A stretch of DNA of 64,000 nt from Oligoflexales bacterium. Lineage in GTDB: Bacteria; Bdellovibrionota_B; Oligoflexia; Oligoflexales; JALZUQ01. Below the pieces are notes generated by a model. The model did not search any database, was not told the DNA's origin, and was given only the letters and a program-made list of their open reading frames with translations. This document shows, one piece after another, positions 1-64,000 of the stretch. Every line of letters begins with the position of its first letter. Position 1 is the stretch's first letter. The stretch lies in NCBI GenBank assembly GCA_023301465.1, contig JALZUQ010000024.1, positions 42,291 through 106,290 of the forward strand, read 5' to 3'. The position numbers and the translations under genes were made by a program.

Positions 1-146
1 TTCCCTGATGAAAAGGCTAGTTGTTGATTTAAACTTATGTAAAATCATAGCCTTACGACCATTCGGCCTATCATCTCTTTCATTTCATCCCAGAATTCAA
101 TATAGCTTAATAGCATTAATAAAACCCAGAGGCAGAAGCAAAGACT

Positions 147-1718
147 ATGAACAAAAAGCACAATATTATCAGTTATATTTTTATTCTATTAGTACTCTTA
201 AGTGGAAGTGCAAGAGCAGATGATGAAAGCCCAGTCATCGAAAATGACCCACAAGAGCATGGTGATGTTAGGTACTTAATACCTTCATCAAGGCCAGGTT
301 TGCAGTACCGTGCAAAAATATCCTTAAAGTTTAAAGCAGGGGTTCTACAAGTGCTTAACTTTGTAAAAAGAGACTTTGGGCTTCCTGCGAACCAAGCTTT
401 TGAGTATGTAAATGAAAATATCTCAGAAGATTTTATAACAAATATTATTGTCATTGTAGATTCCGAAGGTGAAAAAAAGCAATATCTCTTAAACCCAGCA
501 ACAATTAGTAATAAAAGTCATAGCCAGTTTAAGATTGGAGATATTAAAAAAATTGATGTTTTTGTTATTGCAGTAGACAAGCAAACTGGTGAGAAGTTTA
601 GTAAAAAATTAACTCTGTCGGATAAATACTTTATTGATAATGGAGAGCCTTTTAAGGCTGGTAAGCATTATATTCCAATAAAAGCAAAAGAAGGCGTGGC
701 CATACCTCAAGAAGAATTGAATGAGGGGCATTCTGAAGAGGCTGCAGAGAAACCAGCCAATCAATCACAAATCAATGGTGTGATTTTACCTATCGCTTTA
801 TATAAGAGTCAATTCTTTCCCTCATCAAAACAAAAAGTGAAGCTGGTACATAAAAGCGAGAGTAATAAAACTCGTTCTTTTTTGACTTTTAAAGTTAAAA
901 ATGGAGTTTTGAGTATTAAAAATCTAGAACGTAGTAGTTTTGGTTTTATGAGCCTAAAAACTCAAACTGGTCTTGTGGCTCCCCCTGTTATTGTTATCAA
1001 TGATCGAAAAAACAACCAACAGTATATCTTAAACACTCTCGAATTGACTAGAAATGGCCTTGCTCGATATACGCTCCCAACGGAACTTGATAATATTGAA
1101 ATTCAATTAAATACCCAAGCAGGAAACTGGGAAACAGCTTCAGGATTAGATACTGTTTATCTTAAGAAAAGTGCGAATAAAAAATCAAAAGTTAAGGTAG
1201 ATCCAACCGAACTATACCCGGCAAGAATGTTTGAGAAATCTTTTGCGTCCTATTTAGAGCAATTTAAAATGTTGTTTGCGAACGAAACACTGAGGGATTT
1301 TCAATCAACAGAGAATGGTGAAGTAAACACTTTAAAATATAGTGTTGATGTTGGGAGTGAGCTGTTTGAAGGTAGTTTTGATTTTGCTGTCTCAAAAAAT
1401 ATTTTGAGAATAGAGCATTTTCAAAACAATAGACTGTTAAGTCATATGTCAGAGCGAAAACCATCACCTTTAAATTTCAAAGCAGTTTTTGCACTTGCAA
1501 CGAAAACACATCTAGTGACGATTGAATTAACTCCAGACTCTTTTGGAGATGGAGAATATGCTAAATTTGAACTTCCTGAAGAAGTCTCTGGGAATGATTT
1601 AGTTATTTATCCTCTATTAGACGTTTTTGATAGTAATTTGCAGTATTCTAGAAGATTTGCTTTTCGTGCTGGAAATGATGGCGATGGTTCTAGCTGTTTT
1701 GTGGGTTTAAATAGGTAA
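147..1718 (+). CDS. Secreted beta-rich repeat protein, unknown function
   Basis: 523 residues starting at ATG 147 behind a purine-rich stretch (cagaggcag). The N-terminus is a Sec signal peptide: lysines at 3-4, a hydrophobic run and a likely cut after SARA near residue 25. The mature protein looks beta-rich and seems to hold about three diverged copies of a ~110-residue unit. Copies one and two share a 'FK..GVL' strand followed by a 'VIVI.D....QY.LN' strand; the third is weaker, around residues 400-510. There is no membrane segment after the signal and no catalytic motif I recognise, so a periplasmic or secreted structural or binding role is only inference. It stands alone, facing the caspase-like gene across a 276-base gap. 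The reading frame is long and intact, so I am confident it is a gene but not of its function. Confidence 0.85.
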   Translation: MNKKHNIISYIFILLVLLSGSARADDESPVIENDPQEHGDVRYLIPSSRPGLQYRAKISLKFKAGVLQVLNFVKRDFGLPANQAFEYVNENISEDFITNIIVIVDSEGEKKQYLLNPATISNKSHSQFKIGDIKKIDVFVIAVDKQTGEKFSKKLTLSDKYFIDNGEPFKAGKHYIPIKAKEGVAIPQEELNEGHSEEAAEKPANQSQINGVILPIALYKSQFFPSSKQKVKLVHKSESNKTRSFLTFKVKNGVLSIKNLERSSFGFMSLKTQTGLVAPPVIVINDRKNNQQYILNTLELTRNGLARYTLPTELDNIEIQLNTQAGNWETASGLDTVYLKKSANKKSKVKVDPTELYPARMFEKSFASYLEQFKMLFANETLRDFQSTENGEVNTLKYSVDVGSELFEGSFDFAVSKNILRIEHFQNNRLLSHMSERKPSPLNFKAVFALATKTHLVTIELTPDSFGDGEYAKFELPEEVSGNDLVIYPLLDVFDSNLQYSRRFAFRAGNDGDGSSCFVGLNR

Positions 1719-1853
1719 ATGGTTTGGGGCTGATTAAAATGCAAACCCGATACTGGCTTTGAAGCAATAGTCGAATGCTCTACTAACATTACCAATGGTT
1801 AATGTTTCAAGCTCCTTTAAACCATCGTTGGTTGATGAATCTTCTGATGAAAA

Positions 1854-1907
1854 ATTGTCACCGTTCGTTGATAAGTTTCCTGAGAAACTCTCGGATGAAG
1901 TGACAAT
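1854..1907. other. Nested inverted repeat between convergent genes
   Basis: A 7-bp outer pair (attgtca at 1854-1860, tgacaat at 1901-1907) encloses ccg/cgg and a 6-bp inner stem agtttc/gaaact at 1874-1879 and 1884-1889 with a 4-base ctga loop. It lies between two convergent genes. There is no run of T on either strand, so it is not a standard intrinsic terminator. It could fold as RNA from either direction. Confidence 0.4.
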
Positions 1908-1994
1908 CTAAGATAAGCAAATAGATGTAATGAAGAGAAATGAGCCAAACAAAAATTGGTATTACAACTATTTATAAAATGGCAAGAATAATCA

Positions 1995-3557
1995 CTATAA
2001 GTCTCCATCAATAATGATTTCAAATCCCTCAGGTAATTCATCTTCTTCATTGTTTTGTGATTTTGTTGAATTCTCATGTTTGAAACATAAATCTTCAGCG
2101 ATATTTGAATCCGTTCTACTTAAACTATTTTGATGAATTCTTTTATGAATGATTTTTAGTAATGTTCTAAAATGATCAAACGATATATCTTCTTTGTGTT
2201 TACATAAAAACATTTCTTTTTCAGTGTTGTTGATGAAATTCACATTCATGTTCTGTCTCGCTTCTTTTATGATTTGAGGGGATGATAATGAAAGAATTTT
2301 ATTTTCGTTGGTTATAAAAGAGCCCGCTTTATATATTTGGATGTTCGATACTCCAAAAAACTCCCCATATAAGAATGTTTGTTCAGCTTCTGTGAGATTG
2401 TTGCCAAGGAGTGAGTTTAAATCTTTCTCAGGATCTAGGCCTGTAAAGTTCTTGAAAATATCACTTAATAAGTTTTTTGGTAACTTTTTGGTGCTGTCTT
2501 GTATGGACTTAAATGTGCTGCAAACAACTCCCATTGGATTGACCAAGTTGTTTACTCGATGCTCCTGTTTTTGAATGCATGTTGTTAGTTTTGAACTGAT
2601 ATCTATGTATTTTTCAAACTCTTTGAGGGTAATATCATCAATGTCTTTTAACTCCCCAAGTTTTTCAATGCCGTACTCTTCAATTTCTTTACTTGTAAAC
2701 TTTAGGTGAAAAGGTTGGTCTATTGTGTCTAGGTTATTTGCATAGCCTTTGAGAGCTAAGTTAACCCCATGGCTCAACGCAGACATAAACGAATTTTCGT
2801 GCTGACCAAAGCCATGTTGAGGGGCCATGGATGACTCACCTGTGATAAGCATTAAGTCTAGATTTTGTGCGTACTTAGGGATGTGTGGAATAATATTTCC
2901 ACTGTAACAAGGTTCCATGAAGGCAAGGATCTCTGGTTTCAGGTTTCTGCTTTTTCCAATATTATTTAATGGTAAAATAATTTTTTCCCATAGTTCGCTC
3001 CAAGTGATTTTGGATTCGATTTCTTCGTTATTTATATTGCTTAGGCCCTTTGTCACTACTTCAAAATATCCATCGCCTTTTCCCGTGGTAGTTCTTCCGT
3101 GTGCAAATAAATGAAAAATTATTTCAATCCTTTTTGTTTCTTTGGTGATCTTTGATTCAAGCTCTTGAATAACTTTTTGAAGTGATTTTATAATCTCAGA
3201 GTGTGAATGTGCTTCAGTATGAGAAAATATTTCAGATGCTCCGTATGCTTTCTTTGCAACATTTGAAATGAGATACTTCGAATAACCTTTTCCAAGGTTT
3301 GTGTTGACCGTAGAGTTCAAAGCACTCCATAAGGTGTCACCACCGTTTGAAAGAATATCTTCAGAATATATTGCAACGACAGCTTTTAATGTCGATTTAT
3401 CAAACTGCTCTGTTCCTTGAAGCAGTCTTGCAGTGTCTTCTTTATTGATAGTGGATATTTCAGAGCTCTTCTGAGTAGACTTGCAGCCTAAGACTATTGC
3501 TACGATCAATATGGATGTCGTGTAGAAACTCACTTTATAAAGCCTTGTTTGTTTCAT
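1995..3557 (-). CDS. Caspase-fold (clan CD) peptidase-like lipoprotein
   Basis: 520 residues. The N-terminus has a lipoprotein signal ending at 'VLGC' with Cys25 as lipid site, so the protein is membrane-anchored. Two motifs fit a clan CD cysteine peptidase (caspase/legumain/gingipain fold): a strand plus His-Gly, 'FHLFAHG' with His153, and a strand plus Cys, 'LAFMEPCYSG' with Cys217, about 64 residues later. A following 'LITGESSMAPQ' strand matches the strand that usually comes after the Cys loop in this fold. The last 250 residues are helical and charged with no known domain. It is a single gene, separated from hppA by a terminator. No Shine-Dalgarno sequence is obvious. Assignment rests on the His/Cys pair and the order of strands; the peptidase activity and substrate are not known. 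Confidence 0.75.
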   Translation of the reverse strand: MKQTRLYKVSFYTTSILIVAIVLGCKSTQKSSEISTINKEDTARLLQGTEQFDKSTLKAVVAIYSEDILSNGGDTLWSALNSTVNTNLGKGYSKYLISNVAKKAYGASEIFSHTEAHSHSEIIKSLQKVIQELESKITKETKRIEIIFHLFAHGRTTTGKGDGYFEVVTKGLSNINNEEIESKITWSELWEKIILPLNNIGKSRNLKPEILAFMEPCYSGNIIPHIPKYAQNLDLMLITGESSMAPQHGFGQHENSFMSALSHGVNLALKGYANNLDTIDQPFHLKFTSKEIEEYGIEKLGELKDIDDITLKEFEKYIDISSKLTTCIQKQEHRVNNLVNPMGVVCSTFKSIQDSTKKLPKNLLSDIFKNFTGLDPEKDLNSLLGNNLTEAEQTFLYGEFFGVSNIQIYKAGSFITNENKILSLSSPQIIKEARQNMNVNFINNTEKEMFLCKHKEDISFDHFRTLLKIIHKRIHQNSLSRTDSNIAEDLCFKHENSTKSQNNEEDELPEGFEIIIDGDL

Positions 3558-3708
3558 TATAAGTCGGAGTGAGTGCCGGATGGCTTAAAGGTTTGTTTGA
3601 GAAAGCTAGGTATAAGTATATGTATTAATTGGTTGTGTTGGTGTTTTTTATGAGGTCGTGAAGCGACTCTTTAGGGTGACTTCATGAAATAAGGTCTGGC
3701 AGGAAAAC

Positions 3709-3748
3709 TAAAAAACCCCCATCAAAATCATTGATGAGGGTTTTTTTG
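3709..3748 (-). terminator. Intrinsic terminator of hppA
   Basis: A GC-rich 10-bp stem (ccccc atcaa at 3716-3725, ttgatgaggg at 3731-3740) has a 5-base loop and T/A runs on both sides. On the minus strand it follows the hppA stop codon by about 20 bases and ends in TTTTTT. It could also stop plus-strand transcripts. Confidence 0.85.
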
Positions 3749-3765
3749 GTGGTAGTTAATTATTT

Positions 3766-5877
3766 TTAGTTAGTTAAAAACTGTAACAAGTATCCACCAT
3801 ATTCATTAAAGAAAGGTACGAATACCAAACTAATAATCGCCATGAGTTTCATGAGGATGTTTAGTGAGGGACCAGAAGTATCTTTGAATGGGTCTCCTAC
3901 CGTATCACCAACAACAGCAGCTGTGTGAGCGTCAGAACCTTTGCCGCCATGAGCACCGGTTTCGATGTATTTTTTTGCGTTATCCCAAGCACCACCTGAG
4001 TTAGATGCTGAAAGAGCCATAACCACACCACAAACCATAGATCCAGCTAGAACACCTGCAAGGGCTTTTGTTCCAAACAAGAACCCAACCACAAGAGGAG
4101 TTCCCATGACAAGCATTCCTGGTAGGAACATCTGATAAAGTGCTGCGTCAGTAGAGATAGCAACACACTTATTGTAATCAGGTTTGCCTTTGCCTTCTAG
4201 GATTCCGTACTCACGAAATTGTCTTCTTACTTCTTCGATCATCTCGTTTGCTGCAATACCTACTGCCTTCATTGTTTGAGCAGTAAATAAGAATGGAAGG
4301 ACACTACCAATCATTAGCCCTGCAAATACGATAGGCTCTAAAAGGTCAAGTGTTGGAATATTTGCTCTTGTTAAGAAAGCAGCAAACAATGCAAATGCAG
4401 TTAGAATAGCTGAGCCAATTGCAAAACCTTTGCCGATGGCAGCTGTTGTATTACCAGCAGCGTCTAACAAGTCAGTACGGTCACGTACTTCAGATCCTAG
4501 TTCACACATCTCAGCAATACCGCCAGCGTTATCACTGACTGGGCCGTAAGCATCGATAGTCAAGCCAACGGCGATGGTTGAGATCATACCGATGGCAGCC
4601 ATTGCAATTCCATACATTCCAGCAATAGTGAAAGAAACAAAAACAGTAACAGCAAGAGCAATGACTGGAATCAAAGCTGATTGATACCCAAGTGCCAAAC
4701 CGTAAATAATGTTTGTAGCAGCACCGGTTTCGGAAGCTTTTGCGACTTCTTGAACTGGCTTATAAGTGTGAGAAGTATAGTACTCAGTCACAAAACCAAT
4801 CAGTAGTCCACCCCAAAGTCCTAAAAGACTACAGATAAGAACTTCATTGTTGGTTACTTCAATGCCATTTACAGAAAATGACTCTACCATGGTTGTTTTT
4901 GTAAGAACCCAAATCGCAACCGTCATAAGAATAGTTGATAAAACTAACTGAAATTTTAGTGCAGGTTCTGCTGATTTTGCATCAGGTTTTAATTTTGCAA
5001 AGAAAGATGTGATTAAACAAATTGGAATACCAATTGCTGAAACTAAAAGTGGGTAAAGAAGGGCTGCTTCGTTGCCTTCTTGAGTTAATACTGCAGATGA
5101 AGCTGCAATGACAAGAGCGGCACAAGTTGCTTCTGCACAAGAACCAAATAAGTCAGCTCCCATACCAGCAATATCACCAACGTTATCACCAACGTTATCT
5201 GCAATAACAGCAGGGTTTCTTGGGTCATCTTCAGGGATGCCGGCTTCGACTTTACCGACAAGGTCAGCACCAACATCGGCAGCCTTCGTGTAGATGCCAC
5301 CACCAACACGGCCAAACAATGCAACAGTAGAACCGCCAAGTCCAAAGCCAGAAATAAGCTCCATCAATACATGGTGATCACTTACAAAAGTATTGAAAAT
5401 CAAATACATAAGGTACATGCCTAAAACTGCTAATGCAGTCAAAGAAAATCCCATCACAGCACCAGAGTCAAATGCAACTCTAAATGCACCTGGTAGACTT
5501 TCTGTTGCTTTTACAGTGGTACGAACATTTCCTAGAGTTGCAATCTTCATTCCTAAGAATGCACACAAACACGAAACAGCAGCACCAAATAAAAAAGCTA
5601 AGGCACTATAAAGGCCTTCGTTTATTTGTTCTTTGCCATCTACATCTAAAACAAAAACCATGAGTACCGCAAAAATGACGGAAAAGATTCCGACAAACCA
5701 ATACTCGCGAGATAGAAATGACATCGCACCATCAGAAATCGCTTTCGAAATTTCATTTAAGCGGTCTGTGGTTGCTTGGTTTGATGACTCAACCTTTACG
5801 AGTTTTACTCGTTTAGCGTAATAAAAAGCAGCACCTAAACCAATGGCGACGCAAAGAAAAATGATGGCTGACAGCAC
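3766..5877 (-). CDS. hppA: Membrane-bound ion-translocating pyrophosphatase
   Basis: 703 residues, the usual family length, with about 16 membrane segments. It hydrolyses pyrophosphate in the cytoplasm and pumps H+ or Na+ across the inner membrane. Diagnostic motifs are '[18 protein letters not shown]', '[19 protein letters not shown]' and the C-terminal '[18 protein letters not shown]'. In '[10 protein letters not shown]' the position that decides potassium dependence is Ala rather than Lys, so this should be the K+-dependent type (known rule for the family; not tested here). Which ion is pumped cannot be read safely. The start is GTG 5877 with GGAGG five bases upstream. It is transcribed alone and ends at a strong terminator. 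A 12-bp palindrome sits 46-58 bases upstream. The gene recycles biosynthetic PPi into an ion gradient. Confidence 0.97.
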
Positions 5878-5923
5878 TTAAACCTCCAACGATTTCAAAG
5901 TCATAAATAGACACATGTTATGC

Positions 5924-5972
5924 CAACCTAGGTTGAAACGAGCAAGCTTTTTTGCCATCTGGGGAGCTTGCT
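5924..5972. promoter_or_regulatory. Paired palindromes in the hppA upstream region
   Basis: A perfect 12-bp palindrome CAACCTAGGTTG at 5924-5935 is followed by an 8-bp inverted repeat agcaagct/agcttgct at 5941-5948 and 5965-5972. Both lie in the divergent region between hppA and the response regulator gene. On the minus strand the first ends in TTGGCA, a possible -35 for hppA. An operator role is inference. Confidence 0.4.
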
Positions 5973-6076
5973 GGTCTTAAAATGGTCAATGAATTTATAG
6001 TCTTACTTTATATATGATGATTTGTCGTTCAAAATTATCATGAATACTGCCGATCTATAAGGCAAAGGGAGGCTGT

Positions 6077-6892
6077 TTGAGTCAGTTGAATTCCAAAAAA
6101 CTTTTGATCGTAGACGACGAACCAGGCGTTAGAGAGGGACTCGCTTTCGTAGGTGAACTCGCTGATATGAAGGTTGTTGAAGCAAGCAATGGCAAAGAAG
6201 CTGTTGAGATTCTATCGCAGTCAAATCATGGTGTTGGTGTTATTTTGAGTGATCGCGTCATGCCAGAGATGAACGGTACTGAGTTTTTAAAGTGGGTGGG
6301 TGACTCTAGAATGAATATTCCATTTATCTTTATCACTGGATTACCTTCAACAGAGTTTACAGTGCATGCTTTTCAGCTAGGTGCATTTGATTGCTTAGAA
6401 AAGCCCTTTAGGATTCAGCATGTATCTAGTGTTATCGAGTCATCTCAAAACTATCAACACGAGTTTGATCGGTTCTCTTCACTTATAAAGGAAGAGAGCT
6501 TTTTTACCGCTATAAGGGTTGAGGCTTCTCTTCAGGGGTTGTCAAAAGCTAGTAGTAAATCGCAACAAGAAATGATTGTAGAGCTTTTAGGCTATTTTAG
6601 TGAATCTGTAAAAAGTATTAAAAATAATACAGATGGGATCATCGACTTGGGTTTTGTGTTTCGTGGGTTCCATCATTTGAGCAGCTGCTATTGTCATCAG
6701 AACTCCACTGACCGTTGGCCTTTGGGTGTGTTTATTCTGCAAAACCTAGCCTATCTACGTGTCCATCAACAGGCTGGAGAGCGTTTAAAGCTTAGTCTTT
6801 TAGAAGCTATTTCTTTGGCTGGGCGTTGGGTTTCTCAAAATGAAGATATTACCAATGAGACAAATACTTTTTTAAAGCAATTTGCCGCCTGA
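6077..6892 (+). CDS. Response regulator with unknown C-terminal output domain
   Basis: 271 residues. The start is TTG 6077, chosen because AAAGGGAGG lies just upstream. Residues 7-120 form a CheY-like receiver: acidic pair Asp13-Asp14, phospho-acceptor Asp59 in 'ILSDRVMPEMNG', Thr87 in 'FITG' and Lys109 in 'LEKPF'. The remaining 150 residues are mostly helical, with several Cys and His around 195-205 ('HHLSSCYCHQN'). They contain no helix-turn-helix, GGDEF, EAL, HD or AAA+ motif, so the output is unknown; protein-protein control is possible. No kinase is adjacent; the only kinase in the window is at 38979-40088. It overlaps or abuts pyrD, but a functional link is unlikely. The receiver call is firm. 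Confidence 0.9.
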   Translation: MSQLNSKKLLIVDDEPGVREGLAFVGELADMKVVEASNGKEAVEILSQSNHGVGVILSDRVMPEMNGTEFLKWVGDSRMNIPFIFITGLPSTEFTVHAFQLGAFDCLEKPFRIQHVSSVIESSQNYQHEFDRFSSLIKEESFFTAIRVEASLQGLSKASSKSQQEMIVELLGYFSESVKSIKNNTDGIIDLGFVFRGFHHLSSCYCHQNSTDRWPLGVFILQNLAYLRVHQQAGERLKLSLLEAISLAGRWVSQNEDITNETNTFLKQFAA

Positions 6893-6923
6893 CAAACTCC
6901 TACCATCAAGCTATATTTATCAT

Positions 6924-7973
6924 ATGAGTTTATCTATAAAAATTGCTGACCTATCTACAGCGATGTTAAGAATGCTGCCTGCAGAAATGTCTCACCGTGT
7001 TGGTATGATGGCACTCCAAAAAGGTATGCATCAAATGCTACCTGCCATGAACCTTCAAAGGTTTTACCGTAGGATGTCATCTAATGTTCCTGGTCTAGGG
7101 AATCTGAGGCATCCCATTGGTCTTGCTGCAGGGTTTGATAAAAACGCAGAATGCCCACAAGCATTTGTGGACCTTGGTTTTTCATTTGTAGAAGTTGGTA
7201 CAGTGACTCTTAGTCCTCAAATCGGAAATCCAAAACCACGCTTATTTCGCCTCAAAGAGCAACGTGCCATTATCAATAGAATGGGTTTTAATAATCATGG
7301 CTCTAAGGAACTTCAAAACCGCTTAAGTGATTTGCGGTGGGCTTTTGATCAGACCCCTCTTGGGGTAAATATTGGAAGAGGTAAGCAGACCGCCAATGAA
7401 TTTGCTCACCAAGAGTATCGAGATTTATTAGAGCTATTCTTAGATAAGTCTAGTTACATGGTTATTAATATTTCTTCGCCTAACACCCCTAACTTACGTG
7501 AGTTAGCTACACCTAAATTTTTACAATTACTTGTGAGTGAGTTAAGTCCAACTCAAATAGGGAAAATTTGGTTGAAGTTTGATCCAGACCTTCCAAAAAA
7601 ACATTTTCAGAGTCTTGTTGAAAAGGCGACTGAATTAAACTTCGGGGGTATCATTCTTACGAACACCCACCGTGTTGAACAACCATATCAAGGTGGATTA
7701 AGCGGCCACCCTGTGACAACCATGAGTAACCTATTTTTACAGTGGGCTTATGAAGTTCATAGTGGAAAATTACCAATGGTGGGTGTGGGCGGTATATTAT
7801 CCGGAAGAGACATCTTTGAAAAAATTAAGCTTGGTGCTTCTTGTGTGCAAGTATACTCCGCACTTGTGTACCGCGGACCATATACAGTTTTTAAATTACT
7901 TACAGAGCTCCAAGAAGAGATGGACCTTGTTGGAGCTGTGCATCTTGATGAAGTCCGTGGTTCTTACTACTAA
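6924..7973 (+). CDS. pyrD: Dihydroorotate dehydrogenase (quinone), class 2
   Basis: 349 residues from ATG 6924. A TTG at 6882 in the same frame would overlap the upstream gene and add residues with no family counterpart. The enzyme oxidises dihydroorotate to orotate with FMN and passes electrons to membrane quinone (pyrimidine synthesis). Family motifs are 'HPIGLAAGFDKNAE', 'PKPRLFRLKEQRAIINRMG', the catalytic-serine region 'VINISSPNTPNLREL', 'LKFDPDL' and the phosphate-binding 'VGVGGILSGRD'. The Ser-type loop and the N-terminal extension mark class 2, the membrane-linked form. No clear ribosome binding site precedes the ATG. pyrE, the next pathway step, also lies in the window but in the Bat operon. 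Confidence 0.96.
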   Translation: MSLSIKIADLSTAMLRMLPAEMSHRVGMMALQKGMHQMLPAMNLQRFYRRMSSNVPGLGNLRHPIGLAAGFDKNAECPQAFVDLGFSFVEVGTVTLSPQIGNPKPRLFRLKEQRAIINRMGFNNHGSKELQNRLSDLRWAFDQTPLGVNIGRGKQTANEFAHQEYRDLLELFLDKSSYMVINISSPNTPNLRELATPKFLQLLVSELSPTQIGKIWLKFDPDLPKKHFQSLVEKATELNFGGIILTNTHRVEQPYQGGLSGHPVTTMSNLFLQWAYEVHSGKLPMVGVGGILSGRDIFEKIKLGASCVQVYSALVYRGPYTVFKLLTELQEEMDLVGAVHLDEVRGSYY

Positions 7974-8095
7974 CTTTGTTTGTAGTAAACACCATGGCTT
8001 TGGTTAGGTTCAATACCTGTGCCTCGTCTTTACCAAAGATTTTTTTACAAACAACAAGATAATTCCCTCCCAGAAATATTATTGAATATATTTGA

Positions 8096-9121
8096 TTAAT
8101 TTGAAGTGAAGATGACTCCGCGGTACAAATAGGCTTTTTTGTCTTTTCCGCAACGATTTACACTTATTAAATTCCCGATTTTTCCTTGTTGTAGACCACT
8201 AGTTCTTGTGTGAAATCCTAGTCTTTGATTGTCAAAATCGGTATTGCGATCATAGCTAGAGTTTGCAGGAAGAGGTAGCCCGTCAAGCGGGTAAAACCCC
8301 ATAGTTCTGTTGCTTATGAAATAAAGATTATGTTCAAAGTTCTGACCTGTGTAGTTGGCATTTTTTGTAAAAATATCTTTCAGTTTTTTTGCTGATATAA
8401 CAGCTCCAACAGTAATGGTTCCGGAGTCTTGTTTTTTACTGTCAGCAGCTGACATGCAAGTCATGAGGAGATGAGAGTCTTCTCCCCCACAAGCTGAAAT
8501 AATATCGTCAAGATAGTTAGGGGATGAAGGCATGACTTTACAACGTTTCCATCGAGTTAGGGTCGATTCAGCGACATTATGAATGATGCCGCTAAAAAAA
8601 GTTTCGTCACTTTGTTCAAAAAGGGTTTGTCTATTTTTGTTGTCAGTAATCGTGAATTGTTGGTGAGATTTGATCGTGAGTATTTCAAGGTTGGCTTGAG
8701 GGTCTTTGTTTTTGCAAGATGTAATGTCGTTTTCAAATTTGCATAAATCAAAAATATGTTTGCCAAGCTTGCACCGTGTTCCATTAAAACTAACTTTAGA
8801 AAGGTTGTTTTCATAGAAGTAGGTTTTAATGGAGACAATACATTCAGACTTAGATTTTATGTCATCATGTCGAAAAGACCCGCTACTTAAAATCCAACCC
8901 GTTTTTTTTGCTAAGCAAACGTCTTCAGTTTGAAGTTGTTCTTGAGTGATTGTTTCTATGGTTCCGTCTTTGCATGTAACTTTATAGCTTCCGTCTTTTT
9001 GACGTATAATCTCTTTGGCTTCTTTTAAGTCTTCAGTGTTGGAAAGGCTTATAGGGCCGCAGCTGGCTATGAGCAGTGCAAGTACTAAAGTTGTTAGAAA
9101 TTCTTTTGTAATATTAAACAT
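8096..9121 (-). CDS. Lipoprotein of unknown function
   Basis: 341 residues if started at ATG 9121, where 'CACGGAATAAAC' gives a Shine-Dalgarno-like sequence and the N-terminus becomes a clean lipoprotein signal (hydrophobic run, lipobox 'LIASC'). The in-frame extension to 9160 would place polar residues before the signal. The mature part is Cys- and Lys-rich, with Cys pairs such as 'CKFENDITSC' and a C-terminal half containing 'GFYPLDGLPLPANSSYDR'. I recognise no domain. It is divergent from the exported AAA+ operon with a 155-base shared upstream region, so shared control is possible. The envelope location is supported by the lipobox; function is unknown. Confidence 0.82.
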   Translation of the reverse strand: MFNITKEFLTTLVLALLIASCGPISLSNTEDLKEAKEIIRQKDGSYKVTCKDGTIETITQEQLQTEDVCLAKKTGWILSSGSFRHDDIKSKSECIVSIKTYFYENNLSKVSFNGTRCKLGKHIFDLCKFENDITSCKNKDPQANLEILTIKSHQQFTITDNKNRQTLFEQSDETFFSGIIHNVAESTLTRWKRCKVMPSSPNYLDDIISACGGEDSHLLMTCMSAADSKKQDSGTITVGAVISAKKLKDIFTKNANYTGQNFEHNLYFISNRTMGFYPLDGLPLPANSSYDRNTDFDNQRLGFHTRTSGLQQGKIGNLISVNRCGKDKKAYLYRGVIFTSN

Positions 9122-9276
9122 GTTTATTCCGTGTGCTATATTAAGTTCTAAATTTTCCACACCATAACTTTCTTATTTGTTCTTGACTACTTTTTTTTGA
9201 AAGCGTGCTGGTTATGGAGTTGCAACTCGTCATGGTTTTATTTATAAGTAGGAAAAGAATTACGGAATTGAATGAT

Positions 9277-10818
9277 ATGAAGAGAGTTTTACGAGCGTTA
9301 CTTGTCACCTTATGTGCAATTTCCCCATGTTTTGAAGCGTATTCTTCTCCTTTATCGCAGGAGACGGTTACTGCAAAAAAGCTTGCAAGTAATTTAAGTT
9401 ACTTGCAAGAAGTGAAAGATGCCATTGTGCAAATTGATATCTCTGTTAATAATAACGGCACAAAGTATGAATTAAAACAGTCTGGTTTCTTTGTGTTGCC
9501 TAGTTTAATTATGACTTCAATCCCTTCTAACATGCCGGAAGAAATTAAATTAGAGTGTAAAAATATAAAAATTTCTGAAGCTGGGCAGTTAAATTTAAGG
9601 AAATCAAAGAAGGCAGGCTTTAAGTGCGTAAACATTCCACTCTTAGAAAGAAAGCACGGTGTTCTTTCAATTATTACGGACAAGTCATCAGAAGCTCATA
9701 TCTCTTTAATTCCTTCTGAAGGCTTTAGCTTTGAACGTAATCCCGCATTTGCATTGCTAGGTTATAGTTTTGATAAGAGGCTTACATTAAGCTCTAGGTG
9801 TCGTGTTCGAGACCGCTTTTCACAGATAGCTAAGAGATTTGATGTGGATCCTTATTCTTGGTCCGATGTGAGTTGTCTTAGCTACAATAGTATGGTGGGA
9901 GCACCTGTTTTGACGCGAGGCGTTAATGAGAAGCTCCACGCGGCTGGAGTCTTTAGCAGCCTGTCGGATGTCCAAGGAAAAGATCCTACGATTAGTGATA
10001 AAAGAACGGTTGTAAAATTTCCATATCAATTTCAGAAGCTTGGTTTTTTAAAGCGTTTAAACGAACCGCCTCCAGTTTGTGCAGTTACAACTGAAACTCA
10101 GCAAATTGATCTAGGTGATCATATTGTTTTTACGGTTCGTGTAAAGGGACAAGCATTGTCCTACTCAGTAAATGATGGAGTAATGGAAAACGTACCAGCT
10201 ACCTCTTCATTTGATGTGAAATTACGTCCTAGAAAATCAGGGGATGTCCTTATTAAGGTCAAGGGTCTCAATGGAGAGGATAAGTGCAGTGTTCCTTATG
10301 TTGTGAATTATATTCCGTCTGCAACATGTAGAATCGTCGCTCCAAGTGTCGTTGAGTATGGTCAAAAGTTTGATGTGGATGTTTTTGCTGATGGAACATT
10401 CGACAAATTAAAGATGCAAACAACTGGATTTGTGTCCATAAAGAAAATCAAAGAAAGCCACCTTCGATATGTTTTTTCAGCACTCCAAGATATGAGCCTA
10501 GAAGCAAAAGTAGAAAGCTTTAGTGGTGCTACTTATTGCGAAAAAGAAGTAAGAGTCAAAAGGTCAAAAGCCCCTACATGTGACATTGATGCTCCAAAGA
10601 GTGTAAAAAAAGGTTCTCTGGTAAAGGTTAAATTTTCTTCAAAAGGAGCTGTGACTGCTTGGAATTACCAAGTTAATAGCGAACGAGCACAGCAGCTTGA
10701 TTCATCAAAGTCTACAAATCAAGTAACGATTAGAGTTAATAGAAAGACAAAAATCGAAAGTGAAGTTATCGGTTCAGGAAGCCGCACCTCGTGTGTTGCA
10801 ACTATTAATATATTATAA
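9277..10818 (+). CDS. Secreted trypsin-fold pseudoprotease with three Ig-like domains
   Basis: 513 residues from ATG 9277, where a signal peptide (KR, hydrophobic stretch, cut after FEA near residue 21) begins. Residues 40-270 follow the outline of a trypsin/HtrA domain and of the active protease at the end of this operon, but catalytic positions are replaced. The 'LTAAH' site is 'IMTSIPSN' (Pro83 for His) and the 'GMSGGP' site is 'NSMVGAP' (Val for Ser). I therefore call it inactive. Residues 285-513 are three tandem ~75-residue beta domains starting 'PPVCAV', 'SATCRI' and 'APTCDI'. Each has one Cys near its start and one near its end, which suits disulfides outside the cytoplasm. It is the first gene of the exported AAA+ operon; the next gene follows after 14 bases. 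A substrate-adaptor or scaffold role is inference. Confidence 0.85.
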   Translation: MKRVLRALLVTLCAISPCFEAYSSPLSQETVTAKKLASNLSYLQEVKDAIVQIDISVNNNGTKYELKQSGFFVLPSLIMTSIPSNMPEEIKLECKNIKISEAGQLNLRKSKKAGFKCVNIPLLERKHGVLSIITDKSSEAHISLIPSEGFSFERNPAFALLGYSFDKRLTLSSRCRVRDRFSQIAKRFDVDPYSWSDVSCLSYNSMVGAPVLTRGVNEKLHAAGVFSSLSDVQGKDPTISDKRTVVKFPYQFQKLGFLKRLNEPPPVCAVTTETQQIDLGDHIVFTVRVKGQALSYSVNDGVMENVPATSSFDVKLRPRKSGDVLIKVKGLNGEDKCSVPYVVNYIPSATCRIVAPSVVEYGQKFDVDVFADGTFDKLKMQTTGFVSIKKIKESHLRYVFSALQDMSLEAKVESFSGATYCEKEVRVKRSKAPTCDIDAPKSVKKGSLVKVKFSSKGAVTAWNYQVNSERAQQLDSSKSTNQVTIRVNRKTKIESEVIGSGSRTSCVATINIL

Positions 10819-10832
10819 AGGAGGAGAGTAGG

Positions 10833-13700
10833 GTGCGTTTTACCAAGTTGCGATTTGTAACATTTTTAGTTGGATTGATTTTATCGGCACAGGTGTTTGG
10901 ACAATCTTATGAATTGATTGCACCAAAAAGTTGGTACCTTGAAATCAATAAAGAAATTTCGAATCAGATAAACAATGAGTTTGCCATCAAGTTAGAAGAG
11001 GGTATTTATTTTTCTAACCAGCGTGACGCTCAAATCCGTGATGATATTACTGTTGGTGAGTTGCTAGACAGCTCCGTTATTTCCTTAGAACTTAACGGTC
11101 TCATACTAGACAGTCACTTTGGTTTTGCTCGAAGAAACTTTCAATCCAACCCAGAACTTTGGTTGATTCTTCCAAGCCAAGAGAAATTCATGCTTACAAA
11201 AGAGACTCAGTCTGGCTGGTCTAAAGAACGTATATCTCCTTTAGTCGACCATTGGATGCCAGTTAGAGGTGGTATTCTTACATCAGATTTTTCTAAAAAA
11301 ATTGATTTAGACAAAATAAAAGAGAAAAAGTCTGTCATAAACGAAAGCGTTAAGACTTTTTATATTTCTAATGGTGGGGAAAAATCTCAGTTAGAAAGCA
11401 TGCTTTTATTTCAAGAAACAAGAGAAGTTAAAAAACAAGATAAAAAATTCATTGAGTCATTCTCGTATTACGATCGTTTGTACAACCGTATGTACTATGT
11501 AACTCAAGGCAAACAGCAAAAACTTATTGCAATTGATTTTACTAATGACACCAAAGAAACCATTGTCAACCTTTCATCTTTTAAAGCTGACGAGTGGTTT
11601 AGTATGAGAAATGAAGGCCTCTACTATACGGTAGGTAGTGATTTATTTTATGTTTCCATTGATTTGTCTCTTATGGGAGGTCAAAAGGAATACTTTCAAT
11701 CTCCAGTAAAAATTTATACTGCACTAAAAGATAATACACGTATTGAAGAGACTTTAGACTTACGCTTAAGGTTAGTGCTAAGTGTGAGAACAAATATAAA
11801 AAAGAAAAAAGCAGCATCTTATACAGTAAATCAAAAAGGTGAAATCGCTAGGTATGTAGCAGAAGCTAATAAATTTCACCCATCTACCGAAATTGAAGAT
11901 CAAACAATTGTGGGTATTGAGCATATTGAACTTGCTGGTGCTCTAAAAAGCGGTCTAAAAAGTCCAGTGTATGGGCACGAGTCTGTTACAAGGTTCTTGG
12001 CAGATACTATGGCTAGTGCTGAAGGAACTTGGGCAACGATTCGGTATGAAGATGGTCAATTGCCAAAAGAACTCATCGCATCGTTTGTTTGGGATATGAA
12101 CACTCAATCTATACCTTTGCATCGTGAACTTCAAGCTGTTGACCGTGTTTGGATGGTTGATGGTGAAAGACTTTTTGACATTAAAGATCAAGAACAAATT
12201 CAAGACTACTTAACGGTACTCCACGGCCTCATTTTATCTCGTAATAGTCTTTTGGTGATGAATAATTTTCCTACGACATTAGAAACTGAGTCTGGTGCAA
12301 CAGTAGAAACCGTCAAAAGATTTTGGAAGACATTTAGAGATTGTATTAATGCAGGTACTTGTCGTGTCATCACAACAGTAAAAGATAATGTTTTCAAAAA
12401 ATTAGACGATTCTATTTTTGATATTCTTGCAGAGTCAAAGCAATTAATTGTTCCTAATCTCGACAAAGATGAACGACTAACAGTAACAAAACAAGAATTA
12501 AAAAACCTAGAGCGACGCAAAGGTCTAAGGCTTTCTGATGATGCTTTCCAGTTTTTAATTAGTTTTGCTCTTAAGTTTGGTCGTAATAAAGCATCTCCAG
12601 ATAATGAAATCGGTCTTCTTAAAGAACTTTTTGGTTATATGAATACTTTTCATCCAACAGCTAGGCTCGTAAATAGAACTTTAGCTAAGGAATGGATTGA
12701 GCATAAACGTGGTGTAGACCGTCTTAGAAGAACCGTCGATATCGAGGGTTTGAGAAAATTTTTAAAGAGAAAAGTAGTCTCTCATGACGCTGTGATTGAT
12801 GCTATTTGCAATAGCTTAAGACCAGCTGTGAACGGCACGCACTTTTCAAATAAACCTCTCGCGTTTGCTGCCATGACAGGAATGCCGGGTGTTGGAAAAA
12901 CCTATATTGCAAAACTTATCGCAGAATACTTAACAGGACCAGATAGTGCATTGATGGTTGATATGAAAACTTTCAATGGTTTTCCTCAAAACGACCCAAT
13001 CAGGAAAGCAATTCAGGGTTCAAAAAGCCAAATTAGAGTTGTAGTTTTTGATGATGTGGACCAAATCAGTGCTCAGCAACTGGACCTTTTGGCGGGGGTA
13101 GTAGAAGAAGGTTACTACGCTCAAGGAACTGCTCAAGAGTTATCTTTTTCAAATACGATTGTTATTTGGACAGCAAACTGGGGTGAAAAAGTTATTCGTG
13201 GTTCCAATAAAAGAGATCAAACTTTATTGTCTGAACTTCGTGTTGCATTAACGGAAAGTAGCAAGCCGGTGATGAGAAGGCGTATTTGGTCAAGAATTGT
13301 AAACAACTTACATGTGATGTTTCGCTTTACAGAAAAACAGCTTTTTGAGTTAGCAATTGTTTACACAAACGGTTACATCGAAGACCTTAAAAGCGTTACT
13401 GGAGTTGAGTTACGTGTAGATCCAAAACTTCTTATTGGTATGGTTAAGTATGAAGAAGACGCTCAAGCTGGAGCAAGGTCTATTATCAACCAATTAGAAA
13501 CGAACATCTTCCGTTCATTCCAAGAGCAGCTTGCAGAACCGGGAGTTGAGCAAATTGCTTTGATTCAGGTAAATGGCGGAATCGAAGTTTACACTAACCT
13601 TGACGAAGACTTTGAGAATGGTTGGGGCCTTGTAAAAAACCTTTCTCCAGAAGAGATTCCATCTTTTGTTGAAGAGTTTGGTGCAAACCTAAAAGACTAA
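10833..13700 (+). CDS. Exported Clp/Hsp100-type AAA+ ATPase with decayed first AAA domain
   Basis: 955 residues from GTG 10833, fixed by AAAGGAGG eight bases upstream. The signal peptide has RFTKLR, a 12-residue hydrophobic core and a cut after VFG near residue 23. Residues 25-370 are an unknown beta-rich region. Residues 380-600 keep the outline of ClpA/B domain 1 but have no Walker A, and the Walker B site reads 'LLVMNNFPTT' (Asn477-Asn478 in place of Asp-Glu). The domain 2 part is intact: Walker A 'GMPGVGKT' at 683-690, Walker B 'VVVFDDVD' at 736-743 (Asp-Asp for Asp-Glu), sensor 1 'IVIWTANWG' and a ClpB-like small domain with 'AGARSII' (sensor 2). It is second in the operon. ATP use outside the inner membrane is unexplained. 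A substrate-unfolding role is inferred from the fold. Confidence 0.9.
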   Translation: MRFTKLRFVTFLVGLILSAQVFGQSYELIAPKSWYLEINKEISNQINNEFAIKLEEGIYFSNQRDAQIRDDITVGELLDSSVISLELNGLILDSHFGFARRNFQSNPELWLILPSQEKFMLTKETQSGWSKERISPLVDHWMPVRGGILTSDFSKKIDLDKIKEKKSVINESVKTFYISNGGEKSQLESMLLFQETREVKKQDKKFIESFSYYDRLYNRMYYVTQGKQQKLIAIDFTNDTKETIVNLSSFKADEWFSMRNEGLYYTVGSDLFYVSIDLSLMGGQKEYFQSPVKIYTALKDNTRIEETLDLRLRLVLSVRTNIKKKKAASYTVNQKGEIARYVAEANKFHPSTEIEDQTIVGIEHIELAGALKSGLKSPVYGHESVTRFLADTMASAEGTWATIRYEDGQLPKELIASFVWDMNTQSIPLHRELQAVDRVWMVDGERLFDIKDQEQIQDYLTVLHGLILSRNSLLVMNNFPTTLETESGATVETVKRFWKTFRDCINAGTCRVITTVKDNVFKKLDDSIFDILAESKQLIVPNLDKDERLTVTKQELKNLERRKGLRLSDDAFQFLISFALKFGRNKASPDNEIGLLKELFGYMNTFHPTARLVNRTLAKEWIEHKRGVDRLRRTVDIEGLRKFLKRKVVSHDAVIDAICNSLRPAVNGTHFSNKPLAFAAMTGMPGVGKTYIAKLIAEYLTGPDSALMVDMKTFNGFPQNDPIRKAIQGSKSQIRVVVFDDVDQISAQQLDLLAGVVEEGYYAQGTAQELSFSNTIVIWTANWGEKVIRGSNKRDQTLLSELRVALTESSKPVMRRRIWSRIVNNLHVMFRFTEKQLFELAIVYTNGYIEDLKSVTGVELRVDPKLLIGMVKYEEDAQAGARSIINQLETNIFRSFQEQLAEPGVEQIALIQVNGGIEVYTNLDEDFENGWGLVKNLSPEEIPSFVEEFGANLKD

Positions 13701-13780
13701 GAAACAGGCAATATCACAGGATGTTTTTGTGAAGAAAGGTTATTCTAGCAGGAGCATCCAATCAACTGAGGAGGAAGAGT

Positions 13781-14611
13781 ATGAGATTAAATCAAGATAT
13801 TTATAGATTATTAGGACTAGCATTTGTACTTGCAGCTTTGTCTTGGGCAGCTATTTCGATGGCTGACGACAAAAAGAAAAAAGGCAGCAGTGTTGATGAA
13901 AATGTTTTGTTTGTGGTGGATCGTTCAGGAAGCATGACATCTCAGTTACCTAGCATTAAGGCAGCGGTATCAAAGATTGTTGGGAGCCTTAAACCAAACC
14001 ACAGAGCGGGATTGTTAGCGTTTGATGGTTGTACTGAAGACCGTGTGAGCATGGTTGTTCCAATGCGAAAACGAGCAGGAAGAAAAATCGTAGCAGCTTT
14101 GGGTACGATTCGTGCTCAAGGTGCAACAGCGTTAGCAGTAGCACTCACAAAAACAAAAGCTATCATGGAAACACTTAAGGTTTGTCCAAGACTTGTTTTG
14201 TTTACGGATAACCAAGATACTTGCGGTGGAAACGTTCAAGCTATTTTAGACGAGTTCAAGTCTAATCGTGAAAAATACTGTTTAGAGTTGGATGTGGTTT
14301 CATCCAGTGAGGATGAGCAAGTACTAAAAGGACTCCAAGATCTAGCCAATGAGTTAGGTGGAGATCTTTACCAAGCATCTGAAGCGGAAGACGTACTAAA
14401 TGCTATTCAAAAAATCTTAGCAAAAGCAAAACGCAGTGGTGATGGAAGTGTCCGTGGCACCGATAAAAAGAAAGATGATGATGACAACGGTGAAGACCCG
14501 AATGGTGACCGTGATGACGACGATGACGATGACGACGATCAAAAACAAAAAGACAAAGCAAAAGCAAAAAAAGAAAAAGATCAGGACAAAGATCAAGAAG
14601 ACGAAGACTAA
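13781..14611 (+). CDS. Secreted VWA-domain protein with Asp/Lys-rich tail
   Basis: 276 residues from ATG 13781 behind GAGGAGG. The signal peptide ends near SMA, residues 26-28. Residues 40-220 form a von Willebrand factor A domain with a complete metal site: 'VDRSGSM' (Asp47, Ser49, Ser51), a Thr in 'GATALAV' and an Asp in 'LFTDNQD'. It should bind a divalent metal and a protein partner. From residue 222 the chain becomes a low-complexity tail of Asp, Lys, Gln and Glu, including a nine-Asp run, probably disordered and perhaps metal-binding. It lies between the two exported ATPases, 80 bases after one and 33 before the other. MoxR-type AAA+ proteins commonly work with VWA partners. By analogy this may be the adaptor for the exported ATPases; that is inference. 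Confidence 0.9.
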   Translation: MRLNQDIYRLLGLAFVLAALSWAAISMADDKKKKGSSVDENVLFVVDRSGSMTSQLPSIKAAVSKIVGSLKPNHRAGLLAFDGCTEDRVSMVVPMRKRAGRKIVAALGTIRAQGATALAVALTKTKAIMETLKVCPRLVLFTDNQDTCGGNVQAILDEFKSNREKYCLELDVVSSSEDEQVLKGLQDLANELGGDLYQASEAEDVLNAIQKILAKAKRSGDGSVRGTDKKKDDDDNGEDPNGDRDDDDDDDDDQKQKDKAKAKKEKDQDKDQEDED

Positions 14612-14644
14612 TAGACTTTAAAGAAAGCTTAAAGGAGAAAAAGC

Positions 14645-17212
14645 GTGTTAAAAAGTATTGGGATAGCGGTTGCGTTTATTTTTGCTGCAAATAGTTTGCA
14701 GGCGGCGGACTGGAAGCTTGTTACAAAAGTAAATAAAGACAGCCAAAAACTGATTTCAGTCAAATGGGAATCACAAGGCAAAAGCCTTGATGCGATTTCT
14801 CCAGATTTTCTGAAGAGCTTGCGTCGAAGTGCTCAGCTTGTTCAAGGTGAAAACTTAGGGTTTGCAGTATTAAAGTTGCCACCTAGATCTTTACCAAAAC
14901 TTATTTATGGCGATCAAATTTTATTAAAAGCTGGGCAAGTTGTTAACCCTAACGGTCTTGGTTTTATCTGTAGTTCAGAGGCTCTTGGGCGTAAAGGCTA
15001 CTTTTGTAACCGTGAAACCGGAAATCGCTTTGAGTTTTATTTTTACCACCTCAAAAAACAAGATACTGGAAAACAACTTGAACTCTTAAGGGTTGAAAAC
15101 GCAGCGTCTATTGCAAACGGGAAAATTAAATACCTTATGACACCAAATGGTGTTGTGATTCAAAACGGTGATCGAATTGTAACGATCCTTCCGGGTGGAT
15201 TAAAGCTAAGAGGGCAATACCTTTTTAGCCCACTGACTAAAGCAGATATGGATACTATTGAAAGTCAGTATAATGGCCAAGATCTAGTAGAGTCTTTACG
15301 ACAAGGCACAATTTCGATCGATTCGAAAAGCACTGTTGTTAAAGATAGAATGATAGAAGTTTTGACTGGAAAACAACAAAGGAATCCTTTGCTTACTGGG
15401 CTTCCGGGGACTGCTTTCGAACAGGGTGCTTACCAATTAGCACAGTTAATAGCTGATGATGCAATTCCTGAGCTTGAAGGCTGGAAAATCTACCAAATGG
15501 ACTGGTCAGAATTTAACGCGAACGGAAATGTTGACGAAGCGGTTGCAAAAATTAAAGACGTTATGTCTGCTGCAAGACTCAAAAAAGTCATTTTGTTTTT
15601 CCCTGACATTGAAAACTTAATCGGTTTGGGTATTGACGGGCGTGAAGCTGGTCAGGATGTTTCGTCAGCAATGCTTACAGATTTGAAATTAGGCCGAGTG
15701 ATCGTTCTTGGTACTTCAAGTATTGAAGGAATCGGTATTTTGAGACAAGCAACTCAGTTCTACCGTAATTTTAATGAAATCACAGTGCCATCGCCAAAGG
15801 GTGAAGCTCTGCAAAACTTAATCGAAAGCAATGCAGCAAAAGCTCTCAAAGAGTACAAAGTTATATTTAATAAGAAATTAATCCAAAGAATCATCAAGCA
15901 AACAGATTTGCATTTGCCTGATATGGCTCAACCTCAAAAATCAATTGATGCCATTAACTTTTTGGCGAGACAATATGGTCCAAATAACCCAGATGATGAT
16001 GAAACCGTTGCAATTGATATCAACTACAGAATGTTTCGTAAGTGGCTTGCAAAAACGGCTCGTATTCCGGGACTAGACCCTTCAGATGAGCTAAAAGCGT
16101 TCCTCAAAAAAGAAAAGTTTCAGACAGCACTTGATGAGTTTATTGTAGGTCATGAAAGATCAAAAGAAGCTGTTCACAAAGCGATGCTAAATGTTTTGAG
16201 TGATACTTCTTTTAATGTTGGTGGAAACGGTTCTGAGACTGGTGTTCAACTTCTGTTTTTTACTGGGCCTTCAGGTGTTGGTAAAAGTATGTCTCCTCAA
16301 GTTCTTTCAAGAATGTTACGCGAAAAACTTCAAATTGAATGGGTGGTTAAGGCTTGGGAAGGTCAACAGTGGACAGATGAAGGTGATGTGAATATTGTTT
16401 TCGGTGCACCTCCGGGATTTGTTGGTCATAACCCAGCGGGTGGACCAATCTACCAACACGTGAAGAATTTCCCACAATCTATTATGGTTTTTGAGGAAAT
16501 GGATAAAATGCACCGTGCTATTCACAATGCACTTTATAAAGTCTTTGATGACGGTATTGTCAACGATAAATCAACAGGTAAAGAAGCAAGGTTTACACGT
16601 GGTTTGATCTTTTTGACTTCAAATTTTGGTTCAATTCCTAACTCAAGCTTCAAGATTCCAACGAAGGGTGATGGAGATAAAGATGGAGAAGAAGTAGAAG
16701 TAAATACTTCAAAAGGTTCTGATATTGTAGATGATTGGGATCGCTGGCATATCTTTGGCCAAGAACCACGTAACCCTAAAGTTAAGAAAATGAATGAAGA
16801 AGCATTGAAGCAAGCTCTGATCAATGAGTTAACGGAAAAACGTGCAATGAGTCCTCAAATGGTTGGTCGTATTGGTAAAGATAATATTGTTATCTTCCAC
16901 CATTTCCGAAAAGAAGAGATCAAAGAAATCGGTAAGCGTCAATTAAAAAGACTTCAAGATAACTTTGATGAAAACTTAAGTGTAAAACTTGTCTACGATA
17001 AAGATCTTCTAGGCTGGGCAACAGAAAGAGCTTGGGGTATTGATGGTGCGAATGCATTCCATACCGGTGCAAGATCTATTTTGAATGTTGTTAAAAGTCA
17101 GATCATCTCTGTAGTAAATGATGAAGCACTAGGTCTAGACTCTGAGCGAACTGATGTTCAAACTTGGACTCTTTCTGTGAAAAACGACAAAGTGGTGGTT
17201 ACAAAAAAATGA
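14645..17212 (+). CDS. Exported Clp/Hsp100-type AAA+ ATPase with pore loop
   Basis: 855 residues from GTG 14645 with AAAGGAG upstream. The signal peptide ends near SLQA, residue 20. Residues 25-220 are a unique domain with a Cys pair ('GFICSS...GYFCNR'). Residues 230-440 match ClpB domain 1 but have lost the nucleotide site: Walker A reads 'GLPGTAFEQ' from 252 and Walker B 'ILFFPDIENL' has no Asp-Glu pair. Domain 2 keeps Walker A 'GPSGVGKS' at 541-548, a Clp-type pore loop 'GAPPGFVG' with Phe592, and sensor 1 'IFLTSNFG'. Walker B reads 'MVFEEMDKMH', with Glu617-Glu618 where most relatives have Asp-Glu. The C-terminus carries 'GARSIL' (sensor 2). The pore loop argues for threading a protein substrate. 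Its stop codon overlaps the protease gene's start, suggesting coupled translation. Confidence 0.92.
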   Translation: MLKSIGIAVAFIFAANSLQAADWKLVTKVNKDSQKLISVKWESQGKSLDAISPDFLKSLRRSAQLVQGENLGFAVLKLPPRSLPKLIYGDQILLKAGQVVNPNGLGFICSSEALGRKGYFCNRETGNRFEFYFYHLKKQDTGKQLELLRVENAASIANGKIKYLMTPNGVVIQNGDRIVTILPGGLKLRGQYLFSPLTKADMDTIESQYNGQDLVESLRQGTISIDSKSTVVKDRMIEVLTGKQQRNPLLTGLPGTAFEQGAYQLAQLIADDAIPELEGWKIYQMDWSEFNANGNVDEAVAKIKDVMSAARLKKVILFFPDIENLIGLGIDGREAGQDVSSAMLTDLKLGRVIVLGTSSIEGIGILRQATQFYRNFNEITVPSPKGEALQNLIESNAAKALKEYKVIFNKKLIQRIIKQTDLHLPDMAQPQKSIDAINFLARQYGPNNPDDDETVAIDINYRMFRKWLAKTARIPGLDPSDELKAFLKKEKFQTALDEFIVGHERSKEAVHKAMLNVLSDTSFNVGGNGSETGVQLLFFTGPSGVGKSMSPQVLSRMLREKLQIEWVVKAWEGQQWTDEGDVNIVFGAPPGFVGHNPAGGPIYQHVKNFPQSIMVFEEMDKMHRAIHNALYKVFDDGIVNDKSTGKEARFTRGLIFLTSNFGSIPNSSFKIPTKGDGDKDGEEVEVNTSKGSDIVDDWDRWHIFGQEPRNPKVKKMNEEALKQALINELTEKRAMSPQMVGRIGKDNIVIFHHFRKEEIKEIGKRQLKRLQDNFDENLSVKLVYDKDLLGWATERAWGIDGANAFHTGARSILNVVKSQIISVVNDEALGLDSERTDVQTWTLSVKNDKVVVTKK

Positions 17213-17970
17213 AAATGTTTTTAACGATTTTCTTAGGTGTGTTTTCTGCTAGTGGGCTGCTGGCAGAAAATGACTTTAATGTTGCAGACCTCAGTAGGAT
17301 TTTAGCAAAGAATTCAGAATGGAAAGAGTTTTCTAAAAAGATTCCATATATTCGCTATGATAAAGCTCAAGGGTCTGGGATTTTTATTTCCCCTTTCCAT
17401 GTATTAACAGCGGCTCACGTAACGGATGGAATGGATTGTGGTCCAGACATGAAGGTGAGAACTTTGATGCGTGCTGGAGACAAGCCTCAAATTCGAGGTG
17501 GTCGTAGTTTAGTTTGTGATGAAATGGTTTTTAGTGACGCTACTCTTGATATCTCAATGTTCGTCGTTGATCGTTCAGTCATGGATTATGTTAAAATTAA
17601 TCGAGATATTAAAAAACTAGTAAAATCTGGTAAAGACACAAGAACTATCGGTTATACGACATCAGCACATTTTGGTTTTTCTAGAGAGTGTTCTTTAGAG
17701 TCTCTCAATGGTCCAACAATACGAGATTCAAATGGTCGTTCAAAAAGTTTATCAAGTTTTCTTCAAACTGACTGTATGGTAAGCCCAGGTATGAGTGGTG
17801 GGCCATTCATGGTAAAGGTTGGAGATGATTGGGAGCTTGCAGGTGTGAATTCAGCGATCTTAACTGAGGATGCTCAACAGCACGCCTACAAGGTCGTTAT
17901 TAGTAACCTTTCATTAGCGATGGAAAAGTATAAAGAAGAATTTGAAGAAGTTTTTCTTGAATATGAGTAA
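17209..17970 (+). CDS. Secreted trypsin-like serine protease
   Basis: 253 residues from ATG 17209, overlapping the ATPase stop codon in ATGA. The signal peptide is cut after LLA near residue 19. A full catalytic triad is visible: His70 in 'HVLTAAHVTDG', Asp114 in 'ATLDISMF' and Ser196 in 'PGMSGGPF'. Four Cys (77, 103, 161, 189) could form two disulfides. There is no PDZ domain, so it is shorter than HtrA/DegP. It closes the five-gene operon and is followed by a strong terminator. Tight coupling with a Clp-type ATPase gene suggests the two act on the same substrates, either as an unfoldase-protease pair or with the protease processing the ATPase; this is inference. The protease call itself is secure. 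Confidence 0.93.
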   Translation: MKMFLTIFLGVFSASGLLAENDFNVADLSRILAKNSEWKEFSKKIPYIRYDKAQGSGIFISPFHVLTAAHVTDGMDCGPDMKVRTLMRAGDKPQIRGGRSLVCDEMVFSDATLDISMFVVDRSVMDYVKINRDIKKLVKSGKDTRTIGYTTSAHFGFSRECSLESLNGPTIRDSNGRSKSLSSFLQTDCMVSPGMSGGPFMVKVGDDWELAGVNSAILTEDAQQHAYKVVISNLSLAMEKYKEEFEEVFLEYE

Positions 17971-17996
17971 GACAAGATTAATTATTTATTCATCAC

Positions 17997-18030
17997 AAAG
18001 CTTCGCAAATTTCTTTGCGAAGCTTTTTTA
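17997..18030 (+). terminator. Strong intrinsic terminator of the exported AAA+ operon
   Basis: Arms aaagcttcgcaaa (17997-18009) and tttgcgaagcttt (18014-18026) form a 13-bp perfect stem with a 4-base loop, followed by a run of T. It sits 27 bases after the serine protease stop codon and closes the operon. Confidence 0.93.
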
Positions 18031-18037
18031 TGTGTAG

Positions 18038-19099
18038 TCAGTCAAAGTCTTTATGATCAAACCGGCAAGATGAAAACTTAGGAACAACTTGGAACTTATT
18101 TGTATCAGTAGATTTTTGGTATCGTAGGTTGCAAAGAACACTTGTATCGTTTTTTTCTGGGTATGAATCAACCCTAGAAGAGTCACCTAAGAAAAAATCG
18201 GAGTATTCATCATAAGAAGCACGAAGGTCAAACTTATAGTGCTGAAGCATTTGAACAAAACTCTCAGATCCATAGAGCTTTTTTGATTCTACTAGCTTTT
18301 TAGATTTAAAAAACTGACTTGCAACTGAATCCGCAAATTCAGCTGGGAAGTCTGGTTCTCTGTCTTTTAAAATATCAGAGATTGCTGTTACTAAAGTATT
18401 TTCGTCAATATCAGATAATTTACTTTTTTCTACCTGAATACTATTTTCTTTTGATGTCGGCAATGAATCTGACTTGCTGACCATGCATTTAAAGTAGGTC
18501 TTTTCTGACCTAGACTCGGAAACACTACTTTTTTCTCCGTCTATATATCTTACTTCTTCTTTTGATGTACAACCTTCCATCAAAAGTATGGCAGACCTAG
18601 AGGGCTGATACTGGTTTCTCCAGTTATCTAACTTCATGACTCTCGTTTGTTTACAATCTGTTCCTGCTGTGGAAATTCGGTAATTTAAAGTAATCGCTTT
18701 GTTTTCAATATCATTTGAAAAAAGTTTTTCGAAAATATATGTATCACCCAAATTAATATTTACTTCATTGGGTGGAACTAAGGCCTTTAGTTCGAAGTCT
18801 TCTTTTTCAGTGGTTTCATCTAAGTCTAACTCACTAGATTCATCCTCTTCTTCTAAAATAGTTTCGCTAACTTTGTTTTTTAGAAGGGTTGGGTAATTTG
18901 TTTTAAAAGAAACTAGTTTATGATATTTATCAAACCATATTTCCAAGTAGGTTGGTTTTGAAATGCTATCGAAGGATTTTTGACATTGATAATGCTGATA
19001 ATGGTCTATGGTTTGAACGGCTTCTAGCTCTGATCGGTTTTGTTTTAATGCACAACTTGTAGTGATTATTAAAATATATAACGATATTAGACGATGCAT
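18038..19099 (-). CDS. Lipoprotein of unknown function
   Basis: 353 residues from ATG 19099 with GAGGAG ten bases upstream. The N-terminus is a short signal with a somewhat atypical lipobox 'ITTSC' (Cys16). The mature chain is polar with a strongly acidic stretch near residues 87-105 ('LEEEDESSELDLDE'). Six or more Cys are spread along it, consistent with disulfides outside the cytoplasm. No domain is recognisable. It is transcribed alone, convergent with the exported AAA+ operon and downstream of the terminator that ends the lipoprotein pair at 19276-22648. Envelope location is supported; function is unknown. Confidence 0.82.
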   Translation of the reverse strand: MHRLISLYILIITTSCALKQNRSELEAVQTIDHYQHYQCQKSFDSISKPTYLEIWFDKYHKLVSFKTNYPTLLKNKVSETILEEEDESSELDLDETTEKEDFELKALVPPNEVNINLGDTYIFEKLFSNDIENKAITLNYRISTAGTDCKQTRVMKLDNWRNQYQPSRSAILLMEGCTSKEEVRYIDGEKSSVSESRSEKTYFKCMVSKSDSLPTSKENSIQVEKSKLSDIDENTLVTAISDILKDREPDFPAEFADSVASQFFKSKKLVESKKLYGSESFVQMLQHYKFDLRASYDEYSDFFLGDSSRVDSYPEKNDTSVLCNLRYQKSTDTNKFQVVPKFSSCRFDHKDFD

Positions 19100-19216
19100 T
19101 ATCTATTAACTCCTCAATTATACACTTAAAAATTCATAAACTTTTATGGCGTAAGAAAAAATGTGTTGATAGAAGTTGAATCGGTTTTTTATAGAATTTC
19201 TGAGGTATGAAGTAAT

Positions 19217-19249
19217 AAAACCCAATAAATACAGATGTTTATTGGGTTT
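19217..19249 (-). terminator. Intrinsic terminator of the 19276-22648 operon
   Basis: A 12-bp stem (aaacccaataaa ending at 19229, tttattgggttt at 19238-19249) with an 8-base loop is followed on the minus strand by TTTTATTA. It lies 27 bases past the stop of the gene at 19276. Confidence 0.75.
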
Positions 19250-19275
19250 GGGTGGTTTTGTTTTATAGAGCTTTT

Positions 19276-20490
19276 TTAGAAGACCGTGCTTGTGGTTTTT
19301 GTATTTGGTTTAAAAAATATTTTAGCCAGTACACCATAGTGATCTGAAAGTGGTCGAAGAGGTTTTTCTGTTGAAGAAGAATAGTGCATTTTAAATTTTT
19401 CTTGGAATACTAACTGTGAGTTAATAGCGTGTGTACATGACTTTGATGAAAAGACAAAGTCTAGTTTTGAGGTTGGATTCGTGCCATATAATCCTCTTTG
19501 TACCAAAAGGTTGTTTTGATTATTCCATGTTGCATAATCTTCGGTAGGAACATTGTTTTGAATAACTTTACTTGGATCAGTATCAGCGTCTAGATTACTT
19601 CCTTCAACTAGTTTTTGATAAATGGGTGCAATGAAGTCTTGTTGCTGAAAAAATCTATCTTCTTTGGGATTATAATCAAAAAAGTGGCTATTTAAGTCTA
19701 TTCCTAAAATTTGACATTGCTGATTATTGCGTTTTTGGTTCATGAATTCAATCAGTGTATTTATTTGTTCGTTCTTGATTTGTATGTGTTCAGCTTTATA
19801 GTTTCTAGATGCTATATCAAAAGTCTTTGGGCTTGTGTGAGAATTAAAAATTTGGAAGTTCCCTAGTGATGGAATTTCAGTTTCTGCATATAGAACTCCT
19901 TTTTTTGATACTAACTCATTATCATCTACAACTTGATTCCAATGACGAAAACTGATGTTTTTGAGAGGTGTTTTTGAAAAAATTACTAAGCCAGTACCAA
20001 TATTTGGATTTGTCACTTTGTTTTGTGCTTCGTTTTTTGCTGTTTGGTCAACAGGGTTTTCTACCTTGTCATTAAAATTGATGGAGATGTTTTGAGTGGG
20101 AGCCTCTTCGCTCACAGTGTCGTGGTATGCATGATACGGATAGTGTTTGCTTAGTTGCTCAATTAATCTTAGAGGGAAATAGTATTCGACGGTCTCTTCT
20201 TCTTGGTCTTTTTTTGTGTCGTCTTGTGCAACAACTGCTTTAAATTTCGTGTGCCAGACTTCTTGTAGTAATACAATGTCAGCGTTTACTTTAATGACGT
20301 TTTCAGGAATGAGGTCTAATCTAGCAACAGGATAATTATTTAATCCTTTTGCTAGAAGATATGTGTTAAATGATAAGACGCTTATATTTGGGTGTTTGGG
20401 AGTGCTTTGTATTTCGGAGTGACGTTGTTGGCAATTCGTTAATGAAATAGTTACTAGAATCACCATGAAAACAGTTCGAAATAAAGTCAC
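19276..20490 (-). CDS. Endonuclease/exonuclease/phosphatase-fold lipoprotein
   Basis: 404 residues. GTG 20490 is preferred over an internal ATG at 20466 because AAGGAG lies eight bases upstream and the longer form keeps the Arg of the signal peptide. Lipobox 'SLTNC' gives Cys20. The EEP fold (DNase I, sphingomyelinase and inositol phosphatase superfamily) shows the expected order: 'ISVLSFNTYLL' (Asn), 'ADIVLLQEVW' (metal Glu), 'IFNSHTSP' (His), 'GIDLNSHF' (Asp/Asn) and C-terminal 'PLSDHYGVLA' (Asp-His). All catalytic positions appear present. Substrate cannot be told; a surface phospholipid-phosphodiesterase or nuclease are both possible. It follows the 717-residue lipoprotein gene by four bases, so the two are co-translated. 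Confidence 0.9.
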   Translation of the reverse strand: MTLFRTVFMVILVTISLTNCQQRHSEIQSTPKHPNISVLSFNTYLLAKGLNNYPVARLDLIPENVIKVNADIVLLQEVWHTKFKAVVAQDDTKKDQEEETVEYYFPLRLIEQLSKHYPYHAYHDTVSEEAPTQNISINFNDKVENPVDQTAKNEAQNKVTNPNIGTGLVIFSKTPLKNISFRHWNQVVDDNELVSKKGVLYAETEIPSLGNFQIFNSHTSPKTFDIASRNYKAEHIQIKNEQINTLIEFMNQKRNNQQCQILGIDLNSHFFDYNPKEDRFFQQQDFIAPIYQKLVEGSNLDADTDPSKVIQNNVPTEDYATWNNQNNLLVQRGLYGTNPTSKLDFVFSSKSCTHAINSQLVFQEKFKMHYSSSTEKPLRPLSDHYGVLAKIFFKPNTKTTSTVF

Positions 20491-20494
20491 TCGC

Positions 20495-22648
20495 TTACTC
20501 CTTGATATTAAAAACGACCCCCATCACATCTTTGTTGATAAGATTGATATCTTGACTGATCACGCTAGAGTTGAAGGGTAAGTTCAGTATACCATACTCT
20601 TCACCACTATTTGAAGAGCTGCGGTAACTCATTCCGTACATAGTAGAATAGTTATTATTTGTGCTTCCGTAGTTATGGACAAGATAGATTCCGTCAAATA
20701 ACAGCTGATTTTGCTCTGGGCGGTAACCATCTAACCTTAGGCTGTTTTGGTTAAAGTTTGGGTTGACAGATATCGTTGAGTAATATCTTGTTTCAGGGCT
20801 GTAAAACTTTAATGTTCTATCAGCACTGCTGCTTGTAATGGACTTTCCAAGAGCGTTTCTGCCGGTTTTGATGAAATCTTGGGTTAGTTGAGTAGATACG
20901 ATAGCATTATGGAAGCCGAGCTTTATTTTTCCAGGTGTGATTTCTAATTCTGTCAATTGGTTTACGAGGTCATACCCACCAGTCACATCTGCACTAAATA
21001 CCAAGGCATTATTGATAATACCAAGTATCAGATCAAATTCGTCGCTTCCAAATTTTTTCTGAAGGACAATATGATTACTTGCTGGAAGATTTTTTGTCGT
21101 CATGATGATGTTGATTAAAGTTTTTAAAGCTTCGTGTTTTGTGATGTCATCAATGTCGATGCCTTGCTGAAATTTTTCTATTTTGTCAGCATTGTGATGG
21201 TAAAAATTAGCAATTTCTTTAATGTCTAACGGTACAATATAATTATCTTCTTTCATTTTAATCAGGTTGCCTTCTTCATTGTGAAGTAATAACAACTTAT
21301 CAACTGTAAACTCTTGGTTTTTATGGGTAGTGTATTTTACACCTTCAAAGGCTACCGTTCTAAAGTCTTCTTTCGTAAGAATACCACTAACATGGACTTC
21401 TCTTCCAAAGTGTATGTGGTTTAGGTCAGTTTCAGAATTCACGCTTCTCTGAGCTAATGTGTTCTCCTTATCAAATCTAAAATACATATCTAGTCTGTTT
21501 TGCTCTTCGTTGTCAGAGGTTGCTTTCATAGTAAAAGATTCAAACCCAGTTCTTTGTATAAGATCTTCACAGATTTCTCGCAGGGCATCTGTCTTAAACC
21601 CAAAGATATCAGGAATGGCTTGCTCAAAATATCTGATAAAGTTTCTATCGATGGTTAGTTCAACTTTTGAGAAAGGGATTGCTTTTCTAAGTAGATCAAC
21701 AATTTGTGTACCTTTCTCTTTTAGAATTTCTTCAGCAGTTTCTGGGGTTATTTCGATATTTGTATCTTGTAACTCTGTAGAGTTTTCTTGAGTGTTTTGC
21801 TCTTCAAGATTTGTGAAATACTCAACTTTATGGAGACCAAATTTATCAGCTTTTTTATACTCTGTTTGCTTGGTTTGGATTCTAGATGGCATTTCACTTT
21901 TGACGACACTATAAGATCTTCCAGTGAAATTAATATAAATTCCAAAACCTCTAGAACCTTGATTTTTATTGCTTGTATAATAATCTTCAAGGTCCTTTTT
22001 ATTTGTTTGAGAACTGTCTTTACAAAAATCACCGCTCATACTGCACCAGTACTCGATGTTGGTTTGACACCCATTTTTGCTATCATAGTTAGTCTCAATA
22101 AGGAGGTTGATAATAACCGTATTAGGGTCTGTTTGTAGTTGAAATATAATTTGGTTATCGGTTGTTTTGATGTTTTTTAATGCGGATACTTCATGTTGTT
22201 TTTTGATGGATACATAGCTTTTATGTTTTTCTTCCATCGCATTAAAAAACTTTGGTTTTGGATAAAAATGATCTAGTTCTAAGTCAAATCCGGGGTAAAG
22301 GTTTTTAAGGCTAGATGTAAATGAGGACTTGTTTTTGTTACTGTGAATTCTCCAAAATGCTGTCACGGGTGCCCATGGTGCATATTTAGCACTTTTGCTC
22401 GGCTCTAAGAACCGGCATTGAGGCTGGTCAGCCTTTGTATCATAGGAAGTAGCAATCATTAACTGTACAACATCATTTGATATTGCTAGTCGTCCGACGG
22501 TTCCCGGAAAATCAATATGAGAAACATCGTGAAGTTGAACTCTATGGCTACCTTCTCCAGAGCTAAAGATTTGGCTATCTTCTTGCCCAAAGCACCCAAT
22601 AAAGAAAGCCATCAGTGGAATCATAAGGAGTATTAGTCTTGCGTTCAT
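20495..22648 (-). CDS. Large lipoprotein of unknown function
   Basis: 717 residues from ATG 22648 with AAGGA eight bases upstream. The signal ends in lipobox 'FFIGC' (Cys19). The mature part is rich in Asn, Gln, Lys and Glu with alternating beta and helical stretches. A Cys group occurs around residues 195-211 ('CQTNIEYWCSMSGDFC'). No catalytic motif or known domain can be seen. It is the first gene of a two-gene operon with the EEP lipoprotein, which suggests a joint function at the cell surface, for example binding or presenting the enzyme; this is inference. Confidence 0.85.
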   Translation of the reverse strand: MNARLILLMIPLMAFFIGCFGQEDSQIFSSGEGSHRVQLHDVSHIDFPGTVGRLAISNDVVQLMIATSYDTKADQPQCRFLEPSKSAKYAPWAPVTAFWRIHSNKNKSSFTSSLKNLYPGFDLELDHFYPKPKFFNAMEEKHKSYVSIKKQHEVSALKNIKTTDNQIIFQLQTDPNTVIINLLIETNYDSKNGCQTNIEYWCSMSGDFCKDSSQTNKKDLEDYYTSNKNQGSRGFGIYINFTGRSYSVVKSEMPSRIQTKQTEYKKADKFGLHKVEYFTNLEEQNTQENSTELQDTNIEITPETAEEILKEKGTQIVDLLRKAIPFSKVELTIDRNFIRYFEQAIPDIFGFKTDALREICEDLIQRTGFESFTMKATSDNEEQNRLDMYFRFDKENTLAQRSVNSETDLNHIHFGREVHVSGILTKEDFRTVAFEGVKYTTHKNQEFTVDKLLLLHNEEGNLIKMKEDNYIVPLDIKEIANFYHHNADKIEKFQQGIDIDDITKHEALKTLINIIMTTKNLPASNHIVLQKKFGSDEFDLILGIINNALVFSADVTGGYDLVNQLTELEITPGKIKLGFHNAIVSTQLTQDFIKTGRNALGKSITSSSADRTLKFYSPETRYYSTISVNPNFNQNSLRLDGYRPEQNQLLFDGIYLVHNYGSTNNNYSTMYGMSYRSSSNSGEEYGILNLPFNSSVISQDINLINKDVMGVVFNIKE

Positions 22649-22850
22649 CGTCTCATTCCTTGTTTGTTTTGTGCTAACTATTATCCAAGTTCTATGCCAA
22701 CTCTTGTGTATTTGTATCTAGTAATACCTCAATAAAATCAATGCTTTATAATTAAGCTGATTCGTTTGAGGCTTTAAGTAGATGCTTTTTTTATACAAAT
22801 CGTCTGTTCTTTTGACAGCTCTTTAATTGAGGATAGTGAATGGGTGTACT

Positions 22851-23459
22851 ATGCTCACTGTTTTACAAAAGGTTGGGTTTGAGATGCGAGTGCCTGAGTT
22901 TATTTTATCAGAGTTCATGAATCATGTAGATCAGTCGGCATACCTATATTTTTGTGAGATGGATGTGAAGGTGTCTTCAAAGCAAGCTTCGGATGATTTT
23001 TTATCATTTAGAAAGCTAGCCGTGATTCTATATGAGTGGATTGATAATGATCATTTTGATCTAAAGTCAGAATATCGGAGTGTATTAAATGCTAATTCCA
23101 TGCTTCCAATCATAAAATCTACGATGAACACTTTAGCTTCTGGTGAGATCGAAATACAAACTGCTGACCCTCATGAAGATGTTCCATTGTTTTTAAAACA
23201 AGTTTATGAGTGTTTTCTTAAAATACAGAAAAAAGAAAACCAATCAAAAGCTTGGGAAGATTATTTAAGTGGTAAAGATCCTGATTTTAAAGATATTCCC
23301 TATTCTTTTGAGCACTCTAGCGATCAATCCTGTAGTTTTTGTGATAAAACAGCGGATCAGGTCGAGCAAATTATTGCAGGACCAAAAGCTCATATCTGTA
23401 ACGAGTGTGTTGGCCTGTGTAACAATGTTTTAGCGGAAGAAGAAGTAGAAGAGTCTTAA
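22851..23459 (+). CDS. Free-standing ClpX-type zinc finger protein
   Basis: About 202 residues; the start is uncertain. ATG 22851 is used, while TTG 22827 and ATG 22881 are also possible and none has a strong ribosome binding site. The first ~150 residues are helical, acidic and unknown. The last ~45 form a C4 zinc finger of the ClpX N-terminal kind: '[17 protein letters not shown]' followed by '[16 protein letters not shown]', spacing C-x2-C-x18-C-x2-C, identical to that in the window's own ClpX (Cys10, 13, 32, 35). No AAA+ domain follows. In ClpX this domain dimerises and binds adaptors and substrates. A stand-alone copy could therefore be an adaptor or competitor of ClpXP; that is inference. 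It is transcribed alone, with a terminator downstream. Confidence 0.85.
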
Positions 23460-23460
23460 A

Positions 23461-23512
23461 ATACCAATTCTAAAATTTTTAAAGTAGAGAATTGGTATCG
23501 AGATTTGTTTTT
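23461..23512 (+). terminator. Probable terminator after the zinc finger gene
   Basis: An 11-bp inverted repeat ataccaattct/agaattggtat (23461-23471 and 23488-23498) is followed a few bases later by a long T run. The spacer before the T run makes it less typical than the others. Confidence 0.55.
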
Positions 23513-23529
23513 TTTATCATTAAAAAATC

Positions 23530-24753
23530 TTAAACAAATATACCAGCAACACAGGCCGTCATAAATGCAGCAAGCGTTGCAGCAATCATTGCTCTTAAGC
23601 CAAGCCTTGCAAGATCCTTCTTTCTTGAAGGCTCTAACGAACTAATTCCACCAATCTGAATCCCTATGGAACTAAAATTCGCAAAGCCACAAAGAGCGTA
23701 GGTTGCAATCGTAATAGACCTGTCTGATAGCACTCCCTCATTGATCATTCGAGCCAAGTCAATATATGCAACAAACTCGTTAAGGGTTGTTTTTATTCCA
23801 ATCAATTGGCCAACGTTGTAACAATCAGCCCACGGAACACCCATGACCCAAGCCAAAGGCTGAAAGATATAACCCATGATACTTTGCAAAGTAACTTCAA
23901 ACCCAAACCATCCACCAAAGATGGCTAAGAAGTAATTCACTAATGCAATCATTGCAGTAAATGCAATTAACATTGCTGCAACATTTAGAGCAAGAAAAAG
24001 ACCATCTTTTGTACCGTTTACGGCAGCTTCAAATACATTTGCTTCATCAGGCTTGTGAGTGATTTTAATGGCTCCACTTGTTGGAGAAATTTCTGTTTCT
24101 GGAACCATGATCTTGCAAATAAGAAGAGCTGCAGGTGCACTCATGACAGACGCTGTGATTAAATCACCTAGGTCGATTCCCATTCCAGAGTATGCGGCAA
24201 GAACACCGCCTGCAATGGTTGCCATTCCGCCACCCATCATTGCCATGAGTTCAGATTTTGTCATGGTTTTTAGAAACGGTTTGATAAGCAAAGGAGCTTC
24301 TGTTTGACCGACAAAAACATTAGCAGCCATTGCAAGGCTCTCTGATCCAGAAACGCCCATGACCTTACTCATGATTCGAGCAAGTAACTCAATGACTTTT
24401 TGAATCAGTCCAAAATAAAACAGTATATAGCTCAGTGCGGACACATAAATAATGGTACACGTTACTTTAAAAGCAAAGAAATGATCTCTAAAGTCTTTTC
24501 CAAAAACCAGTTCAGCACCAGCATCCGATAAATTTAGAATGTCGTTAATAAAATTTTGAATCACTCCAAAAAAACTTTCGCCTTGGCTAGTGCCTAAAAT
24601 GAGTGCTCCAAGTCCAAGCTGTAACAATAGCCCGCCAATAATAATTCTTGGTTTAATACTTTTTTTATCTGTTGAAAGAAGCCAAGCAATTGCCATCATC
24701 ACGAAAAGCCCTGCAAAACTGATGATGCGAGAAGAGTAATGAGTGGGTTCCAT
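23530..24753 (-). CDS. NupC/CNT-family nucleoside transporter
   Basis: 407 residues from ATG 24753 with AGGAG six bases upstream. It is a polytopic inner-membrane protein of the concentrative nucleoside transporter family, which imports nucleosides with H+ or Na+. Signature motifs are 'NVFVGQTEAPLLIKPFL', 'MMGGGMATIAGGVLAAYSG' and near the C-terminus 'GFANFSSIGIQIGGI'. These include the Gln-Thr-Glu and Asn-Phe-Ser-Ser residues that line the nucleoside site in the family. Length is normal. The gene for a DUF1820 protein lies about 50 bases upstream on the same strand and may be co-transcribed. The coupling ion and preferred nucleoside cannot be read from sequence. Confidence 0.94.
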   Translation of the reverse strand: MEPTHYSSRIISFAGLFVMMAIAWLLSTDKKSIKPRIIIGGLLLQLGLGALILGTSQGESFFGVIQNFINDILNLSDAGAELVFGKDFRDHFFAFKVTCTIIYVSALSYILFYFGLIQKVIELLARIMSKVMGVSGSESLAMAANVFVGQTEAPLLIKPFLKTMTKSELMAMMGGGMATIAGGVLAAYSGMGIDLGDLITASVMSAPAALLICKIMVPETEISPTSGAIKITHKPDEANVFEAAVNGTKDGLFLALNVAAMLIAFTAMIALVNYFLAIFGGWFGFEVTLQSIMGYIFQPLAWVMGVPWADCYNVGQLIGIKTTLNEFVAYIDLARMINEGVLSDRSITIATYALCGFANFSSIGIQIGGISSLEPSRKKDLARLGLRAMIAATLAAFMTACVAGIFV

Positions 24754-24804
24754 GTAAGCTCCTATATTTTTTTTGAATCTGGGTGAGTCTAAAAAACTTA
24801 AATA

Positions 24805-25140
24805 TTAGTGGTTCGTGGTTGTTGGGGGTTGTTCTGTTTTCGGAAACTGATGAATAAACGGAACATTTTTGCTTTCAGTATCACTCATGTGAATCTCTTC
24901 AACATAAGTAATATGTTGATAGGGTATATGCATTCTTTCGGTCTTAGAAAAACGTTTTCGTGCTTCTTCTTCGCTTGTGAGTAAGACGCTTTTTGTTTCG
25001 TCTCTGAAGTGGAAGTCTTGAAGGGTGACAAGGCCAATGATCTCACTGGGAAAAACATCTTTGACATACACGTCGTAGTATTTTTTGAGATCTGGTTCAA
25101 AAAACTTAACATTGTAATAAGTATGGTTTTCTTGTGTCAT
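24805..25140 (-). CDS. DUF1820 family protein
   Basis: 111 residues, cytoplasmic, with no signal or membrane segment. The sequence follows the DUF1820 pattern: 'YNVKFFEP' start, 'YYDVYVKDVFPSEIIGLVTL', 'SEEEARKRFSKTERMHIP' and 'HITYVEEI'. The family is short, found in many proteobacteria and of unknown function; its domain is usually this length plus a variable tail, seen here as a Pro/Thr-rich C-terminus. It lies upstream of the nucleoside transporter on the same strand, and divergent from the MoxR operon across 211 bases that contain an imperfect hairpin. Confidence 0.85.
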   Translation of the reverse strand: MTQENHTYYNVKFFEPDLKKYYDVYVKDVFPSEIIGLVTLQDFHFRDETKSVLLTSEEEARKRFSKTERMHIPYQHITYVEEIHMSDTESKNVPFIHQFPKTEQPPTTTNH

Positions 25141-25152
25141 TTATTTACGTCC

Positions 25153-25189
25153 AAAGTTGACCAAAGCTAGTGGCTACTGGCCCAACTTT
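25153..25189. other. Imperfect hairpin upstream of the DUF1820 gene
   Basis: Outer arms aaagttg (25153-25159) and caacttt (25183-25189), with inner pairs cca/tgg and agc/gct, could form a stem 13 bases upstream of the DUF1820 start. No T run follows. It may be an operator or a 5' leader fold. Confidence 0.35.
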
Positions 25190-25351
25190 CAAGGGTAGAG
25201 CCAAAAACAGACTAATTATAAGGCAGTTCCTCATGGTTTTATCATGGAAACTTCATAGAATGCTATTTAAGGGAGCGTTTGACCATTGTCAGTGTTCCCT
25301 TGGTTTTGTTATGCTTTTGCTACTTATATCAAGGAACTTGAGGAGTTACGT

Positions 25352-26338
25352 GTGGATCACGCTACAGATTTAGATCACCGCATTGAGGCGGCTGGACAAA
25401 AGATCATGAATGCTGTCGAGGAAGTTGGAAAACTACTAGTAGGACAAAAGCATTTGAGTAAACGCATTTTAATGGCTTTGATCGGAAGGGGACATATTCT
25501 TCTAGAAGGCCTACCGGGGTTAGCAAAAACAACTGCAGTCAAATCTGTAGCGGATGTATGCGACCTTGATTTCTCTCGTATTCAGTTTACCCCAGATTTA
25601 TTGCCAGCAGATGTTGTGGGTACTTTGGTTTATGACCCAGCAAAGAGTGAGTTCAAAACCAAAAAAGGTCCGGTCTTTACGAATCTATTACTTGCTGATG
25701 AAATTAACCGAGCACCTGCAAAAGTTCAATCTGCTTTGCTTGAAGCTATGGGTGAAAAACAAGTAACTATTGGTGATGAAACATTTAAGTTAGATAGTCC
25801 TTTTACAGTGCTTGCCACTCAAAACCCCATTGAGCAAGAGGGGACTTATCAGCTTCCAGAAGCACAGATGGACCGATTCTTTTTTAAGGTAAAAGTAGGT
25901 TACCCAAGTGTCGAAGAAGAAAAAGAAATCATTGCAAGGATATCTACAGATCAAGTCATTCAGCTGAACTCTATTTTATCAAAAGAAGACATGAAAGAGT
26001 TTCAAGCCATTGCTCGTGAAATTTATGTGTCTGATAAAATACGTGATTATATCGTCGACATTATTTTTGCAACGCGTAAGCCTGCAGATTATGGGTTGTC
26101 TAAGTACGCTAATTACGTTGACTGCGGTGCATCGCCGAGAGCATCTATCGCACTCGAAAAACTAGCAAGGATCGAAGCTATGATGTCTGGTAGAAACTAC
26201 GTTTCACCCCAAGATATCAAGGGCATTGCTATGGATGTGCTTAGGCATAGAATTGTTATGAGCTATGAAGCAGAGGCTGAAGGTTTTACTTCGGAGGACT
26301 TTATCACTCATCTTTTTGCTCAGGTAAAAGTGCCTTAA
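25352..26338 (+). CDS. MoxR-family AAA+ ATPase
   Basis: 328 residues from GTG 25352. This start has GAGGAG nearby, whereas the in-frame ORF extends upstream into non-conserved sequence. The MoxR fold is clear: Walker A 'LLEGLPGLAKT' near residue 55, Walker B 'NLLLADEINRAPAKVQSALL' and sensor region 'FTVLATQNPIEQEGTYQLPE'. MoxR proteins are cytoplasmic AAA+ chaperones that work on VWA proteins encoded beside them. It heads an operon with DUF58, DUF4381, two VWA proteins, TPR, BatD and a BatE-like protein, the classic MoxR/Bat arrangement. The next gene starts one base after its stop codon. Confidence 0.95.
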   Translation: MDHATDLDHRIEAAGQKIMNAVEEVGKLLVGQKHLSKRILMALIGRGHILLEGLPGLAKTTAVKSVADVCDLDFSRIQFTPDLLPADVVGTLVYDPAKSEFKTKKGPVFTNLLLADEINRAPAKVQSALLEAMGEKQVTIGDETFKLDSPFTVLATQNPIEQEGTYQLPEAQMDRFFFKVKVGYPSVEEEKEIIARISTDQVIQLNSILSKEDMKEFQAIAREIYVSDKIRDYIVDIIFATRKPADYGLSKYANYVDCGASPRASIALEKLARIEAMMSGRNYVSPQDIKGIAMDVLRHRIVMSYEAEAEGFTSEDFITHLFAQVKVP

Positions 26339-26339
26339 T

Positions 26340-27221
26340 ATGCTAGATCCCGTTTTATTAAAACAAATTCGAAAAATCCAAATTATTGCTAAAAACTTAG
26401 TTTCTAGTGAGCTTATGGGTAATTATCAAGCTGCCTTTAAAGGGCAAGGCTTGGATTTTGAAGAAGTGCGGGAATACGTTCCCGGTGATGATGTGCGCCG
26501 GATTGATTGGAACGTGACGGCTCGCATGCAAACTCCGTACGTTAAAATATTTAGGGAACAAAAAGAACTAACGATATATTTATTTGTTGATATTAGTGCT
26601 TCAACTCGTGCTGAATTTGGAAGTCGTACCAGACAAAAAACTTCTGCAGAGTTTGCCGCTTTGATCGCATACCTAGCAAAATTTAACCAAGACAAAGTAG
26701 GGCTCATATTATTTTCGGATCAGGTAGAACTTCATATTCCTCCGGGAAGTGGTCGTGGCCATATTTGGAAAATGATAAAAAGTACGGTGGATACCAAGCC
26801 AAAATCTAAAGGCACTAACTTAAATGCAGCTTTGGAGCACTTTTTAAAAATTCAAAAGCGACGTACCATGGTTTTTGTGATTTCAGACTTTGTGGATGTA
26901 TCCTTTGGGAAAACCCTTCGAGTGATGAGTGCAAAGCATGATGTTGTGGGAATTGGCGTAGAAGACCACCGGGATCAAGAGATTCCTAACGTAGGTATGG
27001 TGGATCTTGTAGACTCTGAAACAGGTGAGCAGTTTTCTGTAAATACTTCTCAGCAAGACTTTAGAGATGTTTATCAAAAACAAGCAACCTCAAAACGCAG
27101 TCAGCTAGAAAAATCTTTTTTCCAGCGTGGTGCACATTTTATTTGGCACGGCCCAAAAGATTCTACGGTCCAAACCATAAGGGATCTTATGAAAAAACGA
27201 ACTGGGAGGCTTTCAAGGTGA
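26340..27221 (+). CDS. DUF58 domain protein
   Basis: 293 residues from ATG 26340, immediately after the MoxR stop. The DUF58 core is seen in 'GLDFEEVREYVPGDDVRRID' and 'WNVTARMQTPYVKIFREQKE', followed by a VWA-like half with 'LFVDISASTRAEFG' and 'VFVISDFVDV'. It is a cytoplasmic or membrane-associated partner always found next to MoxR. Its exact role is unsettled; proposed to link MoxR to the VWA proteins. It overlaps the next gene in GTGA, showing translational coupling. Confidence 0.93.
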   Translation: MLDPVLLKQIRKIQIIAKNLVSSELMGNYQAAFKGQGLDFEEVREYVPGDDVRRIDWNVTARMQTPYVKIFREQKELTIYLFVDISASTRAEFGSRTRQKTSAEFAALIAYLAKFNQDKVGLILFSDQVELHIPPGSGRGHIWKMIKSTVDTKPKSKGTNLNAALEHFLKIQKRRTMVFVISDFVDVSFGKTLRVMSAKHDVVGIGVEDHRDQEIPNVGMVDLVDSETGEQFSVNTSQQDFRDVYQKQATSKRSQLEKSFFQRGAHFIWHGPKDSTVQTIRDLMKKRTGRLSR

Positions 27222-27760
27222 ACACACCAGAAGAGTTGAAGCTTCCTCATGATGATTTCTCGGTTTTGCCTTTTGAATGGGGTTCTTGGGAATACTTACT
27301 GTTGATTGCAGCTGCTTCGGTGCTTGTATTGTTTATCTATTTAGGCGTTCGCTTTTATCAACGTTGGATGGACCGTGTAGATGAACAATCTCATTCTTTA
27401 TTACAACTACTAAGAAAAGAAGCAATGCAACTTCAGGTGGAAAGCCAAGTGACAGATGTAGATTATAGTCACCTGTATGGAGAGTTTAGTAGAATTTTAA
27501 GGTGCGGAATAGATGAAGCATACCAGACATCGTTGTCTGCTTGGAACTTTCGAGAAATTTCAGAGAACTCAGATTTTGTGAGTAAATATCTTGGTACTAG
27601 TACTCATAAGATTCTGGGTTTTTTGGGAAGAGCTGATAGGTGTATATATTCAGGGAACCATGTTGATATAACGATATTAAAACAAGATAAAAAACTAGTG
27701 GTAGAGACCATGGATCAGCTCTGCCAGCTAGAACAGAGTCGTTTGGAGGCAAAAAAATAA
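27218..27760 (+). CDS. DUF4381-type single-pass membrane protein
   Basis: 180 residues from GTG 27218, fixed by GGGAGG eight bases upstream; the open frame continues upstream inside the DUF58 gene but that part is an overlap artefact. There is one membrane segment near residues 24-44 ('YLLLIAAASVLVLFIYLGV') followed by a cytoplasmic helical domain. Position between DUF58 and the first VWA gene, size and topology fit DUF4381, a regular member of MoxR operons. It probably recruits cytoplasmic partners to the membrane VWA proteins; this is inference. It shares a base with the next start codon in TAATG. Confidence 0.82.
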   Translation: MNTPEELKLPHDDFSVLPFEWGSWEYLLLIAAASVLVLFIYLGVRFYQRWMDRVDEQSHSLLQLLRKEAMQLQVESQVTDVDYSHLYGEFSRILRCGIDEAYQTSLSAWNFREISENSDFVSKYLGTSTHKILGFLGRADRCIYSGNHVDITILKQDKKLVVETMDQLCQLEQSRLEAKK

Positions 27761-28740
27761 TGCATTTTGCTCATCCATATTTGTTTTTACTATTACTACT
27801 TCTGATACCTCTTTGGGTGTATTACTTTTCTTACCGTAAAAAAGGTGGTTTCTCATTTTCATCTCTTGCATTGTCTCAAATACGCAAGCAAGAACGTTGG
27901 AAGGTTAGATCTTTTGTCAGTTACGGTGATTTAATTTTCAAATCATTATTTTTCTTGATGCTTGTTTTTGTCATGGCTCGCCCTCAGCTTAAAAGAAGTG
28001 AAACCAAAAGAAAATCATCCGGGTTAGATATCGTACTTGCGGTAGATGCTTCGGAGAGTATGCGGCAACGAGATTATGTCATTGATCGTCAATATGCAAC
28101 GCGGATGGATGTCGTTCGTAAGGTGGTTGGTGAATTTGTGAAGCATAGGCCTAATGATCGTATTGGGTTGGTGGTCTTTGGAGATTTTGCATTTACGAGA
28201 TCTCCTTTAACCTTAGATCATGATGTGCTCCATGAGTACATTCAAGGTGTAGAAATTGGAGTTGCTGGCGGAAAGACAGCAATAGGAGATGCGATTGCTG
28301 TTGCTGTAAAGAGGATAAAAGATATCCCTTCTAAATCTAAGATCGTGATATTGCTCTCCGACGGTGAAGATAACTCAAGTGATATTTCGCCAACTGAGGC
28401 TGCACGTCTTGCCAAAACTTTAAAGACTAAGGTCTATACGGTAGGAATGGAGAGAGGCTCTCAAAACATGTTAAGTCGTTTTTCTGGGAGGTTTAGAGGC
28501 GACCATCTTACTGCACTAAAAGAGATTGCTGAGATTACTGATGCTAAGTTTTTCAGAGTGAATACCACTGAAAATTTGAGGGATGTGTATAAAGAGATTG
28601 ATCGCCTAGAAAAAACAGAAATAGAAACGAAGGAATTTATAGAGTTTGATGAAGCTTATTTTCCTTTTGCAGTTGCGGGTTTAGTGTTTTTTATCTTTGA
28701 TATATTATTTGGTTTGTCTCGATTTCGGAGGATACCGTGA
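27760..28740 (+). CDS. BatA/BatB-type membrane VWA protein (first copy)
   Basis: 326 residues from ATG 27760 with GGAGG upstream. The layout is typical of BatA/BatB: two N-terminal membrane segments (near 5-22 and 55-75), a VWA domain over ~90-290, and a C-terminal membrane segment ('FPFAVAGLVFFIFDILFGL'). The metal site is 'VLAVDASESM', DxSxS with Ser-Glu-Ser, plus an Asp in 'ILLSDGED'. The VWA domain faces the periplasm in known relatives. The stop overlaps the next gene's GTG start in GTGA. It is paired with a second VWA protein, as in batA-batB operons linked to oxidative-stress tolerance. Confidence 0.93.
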   Translation: MHFAHPYLFLLLLLLIPLWVYYFSYRKKGGFSFSSLALSQIRKQERWKVRSFVSYGDLIFKSLFFLMLVFVMARPQLKRSETKRKSSGLDIVLAVDASESMRQRDYVIDRQYATRMDVVRKVVGEFVKHRPNDRIGLVVFGDFAFTRSPLTLDHDVLHEYIQGVEIGVAGGKTAIGDAIAVAVKRIKDIPSKSKIVILLSDGEDNSSDISPTEAARLAKTLKTKVYTVGMERGSQNMLSRFSGRFRGDHLTALKEIAEITDAKFFRVNTTENLRDVYKEIDRLEKTEIETKEFIEFDEAYFPFAVAGLVFFIFDILFGLSRFRRIP

Positions 28741-29747
28741 ACTTCGAATATCTAAGATTATATTTTGTTTACGTTTTGTTCCTTACTCCTGTGATCATTT
28801 TTTTGGTTTTGATGGGATTAAAAAAACGTGAAAAGAGAATTCTATCTTTTCTTAACCTGCAAAATATAAAAACTGGTGTTCAATCTTCTGGGTTACGTAT
28901 CATTCCAGCTTTACTTTCTGGGCTAATGTTTATTTGCTTAGTACTTACGCTCACACAGCCTAGAACCTTAGATAAAGAAGAGGAGTCTGAGTCTAGAGGT
29001 GTTGATATTATGGTAGTGGTGGATGTATCTGCAAGTATGCTTGCAACAGATATTAACCCAAGCCGACTTGTGCAAGCAAAAAGGGAGATCATTGATCTAG
29101 TGAAAAGATTGGATGGTGATAGAGTGGGTCTCGTTGCTTTTGCGGGGCTTGCATTTGTTCATTGTCCACTCACATTAGACTATGATGCTTTTAAGGTTTT
29201 TGTGGATCAACTTGTACCTCAGTTAGTTCCTGCTCCCGGTCTTGATATTGAACGAGCAATTGATGTGAGTTTAGCTGCTTTAGCAGCTTCTGGGGAAGAA
29301 GGCAGTGAAGGGCAAGCAATTTTACTGATGTCTGATGGTGGAAATACAATGGGTGACCTTACTGCTGCGGGAACGAAAGCTAGCAAGAAAGGTGTTCCTA
29401 TTTATTCGATGGGGTTTGGATCTCCTTATGGGGCTCCTATTCCTGCTCAAAGAGGCGGTTTTCTAAAGGACAAAAACGGAAAAACTGCTTCAACAAAAAT
29501 CAATGAATCACCATTGAAATCTTTAGCAAATGATACTGGCGGAAAGTATGTGCGTTCAAACGGCGGTGATAGCGATATTGACTCGCTATATACAAGCGGG
29601 ATAAACGTTGATGTTAAAGACAGAAACTACGACAAAAAGAAACGCCAAAACTACCAAGAGTATTTTTATTATCTAGCAGCAATATGTCTTATGTTGTTTT
29701 TGTTGGATTTTTGGAATTCCTACAAGCCTAGGAGATTGCATGCATAA
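28737..29747 (+). CDS. BatA/BatB-type membrane VWA protein (second copy)
   Basis: 336 residues from GTG 28737 with GGAGG five bases upstream. It has the same layout as its upstream neighbour: two N-terminal membrane segments, VWA, and a C-terminal segment ('YYLAAICLMLFLLDFW'). The metal site is 'MVVVDVSASMLATD', with Thr and Asp partners in 'DRVGLVAFAG' and 'LLMSDGGNT'. 'ATDINPSRLVQAK' is typical of Bat VWA proteins. Together with the first copy it should form a membrane VWA pair served by MoxR. The last codons overlap the TPR gene's ATG at 29740. Confidence 0.93.
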   Translation: MNFEYLRLYFVYVLFLTPVIIFLVLMGLKKREKRILSFLNLQNIKTGVQSSGLRIIPALLSGLMFICLVLTLTQPRTLDKEEESESRGVDIMVVVDVSASMLATDINPSRLVQAKREIIDLVKRLDGDRVGLVAFAGLAFVHCPLTLDYDAFKVFVDQLVPQLVPAPGLDIERAIDVSLAALAASGEEGSEGQAILLMSDGGNTMGDLTAAGTKASKKGVPIYSMGFGSPYGAPIPAQRGGFLKDKNGKTASTKINESPLKSLANDTGGKYVRSNGGDSDIDSLYTSGINVDVKDRNYDKKKRQNYQEYFYYLAAICLMLFLLDFWNSYKPRRLHA

Positions 29748-30747
29748 TTTAAGTGTTTTCATTTTTTTTAGTGTGTGTCATTTGTGCTTTTGCTCGTCAA
29801 CGGTCTTTGCGTTTTCTTCGAATGCACATAAAAATTTTAATGAAAAAAAATACGAGCAAGCAGCTACGCAATTTGAGTCGCAAGTAAGGAGTCAAGACGT
29901 TGATTTTGATAATTACTTTAATGCAGGAGTGGCTTGGTCAAAACATAAAAGTTATGAGAAAGCAGTTAAATCGTTTTCACTAGCAAGTGAGTCTTTTGAT
30001 TTAGAGCTTCGTCGTAAAAGTTTATTTAATTTAGGAAATTCATTTGCCAGATTAAAAAAATATAAAGAAGCCATTACTTCCTATGAGTCTGCATTAACTA
30101 TAGATCCGAATAACAAAAAAATAAAAGAAAACTTAGAGTTTGTGAAAAAACTAGAGAATCAAACGAACCCCAAAGACCAGCAAAACAAGGACCAACAAAG
30201 CAAAGATCAGCAAAGCAAAGATCAGCAAAGCAAAGATCAGCAAAGCAAAGATCAGCAAAGCAAAGACCAACAAAGCAAAGACCAACAAAGCAAAGATCAG
30301 CAAAGCAAGGATCAACAAAGCAAAGACCAACAAAGCAAAGACCAACAAAGCAAAGATCAGCAAAGCAAAGACCAGCAAAGCAAGGACCAGCAAAGCAAGG
30401 ACCAGCAAAGCAAGGACCAGCAAAGCAAGGGCTCTGAAAAATCAGAAGAAAAAGAAGACTCTCGTAAAGAGTTTTCCGAAGGGAAAAAAGATGATGCAAA
30501 TCAAAAGAAGGAAGAAGCATCAAAAATCTCAGACAAGCAACAAAAAGCAGATAAGAGCCAAGATAAGAAAGATGCTAATCAAATTGTTTCAGAGTCAAAA
30601 AAGAATTCTATGCCAAAATCCACAGAGCAACGAGAAGCAGAACGTTATTTAAACCGTGTGAAAGAATATAAAAAAGGCTTCCAATACCGTCCAACTCGTC
30701 AAGAATACCGAAACTATCAACAAAAAAAGAAAGGAGATGTTTGGTGA
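29740..30747 (+). CDS. TPR protein with 17-copy KDQQS repeat (BatC-like)
   Basis: 335 residues from ATG 29740 with AGGAG five bases upstream. There is a signal peptide or N-terminal anchor (to ~residue 25), then two to three tetratricopeptide repeats over ~28-140 ('NYFNAGVAWSKHKSYEKAV', 'SLFNLGNSFARLKKYKEAI'). Residues 145-229 are 17 tandem pentapeptides Lys-Asp-Gln-Gln-Ser (the first ends in Asn). A Lys/Glu/Gln-rich stretch and a basic end follow. Position between the VWA pair and batD and the TPR fold match BatC. The repeat is encoded by a 15-bp tandem array, so its copy number may vary between strains. TPRs suggest protein binding in the periplasm. Confidence 0.9.
   Translation: MHNLSVFIFFSVCHLCFCSSTVFAFSSNAHKNFNEKKYEQAATQFESQVRSQDVDFDNYFNAGVAWSKHKSYEKAVKSFSLASESFDLELRRKSLFNLGNSFARLKKYKEAITSYESALTIDPNNKKIKENLEFVKKLENQTNPKDQQNKDQQSKDQQSKDQQSKDQQSKDQQSKDQQSKDQQSKDQQSKDQQSKDQQSKDQQSKDQQSKDQQSKDQQSKDQQSKDQQSKGSEKSEEKEDSRKEFSEGKKDDANQKKEEASKISDKQQKADKSQDKKDANQIVSESKKNSMPKSTEQREAERYLNRVKEYKKGFQYRPTRQEYRNYQQKKKGDVW
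30172..30426 (+). repeat. 15-bp tandem repeat, 17 copies, coding
   Basis: 255 bases made of 17 units of 15 bp, each encoding K-D-Q-Q-S (N in the first). Units differ only at synonymous or near-synonymous sites: Asp as gat or gac, Gln as cag or caa, Lys as aaa or aag. Variants recur in blocks, which suggests duplication of multi-unit segments. Confidence 0.97.
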
Positions 30748-32522
30748 AGTTTTTTAATTTACTTTTTATCTTATTTTTGTCTTCTCCCGTAATTGCTGGG
30801 CAAGTGTCTTCTAGAGTCAACTTAAGTGAGGGAACCCTAGATGATAACTTTGTATTGAGCATTGAAGTAGAGGGTTCAGCCGTCAGTAGGCCTCAAGTTC
30901 CCGCTGACTACCAAGGCGTAGTGTTTCAGGCAATGGGCACATCAAGCTCTTATTCCAACATTAACGGTGTGACAAAAAACACAACAACATATAACTATCA
31001 ATTAAGTTTCGAGAAAGCAGGTACCTATACAGTTCCAAGTATTTTTACGAAGATTGATTCAAAGCTAGAAAAAACACTGCCCATAAAGTTAAAAGTCTTG
31101 CTACCATCTAATGCTATTGCAGATAAATCTGGGAAACAGCATCCTCCTATGTATATAGAGAGGTCCTTCGACAAAAAAGAAGTATATATTGGAGATTACA
31201 TTGTATCTAAGGTAAAAATTTACACTCGAATCCCACTGCATACAACAGGGTATGAGTATGTAGATACTCCCGGATTTCAGATAAAAGAAATCAAAGGTGC
31301 TAGGTCATCTTCAAGAGTCATCAAGGGGCATACATATAAGATCTTTGAAATAACTGCGATATTGACTCTTTCTAAGGTTGGGGCTTTCACTGTGAAACCA
31401 TATAAATTGACAGTCTCAATTCCTCAAAAGCAGCGAAGAAGAAATCGCAAAGATCCATTTGATGATTTTTTTGATGATCGTATGATGCAAGATTTTTTTG
31501 GAAGAAGAAGATCTCAAAAAGTCATTTCATCTAACAGGATTAATGTAAAAGTACTTGACCTTCCGAAAGCAAATCAACCCAGTGACTTTTCAGGTGTAAT
31601 TGGAGACCTTCAAGTAAGTGTTAAGCCGCCAACAGGAAAGTTAATAACGGGAGAAAATGTAAACCTAGATGTGGAGCTGTTTGGAGATATCCGGTTAGAC
31701 GGTGTTACTTTAGATGGTGTAAAACTGAACCCTTCTTTTAAGGTTTATCCATCTGAGGGTTCCGGTGAAGATGAGTATCACCACGGTGGAATTCGTGGAA
31801 AAAAACTTTTTAGTTACGGGATTGTGCCAACAAAGCCTGGTAAGTTAGATATGGGGACTGTCGAAGTTTCATATTTTGATCCAAAGTCAAAGTCTTATAA
31901 ACGAATAAAAAAGCCCCTTGGTGTTTTTGATGTAGCAGGGAAAGATCTTTCCGATCCGTCTACTCCATTAACATCAGCTAAGTCTGAGGCTGCCACAAAG
32001 AATCCTCCTAGAGTCGAATCACCTAAAGAATTTAAAAGTGTGAAACCGTTAGACTTCGATCAAATGGTGACCGATGGTTTTTGGTCTCAGGCACGTCGAT
32101 GGTTGCCCTATGTAGCGTTTGGTTTTCCTTTATTTATCTTCTTCTTATTTGGAGTGAACCACTGGGGACCAAATTTTAAATCAAGGTTTTTAAGTGCTAA
32201 AAAATCGAAGCATGATTGGAGGAAGTTTGAAGAAAAATGGAAGCAAACTATTCAATCAAAAGATCCAAAAGATTGCTACCAACTAGCGACACACTTTTTA
32301 GAAGAGTTGTGTTTTGAAAGTATGAAAACAAAAAATTATTTTGAGATTCAAAGCTACCTTAAGAAAACAGGCTTCTCATCATCAGATGAGATTGTCAGTG
32401 ATTTAAAAAACCTGGATAAAATAATATATGGTCAAGGGGCTGAAGATAATCTAGGCAGGATTAAGTCAGATTTATATACTCACTTGAAAGAGCTTTATGC
32501 TTTTGTTGAGAAAGGAAAGTAA
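30744..32522 (+). CDS. batD: BatD family protein
   Basis: 592 residues from GTG 30744; GGAG lies seven bases upstream. The neighbouring TTG at 30741 is less well placed. A signal peptide is cut near VIA, residue 19. The large periplasmic part is beta-rich with the repeated immunoglobulin-like strands of BatD ('VSRVNLSEGTLDDNFVLSI', 'LPIKLKVLLPS', 'GTVEVSYFDPKSKSYKRI'). An Arg/Asp-rich insert lies near 230-260. One membrane segment sits near 450 ('YVAFGFPLFIFFLFGV'), followed by a helical cytoplasmic tail. BatD belongs to operons linked to aerotolerance and envelope stress; its biochemical role is not established. Start overlaps the TPR gene stop. Confidence 0.93.
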   Translation: MKFFNLLFILFLSSPVIAGQVSSRVNLSEGTLDDNFVLSIEVEGSAVSRPQVPADYQGVVFQAMGTSSSYSNINGVTKNTTTYNYQLSFEKAGTYTVPSIFTKIDSKLEKTLPIKLKVLLPSNAIADKSGKQHPPMYIERSFDKKEVYIGDYIVSKVKIYTRIPLHTTGYEYVDTPGFQIKEIKGARSSSRVIKGHTYKIFEITAILTLSKVGAFTVKPYKLTVSIPQKQRRRNRKDPFDDFFDDRMMQDFFGRRRSQKVISSNRINVKVLDLPKANQPSDFSGVIGDLQVSVKPPTGKLITGENVNLDVELFGDIRLDGVTLDGVKLNPSFKVYPSEGSGEDEYHHGGIRGKKLFSYGIVPTKPGKLDMGTVEVSYFDPKSKSYKRIKKPLGVFDVAGKDLSDPSTPLTSAKSEAATKNPPRVESPKEFKSVKPLDFDQMVTDGFWSQARRWLPYVAFGFPLFIFFLFGVNHWGPNFKSRFLSAKKSKHDWRKFEEKWKQTIQSKDPKDCYQLATHFLEELCFESMKTKNYFEIQSYLKKTGFSSSDEIVSDLKNLDKIIYGQGAEDNLGRIKSDLYTHLKELYAFVEKGK

Positions 32523-32523
32523 G

Positions 32524-33252
32524 TTGATTGCAAATTTGCGAATCTTCAACAAGTTATGTCTTCTGCTGATGATTGGGTGTGTGCTTTCACTGAACCTAAA
32601 AGCTGAAGAACTGCTTAAAAATCGACAGATTAATGCTGAAGACTTAAGAAAACCTCAGAAATTGGCAAAGTTATCTGAGTATTTTGCAAAAAATGAACTA
32701 TGGATGCCTAGTTACTTAAGTAATATTTTTGCTCGCAAGCTTGCACCAGAATCAAAAGTGCTTTTTCAAAACTCATTGTTTCTTTCAAAGAGACTTGGCC
32801 TTGAAAATGGCGTTAGTGATTTATGTGGCTCAAATGCTTGGAATATATTTCATCATTGGTTTTTTGAAGTACTAATTTTTTTAATGAGCGTATTTTTGTG
32901 TCTTTGGATGTGCTATTTCTTTCAATGGCTAGAGCCTTCGGGTCTAAAGTTTGTTTGGGTTTCTGGTGCTTTAACTCTATTTTTAGCTGCATTTGCTCTT
33001 TATTCACATCAGATATCACCGGGGGTTTTATCCGTAGATAAGAGTGCTCTTACTTATGCTCAACCAACAGATGTTGAAGAGGGCGGTCCCACTGAAGAAA
33101 GAGTCTATGTTGTGCTGGGTGAGACACCAAATTGGTTTAAAGTGCATGGATTAAAAAACACAACAAATATTGTGTGGATGAAAAAAAGTTCAGGATATTT
33201 TTTTGAGAGTGGGCAAAGCATTTGCCATGATTGGAGTTTAAGTGACAAGTAG
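32524..33252 (+). CDS. BatE-like membrane protein with SH3-like end
   Basis: 242 residues from TTG 32524, chosen because AAAGGA lies seven bases upstream and the longer frame overlaps batD. The signal peptide or anchor covers residues 8-30. Two further membrane segments lie near 115-165 ('FFEVLIFLMSVFLCLWMCYF' and the following one). The C-terminal ~70 residues resemble a bacterial SH3 domain ('VYVVLGETPNWFKVHG...IVWMKKSSGYF'). BatE proteins combine TPR, membrane segments and SH3; here the TPR part is short or absent. It is the last Bat gene; the pyrE start overlaps its final codons. Confidence 0.75.
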   Translation: MIANLRIFNKLCLLLMIGCVLSLNLKAEELLKNRQINAEDLRKPQKLAKLSEYFAKNELWMPSYLSNIFARKLAPESKVLFQNSLFLSKRLGLENGVSDLCGSNAWNIFHHWFFEVLIFLMSVFLCLWMCYFFQWLEPSGLKFVWVSGALTLFLAAFALYSHQISPGVLSVDKSALTYAQPTDVEEGGPTEERVYVVLGETPNWFKVHGLKNTTNIVWMKKSSGYFFESGQSICHDWSLSDK

Positions 33253-33901
33253 ATTATTAGATATTCTGTTAGATAGTCGTGCATTAAGATTTGGAAAGTT
33301 TCAAACGAAAGCCGGTCGCCAATCTCCATATTTTATAAACTTTGGTGATGTTTGTTATGGGCATCACTTTTCTGAGCTTTGCAGAATGTTTGCAAACAAG
33401 ATAAAAGACTCAGGTTTATCTTCTAAAATTCTTTATGGTCCAGCATATAAGGGTATTCCTTTAGCTGCAGGTGTTTCTCTTGTTCTTGCTGAGTCATCTC
33501 AGCAATACCAGTTTGCATATAATCGCAAAGAGGCAAAGAAACATGGAGAAGGGGGGAACTTTGTGGGAGCAAAGTTTCAGTCTGGTGATAAAGTTATTAT
33601 TGTTGAGGATGTGCTCACTGGAGGAACCAGTATTCGTGAAAGCTGTGAGATGCTTAGTGCTGTAGGAGTAACCATTGAAGGAATCGTGATAGCTCTCGAT
33701 AGGCAAGAACGTGGCAAAGGATCCAAAAGTGCTAGGGAAGAGCTTCAAGATAGCTTAAAGATACCCGTTATCGCCATTCAAACAATGTCTGAGCTTTTAA
33801 CAGACTTAAAGTCCTTACCACACACAGCACAGCCTTCAGAGAATGAGTGGAAGTTTATACAAGATTACCGCTCTCAATGGGGAAGCACTACGTCTTCTTA
33901 G
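33242..33901 (+). CDS. pyrE: Orotate phosphoribosyltransferase
   Basis: 219 residues from GTG 33242 with GGAG upstream, overlapping the previous gene by 11 bases. The enzyme joins orotate to PRPP to form OMP (pyrimidine synthesis). Motifs: 'GKFQTKAGRQSPYFINFG', 'YGPAYKGIPLA', 'FAYNRKEAKKHGEGG' (the flexible catalytic loop) and the PRPP-binding 'VIIVEDVLTGGTSIRE'. Length is normal. Its place at the end of a Bat stress operon is unusual and may reflect simple co-transcription. A weak hairpin (33957-33977) lies downstream, but no T run follows. Confidence 0.96.
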   Translation: MTSRLLDILLDSRALRFGKFQTKAGRQSPYFINFGDVCYGHHFSELCRMFANKIKDSGLSSKILYGPAYKGIPLAAGVSLVLAESSQQYQFAYNRKEAKKHGEGGNFVGAKFQSGDKVIIVEDVLTGGTSIRESCEMLSAVGVTIEGIVIALDRQERGKGSKSAREELQDSLKIPVIAIQTMSELLTDLKSLPHTAQPSENEWKFIQDYRSQWGSTTSS

Positions 33902-34117
33902 GAATGCTGGCATTTGTATTTCAGTATTAGAAAAACAGATGTTCAAATACCAAGCAAGCCGAGTTGGCCAACTGGCTAATTTCACTTATTTCTTTAAATT
34001 CAGACAATTAGGCTTCTTATTATTTTAGCAGTTGGCAAAAATAATTTGTGGAATCACAAAATTAGTTTTATTTATATAGCAGAAACACACAAACAGAATG
34101 CTTTTTAAGAGGTCTTC

Positions 34118-37100
34118 ATGCCAAAAGTTTATCTTGCTATATCTTTACTCGTGCTTTTCAGTACCTCTGTTTTTGCATCTGAAGAGGATGATTTCCCTAA
34201 GGTAAAAAAACCTAAATACAAACGTCCTCAAAACGGGAAATTATTTCTGCCGGGAGAGAGCAATCTGGATAGTCTTCCTGACGACATAAGAAATGCTTTA
34301 GCTGGTGCAGATATAGACCTTGATGAAATCGATGACATCGTCAGAAATAAAAACGGAGACACACTTGCAGATAAACTTAAGAGATATAGAAAATACTTAG
34401 ATAGTAAACTAAAAGGCCAAGAAGAAGTTAAACAAGCATTTTTAAAATTGATGAAGCAGCGTTTTGTCATTGGAACACACGATATAAGCCCTGCGGTTTT
34501 TTTCTTAGTGGGGATGCCTGCAAACGGTAAAGATACCGCTGCTATTGCATTAACAAATATGTTTAATCAAAGTTTCAATGGTCATCAAGAACATCTGTAT
34601 TATATGCCTACTGCTAAAACTGTTGCGATGGCTTGGAAGATGTTCGGTTCTGCAACTGGCTATATGGGTTCGGGTGATATATCTCCTCTTATCAAGTGGG
34701 TAGTGAAGCATTCTGGAGGCAAGTATAAGTTGGTTAAAGGCCAAACTGAAAAAGTAGAGCTAAATCCTGATTTTGTTTCTTTTGATAAGCCATTACAGGG
34801 GTATTTTTCTCCACATAAAGCAGTTGTCTTTGCCGATGAGCTTCATGACTGGAGTGCTTCAGCAAAAAATGATTTATTAAAAAAAGCAATTGAGACAGGG
34901 TATTTTACTATAAATAACCCGAATGGTGGTGTGGACCATTTAAAAGTCCCCATAACTTTTGTGCTTGCATCCAATGATGCTATCGAACTTGTTAGTTATA
35001 GGGATGCAAATGGTAATCGTAGGGGTAAACCTTTGAGCTTTTCAGAACTTAAGAAGAACTGGGATGGAGTTCACTCCGATAAAATTGCTATTCGTGCTGC
35101 CATCTCCAAAAAAAATGACACGCGTAATGATAAAGGAACCTCTGAAGAGTTTTTGAATCGAATACCTTCTAATAGACTCTTACTTATGGAACCTTTGAGT
35201 CCTGAAGTTTTAGCAGAAATCGCTTCTGAAAAACTAGAGGCTTTAGCGTTGAAGCTAAGGTTGAGTAACGGTATCTACGGTCAAATCAGAGTCCATTTTG
35301 AGCCAAGTGTATCTAAGCTTGTTTCTACGTATGACTATAATCCAGAAGAAGCAGCAAGGCATTTAAGCTCAAATATTTTAGAGTTGGTAGAGAGTCATTT
35401 TTATGACCATGTCGCTGAATTTTCAGTTTTAAAAGAATCAAGACCTTTTGGAATGATATATGTCGGTGTTGATGATGACTTAAACTTAACTTTAAAATTT
35501 ACTGATCATGAAGAAACGTTTAAAACTGTTACAGTTGCAATTAATAGTCCTATTAAAGGGAAAGCTCTCTTAGCATCCTCTGGGTTGTCTGAACTGCAAA
35601 ATATTTATAGTGAGCTTGTAGAAAATGTATTTGGAATTGAAGACATTGCTAAACGCCTCACAAAAAGCGTTATTGAACGCGAATATTTAAAACAAAAGAA
35701 AAAAGACAATACACCAGCAGCAGTCTCTATGTTTTTAGGATTGTCTTCTACAGGAAAAACAGAAACGGCCAAAGTATTCTCCAAAAAAATGGGCAACTAC
35801 TGGAATCAAACAGGAGAGCTTTTACTCACGATTGATTTTAGTAATGTTCAAACTATTCACCAACTACGTGAGAAAATATTAGGAACGAAAAACCCATTTG
35901 GTCAAATTGAGCCATCGGAATTCATGCAGCATTACGATAAGTACCAGGGTCATGCGGTTTTTGTCTTTGACGAAGCCTCGAATGCTCCAAAAGAGTTATT
36001 GAGAGGTCTTTATGATATTTTTAGAGAGGCGGAGGTAAATACTTTTGCGGATGGAAAACCTCGATCTATGTCTAATGTCTATATTTTTATGACGGGAAAC
36101 GTTGGAGAAGAGTGGTATCAAAATATTCCAAAGGATATCCCACCTCAAGAGCTTATGAATGCATACATGCAAGCTTATAAAGCCGCATATAAAAATCCAG
36201 CGGTTCGTCGTAAAACCTTACTGACTGCTTTTACAGATGCTTTAATCAATAGAGTAGGTGACGAAAACATCTATTTCTTTTCTCCTTTAGAATACGAGTC
36301 TATTCGAAAGCTTGCGATGCACAAACTTCGTCAGATGTTTGCGAAAGACCTAAGTGGAGAGGGTGGTTGGGATATTAAGTTTTCTGATGAGGATAGTCTG
36401 GATCAGTTTTTAGATTTTATTGAGTTAGAAATGTTTTCAGTAGCGGAGCAGGGTGCTTCGATTGAGCATGCGATTAAGAAAGAACTGAGACCTCTTGTGA
36501 TAGAGGCTTTACTTGAAAATAATGTTCCTCAAGGCACAAAAGTAGAGATCAAATATAGTTCGGTGTTGGAACTAGCCAGTGATAACAGTAGCTCATACCA
36601 AAAAGGCCTCCAATTATCTCTAAGAACTCGAAGCAATCAATCATTCAATATGGTGCTAAAGGGCCAAAAACGAATGAAAGATATGCCAGAGAACAAACAA
36701 ATCATGCTTGCTACGGCGTACCATGAAGTTGGGCATGAGATTGTAAGACAAGCACTGCTTTCAGATAAGTTCGAGCCACGTAGGATTTTGATTTTACCGG
36801 GTGTCGGAAACATTGGTGGTGAGATGATTCGCTATGCAGGTCTTGCAGAGTCAGAAATGACTGAGAAAGCCTCATATACAAAAGCATTTATTCTTAAGAG
36901 AATGGCCGCTCTGATGGCTGGTGCAGTCGCAGAAGATATGATTTCAGGAAAACATGGGGCTGGAATTAGTAACGACATTAAAAGAGCTTCTAATCTTGCA
37001 AGGTCTGCAGTCTTATTCTATGGGTTGGAGTCTGAGGAGTGGGGTTGGCAGTCTTTTGAATCAAAAGGTGCTTCGATGGCAGAGATTTTATCAAGGCTTG

Positions 37101-37492
37101 ACCAAAATCAAAGAAAAACCCTGACTAAGATTGTGGATGATTATCTTCATGATGCTTACCATTTAGCGAAAGCGGTGATTACTACTCATTTAGATTCTCA
37201 CTTCATTCCCATGACATTGAAGTTAGCTGAGAAGGGAGAACTAAAAGAACAAGATATTAAAGAGTTTTATAAAAACAAAATGGACCTAGATAAAGTCATT
37301 GAATGGTTTGAAAATGAAGAGAATAGACCAGAGGAAAAAAATTCTGATAAACTCAACTTACAACACAGAATGGATATTGATGAACAGTTTCAAATGCCTG
37401 AAGAAAAAATTGTAGATCTACAGAAACTATATCAAAAAGAAAGACTCAAAAAAATTGAGTCTGTAGGTTGTCATCCAAGTTTATTCTTTTAG
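34118..37492 (+). CDS. Exported tandem AAA+ and FtsH-type (M41) zinc protease
   Basis: 1124 residues from ATG 34118 behind AAGAGG. The signal peptide is cut after SVFA near residue 21. AAA+ module 1: Walker A 'GMPANGKDT' at 132-140, a Clp-type pore loop 'ATGYMGSGD', Walker B 'VVFADELHDW' with Asp240-Glu241, and sensor 1 'FVLASND'. AAA+ module 2: Walker A 'GLSSTGKT' at 541-548, Walker B 'VFVFDEAS' with Asp618-Glu619, and sensor 1 'IFMTGNVG'. Both modules resemble ClpB domain 2. Residues ~850-1080 match the FtsH peptidase: zinc site 'HEVGH' (His869, Glu870, His873) and a third ligand, Asp953, in 'GISNDIKRASNLA'. FtsH normally has membrane helices and one FtsH-type AAA+; here they are replaced by two Clp-type modules behind a signal peptide. 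It is transcribed alone. Confidence 0.93.
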   Translation: MPKVYLAISLLVLFSTSVFASEEDDFPKVKKPKYKRPQNGKLFLPGESNLDSLPDDIRNALAGADIDLDEIDDIVRNKNGDTLADKLKRYRKYLDSKLKGQEEVKQAFLKLMKQRFVIGTHDISPAVFFLVGMPANGKDTAAIALTNMFNQSFNGHQEHLYYMPTAKTVAMAWKMFGSATGYMGSGDISPLIKWVVKHSGGKYKLVKGQTEKVELNPDFVSFDKPLQGYFSPHKAVVFADELHDWSASAKNDLLKKAIETGYFTINNPNGGVDHLKVPITFVLASNDAIELVSYRDANGNRRGKPLSFSELKKNWDGVHSDKIAIRAAISKKNDTRNDKGTSEEFLNRIPSNRLLLMEPLSPEVLAEIASEKLEALALKLRLSNGIYGQIRVHFEPSVSKLVSTYDYNPEEAARHLSSNILELVESHFYDHVAEFSVLKESRPFGMIYVGVDDDLNLTLKFTDHEETFKTVTVAINSPIKGKALLASSGLSELQNIYSELVENVFGIEDIAKRLTKSVIEREYLKQKKKDNTPAAVSMFLGLSSTGKTETAKVFSKKMGNYWNQTGELLLTIDFSNVQTIHQLREKILGTKNPFGQIEPSEFMQHYDKYQGHAVFVFDEASNAPKELLRGLYDIFREAEVNTFADGKPRSMSNVYIFMTGNVGEEWYQNIPKDIPPQELMNAYMQAYKAAYKNPAVRRKTLLTAFTDALINRVGDENIYFFSPLEYESIRKLAMHKLRQMFAKDLSGEGGWDIKFSDEDSLDQFLDFIELEMFSVAEQGASIEHAIKKELRPLVIEALLENNVPQGTKVEIKYSSVLELASDNSSSYQKGLQLSLRTRSNQSFNMVLKGQKRMKDMPENKQIMLATAYHEVGHEIVRQALLSDKFEPRRILILPGVGNIGGEMIRYAGLAESEMTEKASYTKAFILKRMAALMAGAVAEDMISGKHGAGISNDIKRASNLARSAVLFYGLESEEWGWQSFESKGASMAEILSRLDQNQRKTLTKIVDDYLHDAYHLAKAVITTHLDSHFIPMTLKLAEKGELKEQDIKEFYKNKMDLDKVIEWFENEENRPEEKNSDKLNLQHRMDIDEQFQMPEEKIVDLQKLYQKERLKKIESVGCHPSLFF

Positions 37493-37493
37493 T

Positions 37494-38969
37494 CTATAAA
37501 ATACGGTTAACCCATCTTCTCATTGATGGGATAAAGTACCCAAAACCTACCGATGTTTTGAAAATGGAATCAGAATATCTACCGTCTGGAAGATTGTAAA
37601 ACTCTGCACCATAAATGCTATGAAGTTCTGCGGTTGCTTGGAAATACATATTCTTTGTAAGGAATGCAATATACTCAGTCCCACCGGTACCAAGTGGCCT
37701 AAAAAACTTTGCATATCCGCCATCGTTGTAGTTTCTCCATAATGCAGCAGCTCCAAAGCCATAATACAAACCAAATGCTCCCATCGGTGTATGAAGAGTT
37801 CCTTTAATCCTTAAATCAGCGTTACCAAGGATAAAACCTATTTTTTTGACGGTTGAAGGTGTCAGTGTGTCAGGTGTTGGAACATCAAAACTTTTTAAGG
37901 AGAGACCAAATGATGGGTATAGACTCCATGTCGCATCTAGTGACTTGAATCTCGCAGGGTGTTCTATAGATGATAACGTCCAACTACTCAGAAAGGTGTT
38001 GGTAATGGATGTCCTTTCTTGTTCTGGTTTATTGCTGTCTCCTAGATCATCAGCATTGCTAAAGCTAATATTAGAATAGGGCATAAATCCTATAGAGTTT
38101 GGTATGAGTTTGACGCCTTTACGTAGGATTTTTCGAAATGTTGCAGAAGTAGATTTGCTTGCATACAAACCTTTTTTTGTGAGCTGAGAAACTACTTCAA
38201 AGCCGAGTGCTTCTTTTCCGGAAACGGTTTTATCTTCTTCCACAGAGTATAATTTAGGTTTCACATACCAGTTTGAAGAATCATCTCGTGTTTTTAATTC
38301 TACTAAATAGTTGATATTCAATTCACCTGCGATCAGCCTGGCAACTCTCCTGTTGATTTGATTAGCTTTGATAGAGTTACTGGTGTCAATGTTGTAATAC
38401 TCATGTACTTCAAAAGATTTTTTTACACCTATAAACTCAGTGCATCTTTGACTATATTTTTTTGTTTTTTTTATCCAAGAATTTGCAATATCAACCGCCT
38501 GATTTTCATCGCCAACTTCAGGAGGGATAATAGCCACTCTGTAACAAGATTCAAGGTCAGCATCTTCAGGTACATCTAGTATGATCTTTTCTTTACAGTC
38601 AAAGGCATTTCCACTTAGTAAATCAATGCCGTTTAGGCCAAGTATTGTGCCGATACCCGCCCAAGGGTCAGCAACCATCACTAAGGCACCCAGGATAGTG
38701 TTTATAGTTGTGGTGCCAAAACTAAGAGGGCATGTGATTTTTCTTTTACGAAGTTTTCCTTCTTTGTCATATCTAAGTATGTGGTTTCTTGATCTTCTGG
38801 CTTTTCGGAAAACGGGTGTGGTTTCTTTGTTATTTCCAAACCGGTCGTATACCATAACTCCGTGTGGGTCGGAGTTTATTTCTAGTACTTGGTGTCTTGA
38901 GTCTAGTGTTGCACAGCTGATTTGGAAAGAAAGTAAAATACAAATAAATACAGGATAAAATTTTATCAT
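37494..38969 (-). CDS. Lipoprotein with PEGA-like start and possible beta-barrel end
   Basis: 491 residues from ATG 38969. Lipobox 'FQISC' gives Cys19. Residues 28-50 resemble a PEGA carbohydrate-binding strand set ('LEINSDPHGVMVYDRFG'). A glycine-rich hydrophobic stretch follows (near 90-115), then an alpha/beta section. The last ~200 residues have alternating amphipathic strands ('GAFGLYYGFGAAALWRNY', 'SVGFGYFIPSMRRWVN') that look like an outer-membrane barrel. It starts nine bases after the histidine kinase stop, so it is third in a lon-kinase-lipoprotein operon. It is convergent with the exported protease with one base between their stop codons, leaving no room for a terminator. Function is unknown. 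Confidence 0.78.
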   Translation of the reverse strand: MIKFYPVFICILLSFQISCATLDSRHQVLEINSDPHGVMVYDRFGNNKETTPVFRKARRSRNHILRYDKEGKLRKRKITCPLSFGTTTINTILGALVMVADPWAGIGTILGLNGIDLLSGNAFDCKEKIILDVPEDADLESCYRVAIIPPEVGDENQAVDIANSWIKKTKKYSQRCTEFIGVKKSFEVHEYYNIDTSNSIKANQINRRVARLIAGELNINYLVELKTRDDSSNWYVKPKLYSVEEDKTVSGKEALGFEVVSQLTKKGLYASKSTSATFRKILRKGVKLIPNSIGFMPYSNISFSNADDLGDSNKPEQERTSITNTFLSSWTLSSIEHPARFKSLDATWSLYPSFGLSLKSFDVPTPDTLTPSTVKKIGFILGNADLRIKGTLHTPMGAFGLYYGFGAAALWRNYNDGGYAKFFRPLGTGGTEYIAFLTKNMYFQATAELHSIYGAEFYNLPDGRYSDSIFKTSVGFGYFIPSMRRWVNRIL

Positions 38970-38978
38970 GATCCGGCT

Positions 38979-40088
38979 CTAAGAAGCTTTTGGCTGTGGG
39001 AATGTCATCGTGAAAGTTGCCCCTTCGTTTTTTGCGGAGTCCACTGAAATCTCTCCGTTCATATTATGGACAATAGTATGACATACTGAAAGCCCAAGTC
39101 CAGTGCCTTCTCCCGGCTCTTTAGTGGTGAAAAACGGGTCAAATATTTTTGATAAATCTTTATCAGAAATCCCTTTCCCAGAGTCTTTAATGTGGATAGT
39201 AAGGTTTTTATTGGATTTTTTTAGGGTGATATTTACGATGCCATTCATATTGCATGCATGAAAAGCATTTTGAACGAGGTTCATGATGAGTTGTATGAAT
39301 TCGTTTTCAACGCCAGAAAGCTGAGTTTGATCTTTAAGGCCATCAATTTGGACATCCATCTTATGGGGTCTAGAAGCCATATCAACATATTTTAGAGCTT
39401 GTGATAAGCAGTGATTTACATCAAACAACTCTTCTTTTCTTTTGATAGTGTGTTCATTGCTTCTCGCAAATTTAAGAAGATCGTTCACAATGGTTTTGCA
39501 CCGTTGAGCCGCTGCTTCAATTTCTACAACATCTTGGTAGTGTTCATTGGTTTTAGACATTTCTTTTAGAATCATTTGAGAAAAGACAAGAACCCCACCT
39601 AATGGGTTATTGATCTCATGTGCAACGCCACCAGCAAGTAAACCAATAGAAGCGAGTTTCTCATTTTTAAGAACTTGACCTTGAAGCATCTTTTCTTTGG
39701 TGCGGTCCCTATAAACATTTACAAAGTAAGCACCTTTTTTAACAGTTGTTTGTAATGGTGCAGAGTGCACTTCAAAGAATTTGCTTTTTTCAGTCTGCTC
39801 AATCTCAAACTCTTGCTTAAGAGTGGAGTCTGGTTGAAAATGACAGTTTTTGCACGGACTGGTTCTTTTTGCAAAGATTTCGTAACACTTTTTTCCAACA
39901 ATCTCTTTAATAGGTAAGTTTGCAAACTCAGCCAATGCCAAATTTGCTTTATCAATGGAGTAATCTGATTGAATAATCATAAGAGGGTCTTGAATACTGT
40001 CAACAGTTTCCATCCATTGAGCCTTCAGGTTCTCAACGAACCTGATAGTCTCTTGGAGTTTGTTTTCAGAGTTTTTATCAGCAGTCAA
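38979..40088 (-). CDS. PAS-domain sensor histidine kinase
   Basis: 369 residues from TTG 40088. Residues 25-130 are a PAS domain with a Cys group (Cys68, Cys79, Cys82 in 'CYEIF...SPCKNC'), which could bind metal or sense redox. The DHp helix has '[16 protein letters not shown]' with His157. The ATP-binding domain shows the N box '[13 protein letters not shown]', 'KDSGKGIS', '[18 protein letters not shown]'. There are no membrane segments, so this is a cytoplasmic sensor. It lies 16 bases downstream of lon, an unusual pairing that suggests co-expression with protein quality control. No response regulator is adjacent; the nearest one in the window is at 6077. Confidence 0.93.
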
Positions 40089-40104
40089 AAAGCACTCTCA
40101 CTAT

Positions 40105-42684
40105 TTAGTGTGCGATAGGGAACTCTGCAGTTTCAACTTCTGCATCAGCGATCTTTTTGAGCTTTTTAAACAGCTCATCATCGTTTGCTTTTGTTTCTAA
40201 TACATCGTCCCAGGCAAGTGCGTGTAAAAGCACTGTGTCCATATGATCAACAGGAATGATTTCTAATTCTTTGCGAATCTTCTTTGGAATATCTTCGATA
40301 TCTTTTTTGTTCTCAAAAGGAATTAAGATCTTCTTGATTCCACCACGATGTGCAGCTAAAGACTTCTCTTTTAGTCCGCCGATAGGTAGCACTCGGCCTC
40401 TTAGGGTTACTTCTCCAGTCATTGCGACAAAGCGACTAACAGGTCTTCCTGTGAGTGCACTTGTCAATGCGGTTGCCATACATGTACCAGCTGATGGGCC
40501 GTCTTTTGGAATCGCACCTTCTGGGACGTGAATGTGAATATCAATTTTTGAGTAGAACTGGTCTTCAAGTCCAAGAAAATCCGCTCTTGATCTTACATAC
40601 GATAGTGCCGCTTGAGCTGATTCTTGCATGACTTCACCAAGTTTACCGGTGATGCGAAGGTTGCCTTTGCCGGGAAGTATCACAATTTCAACTTCAAGAA
40701 GGTCACCACCTACCTGAGTCCAAGCCATTCCTGTACAAATTCCTACTTCGTTGATGTTGTTTCTAAGGCCAATACGGTGTCTTCTTCCGCCAAGGTACTT
40801 TGAAACACTTTTGTCAGTGATTTTTTCTGACATTTCAAAACTACTAAAGAACTCAACGCGTTTCTTCTCAATATTTGTTTTAAGTTCTTTAAATTCTTCT
40901 TGCTCTTCTTTTGTCAGAGTCTCTTTGGTTGAGTATTTTTCGAGGCCAGAGTCATCCATAAACTTAGCAAACTCCGTGCCTTTTAGATGCTTACGTGCAG
41001 CTTTGCGGAATAAACTTCCAATTTCTCTTTCTAAATTACGGACACCAGACTCACGCGTATAATAACGGACAAGTTCTTTAATAGCAGAATCAGCAACTGT
41101 GATATTGTGCTTTTCAAGGCCATTGTTTTTGATTTGTTTTTTAACAAGGTACTGCTTAGCAATAGCGACTTTCTCGGTTTCTGTATAGCCAGATAGAGAT
41201 ATAATTTCTAAACGATCCAAGAGTGGTCCTGGAATGTTTTGCATGACGTTAGCTGTAGCAATAAATAGCACTTTTGATAAATCAAACTCCATATCTAAGT
41301 AGTGATCTTGAAAAGTACTGTTTTGCTCAGGGTCTAAGACCTCTAATAATGCAGCCGCTGGGTCACCACGGTGGCTAGTACCAAGCTTGTCAATTTCATC
41401 GAGCAAAATGACTGGGTTTGCACTTCCAGCTTTCTTTATGGATTGGATGATCTTGCCGGGCATTGAGCCAATATAGGTACGTCTATGTCCACGGATCTCA
41501 GCTTCATCGTTTACACCACCAAGTGACATTCGGATAAAGTCTCTGCCAGTCGCTTTTGCAATGCTTCTTGCAAGTGAAGTTTTACCAACCCCGGGAGGTC
41601 CTGAAAGGCATAAGATAGGTCCTTTTGGGTTATCAACTAATGCAGATACAGATAAGTACTCTAAAACTCTGTCTTTTACTTTCTCTAATCCGTAGTGATC
41701 GTCGTTGAGAATTTTCTCTGAGTAACTTAAAGACTTAATTTCTGTTTGGTGTTCTCCCCAAGGAAGATCCAAAACGGTTTCGATATAGTTTCTCAGAACA
41801 GTGGCTTCGGCAGACATGGGAGACATGATTTTTAGTTTGCGTATCTCTTTAGTAAGTCTCTTTTTTGCTTCTTTACTTACTTTTTTAGTAGCGAGTAGTT
41901 GTTCTAGTTCATGAAGTTCTGCACGAGCGTCGTCTTTATCGCCAAGCTCTTTTTGAATCGCTTGCATTTGCTCGTTGAGGTAATATTCTTTTTGTGTTTT
42001 TTCCATTTGTTTTTTGACACGCATGCGAATTTTCTTTTCAACGCGTGCAATTTCAATTTCTGATTGAATATAACCGTATATATCTTCTAAGCGTTTTCTT
42101 GGGGATGCTTCTTCTAAGAGTTTTTGTTTATCATCTAGTTTTAAATTTGTAAGGTTGCCAACAAGAGTATCTGCAAGCTTTGATTCGTCTTCAATGCTAG
42201 TGATTTGTAAAAGCATCTCTGGTTCAATTCGCTTGTTTAAACGTACATAGTTATCAAAAGCAATCTTAACGGTTCTTACTAAAGCTTCGTTTTCAATGTC
42301 TTTGGTGATGTTTTCTTCCATAACCTGTACTTCAACTTGGAAGTGGCTATCTGTTTCTACGTATCTTTTAATGCGTGCACGCTTTTTACCTTCGACAAGA
42401 ACACGGACTGTACCATCAGGTAAGCGAAGCATTTGAACAATCTCTGCAATGGTGCCAACTTCATAAATATCGTCTGGAGTAGGTTCAATGGTTTTTGCTT
42501 TTTTCTGTGCAGCTAAGAAAATTTCTCGGTTTGCAGCTTCTGCTTCTTCAAGTGCATGAACTGATTTATCTCTACCAACAAATAATGGTCCAACAGAAGA
42601 TGGAAAGATAATGGTATCTCGAAGTGGAAGTAGTGGTAGTTGAGTTGTCGTCACAGGCGTGAGACTTTTGGTTTTATCTTCCAT
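40105..42684 (-). CDS. lon: ATP-dependent Lon protease
   Basis: 859 residues from ATG 42684 with GGAGG six bases upstream. It is a cytoplasmic AAA+ serine protease that degrades damaged and regulatory proteins. In order: LonA N-terminal domain (~15-210), coiled coil (~210-290), AAA+ with 'GPPGVGKT' at 362-369 and 'VILLDEID', small domain, and a peptidase with Ser731 in 'DGPSAG' and Lys774 in 'GGLKEK'. It is longer than E. coli Lon (784), partly from a charged insert just before the peptidase ('[20 protein letters not shown]'). The usual clpX-lon order is kept, but a 324-base gap separates them. The histidine kinase gene follows. Confidence 0.98.
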
Positions 42685-43008
42685 GAGGTACCTCCTAAGA
42701 TGAATCTTGTATTACTACAGGATCGGTGCATTTCTTGTTTTGCTTTAGTTATGTATTATTACTATTTTAACCTAAATTTGATTTAAATGGATGAAAAGAT
42801 GCAAAAAATATCGAAAAAATTAGTAAAAAATAAATTGTCTTGATTTAAAGGGGGTGGATTCATATAATTTGGTCAGAAAGTAAATGCAACAAGCACATCA
42901 ACGCTTTCAGAGTATCTACCCCAAAAGCATTGAGCGTTTTTTTAGCCGAGTTGTTTTTTTAGATGTACAATACACGGTCAGCAGATATGGCCGTTTAGCC
43001 CCAATCGG
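42685..43008. other. clpX-lon intergenic stretch
   Basis: 324 bases with no convincing gene on the minus strand. It must hold the lon promoter, but I see no good match to it. It does hold a strong sigma70-like promoter on the opposite strand (42840-42868). A 64-codon plus-strand ORF starts at 42884 and runs antisense into the end of clpX. Confidence 0.6.
42840..42868 (+). promoter_or_regulatory. Sigma70-like promoter antisense to the clpX end
   Basis: TTGATT at 42840-42845 and TATAAT at 42863-42868 are separated by exactly 17 bases, the ideal spacing. It points toward the 3' end of clpX on the opposite strand. No established gene follows, only a 64-codon ORF at 42884. Confidence 0.55.
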
Positions 43009-44298
43009 TTATTTAGACGGGGCTGTTCCAAACTCTTTTTCTTTATCTGCTTTTTCTTTTATCTCTTTTTCAGAGTGAAAGACCATGATTGGGTCTGCAT
43101 TGTTTTTGATGGTCTCTTCTGTGATAACGCATTCTTTTAAGTTGTCCATACTAGGAATTTCATACATAGAATCTAACATCGCTTGTTCGATGATCGATCT
43201 TAAACCCCTTGCACCAGTATTTCGATCAATGGCTTCTTGAACAACAGCTTTTAATGCACCGTCCGTAAATTTCAAGCCAACGTTTTCAAAATCAAATAGT
43301 TTTTGAAATTGTTTGACGATCGCGTTTTTTGGTTCTGTAAGAATTTTAGTTAAGGCAGCACCATCAAGTTCGCTCAGGGTACATACAACTGGTAGTCGAC
43401 CTAAGAACTCAGGGATTAATCCAAACTTCATTAAATCTTCTGTTCTAGTTTTTGCAAACAAGTTATTAACACTTTGACTCTTTTTTGACTTAACGTCAGC
43501 ACCAAAACCCATTGCCGAAACTTCGACACGTTGCGAGATGATTTTTTCTAAGCCGGCAAATGCACCACCACAAATAAACAAGATATTTGTTGTGTCTACT
43601 TGTAAAAACTCTTGTTGAGGGTGCTTACGCCCGCCGCGAGGAGGAACATTAGCAATTGTACCTTCGATGATTTTAAGTAATGCCTGCTGAACACCTTCAC
43701 CAGAAACATCACGAGTGATACTTGGGTTGTCACCTTTACGAGCGATTTTATCAATCTCATCAATGTAGCAAATACCACGTTGTGCTAACTCGACATCGTA
43801 GTCCGCAGCTTGGAGTAGGTTAAGAATGATGTTTTCAACATCTTCACCAACATAACCGGCCTCGGTGAGGTTGGTTGCATCAGCAATTGTAAAAGGTACC
43901 TGAAGAATCTTTGCTAGTGTTTGAGCAAGAAGAGTCTTACCTGATCCAGTTGGCCCAACTAATAAAATGTTCGACTTTGAAAGTTCAACACCGTCTTTAG
44001 ACTTTTCTTTTGCTTCGATTCGTTTGTAATGGTTATGAACAGCAACCGATAAAACTTTTTTTGCACGTTCTTGACCAATAATATATTCGTCTAGGATCTT
44101 TGCGATTTCTTTTGGTTTTGGAACTGATCCATTGCCCTGAAAGATTTCGCCTTTTTCGACGTCTTCTGCAAGGATGTCATTACATAGTTGTATGCACTCG
44201 TCACAAATAAAAACGTGAGGACCTTGAATGAGTCTCGTGACCTCACTGCCATCTTTGCTGCAAAAACTACATTTGGTTTTGTCTTCCGATTGCGTCAT
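43009..44298 (-). CDS. clpX: ClpX, ATPase subunit of ClpXP protease
   Basis: 429 residues from ATG 44298 with AAGGAG upstream. Zinc finger Cys10, Cys13, Cys32, Cys35, then AAA+ with Walker A 'GPTGSGKT' at 115-122 and Walker B '[10 protein letters not shown]', the pore loop region '[11 protein letters not shown]', and the IGF-type region for binding ClpP (here 'AMGFGAD' context). Sensor 2 sits in '[11 protein letters not shown]'. It unfolds tagged cytoplasmic proteins and feeds them to ClpP, encoded 59 bases upstream. It is followed by lon on the same strand. Length and motifs are normal. A related zinc finger without the ATPase is at 22851-23459. Confidence 0.98.
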
Positions 44299-44357
44299 GC
44301 AATTCTCCTTGATTCATATCACTCGTTAAAAACTAACTCTATACCTGTTACTTATGC

Positions 44358-44951
44358 TTAGTCTTTGCTTTCGCCGCGAACTAAGACTTCGTCAACAATA
44401 CCGTATTCTTTCGCTTCAGTAGCATCCATGAAGTAGTCACGGTCGATATCTTTGATAACTTTATCTTTTGGTTGTTTTGTATGGTTTGCTAAAAGCTCAG
44501 CCATTTTATCTTTTGTTTTGATAATCTCTTGTGCCTGAATATGAATATCCGCTGCTTGTCCAGTTGCACCACCTAAAGGTTGGTGAATCATCACACGCGA
44601 GTTTGGCAAACAAAATCTCTTTCCTTCTGCACCAGAAGCAAGTAACCAAGCTCCCATACTTGCACATTGACCTATACAGTAGGTGCGTACATCGGGTCTA
44701 ATGACTTGCATTGCATCATAGATGGCCATGCCAGCAGTGATGGATCCGCCGGGACTATTGATATAAAAGTGAATATCTTTTTCAGGGTCAGAGCTTTCTA
44801 GAAATAGAAGCTGTGCAACAATGACGTTTGCAATCTCATCCATCACTGGAGTTCCTAAGAAAACAATACGATCACGCAATAATCTTGAATAAATATCCCA
44901 AGAACGTTCACCACGATTGGTGGTTTCGACTACAATAGGCACCAAAGCCAT
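44358..44951 (-). CDS. clpP: ClpP, peptidase subunit of Clp protease
   Basis: 197 residues from ATG 44951 with GGGAG upstream. The serine protease triad is visible: Ser98 in 'GQCASMGAW', His123 in 'VMIHQPLGG' and Asp172 in '[10 protein letters not shown]'. It forms a cytoplasmic tetradecamer that works with ClpX, encoded next. In many bacteria tig lies directly upstream of clpP; here two lipoprotein genes separate them (45198-49365). Motifs and length are standard. Confidence 0.98.
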
Positions 44952-45197
44952 AACAACTCCCTTTTCATCAAATAATGGACGCCACTAAACGTCTTCTCTA
45001 TTCAGTTCCGCTTCGACAAATTTAAGACTTGTTTGAGTATACACAAGGTTTTAAATAAATAATGTTTAAATATTTCGCAAAGATTCATAAAAATGCATTA
45101 GATTTACACTGCTTATGGGGTTGGGGTGAAAAGGTGGGAATAGGCTAGGAAGCACCTATTCATAAGGTGACTTCTAAAACTCCATTGACCCAAATAG

Positions 45198-46418
45198 TTA
45201 AATGCAACCTGAGTTATATAAGAAGCTATTCACGTTACAGATTTTGCCACTGGCTATTTGACTAGGCTCTAGGTTAGGTTTAGAGCTAAATATTGCTCTA
45301 AATACAAACCCTACGACTTGTTGTTGATTCCTTCTTCTTTCAGCAGGAACTCTTGTGTCTTCAATAAAGTAATACCCGTTTTGTTGGCTAAGTTTTTCTA
45401 CGGCAGAGTTTTTACGTGCAAAGACAATGGTAATCTGAGAGCCATGGTCCTTTTTTGCTACAAAGTCAGGTAGGCAGCTAAGGGTCTGGTTTCTAGCAAA
45501 ATTTTTGAAGCAAAATGACCAATAACGGCTTTCTGGGTTTCTTGAGCTAATCGTAGACGTAGGGGTATTTAGTTTAATAACGGCAACATCAGAATTTTGA
45601 TCGAGCTTTGAGGTGTTGATTGTGTATTGGTTGACTGCAGAGTTTGTCCCAATGCCAAGAACTTTTGTCCACCTAGGTGGGGGGCCAAACTCCATGTGTT
45701 GTTTTTTTTTCATGCCTCTAAATAAAGTCACCACTCTTTGAGGTATAGAAAATTGTTTAAAGTGATGTCTAGGGGGACATGATACAGCTCTGCCTGTATA
45801 CGGGTTAAAAGCCTCAATCTTTGGCATCATGGATGGAGTTATGATTTGATTGTCACGGGGTGCATAAATTCGAAACATAAGTGTTTTTATGGTTTTTCGG
45901 ATTCTGAGAGGTTTGAATGCTAGTTTTTTGTACCCAAATTGATTGATTGCATTTAAATGTTGGTGTCTAGGATGGTGCAGTATGAACTGGTAAGGTTGGC
46001 CAGATAGAGCAGACTGTCTCTGAGCTAGGCCCATGATCTCATGGTCAAATAGATGTTCTCCAATACCCATTACTGGGCCTTCGTAAGTTTCGTAGCTAAA
46101 AAATCTAGCGTGTGGTGATCGACCTGTGATTTTGAATGCGATATTTGATCTGCGGTTTGCTTTAAACGCAAAGATTCCATACGCAGCATGAGTATCACCG
46201 GTATAGTTTTTGGGTGCAAGTGGTTGTGTGGAAAGGTCTGTTACCCATGAGTTAGTGCAGTCGTTAAATGCACGTAGTTTCACAGAATCTGAGGACTTCT
46301 TATTATCAATGTCTGGAGTTTTATTTTTGTCGTCTCCACAAGCTAAGACAGTCCATAAAGAAAAAATACAAAGAGATATAAATCTTAACACAACCGGCCC
46401 CGCCCCATAAAACCACAT
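45198..46418 (-). CDS. Lipoprotein of unknown function
   Basis: 406 residues from ATG 46418; a GTG at 46391 would give a shorter signal, and neither start has a clear ribosome binding site. Lipobox 'TVLACG' places Cys near residue 27. The mature part contains 'AYGIFAFKANRRSNIAFKI' followed by 'GRSPHARFFSYETYEG', and later an Arg/Phe-rich beta region with a C-terminal 'QQQVVGFVFRAIFSS'. No family is certain. It is transcribed alone between clpP and the VWA lipoprotein. A 12-bp palindrome lies 76 bases upstream. Confidence 0.82.
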   Translation of the reverse strand: MWFYGAGPVVLRFISLCIFSLWTVLACGDDKNKTPDIDNKKSSDSVKLRAFNDCTNSWVTDLSTQPLAPKNYTGDTHAAYGIFAFKANRRSNIAFKITGRSPHARFFSYETYEGPVMGIGEHLFDHEIMGLAQRQSALSGQPYQFILHHPRHQHLNAINQFGYKKLAFKPLRIRKTIKTLMFRIYAPRDNQIITPSMMPKIEAFNPYTGRAVSCPPRHHFKQFSIPQRVVTLFRGMKKKQHMEFGPPPRWTKVLGIGTNSAVNQYTINTSKLDQNSDVAVIKLNTPTSTISSRNPESRYWSFCFKNFARNQTLSCLPDFVAKKDHGSQITIVFARKNSAVEKLSQQNGYYFIEDTRVPAERRRNQQQVVGFVFRAIFSSKPNLEPSQIASGKICNVNSFLYNSGCI

Positions 46419-46493
46419 GATAGGTGGATTCTAGCATGGCAATTTTTTTTTACAAAGGATGATAAAAAACAAACGAGGGTAAATGGCATGTAT

Positions 46494-46505
46494 GTTCATA
46501 TGAAC
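46494..46505. promoter_or_regulatory. 12-bp palindrome GTTCATATGAAC
   Basis: A perfect palindrome 76-88 bases upstream of the lipoprotein gene start at 46418. It could be an operator. No second copy was found elsewhere in the window by eye. Confidence 0.35.
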
Positions 46506-46681
46506 AAGGCTTACAGAGTTTTATTTTAAGTTAAATGAATGGAATTGAAAGAACGGATTGAACTGTTTAGTAGCATTAATTATCTATTATGAATCTTTTT
46601 GGTCCAATGAACCTGTCTATTCCAGAATTTCCGAGATTATTTGTTTTTTGAAAAGATAATTTGGTTCTCAGGGGGTATGGG

Positions 46682-46704
46682 TTGGGTGTCATCCAGACAC
46701 CCAA
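46682..46704. other. Perfect 9-bp hairpin after the VWA lipoprotein gene
   Basis: Arms ttgggtgtc (46682-46690) and gacacccaa (46696-46704) with a 5-base loop, 49 bases past the stop codon at 46753. No T run follows on the minus strand, so it may be a factor-dependent end or an mRNA-stabilising structure. Confidence 0.45.
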
Positions 46705-46752
46705 TATACGCAAAGCTCATGACAAAAAACAAAAAGTATTTTTTGATTATCG

Positions 46753-49365
46753 TTATTTAACATTCCGATATTTAATTTCGAATTTTTCGCCACCAATAAA
46801 CCTTAGAATATTTGGGTCTTTAAATGTCAGTACTCCATCTTTAAACTCATACTGTGATTTATCAAGAGAGTTGTCTTGGTAGTCTAGTTTAACCCCTAAA
46901 ATACTTTCAACATTGTCTTGAAGGTTTAGTTCGGAGTTTTTGAGGTCGTAGATTGGTTCTGGGACAAATTTTAAGAATTGATCAAACCAAGCCAAAGCAC
47001 TATCGTAGTTGTCTTCACAAATACTGATAGAAGTATCGGCAATATCTATGATGTCTTTTGATTCTGAAGCTACAGTATTAGGGCAACCATCTGGGTTTGA
47101 TTCCCCAAGGTTGGCTATGCCTACGATAGTATAGTTACTTTCTCCAAAGAGAGACTTTGCTGTGTCAGAAATGCTTTCCTTCAAGTCTTCTAGTTTTGTA
47201 ATCCCGTTGATGTAAGTGAAGCCATCTTTACGACCGTCTGGGACACCGGTAGGTTTATAAGCTGGACCTGCATCATCACCTAGAAGGGTTTGTGTATGGT
47301 TATAAGGACGGTACGAACATAAACCATTAAAACTTAACTCAGTACCGCTGTCTTGATATTGAAGTGAGTTATGATCAATGATGTAGTTAAGTAAACTTTT
47401 TGATGTTTCTAGCTTCCAAACTCTTGGGCTTTTTGCATCAGTTGGGTCAGCAAATGTATAGACTTCGTAGTTTTTGATATTATCGCAATTATCTTTAATA
47501 TCACCAAGTATATTTTGGTTGGTTCTGATGGTGATGCCTTTTGACCCAAAGCTTCCCGGGTAGGCTAAGCTAGCATTTAAAACATCAACTCTACAGTTTA
47601 ACTCAGCGTCAGTATCGGGAATAATGGTCGATGTACTACTAGAGAACTTATCTCGTATAAGTTTGATTTCAGCAGCATTGCACGCTGTATTATCCAATTC
47701 GTCGGTGCATCTATCAACTCCGTTTACAAAGCAGTCTGCTTCATCGTCAAGTCTGAGAGAGGATATTCTCGAGCAAAGTGTATCACTGCCAGCGTCACAA
47801 ATATAGTTGCTTTTGAAAAGTAATCGACGATATTTATTGAGGGCATATACAGCCATGCCTTCGTTTTTGACATTGCTTGATTGTTGTCCAGAAAGACAAG
47901 GTCTATCAAAGTGGTTTTCATCAGTAATAACTAAAAAAGTTGTTTTTTCTTTGTTGTTAAAGATAGCATGAGGACCTTCGTTTTTAAGAAGTGTCATCAA
48001 TGTACATAATGGCATTTCTTGTGTAAGGCCCTTAATACCAAAAGCGTTAATTTTATTGTAGATTCTGTCAATGGAATCATTGAATTCCGATTCACTTAGA
48101 TTAGCATTAAGAAAAACGGAGCCGTCGTCAGAGTCGAAGGCAGATTTATTAATAGTATATCTTTCAGTCGTTAAATTATGATCGAAAAACATACCATCTG
48201 TAAACTTTGTTTCTACATTGTTTTTTTCAACAAAGACTTCTTTGTACAAGAAAGGAGAAATAGATCCATTATTAGATGTGCCAGCTGAGTTGATGTAATA
48301 GCTAAGATATTGCCCAAAGGTTTTAAAGCCCGGAGAAGTTGCCGGTAGTGAGCCAACATAATTGCTAAACACATTTAATCCATATGGCATCTGTGCGTTA
48401 TATGTTTTACCAAAGTTTCCGTGATCAGCTCGTATACCAGTAGTTGAATAGGCATAGACACGCACATTTTTACCTTTAAGTTTCGATAAAGAGTTTTTAA
48501 GAGCGTTAGCAACTTTAGCTTGAATGGCAGCCATACTTGATGAGTCATCAATGATGAGAACAAGCTTTGCGGGAGTGTATGATTCTTTCTTGCCAATTGA
48601 AACTAAGTCAACTTTTATGGTTTGGTCAATTTCAAAGTCTTTAAAGGTTGCTCTGACGGTATTTGATTCTTTATTCTTAAAGCCATAAAACTTCGATTTT
48701 ACAACGCCAGCAGGTATAAATGCAGTGACTTCACCTTCGTCTAGTGCCGTGATTTCAATTTCCCAAGTAGTGTCAGAGGTTTTATTAAGCTTTGTGATTG
48801 CACCATTTTCAATGGTTAAATTAGACTCCGTAAAGTCTTTGACTTTAGCATTAAATGTCGCAACAACATTCATGACGCCGTCATTTTTATTTGACGTTAA
48901 TACAGGCTGAAGTCCATTAATATTAAGTTCGTCGTAATCAGCGTCATTAAATGTAAAAGATAATGTATTGCTTTCAATGTTTGTGAAATTAAAAATACCG
49001 TGAGATATTTGGCCTTCGGGAATATAAACGGTTACTTCTTCAGGAACAATTGGTTCTAGAAAAAACTCATACTTACCAGATCCAACTTGCTTAAAGCCTG
49101 TAATATGTGCATTCGTTGTTTTAATATGTTCTTCTGTGAACTCATCAACAACTGACGAAAACTCAACAGTTACATGTACGAGTCCATCTTTTCCAGTTCC
49201 TTTTTGCTCTCCTGTTAATACAGCTTTAAAACCTGCGTTTTCAGTTAGGTTTGTGAGAAGGCCGGAATAAGATCTGGTGGCACTACTACTAGATGTTAGT
49301 TGAGCACTTTCATTGGTGCAGCTGATTAATGTGGTAATCAAAAAAAGATAACTTAAAAATTGCAT
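46753..49365 (-). CDS. VWA lipoprotein with two Ig-like repeats
   Basis: 870 residues from ATG 49365, where AAGGGAG lies seven bases upstream; a GTG at 49386 lacks one. Lipobox 'TLISC' gives Cys16. Residues ~60-150 and ~155-250 are two copies of a bacterial Ig-like domain ('VTVEFSSVVDEFTEEHI...VTVYIPEGQ' and 'VVATFNAKVKDFTESNL...VTAFIPAGV'). A VWA domain follows with the metal site 'LVLIIDDSSSM', interrupted by long inserts that include Cys-rich stretches (near 555-600). It lies between tig and clpP but is separated from tig by a terminator. It is probably a surface or periplasmic adhesion or sensing protein; this is inference. Confidence 0.88.
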   Translation of the reverse strand: MQFLSYLFLITTLISCTNESAQLTSSSSATRSYSGLLTNLTENAGFKAVLTGEQKGTGKDGLVHVTVEFSSVVDEFTEEHIKTTNAHITGFKQVGSGKYEFFLEPIVPEEVTVYIPEGQISHGIFNFTNIESNTLSFTFNDADYDELNINGLQPVLTSNKNDGVMNVVATFNAKVKDFTESNLTIENGAITKLNKTSDTTWEIEITALDEGEVTAFIPAGVVKSKFYGFKNKESNTVRATFKDFEIDQTIKVDLVSIGKKESYTPAKLVLIIDDSSSMAAIQAKVANALKNSLSKLKGKNVRVYAYSTTGIRADHGNFGKTYNAQMPYGLNVFSNYVGSLPATSPGFKTFGQYLSYYINSAGTSNNGSISPFLYKEVFVEKNNVETKFTDGMFFDHNLTTERYTINKSAFDSDDGSVFLNANLSESEFNDSIDRIYNKINAFGIKGLTQEMPLCTLMTLLKNEGPHAIFNNKEKTTFLVITDENHFDRPCLSGQQSSNVKNEGMAVYALNKYRRLLFKSNYICDAGSDTLCSRISSLRLDDEADCFVNGVDRCTDELDNTACNAAEIKLIRDKFSSSTSTIIPDTDAELNCRVDVLNASLAYPGSFGSKGITIRTNQNILGDIKDNCDNIKNYEVYTFADPTDAKSPRVWKLETSKSLLNYIIDHNSLQYQDSGTELSFNGLCSYRPYNHTQTLLGDDAGPAYKPTGVPDGRKDGFTYINGITKLEDLKESISDTAKSLFGESNYTIVGIANLGESNPDGCPNTVASESKDIIDIADTSISICEDNYDSALAWFDQFLKFVPEPIYDLKNSELNLQDNVESILGVKLDYQDNSLDKSQYEFKDGVLTFKDPNILRFIGGEKFEIKYRNVK

Positions 49366-49539
49366 AATTTTCTCCCTTAGGGCCACTTTCGGTTAAGGAG
49401 GGAAAAAAATTAAGTTTTTAGCTTTGTTTTTTTTAATGACAAAAAAAGCATAATGATTCTATAGGAGTATACTTTAAGCATTGAAAGATTTTACTTCTTG
49501 TTTTTACGCTCAGTCCTAAAAAAACGTTCGGCAAGTTTG

Positions 49540-49582
49540 AAAAAACCCCTCTCAGAGTATGGACGTCTGGGAGGGGTTTAAC
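49540..49582 (-). terminator. Intrinsic terminator of tig
   Basis: An imperfect GC-rich stem (aacccctctcaga ending at 49556, tctgggaggggtt at 49566-49578) is followed on the minus strand by TTTTTT. It lies about 22 bases past the tig stop. Confidence 0.85.
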
Positions 49583-49602
49583 TATTGAAAAACATTGCGT
49601 TT

Positions 49603-50925
49603 TTAAGCTAGTTTTTCAGGCTCTGGATCCTTAATAGAAATTTCGGCACTTTCACGCATCATTTTTGAAGCAAGCTTCAAAAGAAGGCTTTCTTCAAGGT
49701 GATCTTTGTTCTTTTGGAGATAGTCATTGACTGCTTTATCTTCAGGTTTGTCATTGCCGTAGTGTGAGAACATGTGCACTACTTCTTTTCTCATTTCTTC
49801 TTCGGTCACTTCGACTTTTTCTTCTTCAGAAATTCTAACAAGTAGTAATGAGTTCTTCGCTTTTGTAATAGCATTTGGCTTCATTCGTTCACGTAATGAA
49901 GGATCTTGCATTAGCTTTTCTTTTTGTTTTGGGTCAGGAAACGGCACGTCAGCAAACATAGAATCAATCACTCGGTCTACAATAGCCGGTGGTGCTTCAA
50001 ACTCAATGTTATCTCTTAAATAGTTAAGGCACTGCTCGTCAATGGCGTTTTCTTTTTGGTGCATCAATCGGTGCTCGATATCATGAGCCACTTTCTTTTT
50101 TAGGGCAGTAACATCATCATGTCCAAGGTCTTTAGCAAACTCATCGTCAAGCTCAGGAGTATCAATTTGCTGAACTTCTTTAACTTGGGCGGTGATTTGA
50201 ATCGTTTTACCCTTAAATTCTTCAGGCTGGTAATCATCTGGTAGGGTTACATCTGCAGTGATAGAATCTCCTGCTTTTGCACCTTTAAATTTTGATTCTA
50301 AATCAGCAAAGATATGGTTTTGACCAAGAATAACCATGCGGTCTTGTCCGGTTTCAGATTCGAACGCTTCGCCATCTAAAGTTGATTCAATATCAAATTT
50401 TACTTGGTTGCCATCTTCTGCAACTTCTACTGTTTTAGTAGTTGCTTGTTGTCTACGAAGGTACTCAAGGTGCTTATCCACGTCACTTGTTTTTGCTTCA
50501 AATGTAGGAATTTCTACTTTAATGTTTTTGTGTTTTCCATCAAGTTTGATTTCTGGGAATACATCTAAAATCACAGCAAAAGAAAACTCTTTATCCATCT
50601 CAGGGATAGAAGGTTCTTCTAACATAGGAGCAGAAACGGGTTTCAAATCTTTGTTGGTTTCTAGGTTGTCACGCATAGCACCGGGAAGGTTTTCTTTGAT
50701 GAGGTCTTCGCCGACATTTGCAGAAACGTGTTCTCCGTATATTTTTTTGATCATAGCCAATGGAGCTTTTCCACGGCGAAAGCCTTTTAGTTCTACTTTT
50801 GTGCGTAGTCCTTGGAAAGCTTTGTCAAAAGCTTTGTTCACAGTATCAACTGGTACACTGACCTTGATACGATGTTGAACGGAATTGATTTTTTCGATTT
50901 CTGTTTTCATTTGTTTTGTGTCCAA
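49603..50925 (-). CDS. tig: Trigger factor chaperone and prolyl isomerase
   Basis: 440 residues. TTG 50925 is chosen because AGGAG lies seven bases upstream; ATG 50910 is also possible, and the open frame extends upstream without family similarity. Ribosome-binding signature 'GFRRGKAPL' sits in the N-terminal domain, then an FKBP-type isomerase domain ('DGNQVKFDIESTLDGEAFE') and a helical C-terminal domain ('FEAPPAIVDRVIDSMFA'). It binds nascent chains at the ribosome exit in the cytoplasm. It follows the lpd-E2 pair after 87 bases and ends at a clear terminator, so tig is not joined to clpP here. Confidence 0.96.
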   Translation of the reverse strand: MDTKQMKTEIEKINSVQHRIKVSVPVDTVNKAFDKAFQGLRTKVELKGFRRGKAPLAMIKKIYGEHVSANVGEDLIKENLPGAMRDNLETNKDLKPVSAPMLEEPSIPEMDKEFSFAVILDVFPEIKLDGKHKNIKVEIPTFEAKTSDVDKHLEYLRRQQATTKTVEVAEDGNQVKFDIESTLDGEAFESETGQDRMVILGQNHIFADLESKFKGAKAGDSITADVTLPDDYQPEEFKGKTIQITAQVKEVQQIDTPELDDEFAKDLGHDDVTALKKKVAHDIEHRLMHQKENAIDEQCLNYLRDNIEFEAPPAIVDRVIDSMFADVPFPDPKQKEKLMQDPSLRERMKPNAITKAKNSLLLVRISEEEKVEVTEEEMRKEVVHMFSHYGNDKPEDKAVNDYLQKNKDHLEESLLLKLASKMMRESAEISIKDPEPEKLA

Positions 50926-51012
50926 AGTAGACTCTCCTAAACTTAAGCTTTTTAAACAGGTTTTGGTAAAAGGTCTTACGAACAAAAACAAGTGCTTCAG
51001 TGGCAGGTTTTG

Positions 51013-52263
51013 CTACCCAAGCGGCGACTGTTCATACCCTTCCAAAAGGCTGCGTAGTGTCGCAAGATACTTCGCCCCGCCTTCGCCGTCAATCACTCGA
51101 TGATCAAATGTTAAAGACATTAATATCATGGGCTTAGAGACAGGCTTGTCACCCTCCAAAAACACCTTTTGGTAGATAGCTCCGATACCCAAGATAGCTA
51201 CTTGTGGCTGGTTGATGATGGGGTTCGAAGTGTAGCTTCCGTAACCGCCCGGATTTGTTATGGAAAACGTTCCGCCTACAACATCGTCTGGTTTGAGTTT
51301 CTTGGATCTTGCTCGAATGACAAGGTCATTCATGGCGGTAGAGACTTCGAGAAGGCTCATGTCGTTGGTCCGCTTGATCACAGGGACAATCAGGCCAGAT
51401 TCGATGGCAACGGCTACGCCAAGGTTGATGTCTTCTTTGTGAAGAATATCGTATCCATCAACACTACTGTTGACGATAGGGTGTTGCTTGATGGCTTCTT
51501 TTGTGGCGTGAACAAAATAGTGTGTGTAGGTGAGTTTGAAACCATTTTTTTCTTGAAACTCAGCCTTATATTTTTGCCTCGATGCAACCACGCTAGATAA
51601 ATCTATTTCGAAAACCGTTGTGACGTGTGGTGACGTCGTGACAGATTGAACCATGTGCTCTGCAATGAGTTTTCTCATTTTATTCATAGGCTCTCTTCGA
51701 ACGGGAACACCTTCAAGAAACTCATCATCGCCACGTTTTTCTGTTTCGAACTTAAAGAGTCTTGGTGAAGACATTTGGCTTTTTAGGTGCAGGTACTTTC
51801 CAAGGTCGTGCTTGGTGATTCGGCCTTGAGACCCTGTTCCATCCACTTGGCTAAGATTAATTTGTTGATCCATTGCAATTTTGCGAACAAGAGGTGAGCT
51901 CTTTGTGGTAGATGACCCAGCTGCTGACCCTCCTGTAAAGGTTCTTTGCTGAATGGCTGCGGGTTTTGCTGCTTGAGTAGGAGCGGGTGCTGCAGCAGCT
52001 TGTTTTGCAACACTTTCGTCTACTTCGATGCGAGCCAAAACGTTTCCGACTTTCATGACATCGTCTTTGTTGGCGATAGTCTCTTTGATGACGCCTTCGT
52101 ATGGTGCGGGGACTTCCGTATCGACCTTATCGGTAGAAACCTCAAGAATAGGGTCGTCGGCAGAAACCTTGTCACCAGCTTTGACAAGCCAGCCAATAAC
52201 GGTTGCTTCGGTGACGCCTTCACCCATGGAAGGAAGTAGTATGTCAATAATGGTGGTAGCCAT
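51013..52263 (-). CDS. Dihydrolipoamide acyltransferase (E2) of a 2-oxoacid dehydrogenase
   Basis: 416 residues. Lipoyl domain at 1-80 with Lys46 in 'STDKVDTEV'; an Ala/Pro-rich linker; an E3-binding domain near 125-160 ('SSPLVRKIAMDQQINLSQV'); and a catalytic domain ending in 'LTFDHRVIDGEGG' (His and Asp). It transfers acyl groups from E1 to CoA. The substrate (pyruvate, 2-oxoglutarate or branched-chain acids) cannot be fixed without E1, which is not in the window. It lies 45 bases downstream of lpd, so E3 and E2 are co-transcribed. Confidence 0.95.
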   Translation of the reverse strand: MATTIIDILLPSMGEGVTEATVIGWLVKAGDKVSADDPILEVSTDKVDTEVPAPYEGVIKETIANKDDVMKVGNVLARIEVDESVAKQAAAAPAPTQAAKPAAIQQRTFTGGSAAGSSTTKSSPLVRKIAMDQQINLSQVDGTGSQGRITKHDLGKYLHLKSQMSSPRLFKFETEKRGDDEFLEGVPVRREPMNKMRKLIAEHMVQSVTTSPHVTTVFEIDLSSVVASRQKYKAEFQEKNGFKLTYTHYFVHATKEAIKQHPIVNSSVDGYDILHKEDINLGVAVAIESGLIVPVIKRTNDMSLLEVSTAMNDLVIRARSKKLKPDDVVGGTFSITNPGGYGSYTSNPIINQPQVAILGIGAIYQKVFLEGDKPVSKPMILMSLTFDHRVIDGEGGAKYLATLRSLLEGYEQSPLG

Positions 52264-52308
52264 GAGGTCTCCCAGTTCAGAGATAAAGGGTTCAGAATCA
52301 GTTTAAAG

Positions 52309-53697
52309 CTATAGGTGAATTGCTCCACCAACAGCCATGTGTGCAGCTTCCATAATGGTTTCAGAGATGGTTGGGTGAGGGTGGATCGTGTGTCCAATCT
52401 CATCCACAGTACTCTCTAATACTTTTGCTAGAGCAAACTCGGCGATCATCTCAGTAGCTTTTGCACCAATGATGTGAACCCCAAGAATCTCTCTGTACTT
52501 TGGATCATAAAGAAGTTTTACGAAACCATCGGCAGCTCCTTCGATTTTTGCTTTTGCCATAGGAGCAAATGGGAACTTAGAGGATTCGTATGCAATGCCT
52601 GCGTCTTTGAGTTGTTGTTCGGTCTTGCCGATACTTGCAATCTCAGGTTTTGTGTAAACAGCACTTGGGTTTGCATCATAGTTGATAACAGGTGGCTTGT
52701 GGCCAGCAATAAACTCAACCGCGTGTATGGCTTCTGCACTTGCCGTGTGAGCTAACGCAGCAGTTGGAATCACATCACCAATGGCATAAACACCATCTGC
52801 TTTACTGCGGTAGTGCTCATCCACTTCAATAAACCCACGGTCGTTTGGTTTGAGATTTATTTTTTCTAGCCCAAGGCCTTCAATCACAGGGACACGGCCA
52901 ATAGACACGAGAACCTTATCAAATTTGCGGTCTTCTTTGCCTTCAACAGAAACCACGACGTGATCTCCGTTGTCTTTCAGTCCTGTCAGTTTTGTGCTGG
53001 TCTCGATTTTTACTTTTTGTTTTTTCATGTGCCTTGAAAACTCTTTGACACAGTCATCGTCTTCACTTGGAATGATTCTTGGGCCTAGTTCAATGACTGT
53101 GACATCGGAATCAAACTTTCCAAAGCAGCTAGCAAACTCCATCCCAACGATACCACCGCCGATCACTGCCATAGTCTTTGGAACATGGTCAATGCCAAGA
53201 ATGCTATCAGAAGTAAGGATGTTTTTGTGGTTACTAGGTGCAAAAGGGAGCTCACGCACTTTTGATCCAGTAGCAATCAAAGTGTTTTTGGTGGTGATTT
53301 TTTCAGTGCCACCTGCATTGAGTTTAACTTCGAGGGTGGTTCTTGTCACAAAACTACCGACACCGTAAAAGACGTCGATCTTGTTTTTTTTCATGAGAAA
53401 GACGAGGCCTTTGCGTTGTTGGTCGACGATCTTGTCTTTGCGGCCTTGGATCACATCCCATTTAAACTTTGGGGTACCAATATCAAAACCGAGTTCTTCG
53501 GCTTTTTTGAATTTAGAATAATTTGCAGCAGACTCAAGAAGTGCTTTTGTTGGAATACAACCAACATTCAGGCAAGTCCCACCTAAAAACTCACGTTTTT
53601 CGATCAACGCTACTTTGAGTCCAAGCTGTGCCGCACGAATGGCTCCAACTTCACCGCCGGGTCCGGCTCCAATTACTACCAAATCATATGATTTCAT
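52309..53697 (-). CDS. lpdA: Dihydrolipoyl dehydrogenase (E3)
   Basis: 462 residues from ATG 53697 behind AAAGGAAA. FAD site 'VVIGAGPGGEVGAIRAAQ', redox disulfide Cys42-Cys47 in 'GGTCLNVGCIPTK', NAD site 'MAVIGGGIVGMEFA', and the C-terminal catalytic pair in 'HPHPTISE'. It reoxidises dihydrolipoamide on the E2 encoded next and reduces NAD+. Length is normal. It heads an lpd-E2 operon, with tig further downstream. The 285 bases upstream hold a minus-strand TATAAT (53838-53833) without a good -35. Confidence 0.97.
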   Translation of the reverse strand: MKSYDLVVIGAGPGGEVGAIRAAQLGLKVALIEKREFLGGTCLNVGCIPTKALLESAANYSKFKKAEELGFDIGTPKFKWDVIQGRKDKIVDQQRKGLVFLMKKNKIDVFYGVGSFVTRTTLEVKLNAGGTEKITTKNTLIATGSKVRELPFAPSNHKNILTSDSILGIDHVPKTMAVIGGGIVGMEFASCFGKFDSDVTVIELGPRIIPSEDDDCVKEFSRHMKKQKVKIETSTKLTGLKDNGDHVVVSVEGKEDRKFDKVLVSIGRVPVIEGLGLEKINLKPNDRGFIEVDEHYRSKADGVYAIGDVIPTAALAHTASAEAIHAVEFIAGHKPPVINYDANPSAVYTKPEIASIGKTEQQLKDAGIAYESSKFPFAPMAKAKIEGAADGFVKLLYDPKYREILGVHIIGAKATEMIAEFALAKVLESTVDEIGHTIHPHPTISETIMEAAHMAVGGAIHL

Positions 53698-53982
53698 TCG
53701 TATTTCCTTTTTTCTACGATTTATAACTTACGTTTTAACGACAAAAAATTCAACAATCATACACATAGATATTACTGTGCAATCACTGTGCGGTTTTTGC
53801 TCTTTTCAGCTAGTTTCTTTGAGGTTGATTAAATTATAGTAGTTGTGGCCTGAAGGTGTTTGTTCACAGGGCTTTGTCTACACCTTCCACATGTTTGGCA
53901 CAGGGTGTTGTGGATATCTCATATGAAGGTAAATAAGAGAGAAATGAGGGAGAAGCTATGATTTCCGCCGGATTATTATAAA

Positions 53983-55422
53983 TTATTTTTTCTTTTTGGA
54001 TCTTTTTCTCAGTCGCCTGATTAATTGGAACATTTTTCCATGGATGAAGTCTTTTGTAAAACTTAAAGGGTTTTGATGACGTTGTTTTAAAAATTTAGCA
54101 ATAGGATAAACAATTTGATTCCACCCTAAAAACCCTCCGGACTTACCAGAAAACATTTCTGAGACATCACTGTAAATGAGGTGGCAATTTTTAATGCCCG
54201 GTATATCAAAAGTAATCCCAACCTTTTTGAAGCCAGTACTTTTATAAACAGGCCACAGGTTGTCATTACAGTTTGCTAATACATACTTGCAGCCAGATTG
54301 GTAAGCGACTCTACCGAAATGCTGTAGCAAGGCCGCAAATATTTCGCTAGATCTATATTCTGGGTCAATACACGCACGTGAAAATTCACAAACTTTTTCT
54401 TCAAATACCCAACTTGGAAGGTCTAAACCATATTTGACATGTTCAGATCGTTCTTTTTTATGTTCAATAAAAACTACTCTGCCTGCGGCTATAATACGAC
54501 TACTAGAAAGGGCAATGATCTGTCTGGCGTACTGGTCGTAATTGTCCCTCATTTCGCCGGGTGAGCTTTTATCACTAAACTTACCAACGGCTTGATAACT
54601 TCGTAATCGAAGGTCCAAAAGTTGATCCCATTCAGCTTCAGAGTCAGGATATTTGAAGATGAGCCCTTGGGCTGGGTTGTGCACCTTAAACCCTTGGTCT
54701 CGTAGCTTTGAAAGCGACACGTCAGACATACTAAATACGTATTCACTTAATGCATCCATCAGCTCTGAGTTTGGTTTATCAACCTTAACTCCTAGTTCAT
54801 ACATATTTGTTTTTTCGTTTTTGAAGGTGTGTTTTATAATCACACTTTGGTCATACGTAGAGGCTAGAGGAACGGTTATCTTTAAGGTGAGTTCTGTTCC
54901 CGGTATAAGTGATTTATTACTAAGAGAAGTTGATAAGCGAAATCCACCAGCACTAATATCTTTGATTTGAAAGTAGATTTTTTCATTAAAGGATATAGGG
55001 TCCAAGCAATAAGCGGTTGGGCAATAGTTTTCATGAGCTTGAAATCTACAAAATTTACGAAGATCACCACTATTAAAATCATGAAAGGATTTCTTGAATT
55101 TTAGGCCGTACTTAAATAGTATTTTGCTACCTAAGCGAATGTTGGATGCATATACAACCTCAGTTTCTACCCAAGATGTTGTGCTGTTTGCAGTACTCAC
55201 CCGGACTTTGATGAGGTCGCCTTGTTTTAGATTGCTTCTAGGAAAAGTTATCCCTATTCCTTCAGGAGTAATGTCTAGCAAGTTGCCTTGAATTTTTATG
55301 TCGTTTTTGAGTACGTCTACTAAAATATTTTCATTTAAATAATACTGTCTTCTTTCGCCAGAACGATTAGCTTTTTCTTCGGATGGAGTGCTTGAAACTT
55401 CAAATAGTTTATAAGCATCCAT
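53983..55422 (-). CDS. Tandem PilZ and FeeM/GNAT-like acyltransferase
   Basis: 479 residues. Two PilZ domains: residues ~20-115 ('ERRQYYLNENILVDV', 'GNLLDITPEGIGITF') and ~120-230 ('CRFQAHENYC', 'FQIKDISAGGFRLS'). The first keeps an Arg-rich start and a D-x-T-x-x-G turn, so cyclic-di-GMP binding is plausible. Residues ~255-420 match the N-acyl amino acid synthase (FeeM) or GNAT acyltransferase type: 'LRLRSYQAVGKF', 'RIIAAGRVVFIEH', 'EFSRACIDPEYRSSEIFAAL', 'CNDNLWPVYKSTGFKKVG'. The tail is basic. It probably makes a fatty-acyl product under cyclic-di-GMP control; inference. It is co-transcribed with the diiron-type protein one base upstream. Confidence 0.85.
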   Translation of the reverse strand: MDAYKLFEVSSTPSEEKANRSGERRQYYLNENILVDVLKNDIKIQGNLLDITPEGIGITFPRSNLKQGDLIKVRVSTANSTTSWVETEVVYASNIRLGSKILFKYGLKFKKSFHDFNSGDLRKFCRFQAHENYCPTAYCLDPISFNEKIYFQIKDISAGGFRLSTSLSNKSLIPGTELTLKITVPLASTYDQSVIIKHTFKNEKTNMYELGVKVDKPNSELMDALSEYVFSMSDVSLSKLRDQGFKVHNPAQGLIFKYPDSEAEWDQLLDLRLRSYQAVGKFSDKSSPGEMRDNYDQYARQIIALSSSRIIAAGRVVFIEHKKERSEHVKYGLDLPSWVFEEKVCEFSRACIDPEYRSSEIFAALLQHFGRVAYQSGCKYVLANCNDNLWPVYKSTGFKKVGITFDIPGIKNCHLIYSDVSEMFSGKSGGFLGWNQIVYPIAKFLKQRHQNPLSFTKDFIHGKMFQLIRRLRKRSKKKK

Positions 55423-55423
55423 T

Positions 55424-56125
55424 TTAACTTGCTAAGTCCACTTTAGTTGTCGATTTATTGTCAATGTTGTCTTGTGCTCTTTGAAAAGAAGCAAAAATCA
55501 TATTGGCGTGTAGTTTTGCTGTTACCAAAGCTGATTGAACAACAACCCTTAAATCATCTTCATTTTGGACAAAGTGATCTAAATATCTTTTCATCATCTT
55601 GTTGTGCTGAATATCTACTTCACTATGTTCTATCAAAAAAGACAATGCTTGATCTGGTATGCCTAATCCCTTGAGGTTTTGAATGTAGGTTTCTCCACTT
55701 GTCGTTGGCATAAATTCGAGATGAAAGAGGTAACCTAAGTAATGCAGTGGAGTTTGAAACTGTACGGTGTAATAGCCATATGCAATAAGGGCTGTGGTTT
55801 CTGGTAATGCAGGTATGCTAGTTACATCACTAGATTGAACGCCTAAGGCTTTCAAATCGTTTAATGCTAATACATCATGCCCAATTTCTGCGATAGCATG
55901 TTGGTAATACTTTTTCATGATGAGTCGGTCTGCTTGAGGAAAGAAGACGGTTGAGAATGCCTGAATTTGTGGGTTTTGGCCTGCGTTGTAATAGGTTTCT
56001 CGAAGAAATGAGCTATAGTGTTCAATCTCTAAGTTACCTTCTGATAACCGGGTGAACCAGTTAGATTTATTGATATTGGATAGAGCGGGTATCCAAACAG
56101 CTTTGATTTTTTCAATAATATCCAT
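55424..56125 (-). CDS. Heme-oxygenase-fold (HDO/TenA-like) protein
   Basis: 233 residues from ATG 56125 with GGAGATG upstream. It is all-helical. Likely metal ligands are spaced as in heme-oxygenase-like diiron oxidases: 'ETYYNAGQNP' (Glu43), 'AEIGHDVLALND' (Glu80, His83), 'HLEFMP' (Glu) and 'EHSEVDIQHNKMM' (His, Glu, Asp, His). Relatives include PqqC, CADD and UndA, some of which act on fatty or amino acids. It is translated one base before the PilZ-acyltransferase start, so the two act together, perhaps tailoring the same acyl product; inference. It is not a true heme oxygenase by sequence. Confidence 0.78.
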   Translation of the reverse strand: MDIIEKIKAVWIPALSNINKSNWFTRLSEGNLEIEHYSSFLRETYYNAGQNPQIQAFSTVFFPQADRLIMKKYYQHAIAEIGHDVLALNDLKALGVQSSDVTSIPALPETTALIAYGYYTVQFQTPLHYLGYLFHLEFMPTTSGETYIQNLKGLGIPDQALSFLIEHSEVDIQHNKMMKRYLDHFVQNEDDLRVVVQSALVTAKLHANMIFASFQRAQDNIDNKSTTKVDLAS

Positions 56126-56217
56126 AACATCTCCATTTCGTTAGTGTATCGGCGGGTTAGGCAATTTTTTTACCTCTTAGGCTTTAAGTTTTTGATATAT
56201 TTGACGAATATCTTTAT

Positions 56218-58329
56218 ATGAGTTCCTATAAGTATATTCCTGTTGAATACACGACTCCCCACTACTCAACAAAGTTGTGGAGAAGTTACTACCATTACGT
56301 CAAACGATTTTATTCGGCAGAGCTTTTTATTGATATTTTAGAAGAACTCAACATGCCGCTCGACTATATTTTACAAGACGGCAACTGGGTATCCAATCAA
56401 TTCTCAATCCAATTCATGGAAAAATTGAAACATAAAACAGGTAATGATGATATCGCCTTACTGGTAGGTAGGTTTAATTTAGATGCAGAAAACATAAACC
56501 CTTTTGAGCATGCTTTGATTAAGTTGATGCCGCCGTATCTGTTTTTTAGGGTTTTTAAGTTTCAGTTTAAAAAAGCCAATAGATTTCTTGATATAGAAAT
56601 CATCAAAAAAAAGTTTGGCTTCTTTGAGTATAGATTGAAAAAAAACGAAGATACTCCCTCAGACCCTTCTGTCTGTAAAAGTTTAATTGGTACGTTTGAG
56701 AGCCTTAAAAAAATCTATAATCTTTCATATTCTGACGTTGATCATAGTGCGTGCATTCACTCAGGTTCACCAGCATGTGTGTTTAAAGTGAAGTATAGTT
56801 CAAAGAGTTATTGGTTAAAAACCTTATTGTATTTTACTTTGTTTATTTTTCTAATTGCGGCAGGAACATATAGTTTTAATTATATCGTTGGTTCTGCAAG
56901 TTCGAACTTAGTAAGTCTTGCTTCAACATTATTTTTCGTGTCCATATTAGCGACTTCTTTATTGGTTTTTGTTTGTTTCAAATTTAGGGGTTTAGTTAAA
57001 AATAATTTCATTCACAGTGAGTTAAGTCGAAAGAGAACTCTTGAAATGTATGAGAGCAGAAAGAAGCTCAACCGAAGATTTGTTGAGTCAAAAGTACAAA
57101 GAGAGCTGTCTCTTAAACTAATTGCTATGACAGATCCAGATGAAATATGTGATTTTTGTGTGTCAACGTTAATCGAAAAATTTGATTATAGTCAGCTTTT
57201 GCTTATGTTGCTCGATGAAGAAGGTAACAAGTTAGAGACATATTCTGTGCACGGTATGGATAAAGTGTCTTCAGGTATTAAAAAGCTTTCACTTGTCTAT
57301 CCAGACCCTAGAGAAAACGCACTTGTTTTCACAAAGATACTTGAGAATGGGGAGACAAAGCTTATTAATGATATTGATTCTTTTGCTAGCCAACTTACAG
57401 AGCAAAACAAGCGGTTAATTGAAACACTACAAATCAACTCAATGATCGCATCTCCAATTCAAACGAATGAAAATAAATTTGGTTTATTGGTTGTAGGTAA
57501 TGAAGATGTTTCTAAAAAATTCGCTTCTGAAGATAAATATCTTGTAGAGAGTATGAGTAGGCTTCTTTCTTTGTTTTTTCAAAATGCCAAACTATTTAGT
57601 AAAGAGACAAAATTACGCCGATTATTTCAAAAGTACGTGCCACCAGTCATCTTGGATAATGTGGGGGTAGAAGATATCCGGTCACAGCAGCCTCCAAAAG
57701 AGCGACAGATAACATCTATGTTTGTCGATCTTAGAGGTTTTTCAAAGCTGAGTGAAAAGATAGACCCAAGCATAGTTGTGAAGCTTATTAATCATTATTT
57801 TGAATTTGTAACTTTACATATTGAAAACGAAAAGGGCCTCATCGACAATTTAATTGGTGATGGTGTTGTGGCATTTTTTGTTTCCGATGATCAGGCAGAG
57901 TGTCACAGAACACGAGCTCTGAGAGCAGCGGCATCCATTATTACAAAACTTAGTGATATTGAAAAAGAATTTGTGAAATTGGGATTTGATTTCAACGGAG
58001 TTGGAGTTGGAGTACATAGCGGTAAAACAATTGTAGGTACAATAGGGTGTGATAGAAAACTCAATTATACTGCAATCGGAGACGTTGTGAATCTAGCTTC
58101 TCGATTAGAAGAATGCTCTAAAAAGTATTTCAATAAAGATATTGCAAACAAACGAGGAATCGTTATTGCGAGCTCAGATTTAGTGCGTTCTAGTGAAACA
58201 CAAGAATACTTTCACTCTCACGGTCCTCAAGAGATCAGAGGTAGAAAGAAAATGGAATCTATTTATGAGATGGATGTCGAACTCGCTGAGCATTACTTAG
58301 GTCAGTTTATTGATCGTAAGGTCGCATAA
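56218..58329 (+). CDS. Membrane GAF-domain class III nucleotide cyclase
   Basis: 703 residues from ATG 56218; no clear ribosome binding site. Residues 1-190 are a soluble domain with a Cys/His motif near its end ('HSACIHSGSPACVFKV') that recalls V4R or heme-NO-type sensor folds. Two membrane segments lie at ~203-220 and ~235-258. Then come a coiled stretch, a GAF domain (~300-455) and a class III cyclase (~495-690) with metal residues Asp504 in 'FVDLRGFS' and Asp548 in 'LIGDGVVAFF', and 'AIGDVVNLASRLE'. The product should be cAMP or cGMP; the purine cannot be told. It is divergent from the HDO/acyltransferase pair across 92 bases. Confidence 0.93.
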   Translation: MSSYKYIPVEYTTPHYSTKLWRSYYHYVKRFYSAELFIDILEELNMPLDYILQDGNWVSNQFSIQFMEKLKHKTGNDDIALLVGRFNLDAENINPFEHALIKLMPPYLFFRVFKFQFKKANRFLDIEIIKKKFGFFEYRLKKNEDTPSDPSVCKSLIGTFESLKKIYNLSYSDVDHSACIHSGSPACVFKVKYSSKSYWLKTLLYFTLFIFLIAAGTYSFNYIVGSASSNLVSLASTLFFVSILATSLLVFVCFKFRGLVKNNFIHSELSRKRTLEMYESRKKLNRRFVESKVQRELSLKLIAMTDPDEICDFCVSTLIEKFDYSQLLLMLLDEEGNKLETYSVHGMDKVSSGIKKLSLVYPDPRENALVFTKILENGETKLINDIDSFASQLTEQNKRLIETLQINSMIASPIQTNENKFGLLVVGNEDVSKKFASEDKYLVESMSRLLSLFFQNAKLFSKETKLRRLFQKYVPPVILDNVGVEDIRSQQPPKERQITSMFVDLRGFSKLSEKIDPSIVVKLINHYFEFVTLHIENEKGLIDNLIGDGVVAFFVSDDQAECHRTRALRAAASIITKLSDIEKEFVKLGFDFNGVGVGVHSGKTIVGTIGCDRKLNYTAIGDVVNLASRLEECSKKYFNKDIANKRGIVIASSDLVRSSETQEYFHSHGPQEIRGRKKMESIYEMDVELAEHYLGQFIDRKVA

Positions 58330-58396
58330 TAAATTATAGCAAGGTTATATATTTATTTGTATGTTCTCAATATCAGTAGGTGATTTTAGACCTTAC

Positions 58397-59491
58397 TTAA
58401 CCGTGTGATGAAGGTGCGGTTCTGTTTGTAGCGAATGCAGTTTTCTTGTTTGGTTTTGTTTTAGATTTTTCACCATATAACAATTCAGCTTCTTTGAATG
58501 TAAGCCAAGTATGTGTGTCAAAATCATATAATTTACATTGATAACAGTCTTTTAGGTATTGAGTGAAAGTGAAGGTTACTTCTTGTATTTCGTTTTCTTC
58601 ACCTAAGCGAGTTTTTAGTTTTTTTTGAGCTGAAGCGATTTTATATAGTGGTATGGAAGGATTTACATGGTGGGCATTATGATGCATGACTCTGTGGAAA
58701 ATAAGATCTAATAATTTAGGAAATTTAACATGAATAGTTGAGCTAATAGCTCCCCTATAAAAGCTCCATTCTTTGAATTCTTTGTACCATTTTGTCGTTT
58801 GGTTTGTGTGTTGAATATAAGTTACAAAACCAACTAAGTAACTAAATGCAATATGAGGTATTAGTGTGAAAAAAATAAACGAATCGAATAAACTCATTGT
58901 ATTACTGAGATAATATCCTGCTGTGGTTGAAATTGGTATAAATGTTAATGCTATTAGTACATCAAGTACCAAAATTTTGTTTTGAGATGTCAGTGGTCTC
59001 CATATCATATGCTTGATCCAAAACTTTAAAACCCAATGAAATCCAGCACCAAATACCGATCTTTCAATTTTATAAAGTATTTTTTTGTGAAAATTAAGTG
59101 CAATATATTGTTTGAAAGACAACGGAAGCCAAATTATATCTTTTGATACTAAATTTGTGAAACGATGATGATTTAAATTATGTTCGTTATGCCACGGTGT
59201 GAAAGGAGTTAAGCTAAAACTGAAAAAAATTCTACCAAATATATGATTTAATGCATTAGATTTAAATAGTGCTTTATGGCAAAGATCATGCCCTATGACA
59301 AAACACATACCATGTGTCAATACATGCAAAATTAATAATAAAACGTAGCTTAATAAGCTATTATGAGTTGTCAGAGTATAAAATGAAAGTGCAAAGACAG
59401 CAAAATTTAAGATGACAATTAAAATTGCTTTTAAATTGTCTTTAGATATATTGCCAGAGACTAAGTTTACTAATTCACGATTTGATTTCAT
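58397..59491 (-). CDS. Membrane fatty acid desaturase
   Basis: 364 residues from ATG 59491 with AGGAGG upstream. It is a polytopic membrane protein with all three His boxes of the desaturase family: 'HDLCH' at 68-72, 'HNEHNLNHH' at 101-109 and 'HHNAHH' near 275. These hold a diiron centre that uses O2 to desaturate or hydroxylate lipid acyl chains. Length is normal. It faces the cyclase gene convergently. It sits among other genes for fatty-acyl chemistry (FeeM-like, HDO, PhcB-like), so it may modify a signal precursor rather than bulk lipid; inference. Confidence 0.93.
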   Translation of the reverse strand: MKSNRELVNLVSGNISKDNLKAILIVILNFAVFALSFYTLTTHNSLLSYVLLLILHVLTHGMCFVIGHDLCHKALFKSNALNHIFGRIFFSFSLTPFTPWHNEHNLNHHRFTNLVSKDIIWLPLSFKQYIALNFHKKILYKIERSVFGAGFHWVLKFWIKHMIWRPLTSQNKILVLDVLIALTFIPISTTAGYYLSNTMSLFDSFIFFTLIPHIAFSYLVGFVTYIQHTNQTTKWYKEFKEWSFYRGAISSTIHVKFPKLLDLIFHRVMHHNAHHVNPSIPLYKIASAQKKLKTRLGEENEIQEVTFTFTQYLKDCYQCKLYDFDTHTWLTFKEAELLYGEKSKTKPNKKTAFATNRTAPSSHG

Positions 59492-59709
59492 TTTGTCCTC
59501 CTAGCTTAAATATATTCAACTTTCATGCCATGATAACTAACTGATTTTCAAGTGAATTCAATGAATTTAGTTGTCTAGTATATCGATAGTATTAAATAAA
59601 TTGACAATAGAATAATTTAAGTGCCTGTTTTCATTTGTTTTTATGTTTTGTGGTGTTTAGTGCTAATAATAGATGCCGATTAATATGTAGTAGTATTATA
59701 GAGGTATTT

Positions 59710-61101
59710 ATGAAAGTTCGAAGCACTCGATTAAAGGGTGGTAAAAAAGTTATCGTTTCTCTTGTACTAGAGAATATTGGGAAGTGCAGGGTTATGGATT
59801 TTAGTCTAACCGGAATAAAATTTACTTCAAAACAAAAACTAACTGGAACCGAAGAAGTTACTGTAAGTATTAATGATGATATTGTTTATTCTGGTCAATT
59901 ACAAATAGTTTGGAGTAATGAGTCAGAGTCTAACTTTATCAATGGTGCTAAATTTCTTACAAATTTAATTATGCCGGGAACTGTTGAATCGTATAGAATT
60001 GCAGATGAGTTTATTGAAGATTTAGATAAAGATATATCTCCTTTGATAAGCCTGCCTAAAGAAGCAAAGTCAATAATATTTGATTTGCAAAACGCATTAA
60101 TTGCTTTAAAGAGAATTTCAAATAAATATGACGAAATTTTAAAATCTAAACCTACTAAAATAGGTAGAGCATTTGATCTTAGTATTAGAAACATGTATCT
60201 AAAATATTTTCATCCATTTGTCTTAAAACTTAGTAAAGATCTAACTGCATATTATAACTCAATCGATAATGATGAAGATCACTATAACTTGCAACAAGCA
60301 TTGAATTTAACAGTTCAAGAACATATTGTAACTGGTAAATTCTCCAAAAGAGCACTTGAAAAACCTTTAGGTTATGCAGGAGATTACGAGTTAATGTCGC
60401 AGCTTTATGATGAGACGTTGGTTGGGAATAGTCTGTTTGAAAAAATAATACAATGTTATGCAGTTAATGAGTTTTCATCAACCTCTGTGAGGTTTAGAAG
60501 GGATTATATTAGCAATAAGTTAGTTGAGAAAGTAAAAAATTGTAAAAGTTTTAAAATCTTGAGTGTTGCATGTGGTCCAGCAGTTGAAATTGTAGATTTA
60601 ATTAATAAAATGAAAATTAATGATTCAGGCCAATGTGTTGAGGTTTTTTTGTTAGATGCTGATATTGATGCTTTAATTGAAGCTAAAAATCGGATTGATT
60701 CTGTGGCTGTTGGTGTTGATTTGTCAAATATTAAAATACATTATATACATGAGAGCATAACAGCTATTTTAAATCGAAAAATAATAAAAAAAGAGTACTT
60801 TAGTTATGGTGAATTTGATTTTGTATATTCTATGGGGCTTTATGATTATTTAGAGGAACGTGTTGCTAAAGCACTTACTAATGAACTTGTTAAGTATACT
60901 AAAAATTCTGGTGAAATTATTATTGGTAATTTTCATGAAAGTAATCCAACGAAAGCGGTTTTAGATTTGATATTGAATTGGAAATTAATTCATAGAACAG
61001 AGGAAAAAATGCTAGCTATTGTTGAAAGGCATGAATCTATTGAAAAAAGAATTATTTTTGATGAGAATAAGATAGAGATGTTAATGGAGCTTTCTCTCTA
61101 A
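59710..61101 (+). CDS. PilZ-like and PhcB-like SAM methyltransferase
   Basis: 463 residues from ATG 59710 with GAGG five bases upstream; the open frame begins earlier but without a start signal. Residues 1-95 resemble a PilZ domain ('RVMDFSLTGIKFTS', D-x-S-x-x-G) though the N-terminal Arg motif is weak. Residues ~205-460 match the family of the 3-hydroxypalmitate methyl ester synthase PhcB: 'ALEKPLGYAGDYELM', SAM motif I 'ILSVACGPAVEIVDL', 'LLDADIDALIEAKNRI' and 'FVYSMGLYDYL'. PhcB makes a fatty-acid methyl ester quorum signal in Ralstonia. Start and stop overlap the next cyclase gene in TAATG, so the two are translationally coupled. Confidence 0.85.
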   Translation: MKVRSTRLKGGKKVIVSLVLENIGKCRVMDFSLTGIKFTSKQKLTGTEEVTVSINDDIVYSGQLQIVWSNESESNFINGAKFLTNLIMPGTVESYRIADEFIEDLDKDISPLISLPKEAKSIIFDLQNALIALKRISNKYDEILKSKPTKIGRAFDLSIRNMYLKYFHPFVLKLSKDLTAYYNSIDNDEDHYNLQQALNLTVQEHIVTGKFSKRALEKPLGYAGDYELMSQLYDETLVGNSLFEKIIQCYAVNEFSSTSVRFRRDYISNKLVEKVKNCKSFKILSVACGPAVEIVDLINKMKINDSGQCVEVFLLDADIDALIEAKNRIDSVAVGVDLSNIKIHYIHESITAILNRKIIKKEYFSYGEFDFVYSMGLYDYLEERVAKALTNELVKYTKNSGEIIIGNFHESNPTKAVLDLILNWKLIHRTEEKMLAIVERHESIEKRIIFDENKIEMLMELSL

Positions 61102-62447
61102 TGCAACCAGGAGTTGAAGATAAGAGTAGTCAACGCCGAGTCTCCGAGTATGTAAGGTATATAGGTAAGTATGGTATACCGATATTCCTATCATTTTCTG
61201 TTGTTGATTATATATATTTTCCATCATTGTGCATACGTTGGTTTATCTATCGTCTGCTAGTCGTGTCTTTGTGTTTATTGCTTTTGTTGTTTACAAGATT
61301 TACAAAAAATTACAAATTTTTGAATCTTTGTTTTGTTTTAGTTTTTGTTGTTATTAGTAATTCCATGAATTTAATGATGTATGAAAGCGGCGGTTATCAA
61401 TCAGCCTATATTCACGGTGTGATTTTGATTGTTTCTTTTTTGGTTGTTATTTTTAGAATGTCAATTTTACAAAACACTATTATATCTACCATGTCTTATA
61501 TTCCAACTATTTTTATCATATTTCAATCTGTAAATAAAGACACTCTTCATCTTGCATTTACATTAGCAAGTTTCCCTATTGGGATGTTCGCGTTTACGCT
61601 TGTCTTTTCTTTAAGTGATAATACATTTTTCGAAGCGGCATTAAAAGAAAAACTAAAAAGCAAACGCCAAGAAGTCCTAACGAGATCATTCCCAAGCCAA
61701 TTACGACATTTAGTACAAGAAGGCCGTTTAACCATAGATAAAAATACAGTTCTTGAGGATTGTTTAGTAGGTTTTATTGACATTGTAGCGTCGACAAGAA
61801 TGGGTAATAGGCTGAGTCTCGAAGATGACTGGAGATTTAAGGAAGATTTTTTAAACTGCGTAGTCAAACGCTCTGAGACATTTAATATGTTTATCCTTAA
61901 TCAATTAGGTGACGGTATTTTATTCATATCAGATCCAAAGATGTCTTTTTCATGGGATAAAAATTTAATAGACTTTTTTAGACATGTCACATTTGATTTT
62001 GAGACTGTTCTGGATAAGTACAAACAAAATCTTATAGGTATCGATACCGGTATAAAATGTGGAGCAACTTTAGGGCAAGTGGCAATGGGTTTTATTGGTC
62101 AAAAACAATCTTTTTACACAGTAATGGGCCCAACTGTTAATTTAGCGTCTAGATTTGCGTCCCAAGCTCATGTGAATCAATTAGCGGTTTCAGAAAACGT
62201 AAATCAAAGGCTTTATACAACACATGATGTGGAGCTAGATTTCATTTCAAATGTCACAATGAAGGGCTTCGAAGAAAAGTATAACCTCATCAACCTTATG
62301 CCTGCAAGCTTCTACGATATGGTAACTGAGTGTGCTTCATGCAACCAAATGATGTCACTTATGGAACACCAAGGCCAAGTTCAAATCGTCTGTACCCGAT
62401 GTGATTCGCGAGATGGATTCAAGCATATCGAAAAACAAGCCGCATAA
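61101..62447 (+). CDS. Membrane class III nucleotide cyclase with zinc-ribbon tail
   Basis: 448 residues from ATG 61101. About six membrane segments span residues 17-175, then a short linker and a class III cyclase (~215-405) with metal residues Asp227 in 'VGFIDIVAST' and Asp271 in 'QLGDGILF', and 'VMGPTVNLASRFA'. The C-terminus has a two-knuckle zinc ribbon ('CASCNQ', then 'CTRCDSR'). This tail is unusual for cyclases. It is coupled to the PhcB-like methyltransferase gene, so the membrane domain might sense the methyl ester; inference. Product cAMP or cGMP undetermined. Confidence 0.9.
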   Translation: MQPGVEDKSSQRRVSEYVRYIGKYGIPIFLSFSVVDYIYFPSLCIRWFIYRLLVVSLCLLLLLFTRFTKNYKFLNLCFVLVFVVISNSMNLMMYESGGYQSAYIHGVILIVSFLVVIFRMSILQNTIISTMSYIPTIFIIFQSVNKDTLHLAFTLASFPIGMFAFTLVFSLSDNTFFEAALKEKLKSKRQEVLTRSFPSQLRHLVQEGRLTIDKNTVLEDCLVGFIDIVASTRMGNRLSLEDDWRFKEDFLNCVVKRSETFNMFILNQLGDGILFISDPKMSFSWDKNLIDFFRHVTFDFETVLDKYKQNLIGIDTGIKCGATLGQVAMGFIGQKQSFYTVMGPTVNLASRFASQAHVNQLAVSENVNQRLYTTHDVELDFISNVTMKGFEEKYNLINLMPASFYDMVTECASCNQMMSLMEHQGQVQIVCTRCDSRDGFKHIEKQAA

Positions 62448-62936
62448 TCATTTCAAGTTGCTATCAAAGCGTTTCCACAACAACAAAGTCTCAATCTCAG
62501 ACCCGGCATAAGTCAAACCACCAATCACCTTAAAGTATATACTAGTTTGAATGATTCATAGAGTTCACCTAAATATTGTGGATTATTGATTTGAAAGGCA
62601 TGACAGCCTTGACTTTTTAGTGTTGTCGAAAACACCGATTAAAGAGAACAGACGTCGTTTTTCAATAGGTGGGTCGCAGTGGTCTTTTTCTGTCTGACAA
62701 TGTGATGTTGTCGTGATTAGTGAAAAAATAATCCAATAGGATTTATTGTGTAATAAGTTAATAAAATCAACCATGTATATGATTCGTTTAGATTACGGGC
62801 TTAGGTGGACGATAATAATACTTATCAGGTTGCTTATTTAAAATAAGGTTAAGCTGTGAAGCTCATATTTAAAAATTTTAATTTTATCTTATGTATTATG
62901 CTACCCCCCGGTTTCAGCAAAGTTGACGCATAAAAT
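62448..62936. other. Non-coding stretch with a leader-like peptide near its end
   Basis: 489 bases. Most show nothing recognisable. From GTG 62856, with AAGG about eight bases upstream, a 25-codon frame ('MKLIFKNFNFILCIMLPPGF...') ends at TAA 62931. It is in frame with the gene at 62937 and looks like a signal peptide. A minus-strand ORF at 62583-62774 has no ribosome binding site. Confidence 0.5.
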
Positions 62937-63992
62937 TTGTCGAGTAGGGATCTGATATTTGGAAACGATTTTCCAACTGATCCACTAGATGGCTTGAATA
63001 ACATTGAGGGCGATCAAGGTGATGACCTTAAAGATGATATTCCACCTGTGCTAGATACTATACCAGAAGTTAATTTAGACCTAGATAATGTGCCGCCATC
63101 TCCAGAGACCCTTGTCGCTATAAGAAACCCAAAAACTGATGGCACAAGTGGAACAACTGTATCAGATTCTATTATTGTGTATGTTCCTCCAGTCCTACCT
63201 AGTACAGTAACTGGTGCTCAGAGCTCCACAAGTTTTTTACCTGAGGCTGTAAGTGGTGATCTTATAGCTTCTATATATGTGGAATGTGAGACATCTTTTG
63301 AATTTAGTGATGAATCTCATGAGCCTTTTTCTAAATTATCGTGTTATGCAGGTCGATATGCAGGTACTCGTGAATCTTTAGATGTTCCCTCTATTATCGA
63401 GTTTGTAGCATTAAAAGATGGTCAATTAGATAAAAGCTGGTCTGTCGATTGGAATTTGGATTTTCCAAGTACTGATGCGGGGTGCGAAACTTCATCGCAA
63501 GGTTTAGAGTTTCATTGCGAATTTTTAAATACTTTTATTGATAAAGTAGCTAAAGCAAATCTAACTTTGACTCCATCAGAAGACTCTGGTTATGTTGTGC
63601 ACACAACCTCCGGTTCATCTGTTTTTAAAGGTTGTAGTGAAGAAATGAATAATGGGTTCCCATTTGCAAACTCTACTGAATCAAACCTTGTGCCAGATCT
63701 TGTTATAATATGCTCAGAACAACAATTTAATCGAATCGCTGATAAAAATACTTATGCTGGTAAAACCCCAATTAAGAGACTGCAAATGGATTGTTTTTTA
63801 GCAAGTGATTTAGATTTCACAGATAAATCTATCAATATGATTGGCGGTAGCTCTGGGACAGATTCTTTTGAAGGTCGTTTTTATAGTGACGGCAAAGAAG
63901 TTTCAGGTGTTGCATTAGCAAGTGAAAAGAAAAATCCACTTGGATTATTTGGATTAATTTCTTCTGCTGTCTTAAGTGACTTTAAGCTTTAA
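62937..63992 (+). CDS. Acidic secreted-type protein, leader cut off by a stop codon
   Basis: 351 residues if started at TTG 62937, which has no ribosome binding site. The chain is acidic at first ('GDQGDDLKDDIPPV') and later has several Cys ('VECETSFEF', 'LSCYAGRYAG', 'AGCETSSQGLEFHCEF', 'LVIICSEQQ'), typical of extracytoplasmic proteins. It has no signal peptide of its own. In the same frame just upstream, a GTG-started 25-codon segment looks like one and ends at TAA 62931. The gene is therefore either inactivated by a nonsense change, mis-sequenced, or expressed by readthrough or reinitiation. The coding body is otherwise intact to its stop at 63992. Function is unknown. Confidence 0.6.
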   Translation: MSSRDLIFGNDFPTDPLDGLNNIEGDQGDDLKDDIPPVLDTIPEVNLDLDNVPPSPETLVAIRNPKTDGTSGTTVSDSIIVYVPPVLPSTVTGAQSSTSFLPEAVSGDLIASIYVECETSFEFSDESHEPFSKLSCYAGRYAGTRESLDVPSIIEFVALKDGQLDKSWSVDWNLDFPSTDAGCETSSQGLEFHCEFLNTFIDKVAKANLTLTPSEDSGYVVHTTSGSSVFKGCSEEMNNGFPFANSTESNLVPDLVIICSEQQFNRIADKNTYAGKTPIKRLQMDCFLASDLDFTDKSINMIGGSSGTDSFEGRFYSDGKEVSGVALASEKKNPLGLFGLISSAVLSDFKL

Positions 63993-64000
63993 GCTTTAAG

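What the first reader, a model, noticed from the sequence alone, without database searches (positions are those of the whole stretch)
9277..17970. Operon for an exported Clp-type AAA+ proteolysis machine
Seen: five genes on one strand, closely spaced or overlapping, ending in a strong terminator. All five products begin with Sec signal peptides having usable cut sites (FEA, VFG, SMA, LQA, LLA). Two are Clp/Hsp100-type ATPases, one an active trypsin-like protease, one a pseudoprotease with Ig-like domains and one a VWA protein. Known: Clp ATPases are cytoplasmic and need ATP. Inference: this is a periplasmic, surface or delivered unfoldase-protease system, with the VWA and pseudoprotease as adaptors.
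Basis: partly seen in the sequence, partly recalled or inferred. Interest (0 to 1): 0.93.

Follow-up and report, generated by a model that had tools for sequence, protein, structure and literature searches.

The report
Exported Clp-type protein unfolding machine
This bacterium carries a gene set, found in the same order in two other bacteria, for a protein-unfolding and protein-cutting machine of a type known from inside bacterial cells, but every part starts with a predicted export tag, so the machine likely works outside the cell membrane, where ATP is thought to be missing and would have to come from an unknown source.

Summary
Window 9277-17970 (+) is a five-gene operon: pseudoprotease, Clp-type ATPase A, VWA protein, Clp-type ATPase B, trypsin-like protease. 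All five products begin with signal-peptide-like sequences at well-placed starts. The order A-VWA-B-protease recurs in both other loci where it could be read whole (L060, L076), at 21-37% identity for A and B; the proteins keep export signals, and the ATP-site residues of the second AAA module stay nearly invariant (8-9 of 9). B keeps a threading pore loop but no ClpP-docking loop. The VWA proteins share four cysteines, A a cysteine pair. Two further exported Clp-type families turned up: a small membrane protein plus ATPase C (also in this genome), and an AAA-AAA-M41 protease fusion (also in this window; homologues in 25 of 368 genomes of a second phylum). Ordinary Clp-size proteins gave 0 of 53 signal-peptide hits within 60 codons (1 of 53 within 120). 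Most likely this is an ATP-driven unfoldase-protease acting beyond the inner membrane. Export is well supported by sequence; ATP use, partner binding and ATP source are inferred. Six searches of open papers listed no exported bacterial AAA+ ATPase.

The parts
9277..10818 (+). Gene 1: exported pseudoprotease-like protein, 513 aa
   Evidence: Signal-peptide-like start; no Pfam family; 28% identity over 152 aa to L060:9638-10411, which matches Trypsin_2 weakly (23.6 bits, under its cut-off of 27.6) and lacks catalytic His and Ser
10818..10824 (+). Ribosome-binding-like sequence AAGGAGG, 8 bases before the GTG start of gene 2
   Evidence: similar ones at 13768-13774 (gene 3) and 14631-14637 (gene 4)
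10833..13700 (+). Gene 2: ATPase A, exported Clp/Hsp100-type, 955 aa; degenerate first AAA module, good second ATP site (Walker A 683-690, Walker B D740-D741, N782, R821, R882)
   Evidence: AAA_2 and Torsin over cut-off; homologues P0115, L060, L076, L075, all passing the signal-peptide rule; motifs
13781..14611 (+). Gene 3: exported VWA protein, 276 aa, MIDAS motif DxSGS, exactly four cysteines C84, C135, C148, C167, charged tail
   Evidence: VWA_2 48.6 bits; motif and all four cysteines in 3 of 3 sequences
14645..17212 (+). Gene 4: ATPase B, exported ClpA-like, 855 aa; degenerate first AAA module, intact second (Walker A 541-548, E617-E618, N660, R742, R810) with GFVG pore loop
   Evidence: AAA_2 69.9 bits; ClpA model 155.3 bits, far under its cut-off of 993; homologues L060, L076; motifs
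17209..17970 (+). Gene 5: exported trypsin-like serine protease, 253 aa, with His (LTAAH), Asp and Ser (GMSGGP) in place
   Evidence: Trypsin 44.4 bits, Trypsin_2 43.5; ATGA overlap with gene 4; catalytic residues read by eye
17997..18026 (+). Intrinsic terminator-like site, 13-pair stem with T tract
   Evidence: 8 terminator-like sites found in the region against 6.3 expected in shuffles, so it rests on its strength and place
34118..37492 (+). Separate exported AAA-AAA-M41 fusion protease (1124 aa, HEVGH at 869), not part of the operon but of the same exported Clp-type class

Best explanation
Five adjoining genes encode two Clp/Hsp100-type ATPases, a VWA protein, a trypsin-like protease and a degenerate relative of such a protease, all with predicted signal peptides, and together they likely form an ATP-driven unfolding and degradation machine that works outside the cytoplasmic membrane. 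Shown: the operon, its recurrence with the same gene order in two other loci, signal-peptide-like starts on its members, near-invariant ATP-site residues, a threading pore loop in B, a protease with His, Asp and Ser in each complete operon. Inferred: A and B assemble into one ring system after export; B, which has the catalytic Glu, does most of the ATP hydrolysis, while A, whose second Walker B acid is Asp in 5 of 5 sequences, is slower or regulatory; B threads substrates to the trypsin-like protease in place of ClpP; the VWA protein presents substrates or couples the parts, as VWA partners do for MoxR ATPases; the pseudoprotease binds but does not cut. The ATP source is unknown: leaked or exported ATP, or ATP freed from other cells.
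For: Signal peptides: 17 of 19 tested proteins of the operons pass the rule, the two others being near misses (L076 B, core 1.84 against 2.0; L060:13057, a His in the core); 0 of 8 cytoplasmic window controls; ordinary Clp-size proteins, any start codon, 0 of 53 within 60 codons and 1 of 53 (L035) within 120 (window proteins and L005 left out beforehand). Gene order A-VWA-B-protease in 3 of 3 loci that could be read whole. Catalytic residues of the second module: A 9 of 9 (P0115), 9 of 9 (L060), 8 of 9 (L076); B 9 of 9 (L060), 8 of 9 (L076), against 62, 46, 31% (A) and 46, 37% (B) identity of the domain. In L076 both A and B also keep an intact first Walker A. B pore loop G[FY][VI]G in 3 of 3, ClpP-loop pattern [LIVM]G[FLM] in 0 of 3, while 10 of 10 controls of one branch (ClpA by my naming) have it and 1 of the 12 other controls. 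Cysteines: VWA 4 of 4 in 3 of 3; A C504 and C510 together in 4 of 5 and together absent in the fifth, the pattern of a disulphide. Two more exported Clp-type families: C beside a membrane-protein gene in 7 loci, 6 of 7 passing the rule; AAA-AAA-M41 fusions, 25 of 368 genomes at E<1e-100, 14 of 18 scored with an export signal.
Against: The periplasm is held to contain no ATP (PMC4262575, passage). The operon is rare: A's N region in 0 of 42 other genomes of the order, whole A in 0 of 57 others of the phylum, 3 of 368 of a second phylum. First AAA modules have decayed in the window and L060. A's catalytic Glu is Asp. The protease is not one conserved family: window gene 5 and L076's protease show no BLAST similarity, and in L060 the gene at that place has lost His and Ser, the intact protease lying four genes further on. 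Signal peptides were judged by my own rule, not by SignalP, and on starts that I chose. No binding, structure or activity was shown; both AlphaFold models were poor (mean pLDDT 43.9 and 41.3).
Confidence: 0.55

Rival explanations
1. The proteins are exported but do their work further out: they are delivered to, or act next to, other cells (prey, host or lysing neighbours), whose ATP drives them, much as Plasmodium HSP101 works in the vacuole around the parasite.
For: Solves the ATP problem; HSP101 is a Clp/HSP100 unfoldase that uses ATP in the vacuole outside the parasite membrane (PMC8016102, passages), and a chain named Heat shock protein 101 (6e10; that it is the PTEX one is recalled) is among the closest solved relatives of A. 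Strong TLC ATP/ADP carriers occur in two genomes of the same order, G013 and G025, so some relatives may draw on foreign ATP.
Against: Only Sec-type signals were seen, which lead to the periplasm; secretion systems were not looked for. The window genome itself has no TLC match, and its lifestyle is unknown.
Confidence: 0.2
2. The proteins are exported but do not burn ATP: they bind nucleotide and serve as a scaffold for the protease.
For: No ATP is expected in the periplasm; first AAA modules are decayed in the window and L060; A has Asp for the catalytic Glu in 5 of 5.
Against: B keeps the catalytic Glu, Walker A Lys, sensors and Arg finger in 3 of 3, and L076 A and B keep two Walker A motifs each; families C and M41 keep a Walker A too. 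Sec export needs unfolded chains, so loading with nucleotide before export is unlikely (established knowledge).
Confidence: 0.15
3. The start regions only look like signal peptides: the proteins stay in the cytoplasm.
For: No dedicated predictor was available; the rule is my own.
Against: Kept at 21-46% identity in each operon and seen in two further families; 0 of 53 ordinary Clp controls within 60 codons (1 of 53 within 120); ribosome-site-like sequences at these very starts; conserved cysteine pairs; the operon partners have export signals too.
Confidence: 0.05

Closest known systems
Bacterial ClpA/ClpC/ClpB (Hsp100) unfoldases
   Same: B and A have the tandem AAA+ layout; B aligns with ClpC1, ClpB and ClpA chains (best E 3.5e-79), A with Hsp104, ClpB and ClpC chains (best 1.7e-33); B keeps the GYVG-type pore loop
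   Different: Signal peptides; no Clp N-domain matched; first module decayed in two of three operons; no ClpP-loop pattern in B; scores far under the ClpA/ClpB equivalog cut-offs
Plasmodium HSP101 of the PTEX translocon
   Same: A Clp/HSP100 ATPase that works outside the cell membrane and unfolds proteins (PMC8016102, passages)
   Different: Eukaryotic; feeds a membrane pore, not a protease; no VWA partner named in the passages seen
Torsins (ER-lumen AAA+ ATPases)
   Same: An AAA+ protein in the ER lumen (PMC6606767, passages; its kinship with Clp is recalled); ATPase A passes Pfam's Torsin cut-off, 28.9 against 27 bits
   Different: Eukaryotic, single AAA module (recalled); A scores higher with AAA_2 (33.9)
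MoxR-VWA pairs and the MoxR-vWA ternary conflict systems
   Same: AAA+ ATPase next to a VWA protein, some with trypsin-like peptidases or beta-propellers (PMC7159879, passages; PMC9976466 and PMC13036017, starts of abstracts in a listing)
   Different: The ATPases here are Clp-type; no MoxR family matched A or B; the terms 'signal peptide' and 'secreted' do not occur in the main text of PMC7159879
DegP/HtrA periplasmic proteases
   Same: Gene 5 is a trypsin-fold protease with partial matches to HtrA models (32.5 bits and less, each under its cut-off)
   Different: No PDZ match in gene 5; DegP needs no ATPase (established knowledge); a PDZ protein lies in the L060 operon
FtsH (for the M41 fusion only)
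   Same: AAA+ with M41 peptidase, HEVGH site
   Different: Clp-type tandem AAA modules before the peptidase and a cleavable-looking signal peptide

Membership tests
Clp/Hsp100 class I AAA+ (ClpA/B/C) | Two AAA+ modules in tandem | tested here: met
   Profile of B aligns to both modules of ClpA/ClpB/ClpC chains; A aligns at 349-888 with ClpA; in the window the first modules have no Walker A
Clp/Hsp100 class I AAA+ (ClpA/B/C) | Intact Walker A, Walker B, sensors and Arg finger in D2 | tested here: met
   B 9 of 9 in L060, 8 of 9 in L076 (E617D); A 9, 9, 8 of 9, but with Asp for the catalytic Glu throughout
Clp/Hsp100 class I AAA+ (ClpA/B/C) | Aromatic GYVG-type pore loop in D2 | tested here: met
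   B 3 of 3; A only a shorter GF loop; C not (the one pattern match, L117, lies before Walker A)
ClpP-partner unfoldases (ClpA/C/X) | IGF/IGL/LGF ClpP-docking loop | tested here: not met
   By pattern 0 of 3 B; 10 of 10 controls of the ClpA-like branch, 1 of 12 other controls; window A has one match, IGM, and M_L142 one, VGL
Clp/Hsp100 class I AAA+ (ClpA/B/C) | Cytoplasmic, no export signal | tested here: not met
   Signal-peptide-like starts in 5 of 5 A and 2 of 3 B, L076 B a near miss; rule of my own
Torsin | Match to the Torsin family over cut-off | tested here: inconclusive
   A 28.9 against 27 bits, but AAA_2 scores higher
Torsin | Activation by LAP1/LULL1-type cofactors | not testable with these tools
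   Recalled feature; not examined
MoxR-vWA ternary conflict systems | MoxR-type AAA+ (AAA_3, bpMoxR) | tested here: not met
   Neither is among the families listed for A or B at E<=1
MoxR-vWA ternary conflict systems | vWA protein encoded beside the ATPase | tested here: met
   Gene 3, MIDAS motif present
Dodola (DolB) / Lamassu (LmuA) defence | Whole-length match | tested here: not met
   Only partial AAA- or protease-domain matches, 50.8 bits and less for the window proteins; system partners were not looked for
HtrA/DegP | Trypsin fold plus PDZ domain | tested here: not met
   Gene 5 trypsin only; all HtrA models far under cut-off

The most novel reading that the evidence does not exclude
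Bacteria of at least two phyla run ATP-driven AAA+ machines outside their cytoplasmic membrane: three separate exported Clp-type families (the A-B-VWA-protease operon, the membrane-protein-plus-C cassette, and AAA-AAA-M41 fusions), with the small membrane protein as nucleotide supplier or anchor. This would overturn the rule that the bacterial envelope has no ATP-powered soluble machines and would give bacteria their own counterpart of torsin and HSP101.
Probability: 0.5. Interest if true: 0.95.

Novelty: new variant of a known kind. Interest (0 to 1): 0.87.

Why it matters
Energy use in the bacterial envelope is explained without ATP: published text states that no ATP is present in the periplasm (PMC4262575, passage). 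An exported Clp-type machine with preserved ATP sites, recurring in distant bacteria, makes the question 'is there usable ATP beyond the inner membrane, and where does it come from?' directly testable with a handful of genes. It would also give a bacterial parallel to the two eukaryotic cases (torsin, HSP101) and a possible new way of unfolding and degrading proteins in the envelope.

Tried and rejected
TLC ATP/ADP carrier as general ATP supplier: a TLC-like gene lies 2.0 kb after the protease in L076 (PF03219, 58.1 bits) and G335 has two matches, but the window genome and G058 have none (7 of 36 genomes scanned have one); rejected as a general answer.

Orthologues by whole-protein search of B: the 113 hits are of Clp type at 21-33% identity with no better match among them; B's N-terminal 240 residues found nothing. 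A's N-terminal region worked and gave P0115.

Viral contigs: no relative of B; with A only a 23% stretch over the AAA part (L062), not followed. L061 (Bacteroidales, 24%, residues 640-789) was taken for an ordinary AAA match and not followed.

Structure prediction of A and B: poor models, so no fold search was made. The idea of a beta-propeller in A's N region rests on strands in a low-confidence model only.

Known defence system: only partial domain matches. Signal peptides as artefact of wrong starts: rejected by ribosome-site-like sequences and controls. Contig contamination: the same 106-kb contig carries genes read by eye as Lon, ClpX and ClpP, so unlikely. Foreign origin by G+C: operon 38.3%, window 37.5%, no sign of recent import.

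Rows dropped and choices made before counts: 53 control loci were named and 32 scored, 78 named and 53 scored (the rest cut at the 5' end, under 650 aa, or repeats), and the window's own proteins and L005 were left out because already taken as exported-type; in the M41 family 20 loci were fetched of 25 genomes at E<1e-100, and 18 scored (2 cut at the 5' end): 14 pass with any start in 60 codons, 15 in 120, 5 with the first ATG only. Starts that I chose rather than the first listed: window genes 1 and 5, L060 A and L060:13057, L075 A, C of L117 and L128. One search used 18 exported and 22 control rows; L075 A and C of L125 and L126 were left out. The 9-residue count is not informative for L075, which is cut (3 of the 4 residues present are the same). 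In some searches only 2 candidates per genome were scored, so members may be missed. The M41 fusion was searched in only 4 other genomes of the own phylum and in G058: no full-length match.
Full report
The observation. Window 9277-17970 holds five + strand genes. Genes 2, 3 and 4 start 6-8 bases behind ribosome-site-like sequences, genes 4 and 5 overlap by ATGA, and a 13-pair terminator-like site follows at 17997-18026. Genes on the other strand flank the operon (8096-9160 and 18038-19099). Pfam names genes 2 and 4 as AAA_2-type AAA+, gene 3 as VWA, gene 5 as trypsin; gene 1 has no family. NCBI's ClpA model gives gene 4 155.3 bits against a cut-off of 993: a relative, not a ClpA.

Export signals. 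No SignalP was at hand, so I scored charge before the core, a nine-residue hydrophobic core and a -3/-1 cut site. All five window products pass. Of 19 operon proteins in the window, P0115, L060, L075 and L076, 17 pass and two nearly do. Of eight cytoplasmic proteins in the window none passes. Of 32 Clp-size control genes one passed, L005, and it proved to be another exported Clp-type ATPase of this very genome (below). A second control, with L005 left out and any start codon allowed, gave 0 of 53 Clp-size genes within 60 codons and 1 of 53 (L035) within 120.

Conservation. A's N-terminal region (1-539) is absent from the 42 other genomes of the order, and the whole protein at E<=1e-25 from the 57 others of the phylum. 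The protein collection gave, besides the window's own, one full-length relative, P0115 (43% identity), with its own signal peptide. A scan of named genomes gave L060 (JACQOU010000390.1, 'Deltaproteobacteria bacterium' MAG), and the phylum of that genome two more, G116 (L076) and G335 (L075, cut by the contig end): 3 of 368, at 1424, 1115 and 859 bits, the next hit at 126 over the AAA part, of Clp size. L060 and L076 each hold the order A-VWA-B-protease. L060 adds a second protease relative that matches window gene 1 (28% over 152 aa), two more proteins with signal-like starts, one with PDZ, and a trypsin with His, Asp and Ser in place. The protease relative at the window's position in L060 has lost His and Ser, and L076's protease shows no BLAST similarity to gene 5: the protease slot is kept, but not one orthologous protease.

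ATP sites. In A's second AAA module identity to the window is 62, 46 and 31% (P0115, L060, L076), yet 9, 9 and 8 of 9 catalytic residues are the same; in B 46 and 37%, with 9 and 8 of 9. In B the one change keeps an acid (E617D). In A the second Walker B acid is Asp, not Glu, in 5 of 5, so A may be the weaker ATPase. The first module is decayed in window and L060 but has an intact Walker A in both A and B of L076, so the ancestor probably had two working modules (inference). B keeps the GYVG-type threading loop in 3 of 3 and has no ClpP-loop pattern in 3 of 3, whereas 10 of 10 controls of one branch, ClpA-like by my naming, have it, and 1 of the 12 other controls. On a tree of second AAA modules A, B, C and M41 proteins each form one clade; A and B fall together with weak support (89/89); long branches make deeper joins unsafe.

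Compartment. The three VWA proteins have exactly four cysteines each, all shared; A has C504 and C510 together in 4 of 5 and neither in the fifth. Cysteines that come and go as a pair point to disulphides, and so to an oxidising place outside the cytoplasm; this is inference.

More exported Clp-type ATPases. (1) L005/L113 in the window's genome: a 747-aa ATPase 'C' with a signal-like start, preceded by a 217-aa membrane protein without Pfam family. That protein is 36% identical over 182 aa to the gene that follows the protease of the L076 operon by 11 bases. It occurs in 3 of 61 genomes and 7 of 368, nine genomes in all since G116 is in both; in eight it lies beside an exported Clp-type gene: C in seven (L113, L117, L124-L128), the operon in L076. 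The exception is L129, a 4.7-kb contig. Six of seven C proteins pass the signal rule, the seventh (L127) fails on charge. (2) Window 34118-37492: signal-like start, two AAA modules and an M41 peptidase with HEVGH. It has homologues at E<1e-100 in 25 of 368 genomes, 22 of them matched from residue 48-94 to beyond 1050; of the 20 loci fetched 18 could be scored, and 14 show an export signal with any start in 60 codons, 5 with the first ATG.

How it most likely works. The parts are made, exported unfolded by Sec, and fold outside. B, perhaps in a mixed ring with A, pulls proteins through its pore with ATP and hands them to the trypsin-like protease; VWA and pseudoprotease choose or hold substrates. 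Export is well supported by sequence; ring assembly, threading and hand-over are inferred from family knowledge. The energy source is open. A published review says no ATP is present in the periplasm (PMC4262575, passage). A TLC carrier near the L076 operon suggested ATP supply, but the window genome has none. The small membrane protein is the better lead, as it stays with exported Clp-type genes in two phyla; its role is unknown.

Known relatives. Clp-type or related AAA+ ATPases outside the cytosol are known in eukaryotes: HSP101 in the malaria vacuole (PMC8016102, passages) and torsinA in the ER lumen (PMC6606767, passages). AAA-VWA pairs are known for MoxR (PMC9976466, PMC13036017, starts of abstracts in a listing) and in conflict systems (PMC7159879, passages). 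Six searches of open papers listed ten papers in all, none with a title or abstract start about an exported bacterial AAA+ ATPase; I did not read them for this, apart from the passage of PMC4262575. Subscription papers and preprints are not covered.

Verdict. What remains open is whether ATP is used, and from where.

Noticed in passing
34118-37492: 1124-aa protein with signal-like start, two Clp-type AAA modules and an M41 zinc peptidase; homologues at E<1e-100 in 25 of 368 genomes of another phylum, 14 of 18 scored with export signals.
   Followed up: partly
L113:7538-10479 (own genome G000:C45): Cassette of a 217-aa membrane protein and an exported 747-aa Clp-type ATPase; same pair in six other genomes, and the membrane protein alone follows the L076 operon.
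   Followed up: yes
L076:16231-17664: TLC ATP/ADP-carrier-like gene 2 kb after the operon of G116; G335, which also has ATPase A, has two TLC matches, the window genome none.
   Followed up: partly
L107 (G013:C10:36990-38432): Genome of the same order with three strong TLC ATP/ADP carrier matches (451-582 bits), a hint at life on foreign ATP in that relative.
   Followed up: no
25286-32522: Ordinary MoxR-DUF58-BatA/BatB-TPR-BatD operon; its TPR protein (29740-30747) carries 16 DQQSK repeats.
   Followed up: no
8096-9160 and 18038-22648: Exported or lipoprotein-like genes (by eye) on the other strand on both sides of the operon; the two nearest have no Pfam family over cut-off, 19276-20490 looks like an endonuclease/phosphatase-type lipoprotein by eye.
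   Followed up: no
L129 (G128:C160): The only copy of the small membrane protein without an exported Clp-type neighbour; the next gene codes for a 440-aa lipoprotein-like protein.
   Followed up: no
L113:333-2744: 803-aa protein with a signal-like start, membrane segments by eye and an AAA_22 module in the same region of the own genome.
   Followed up: no
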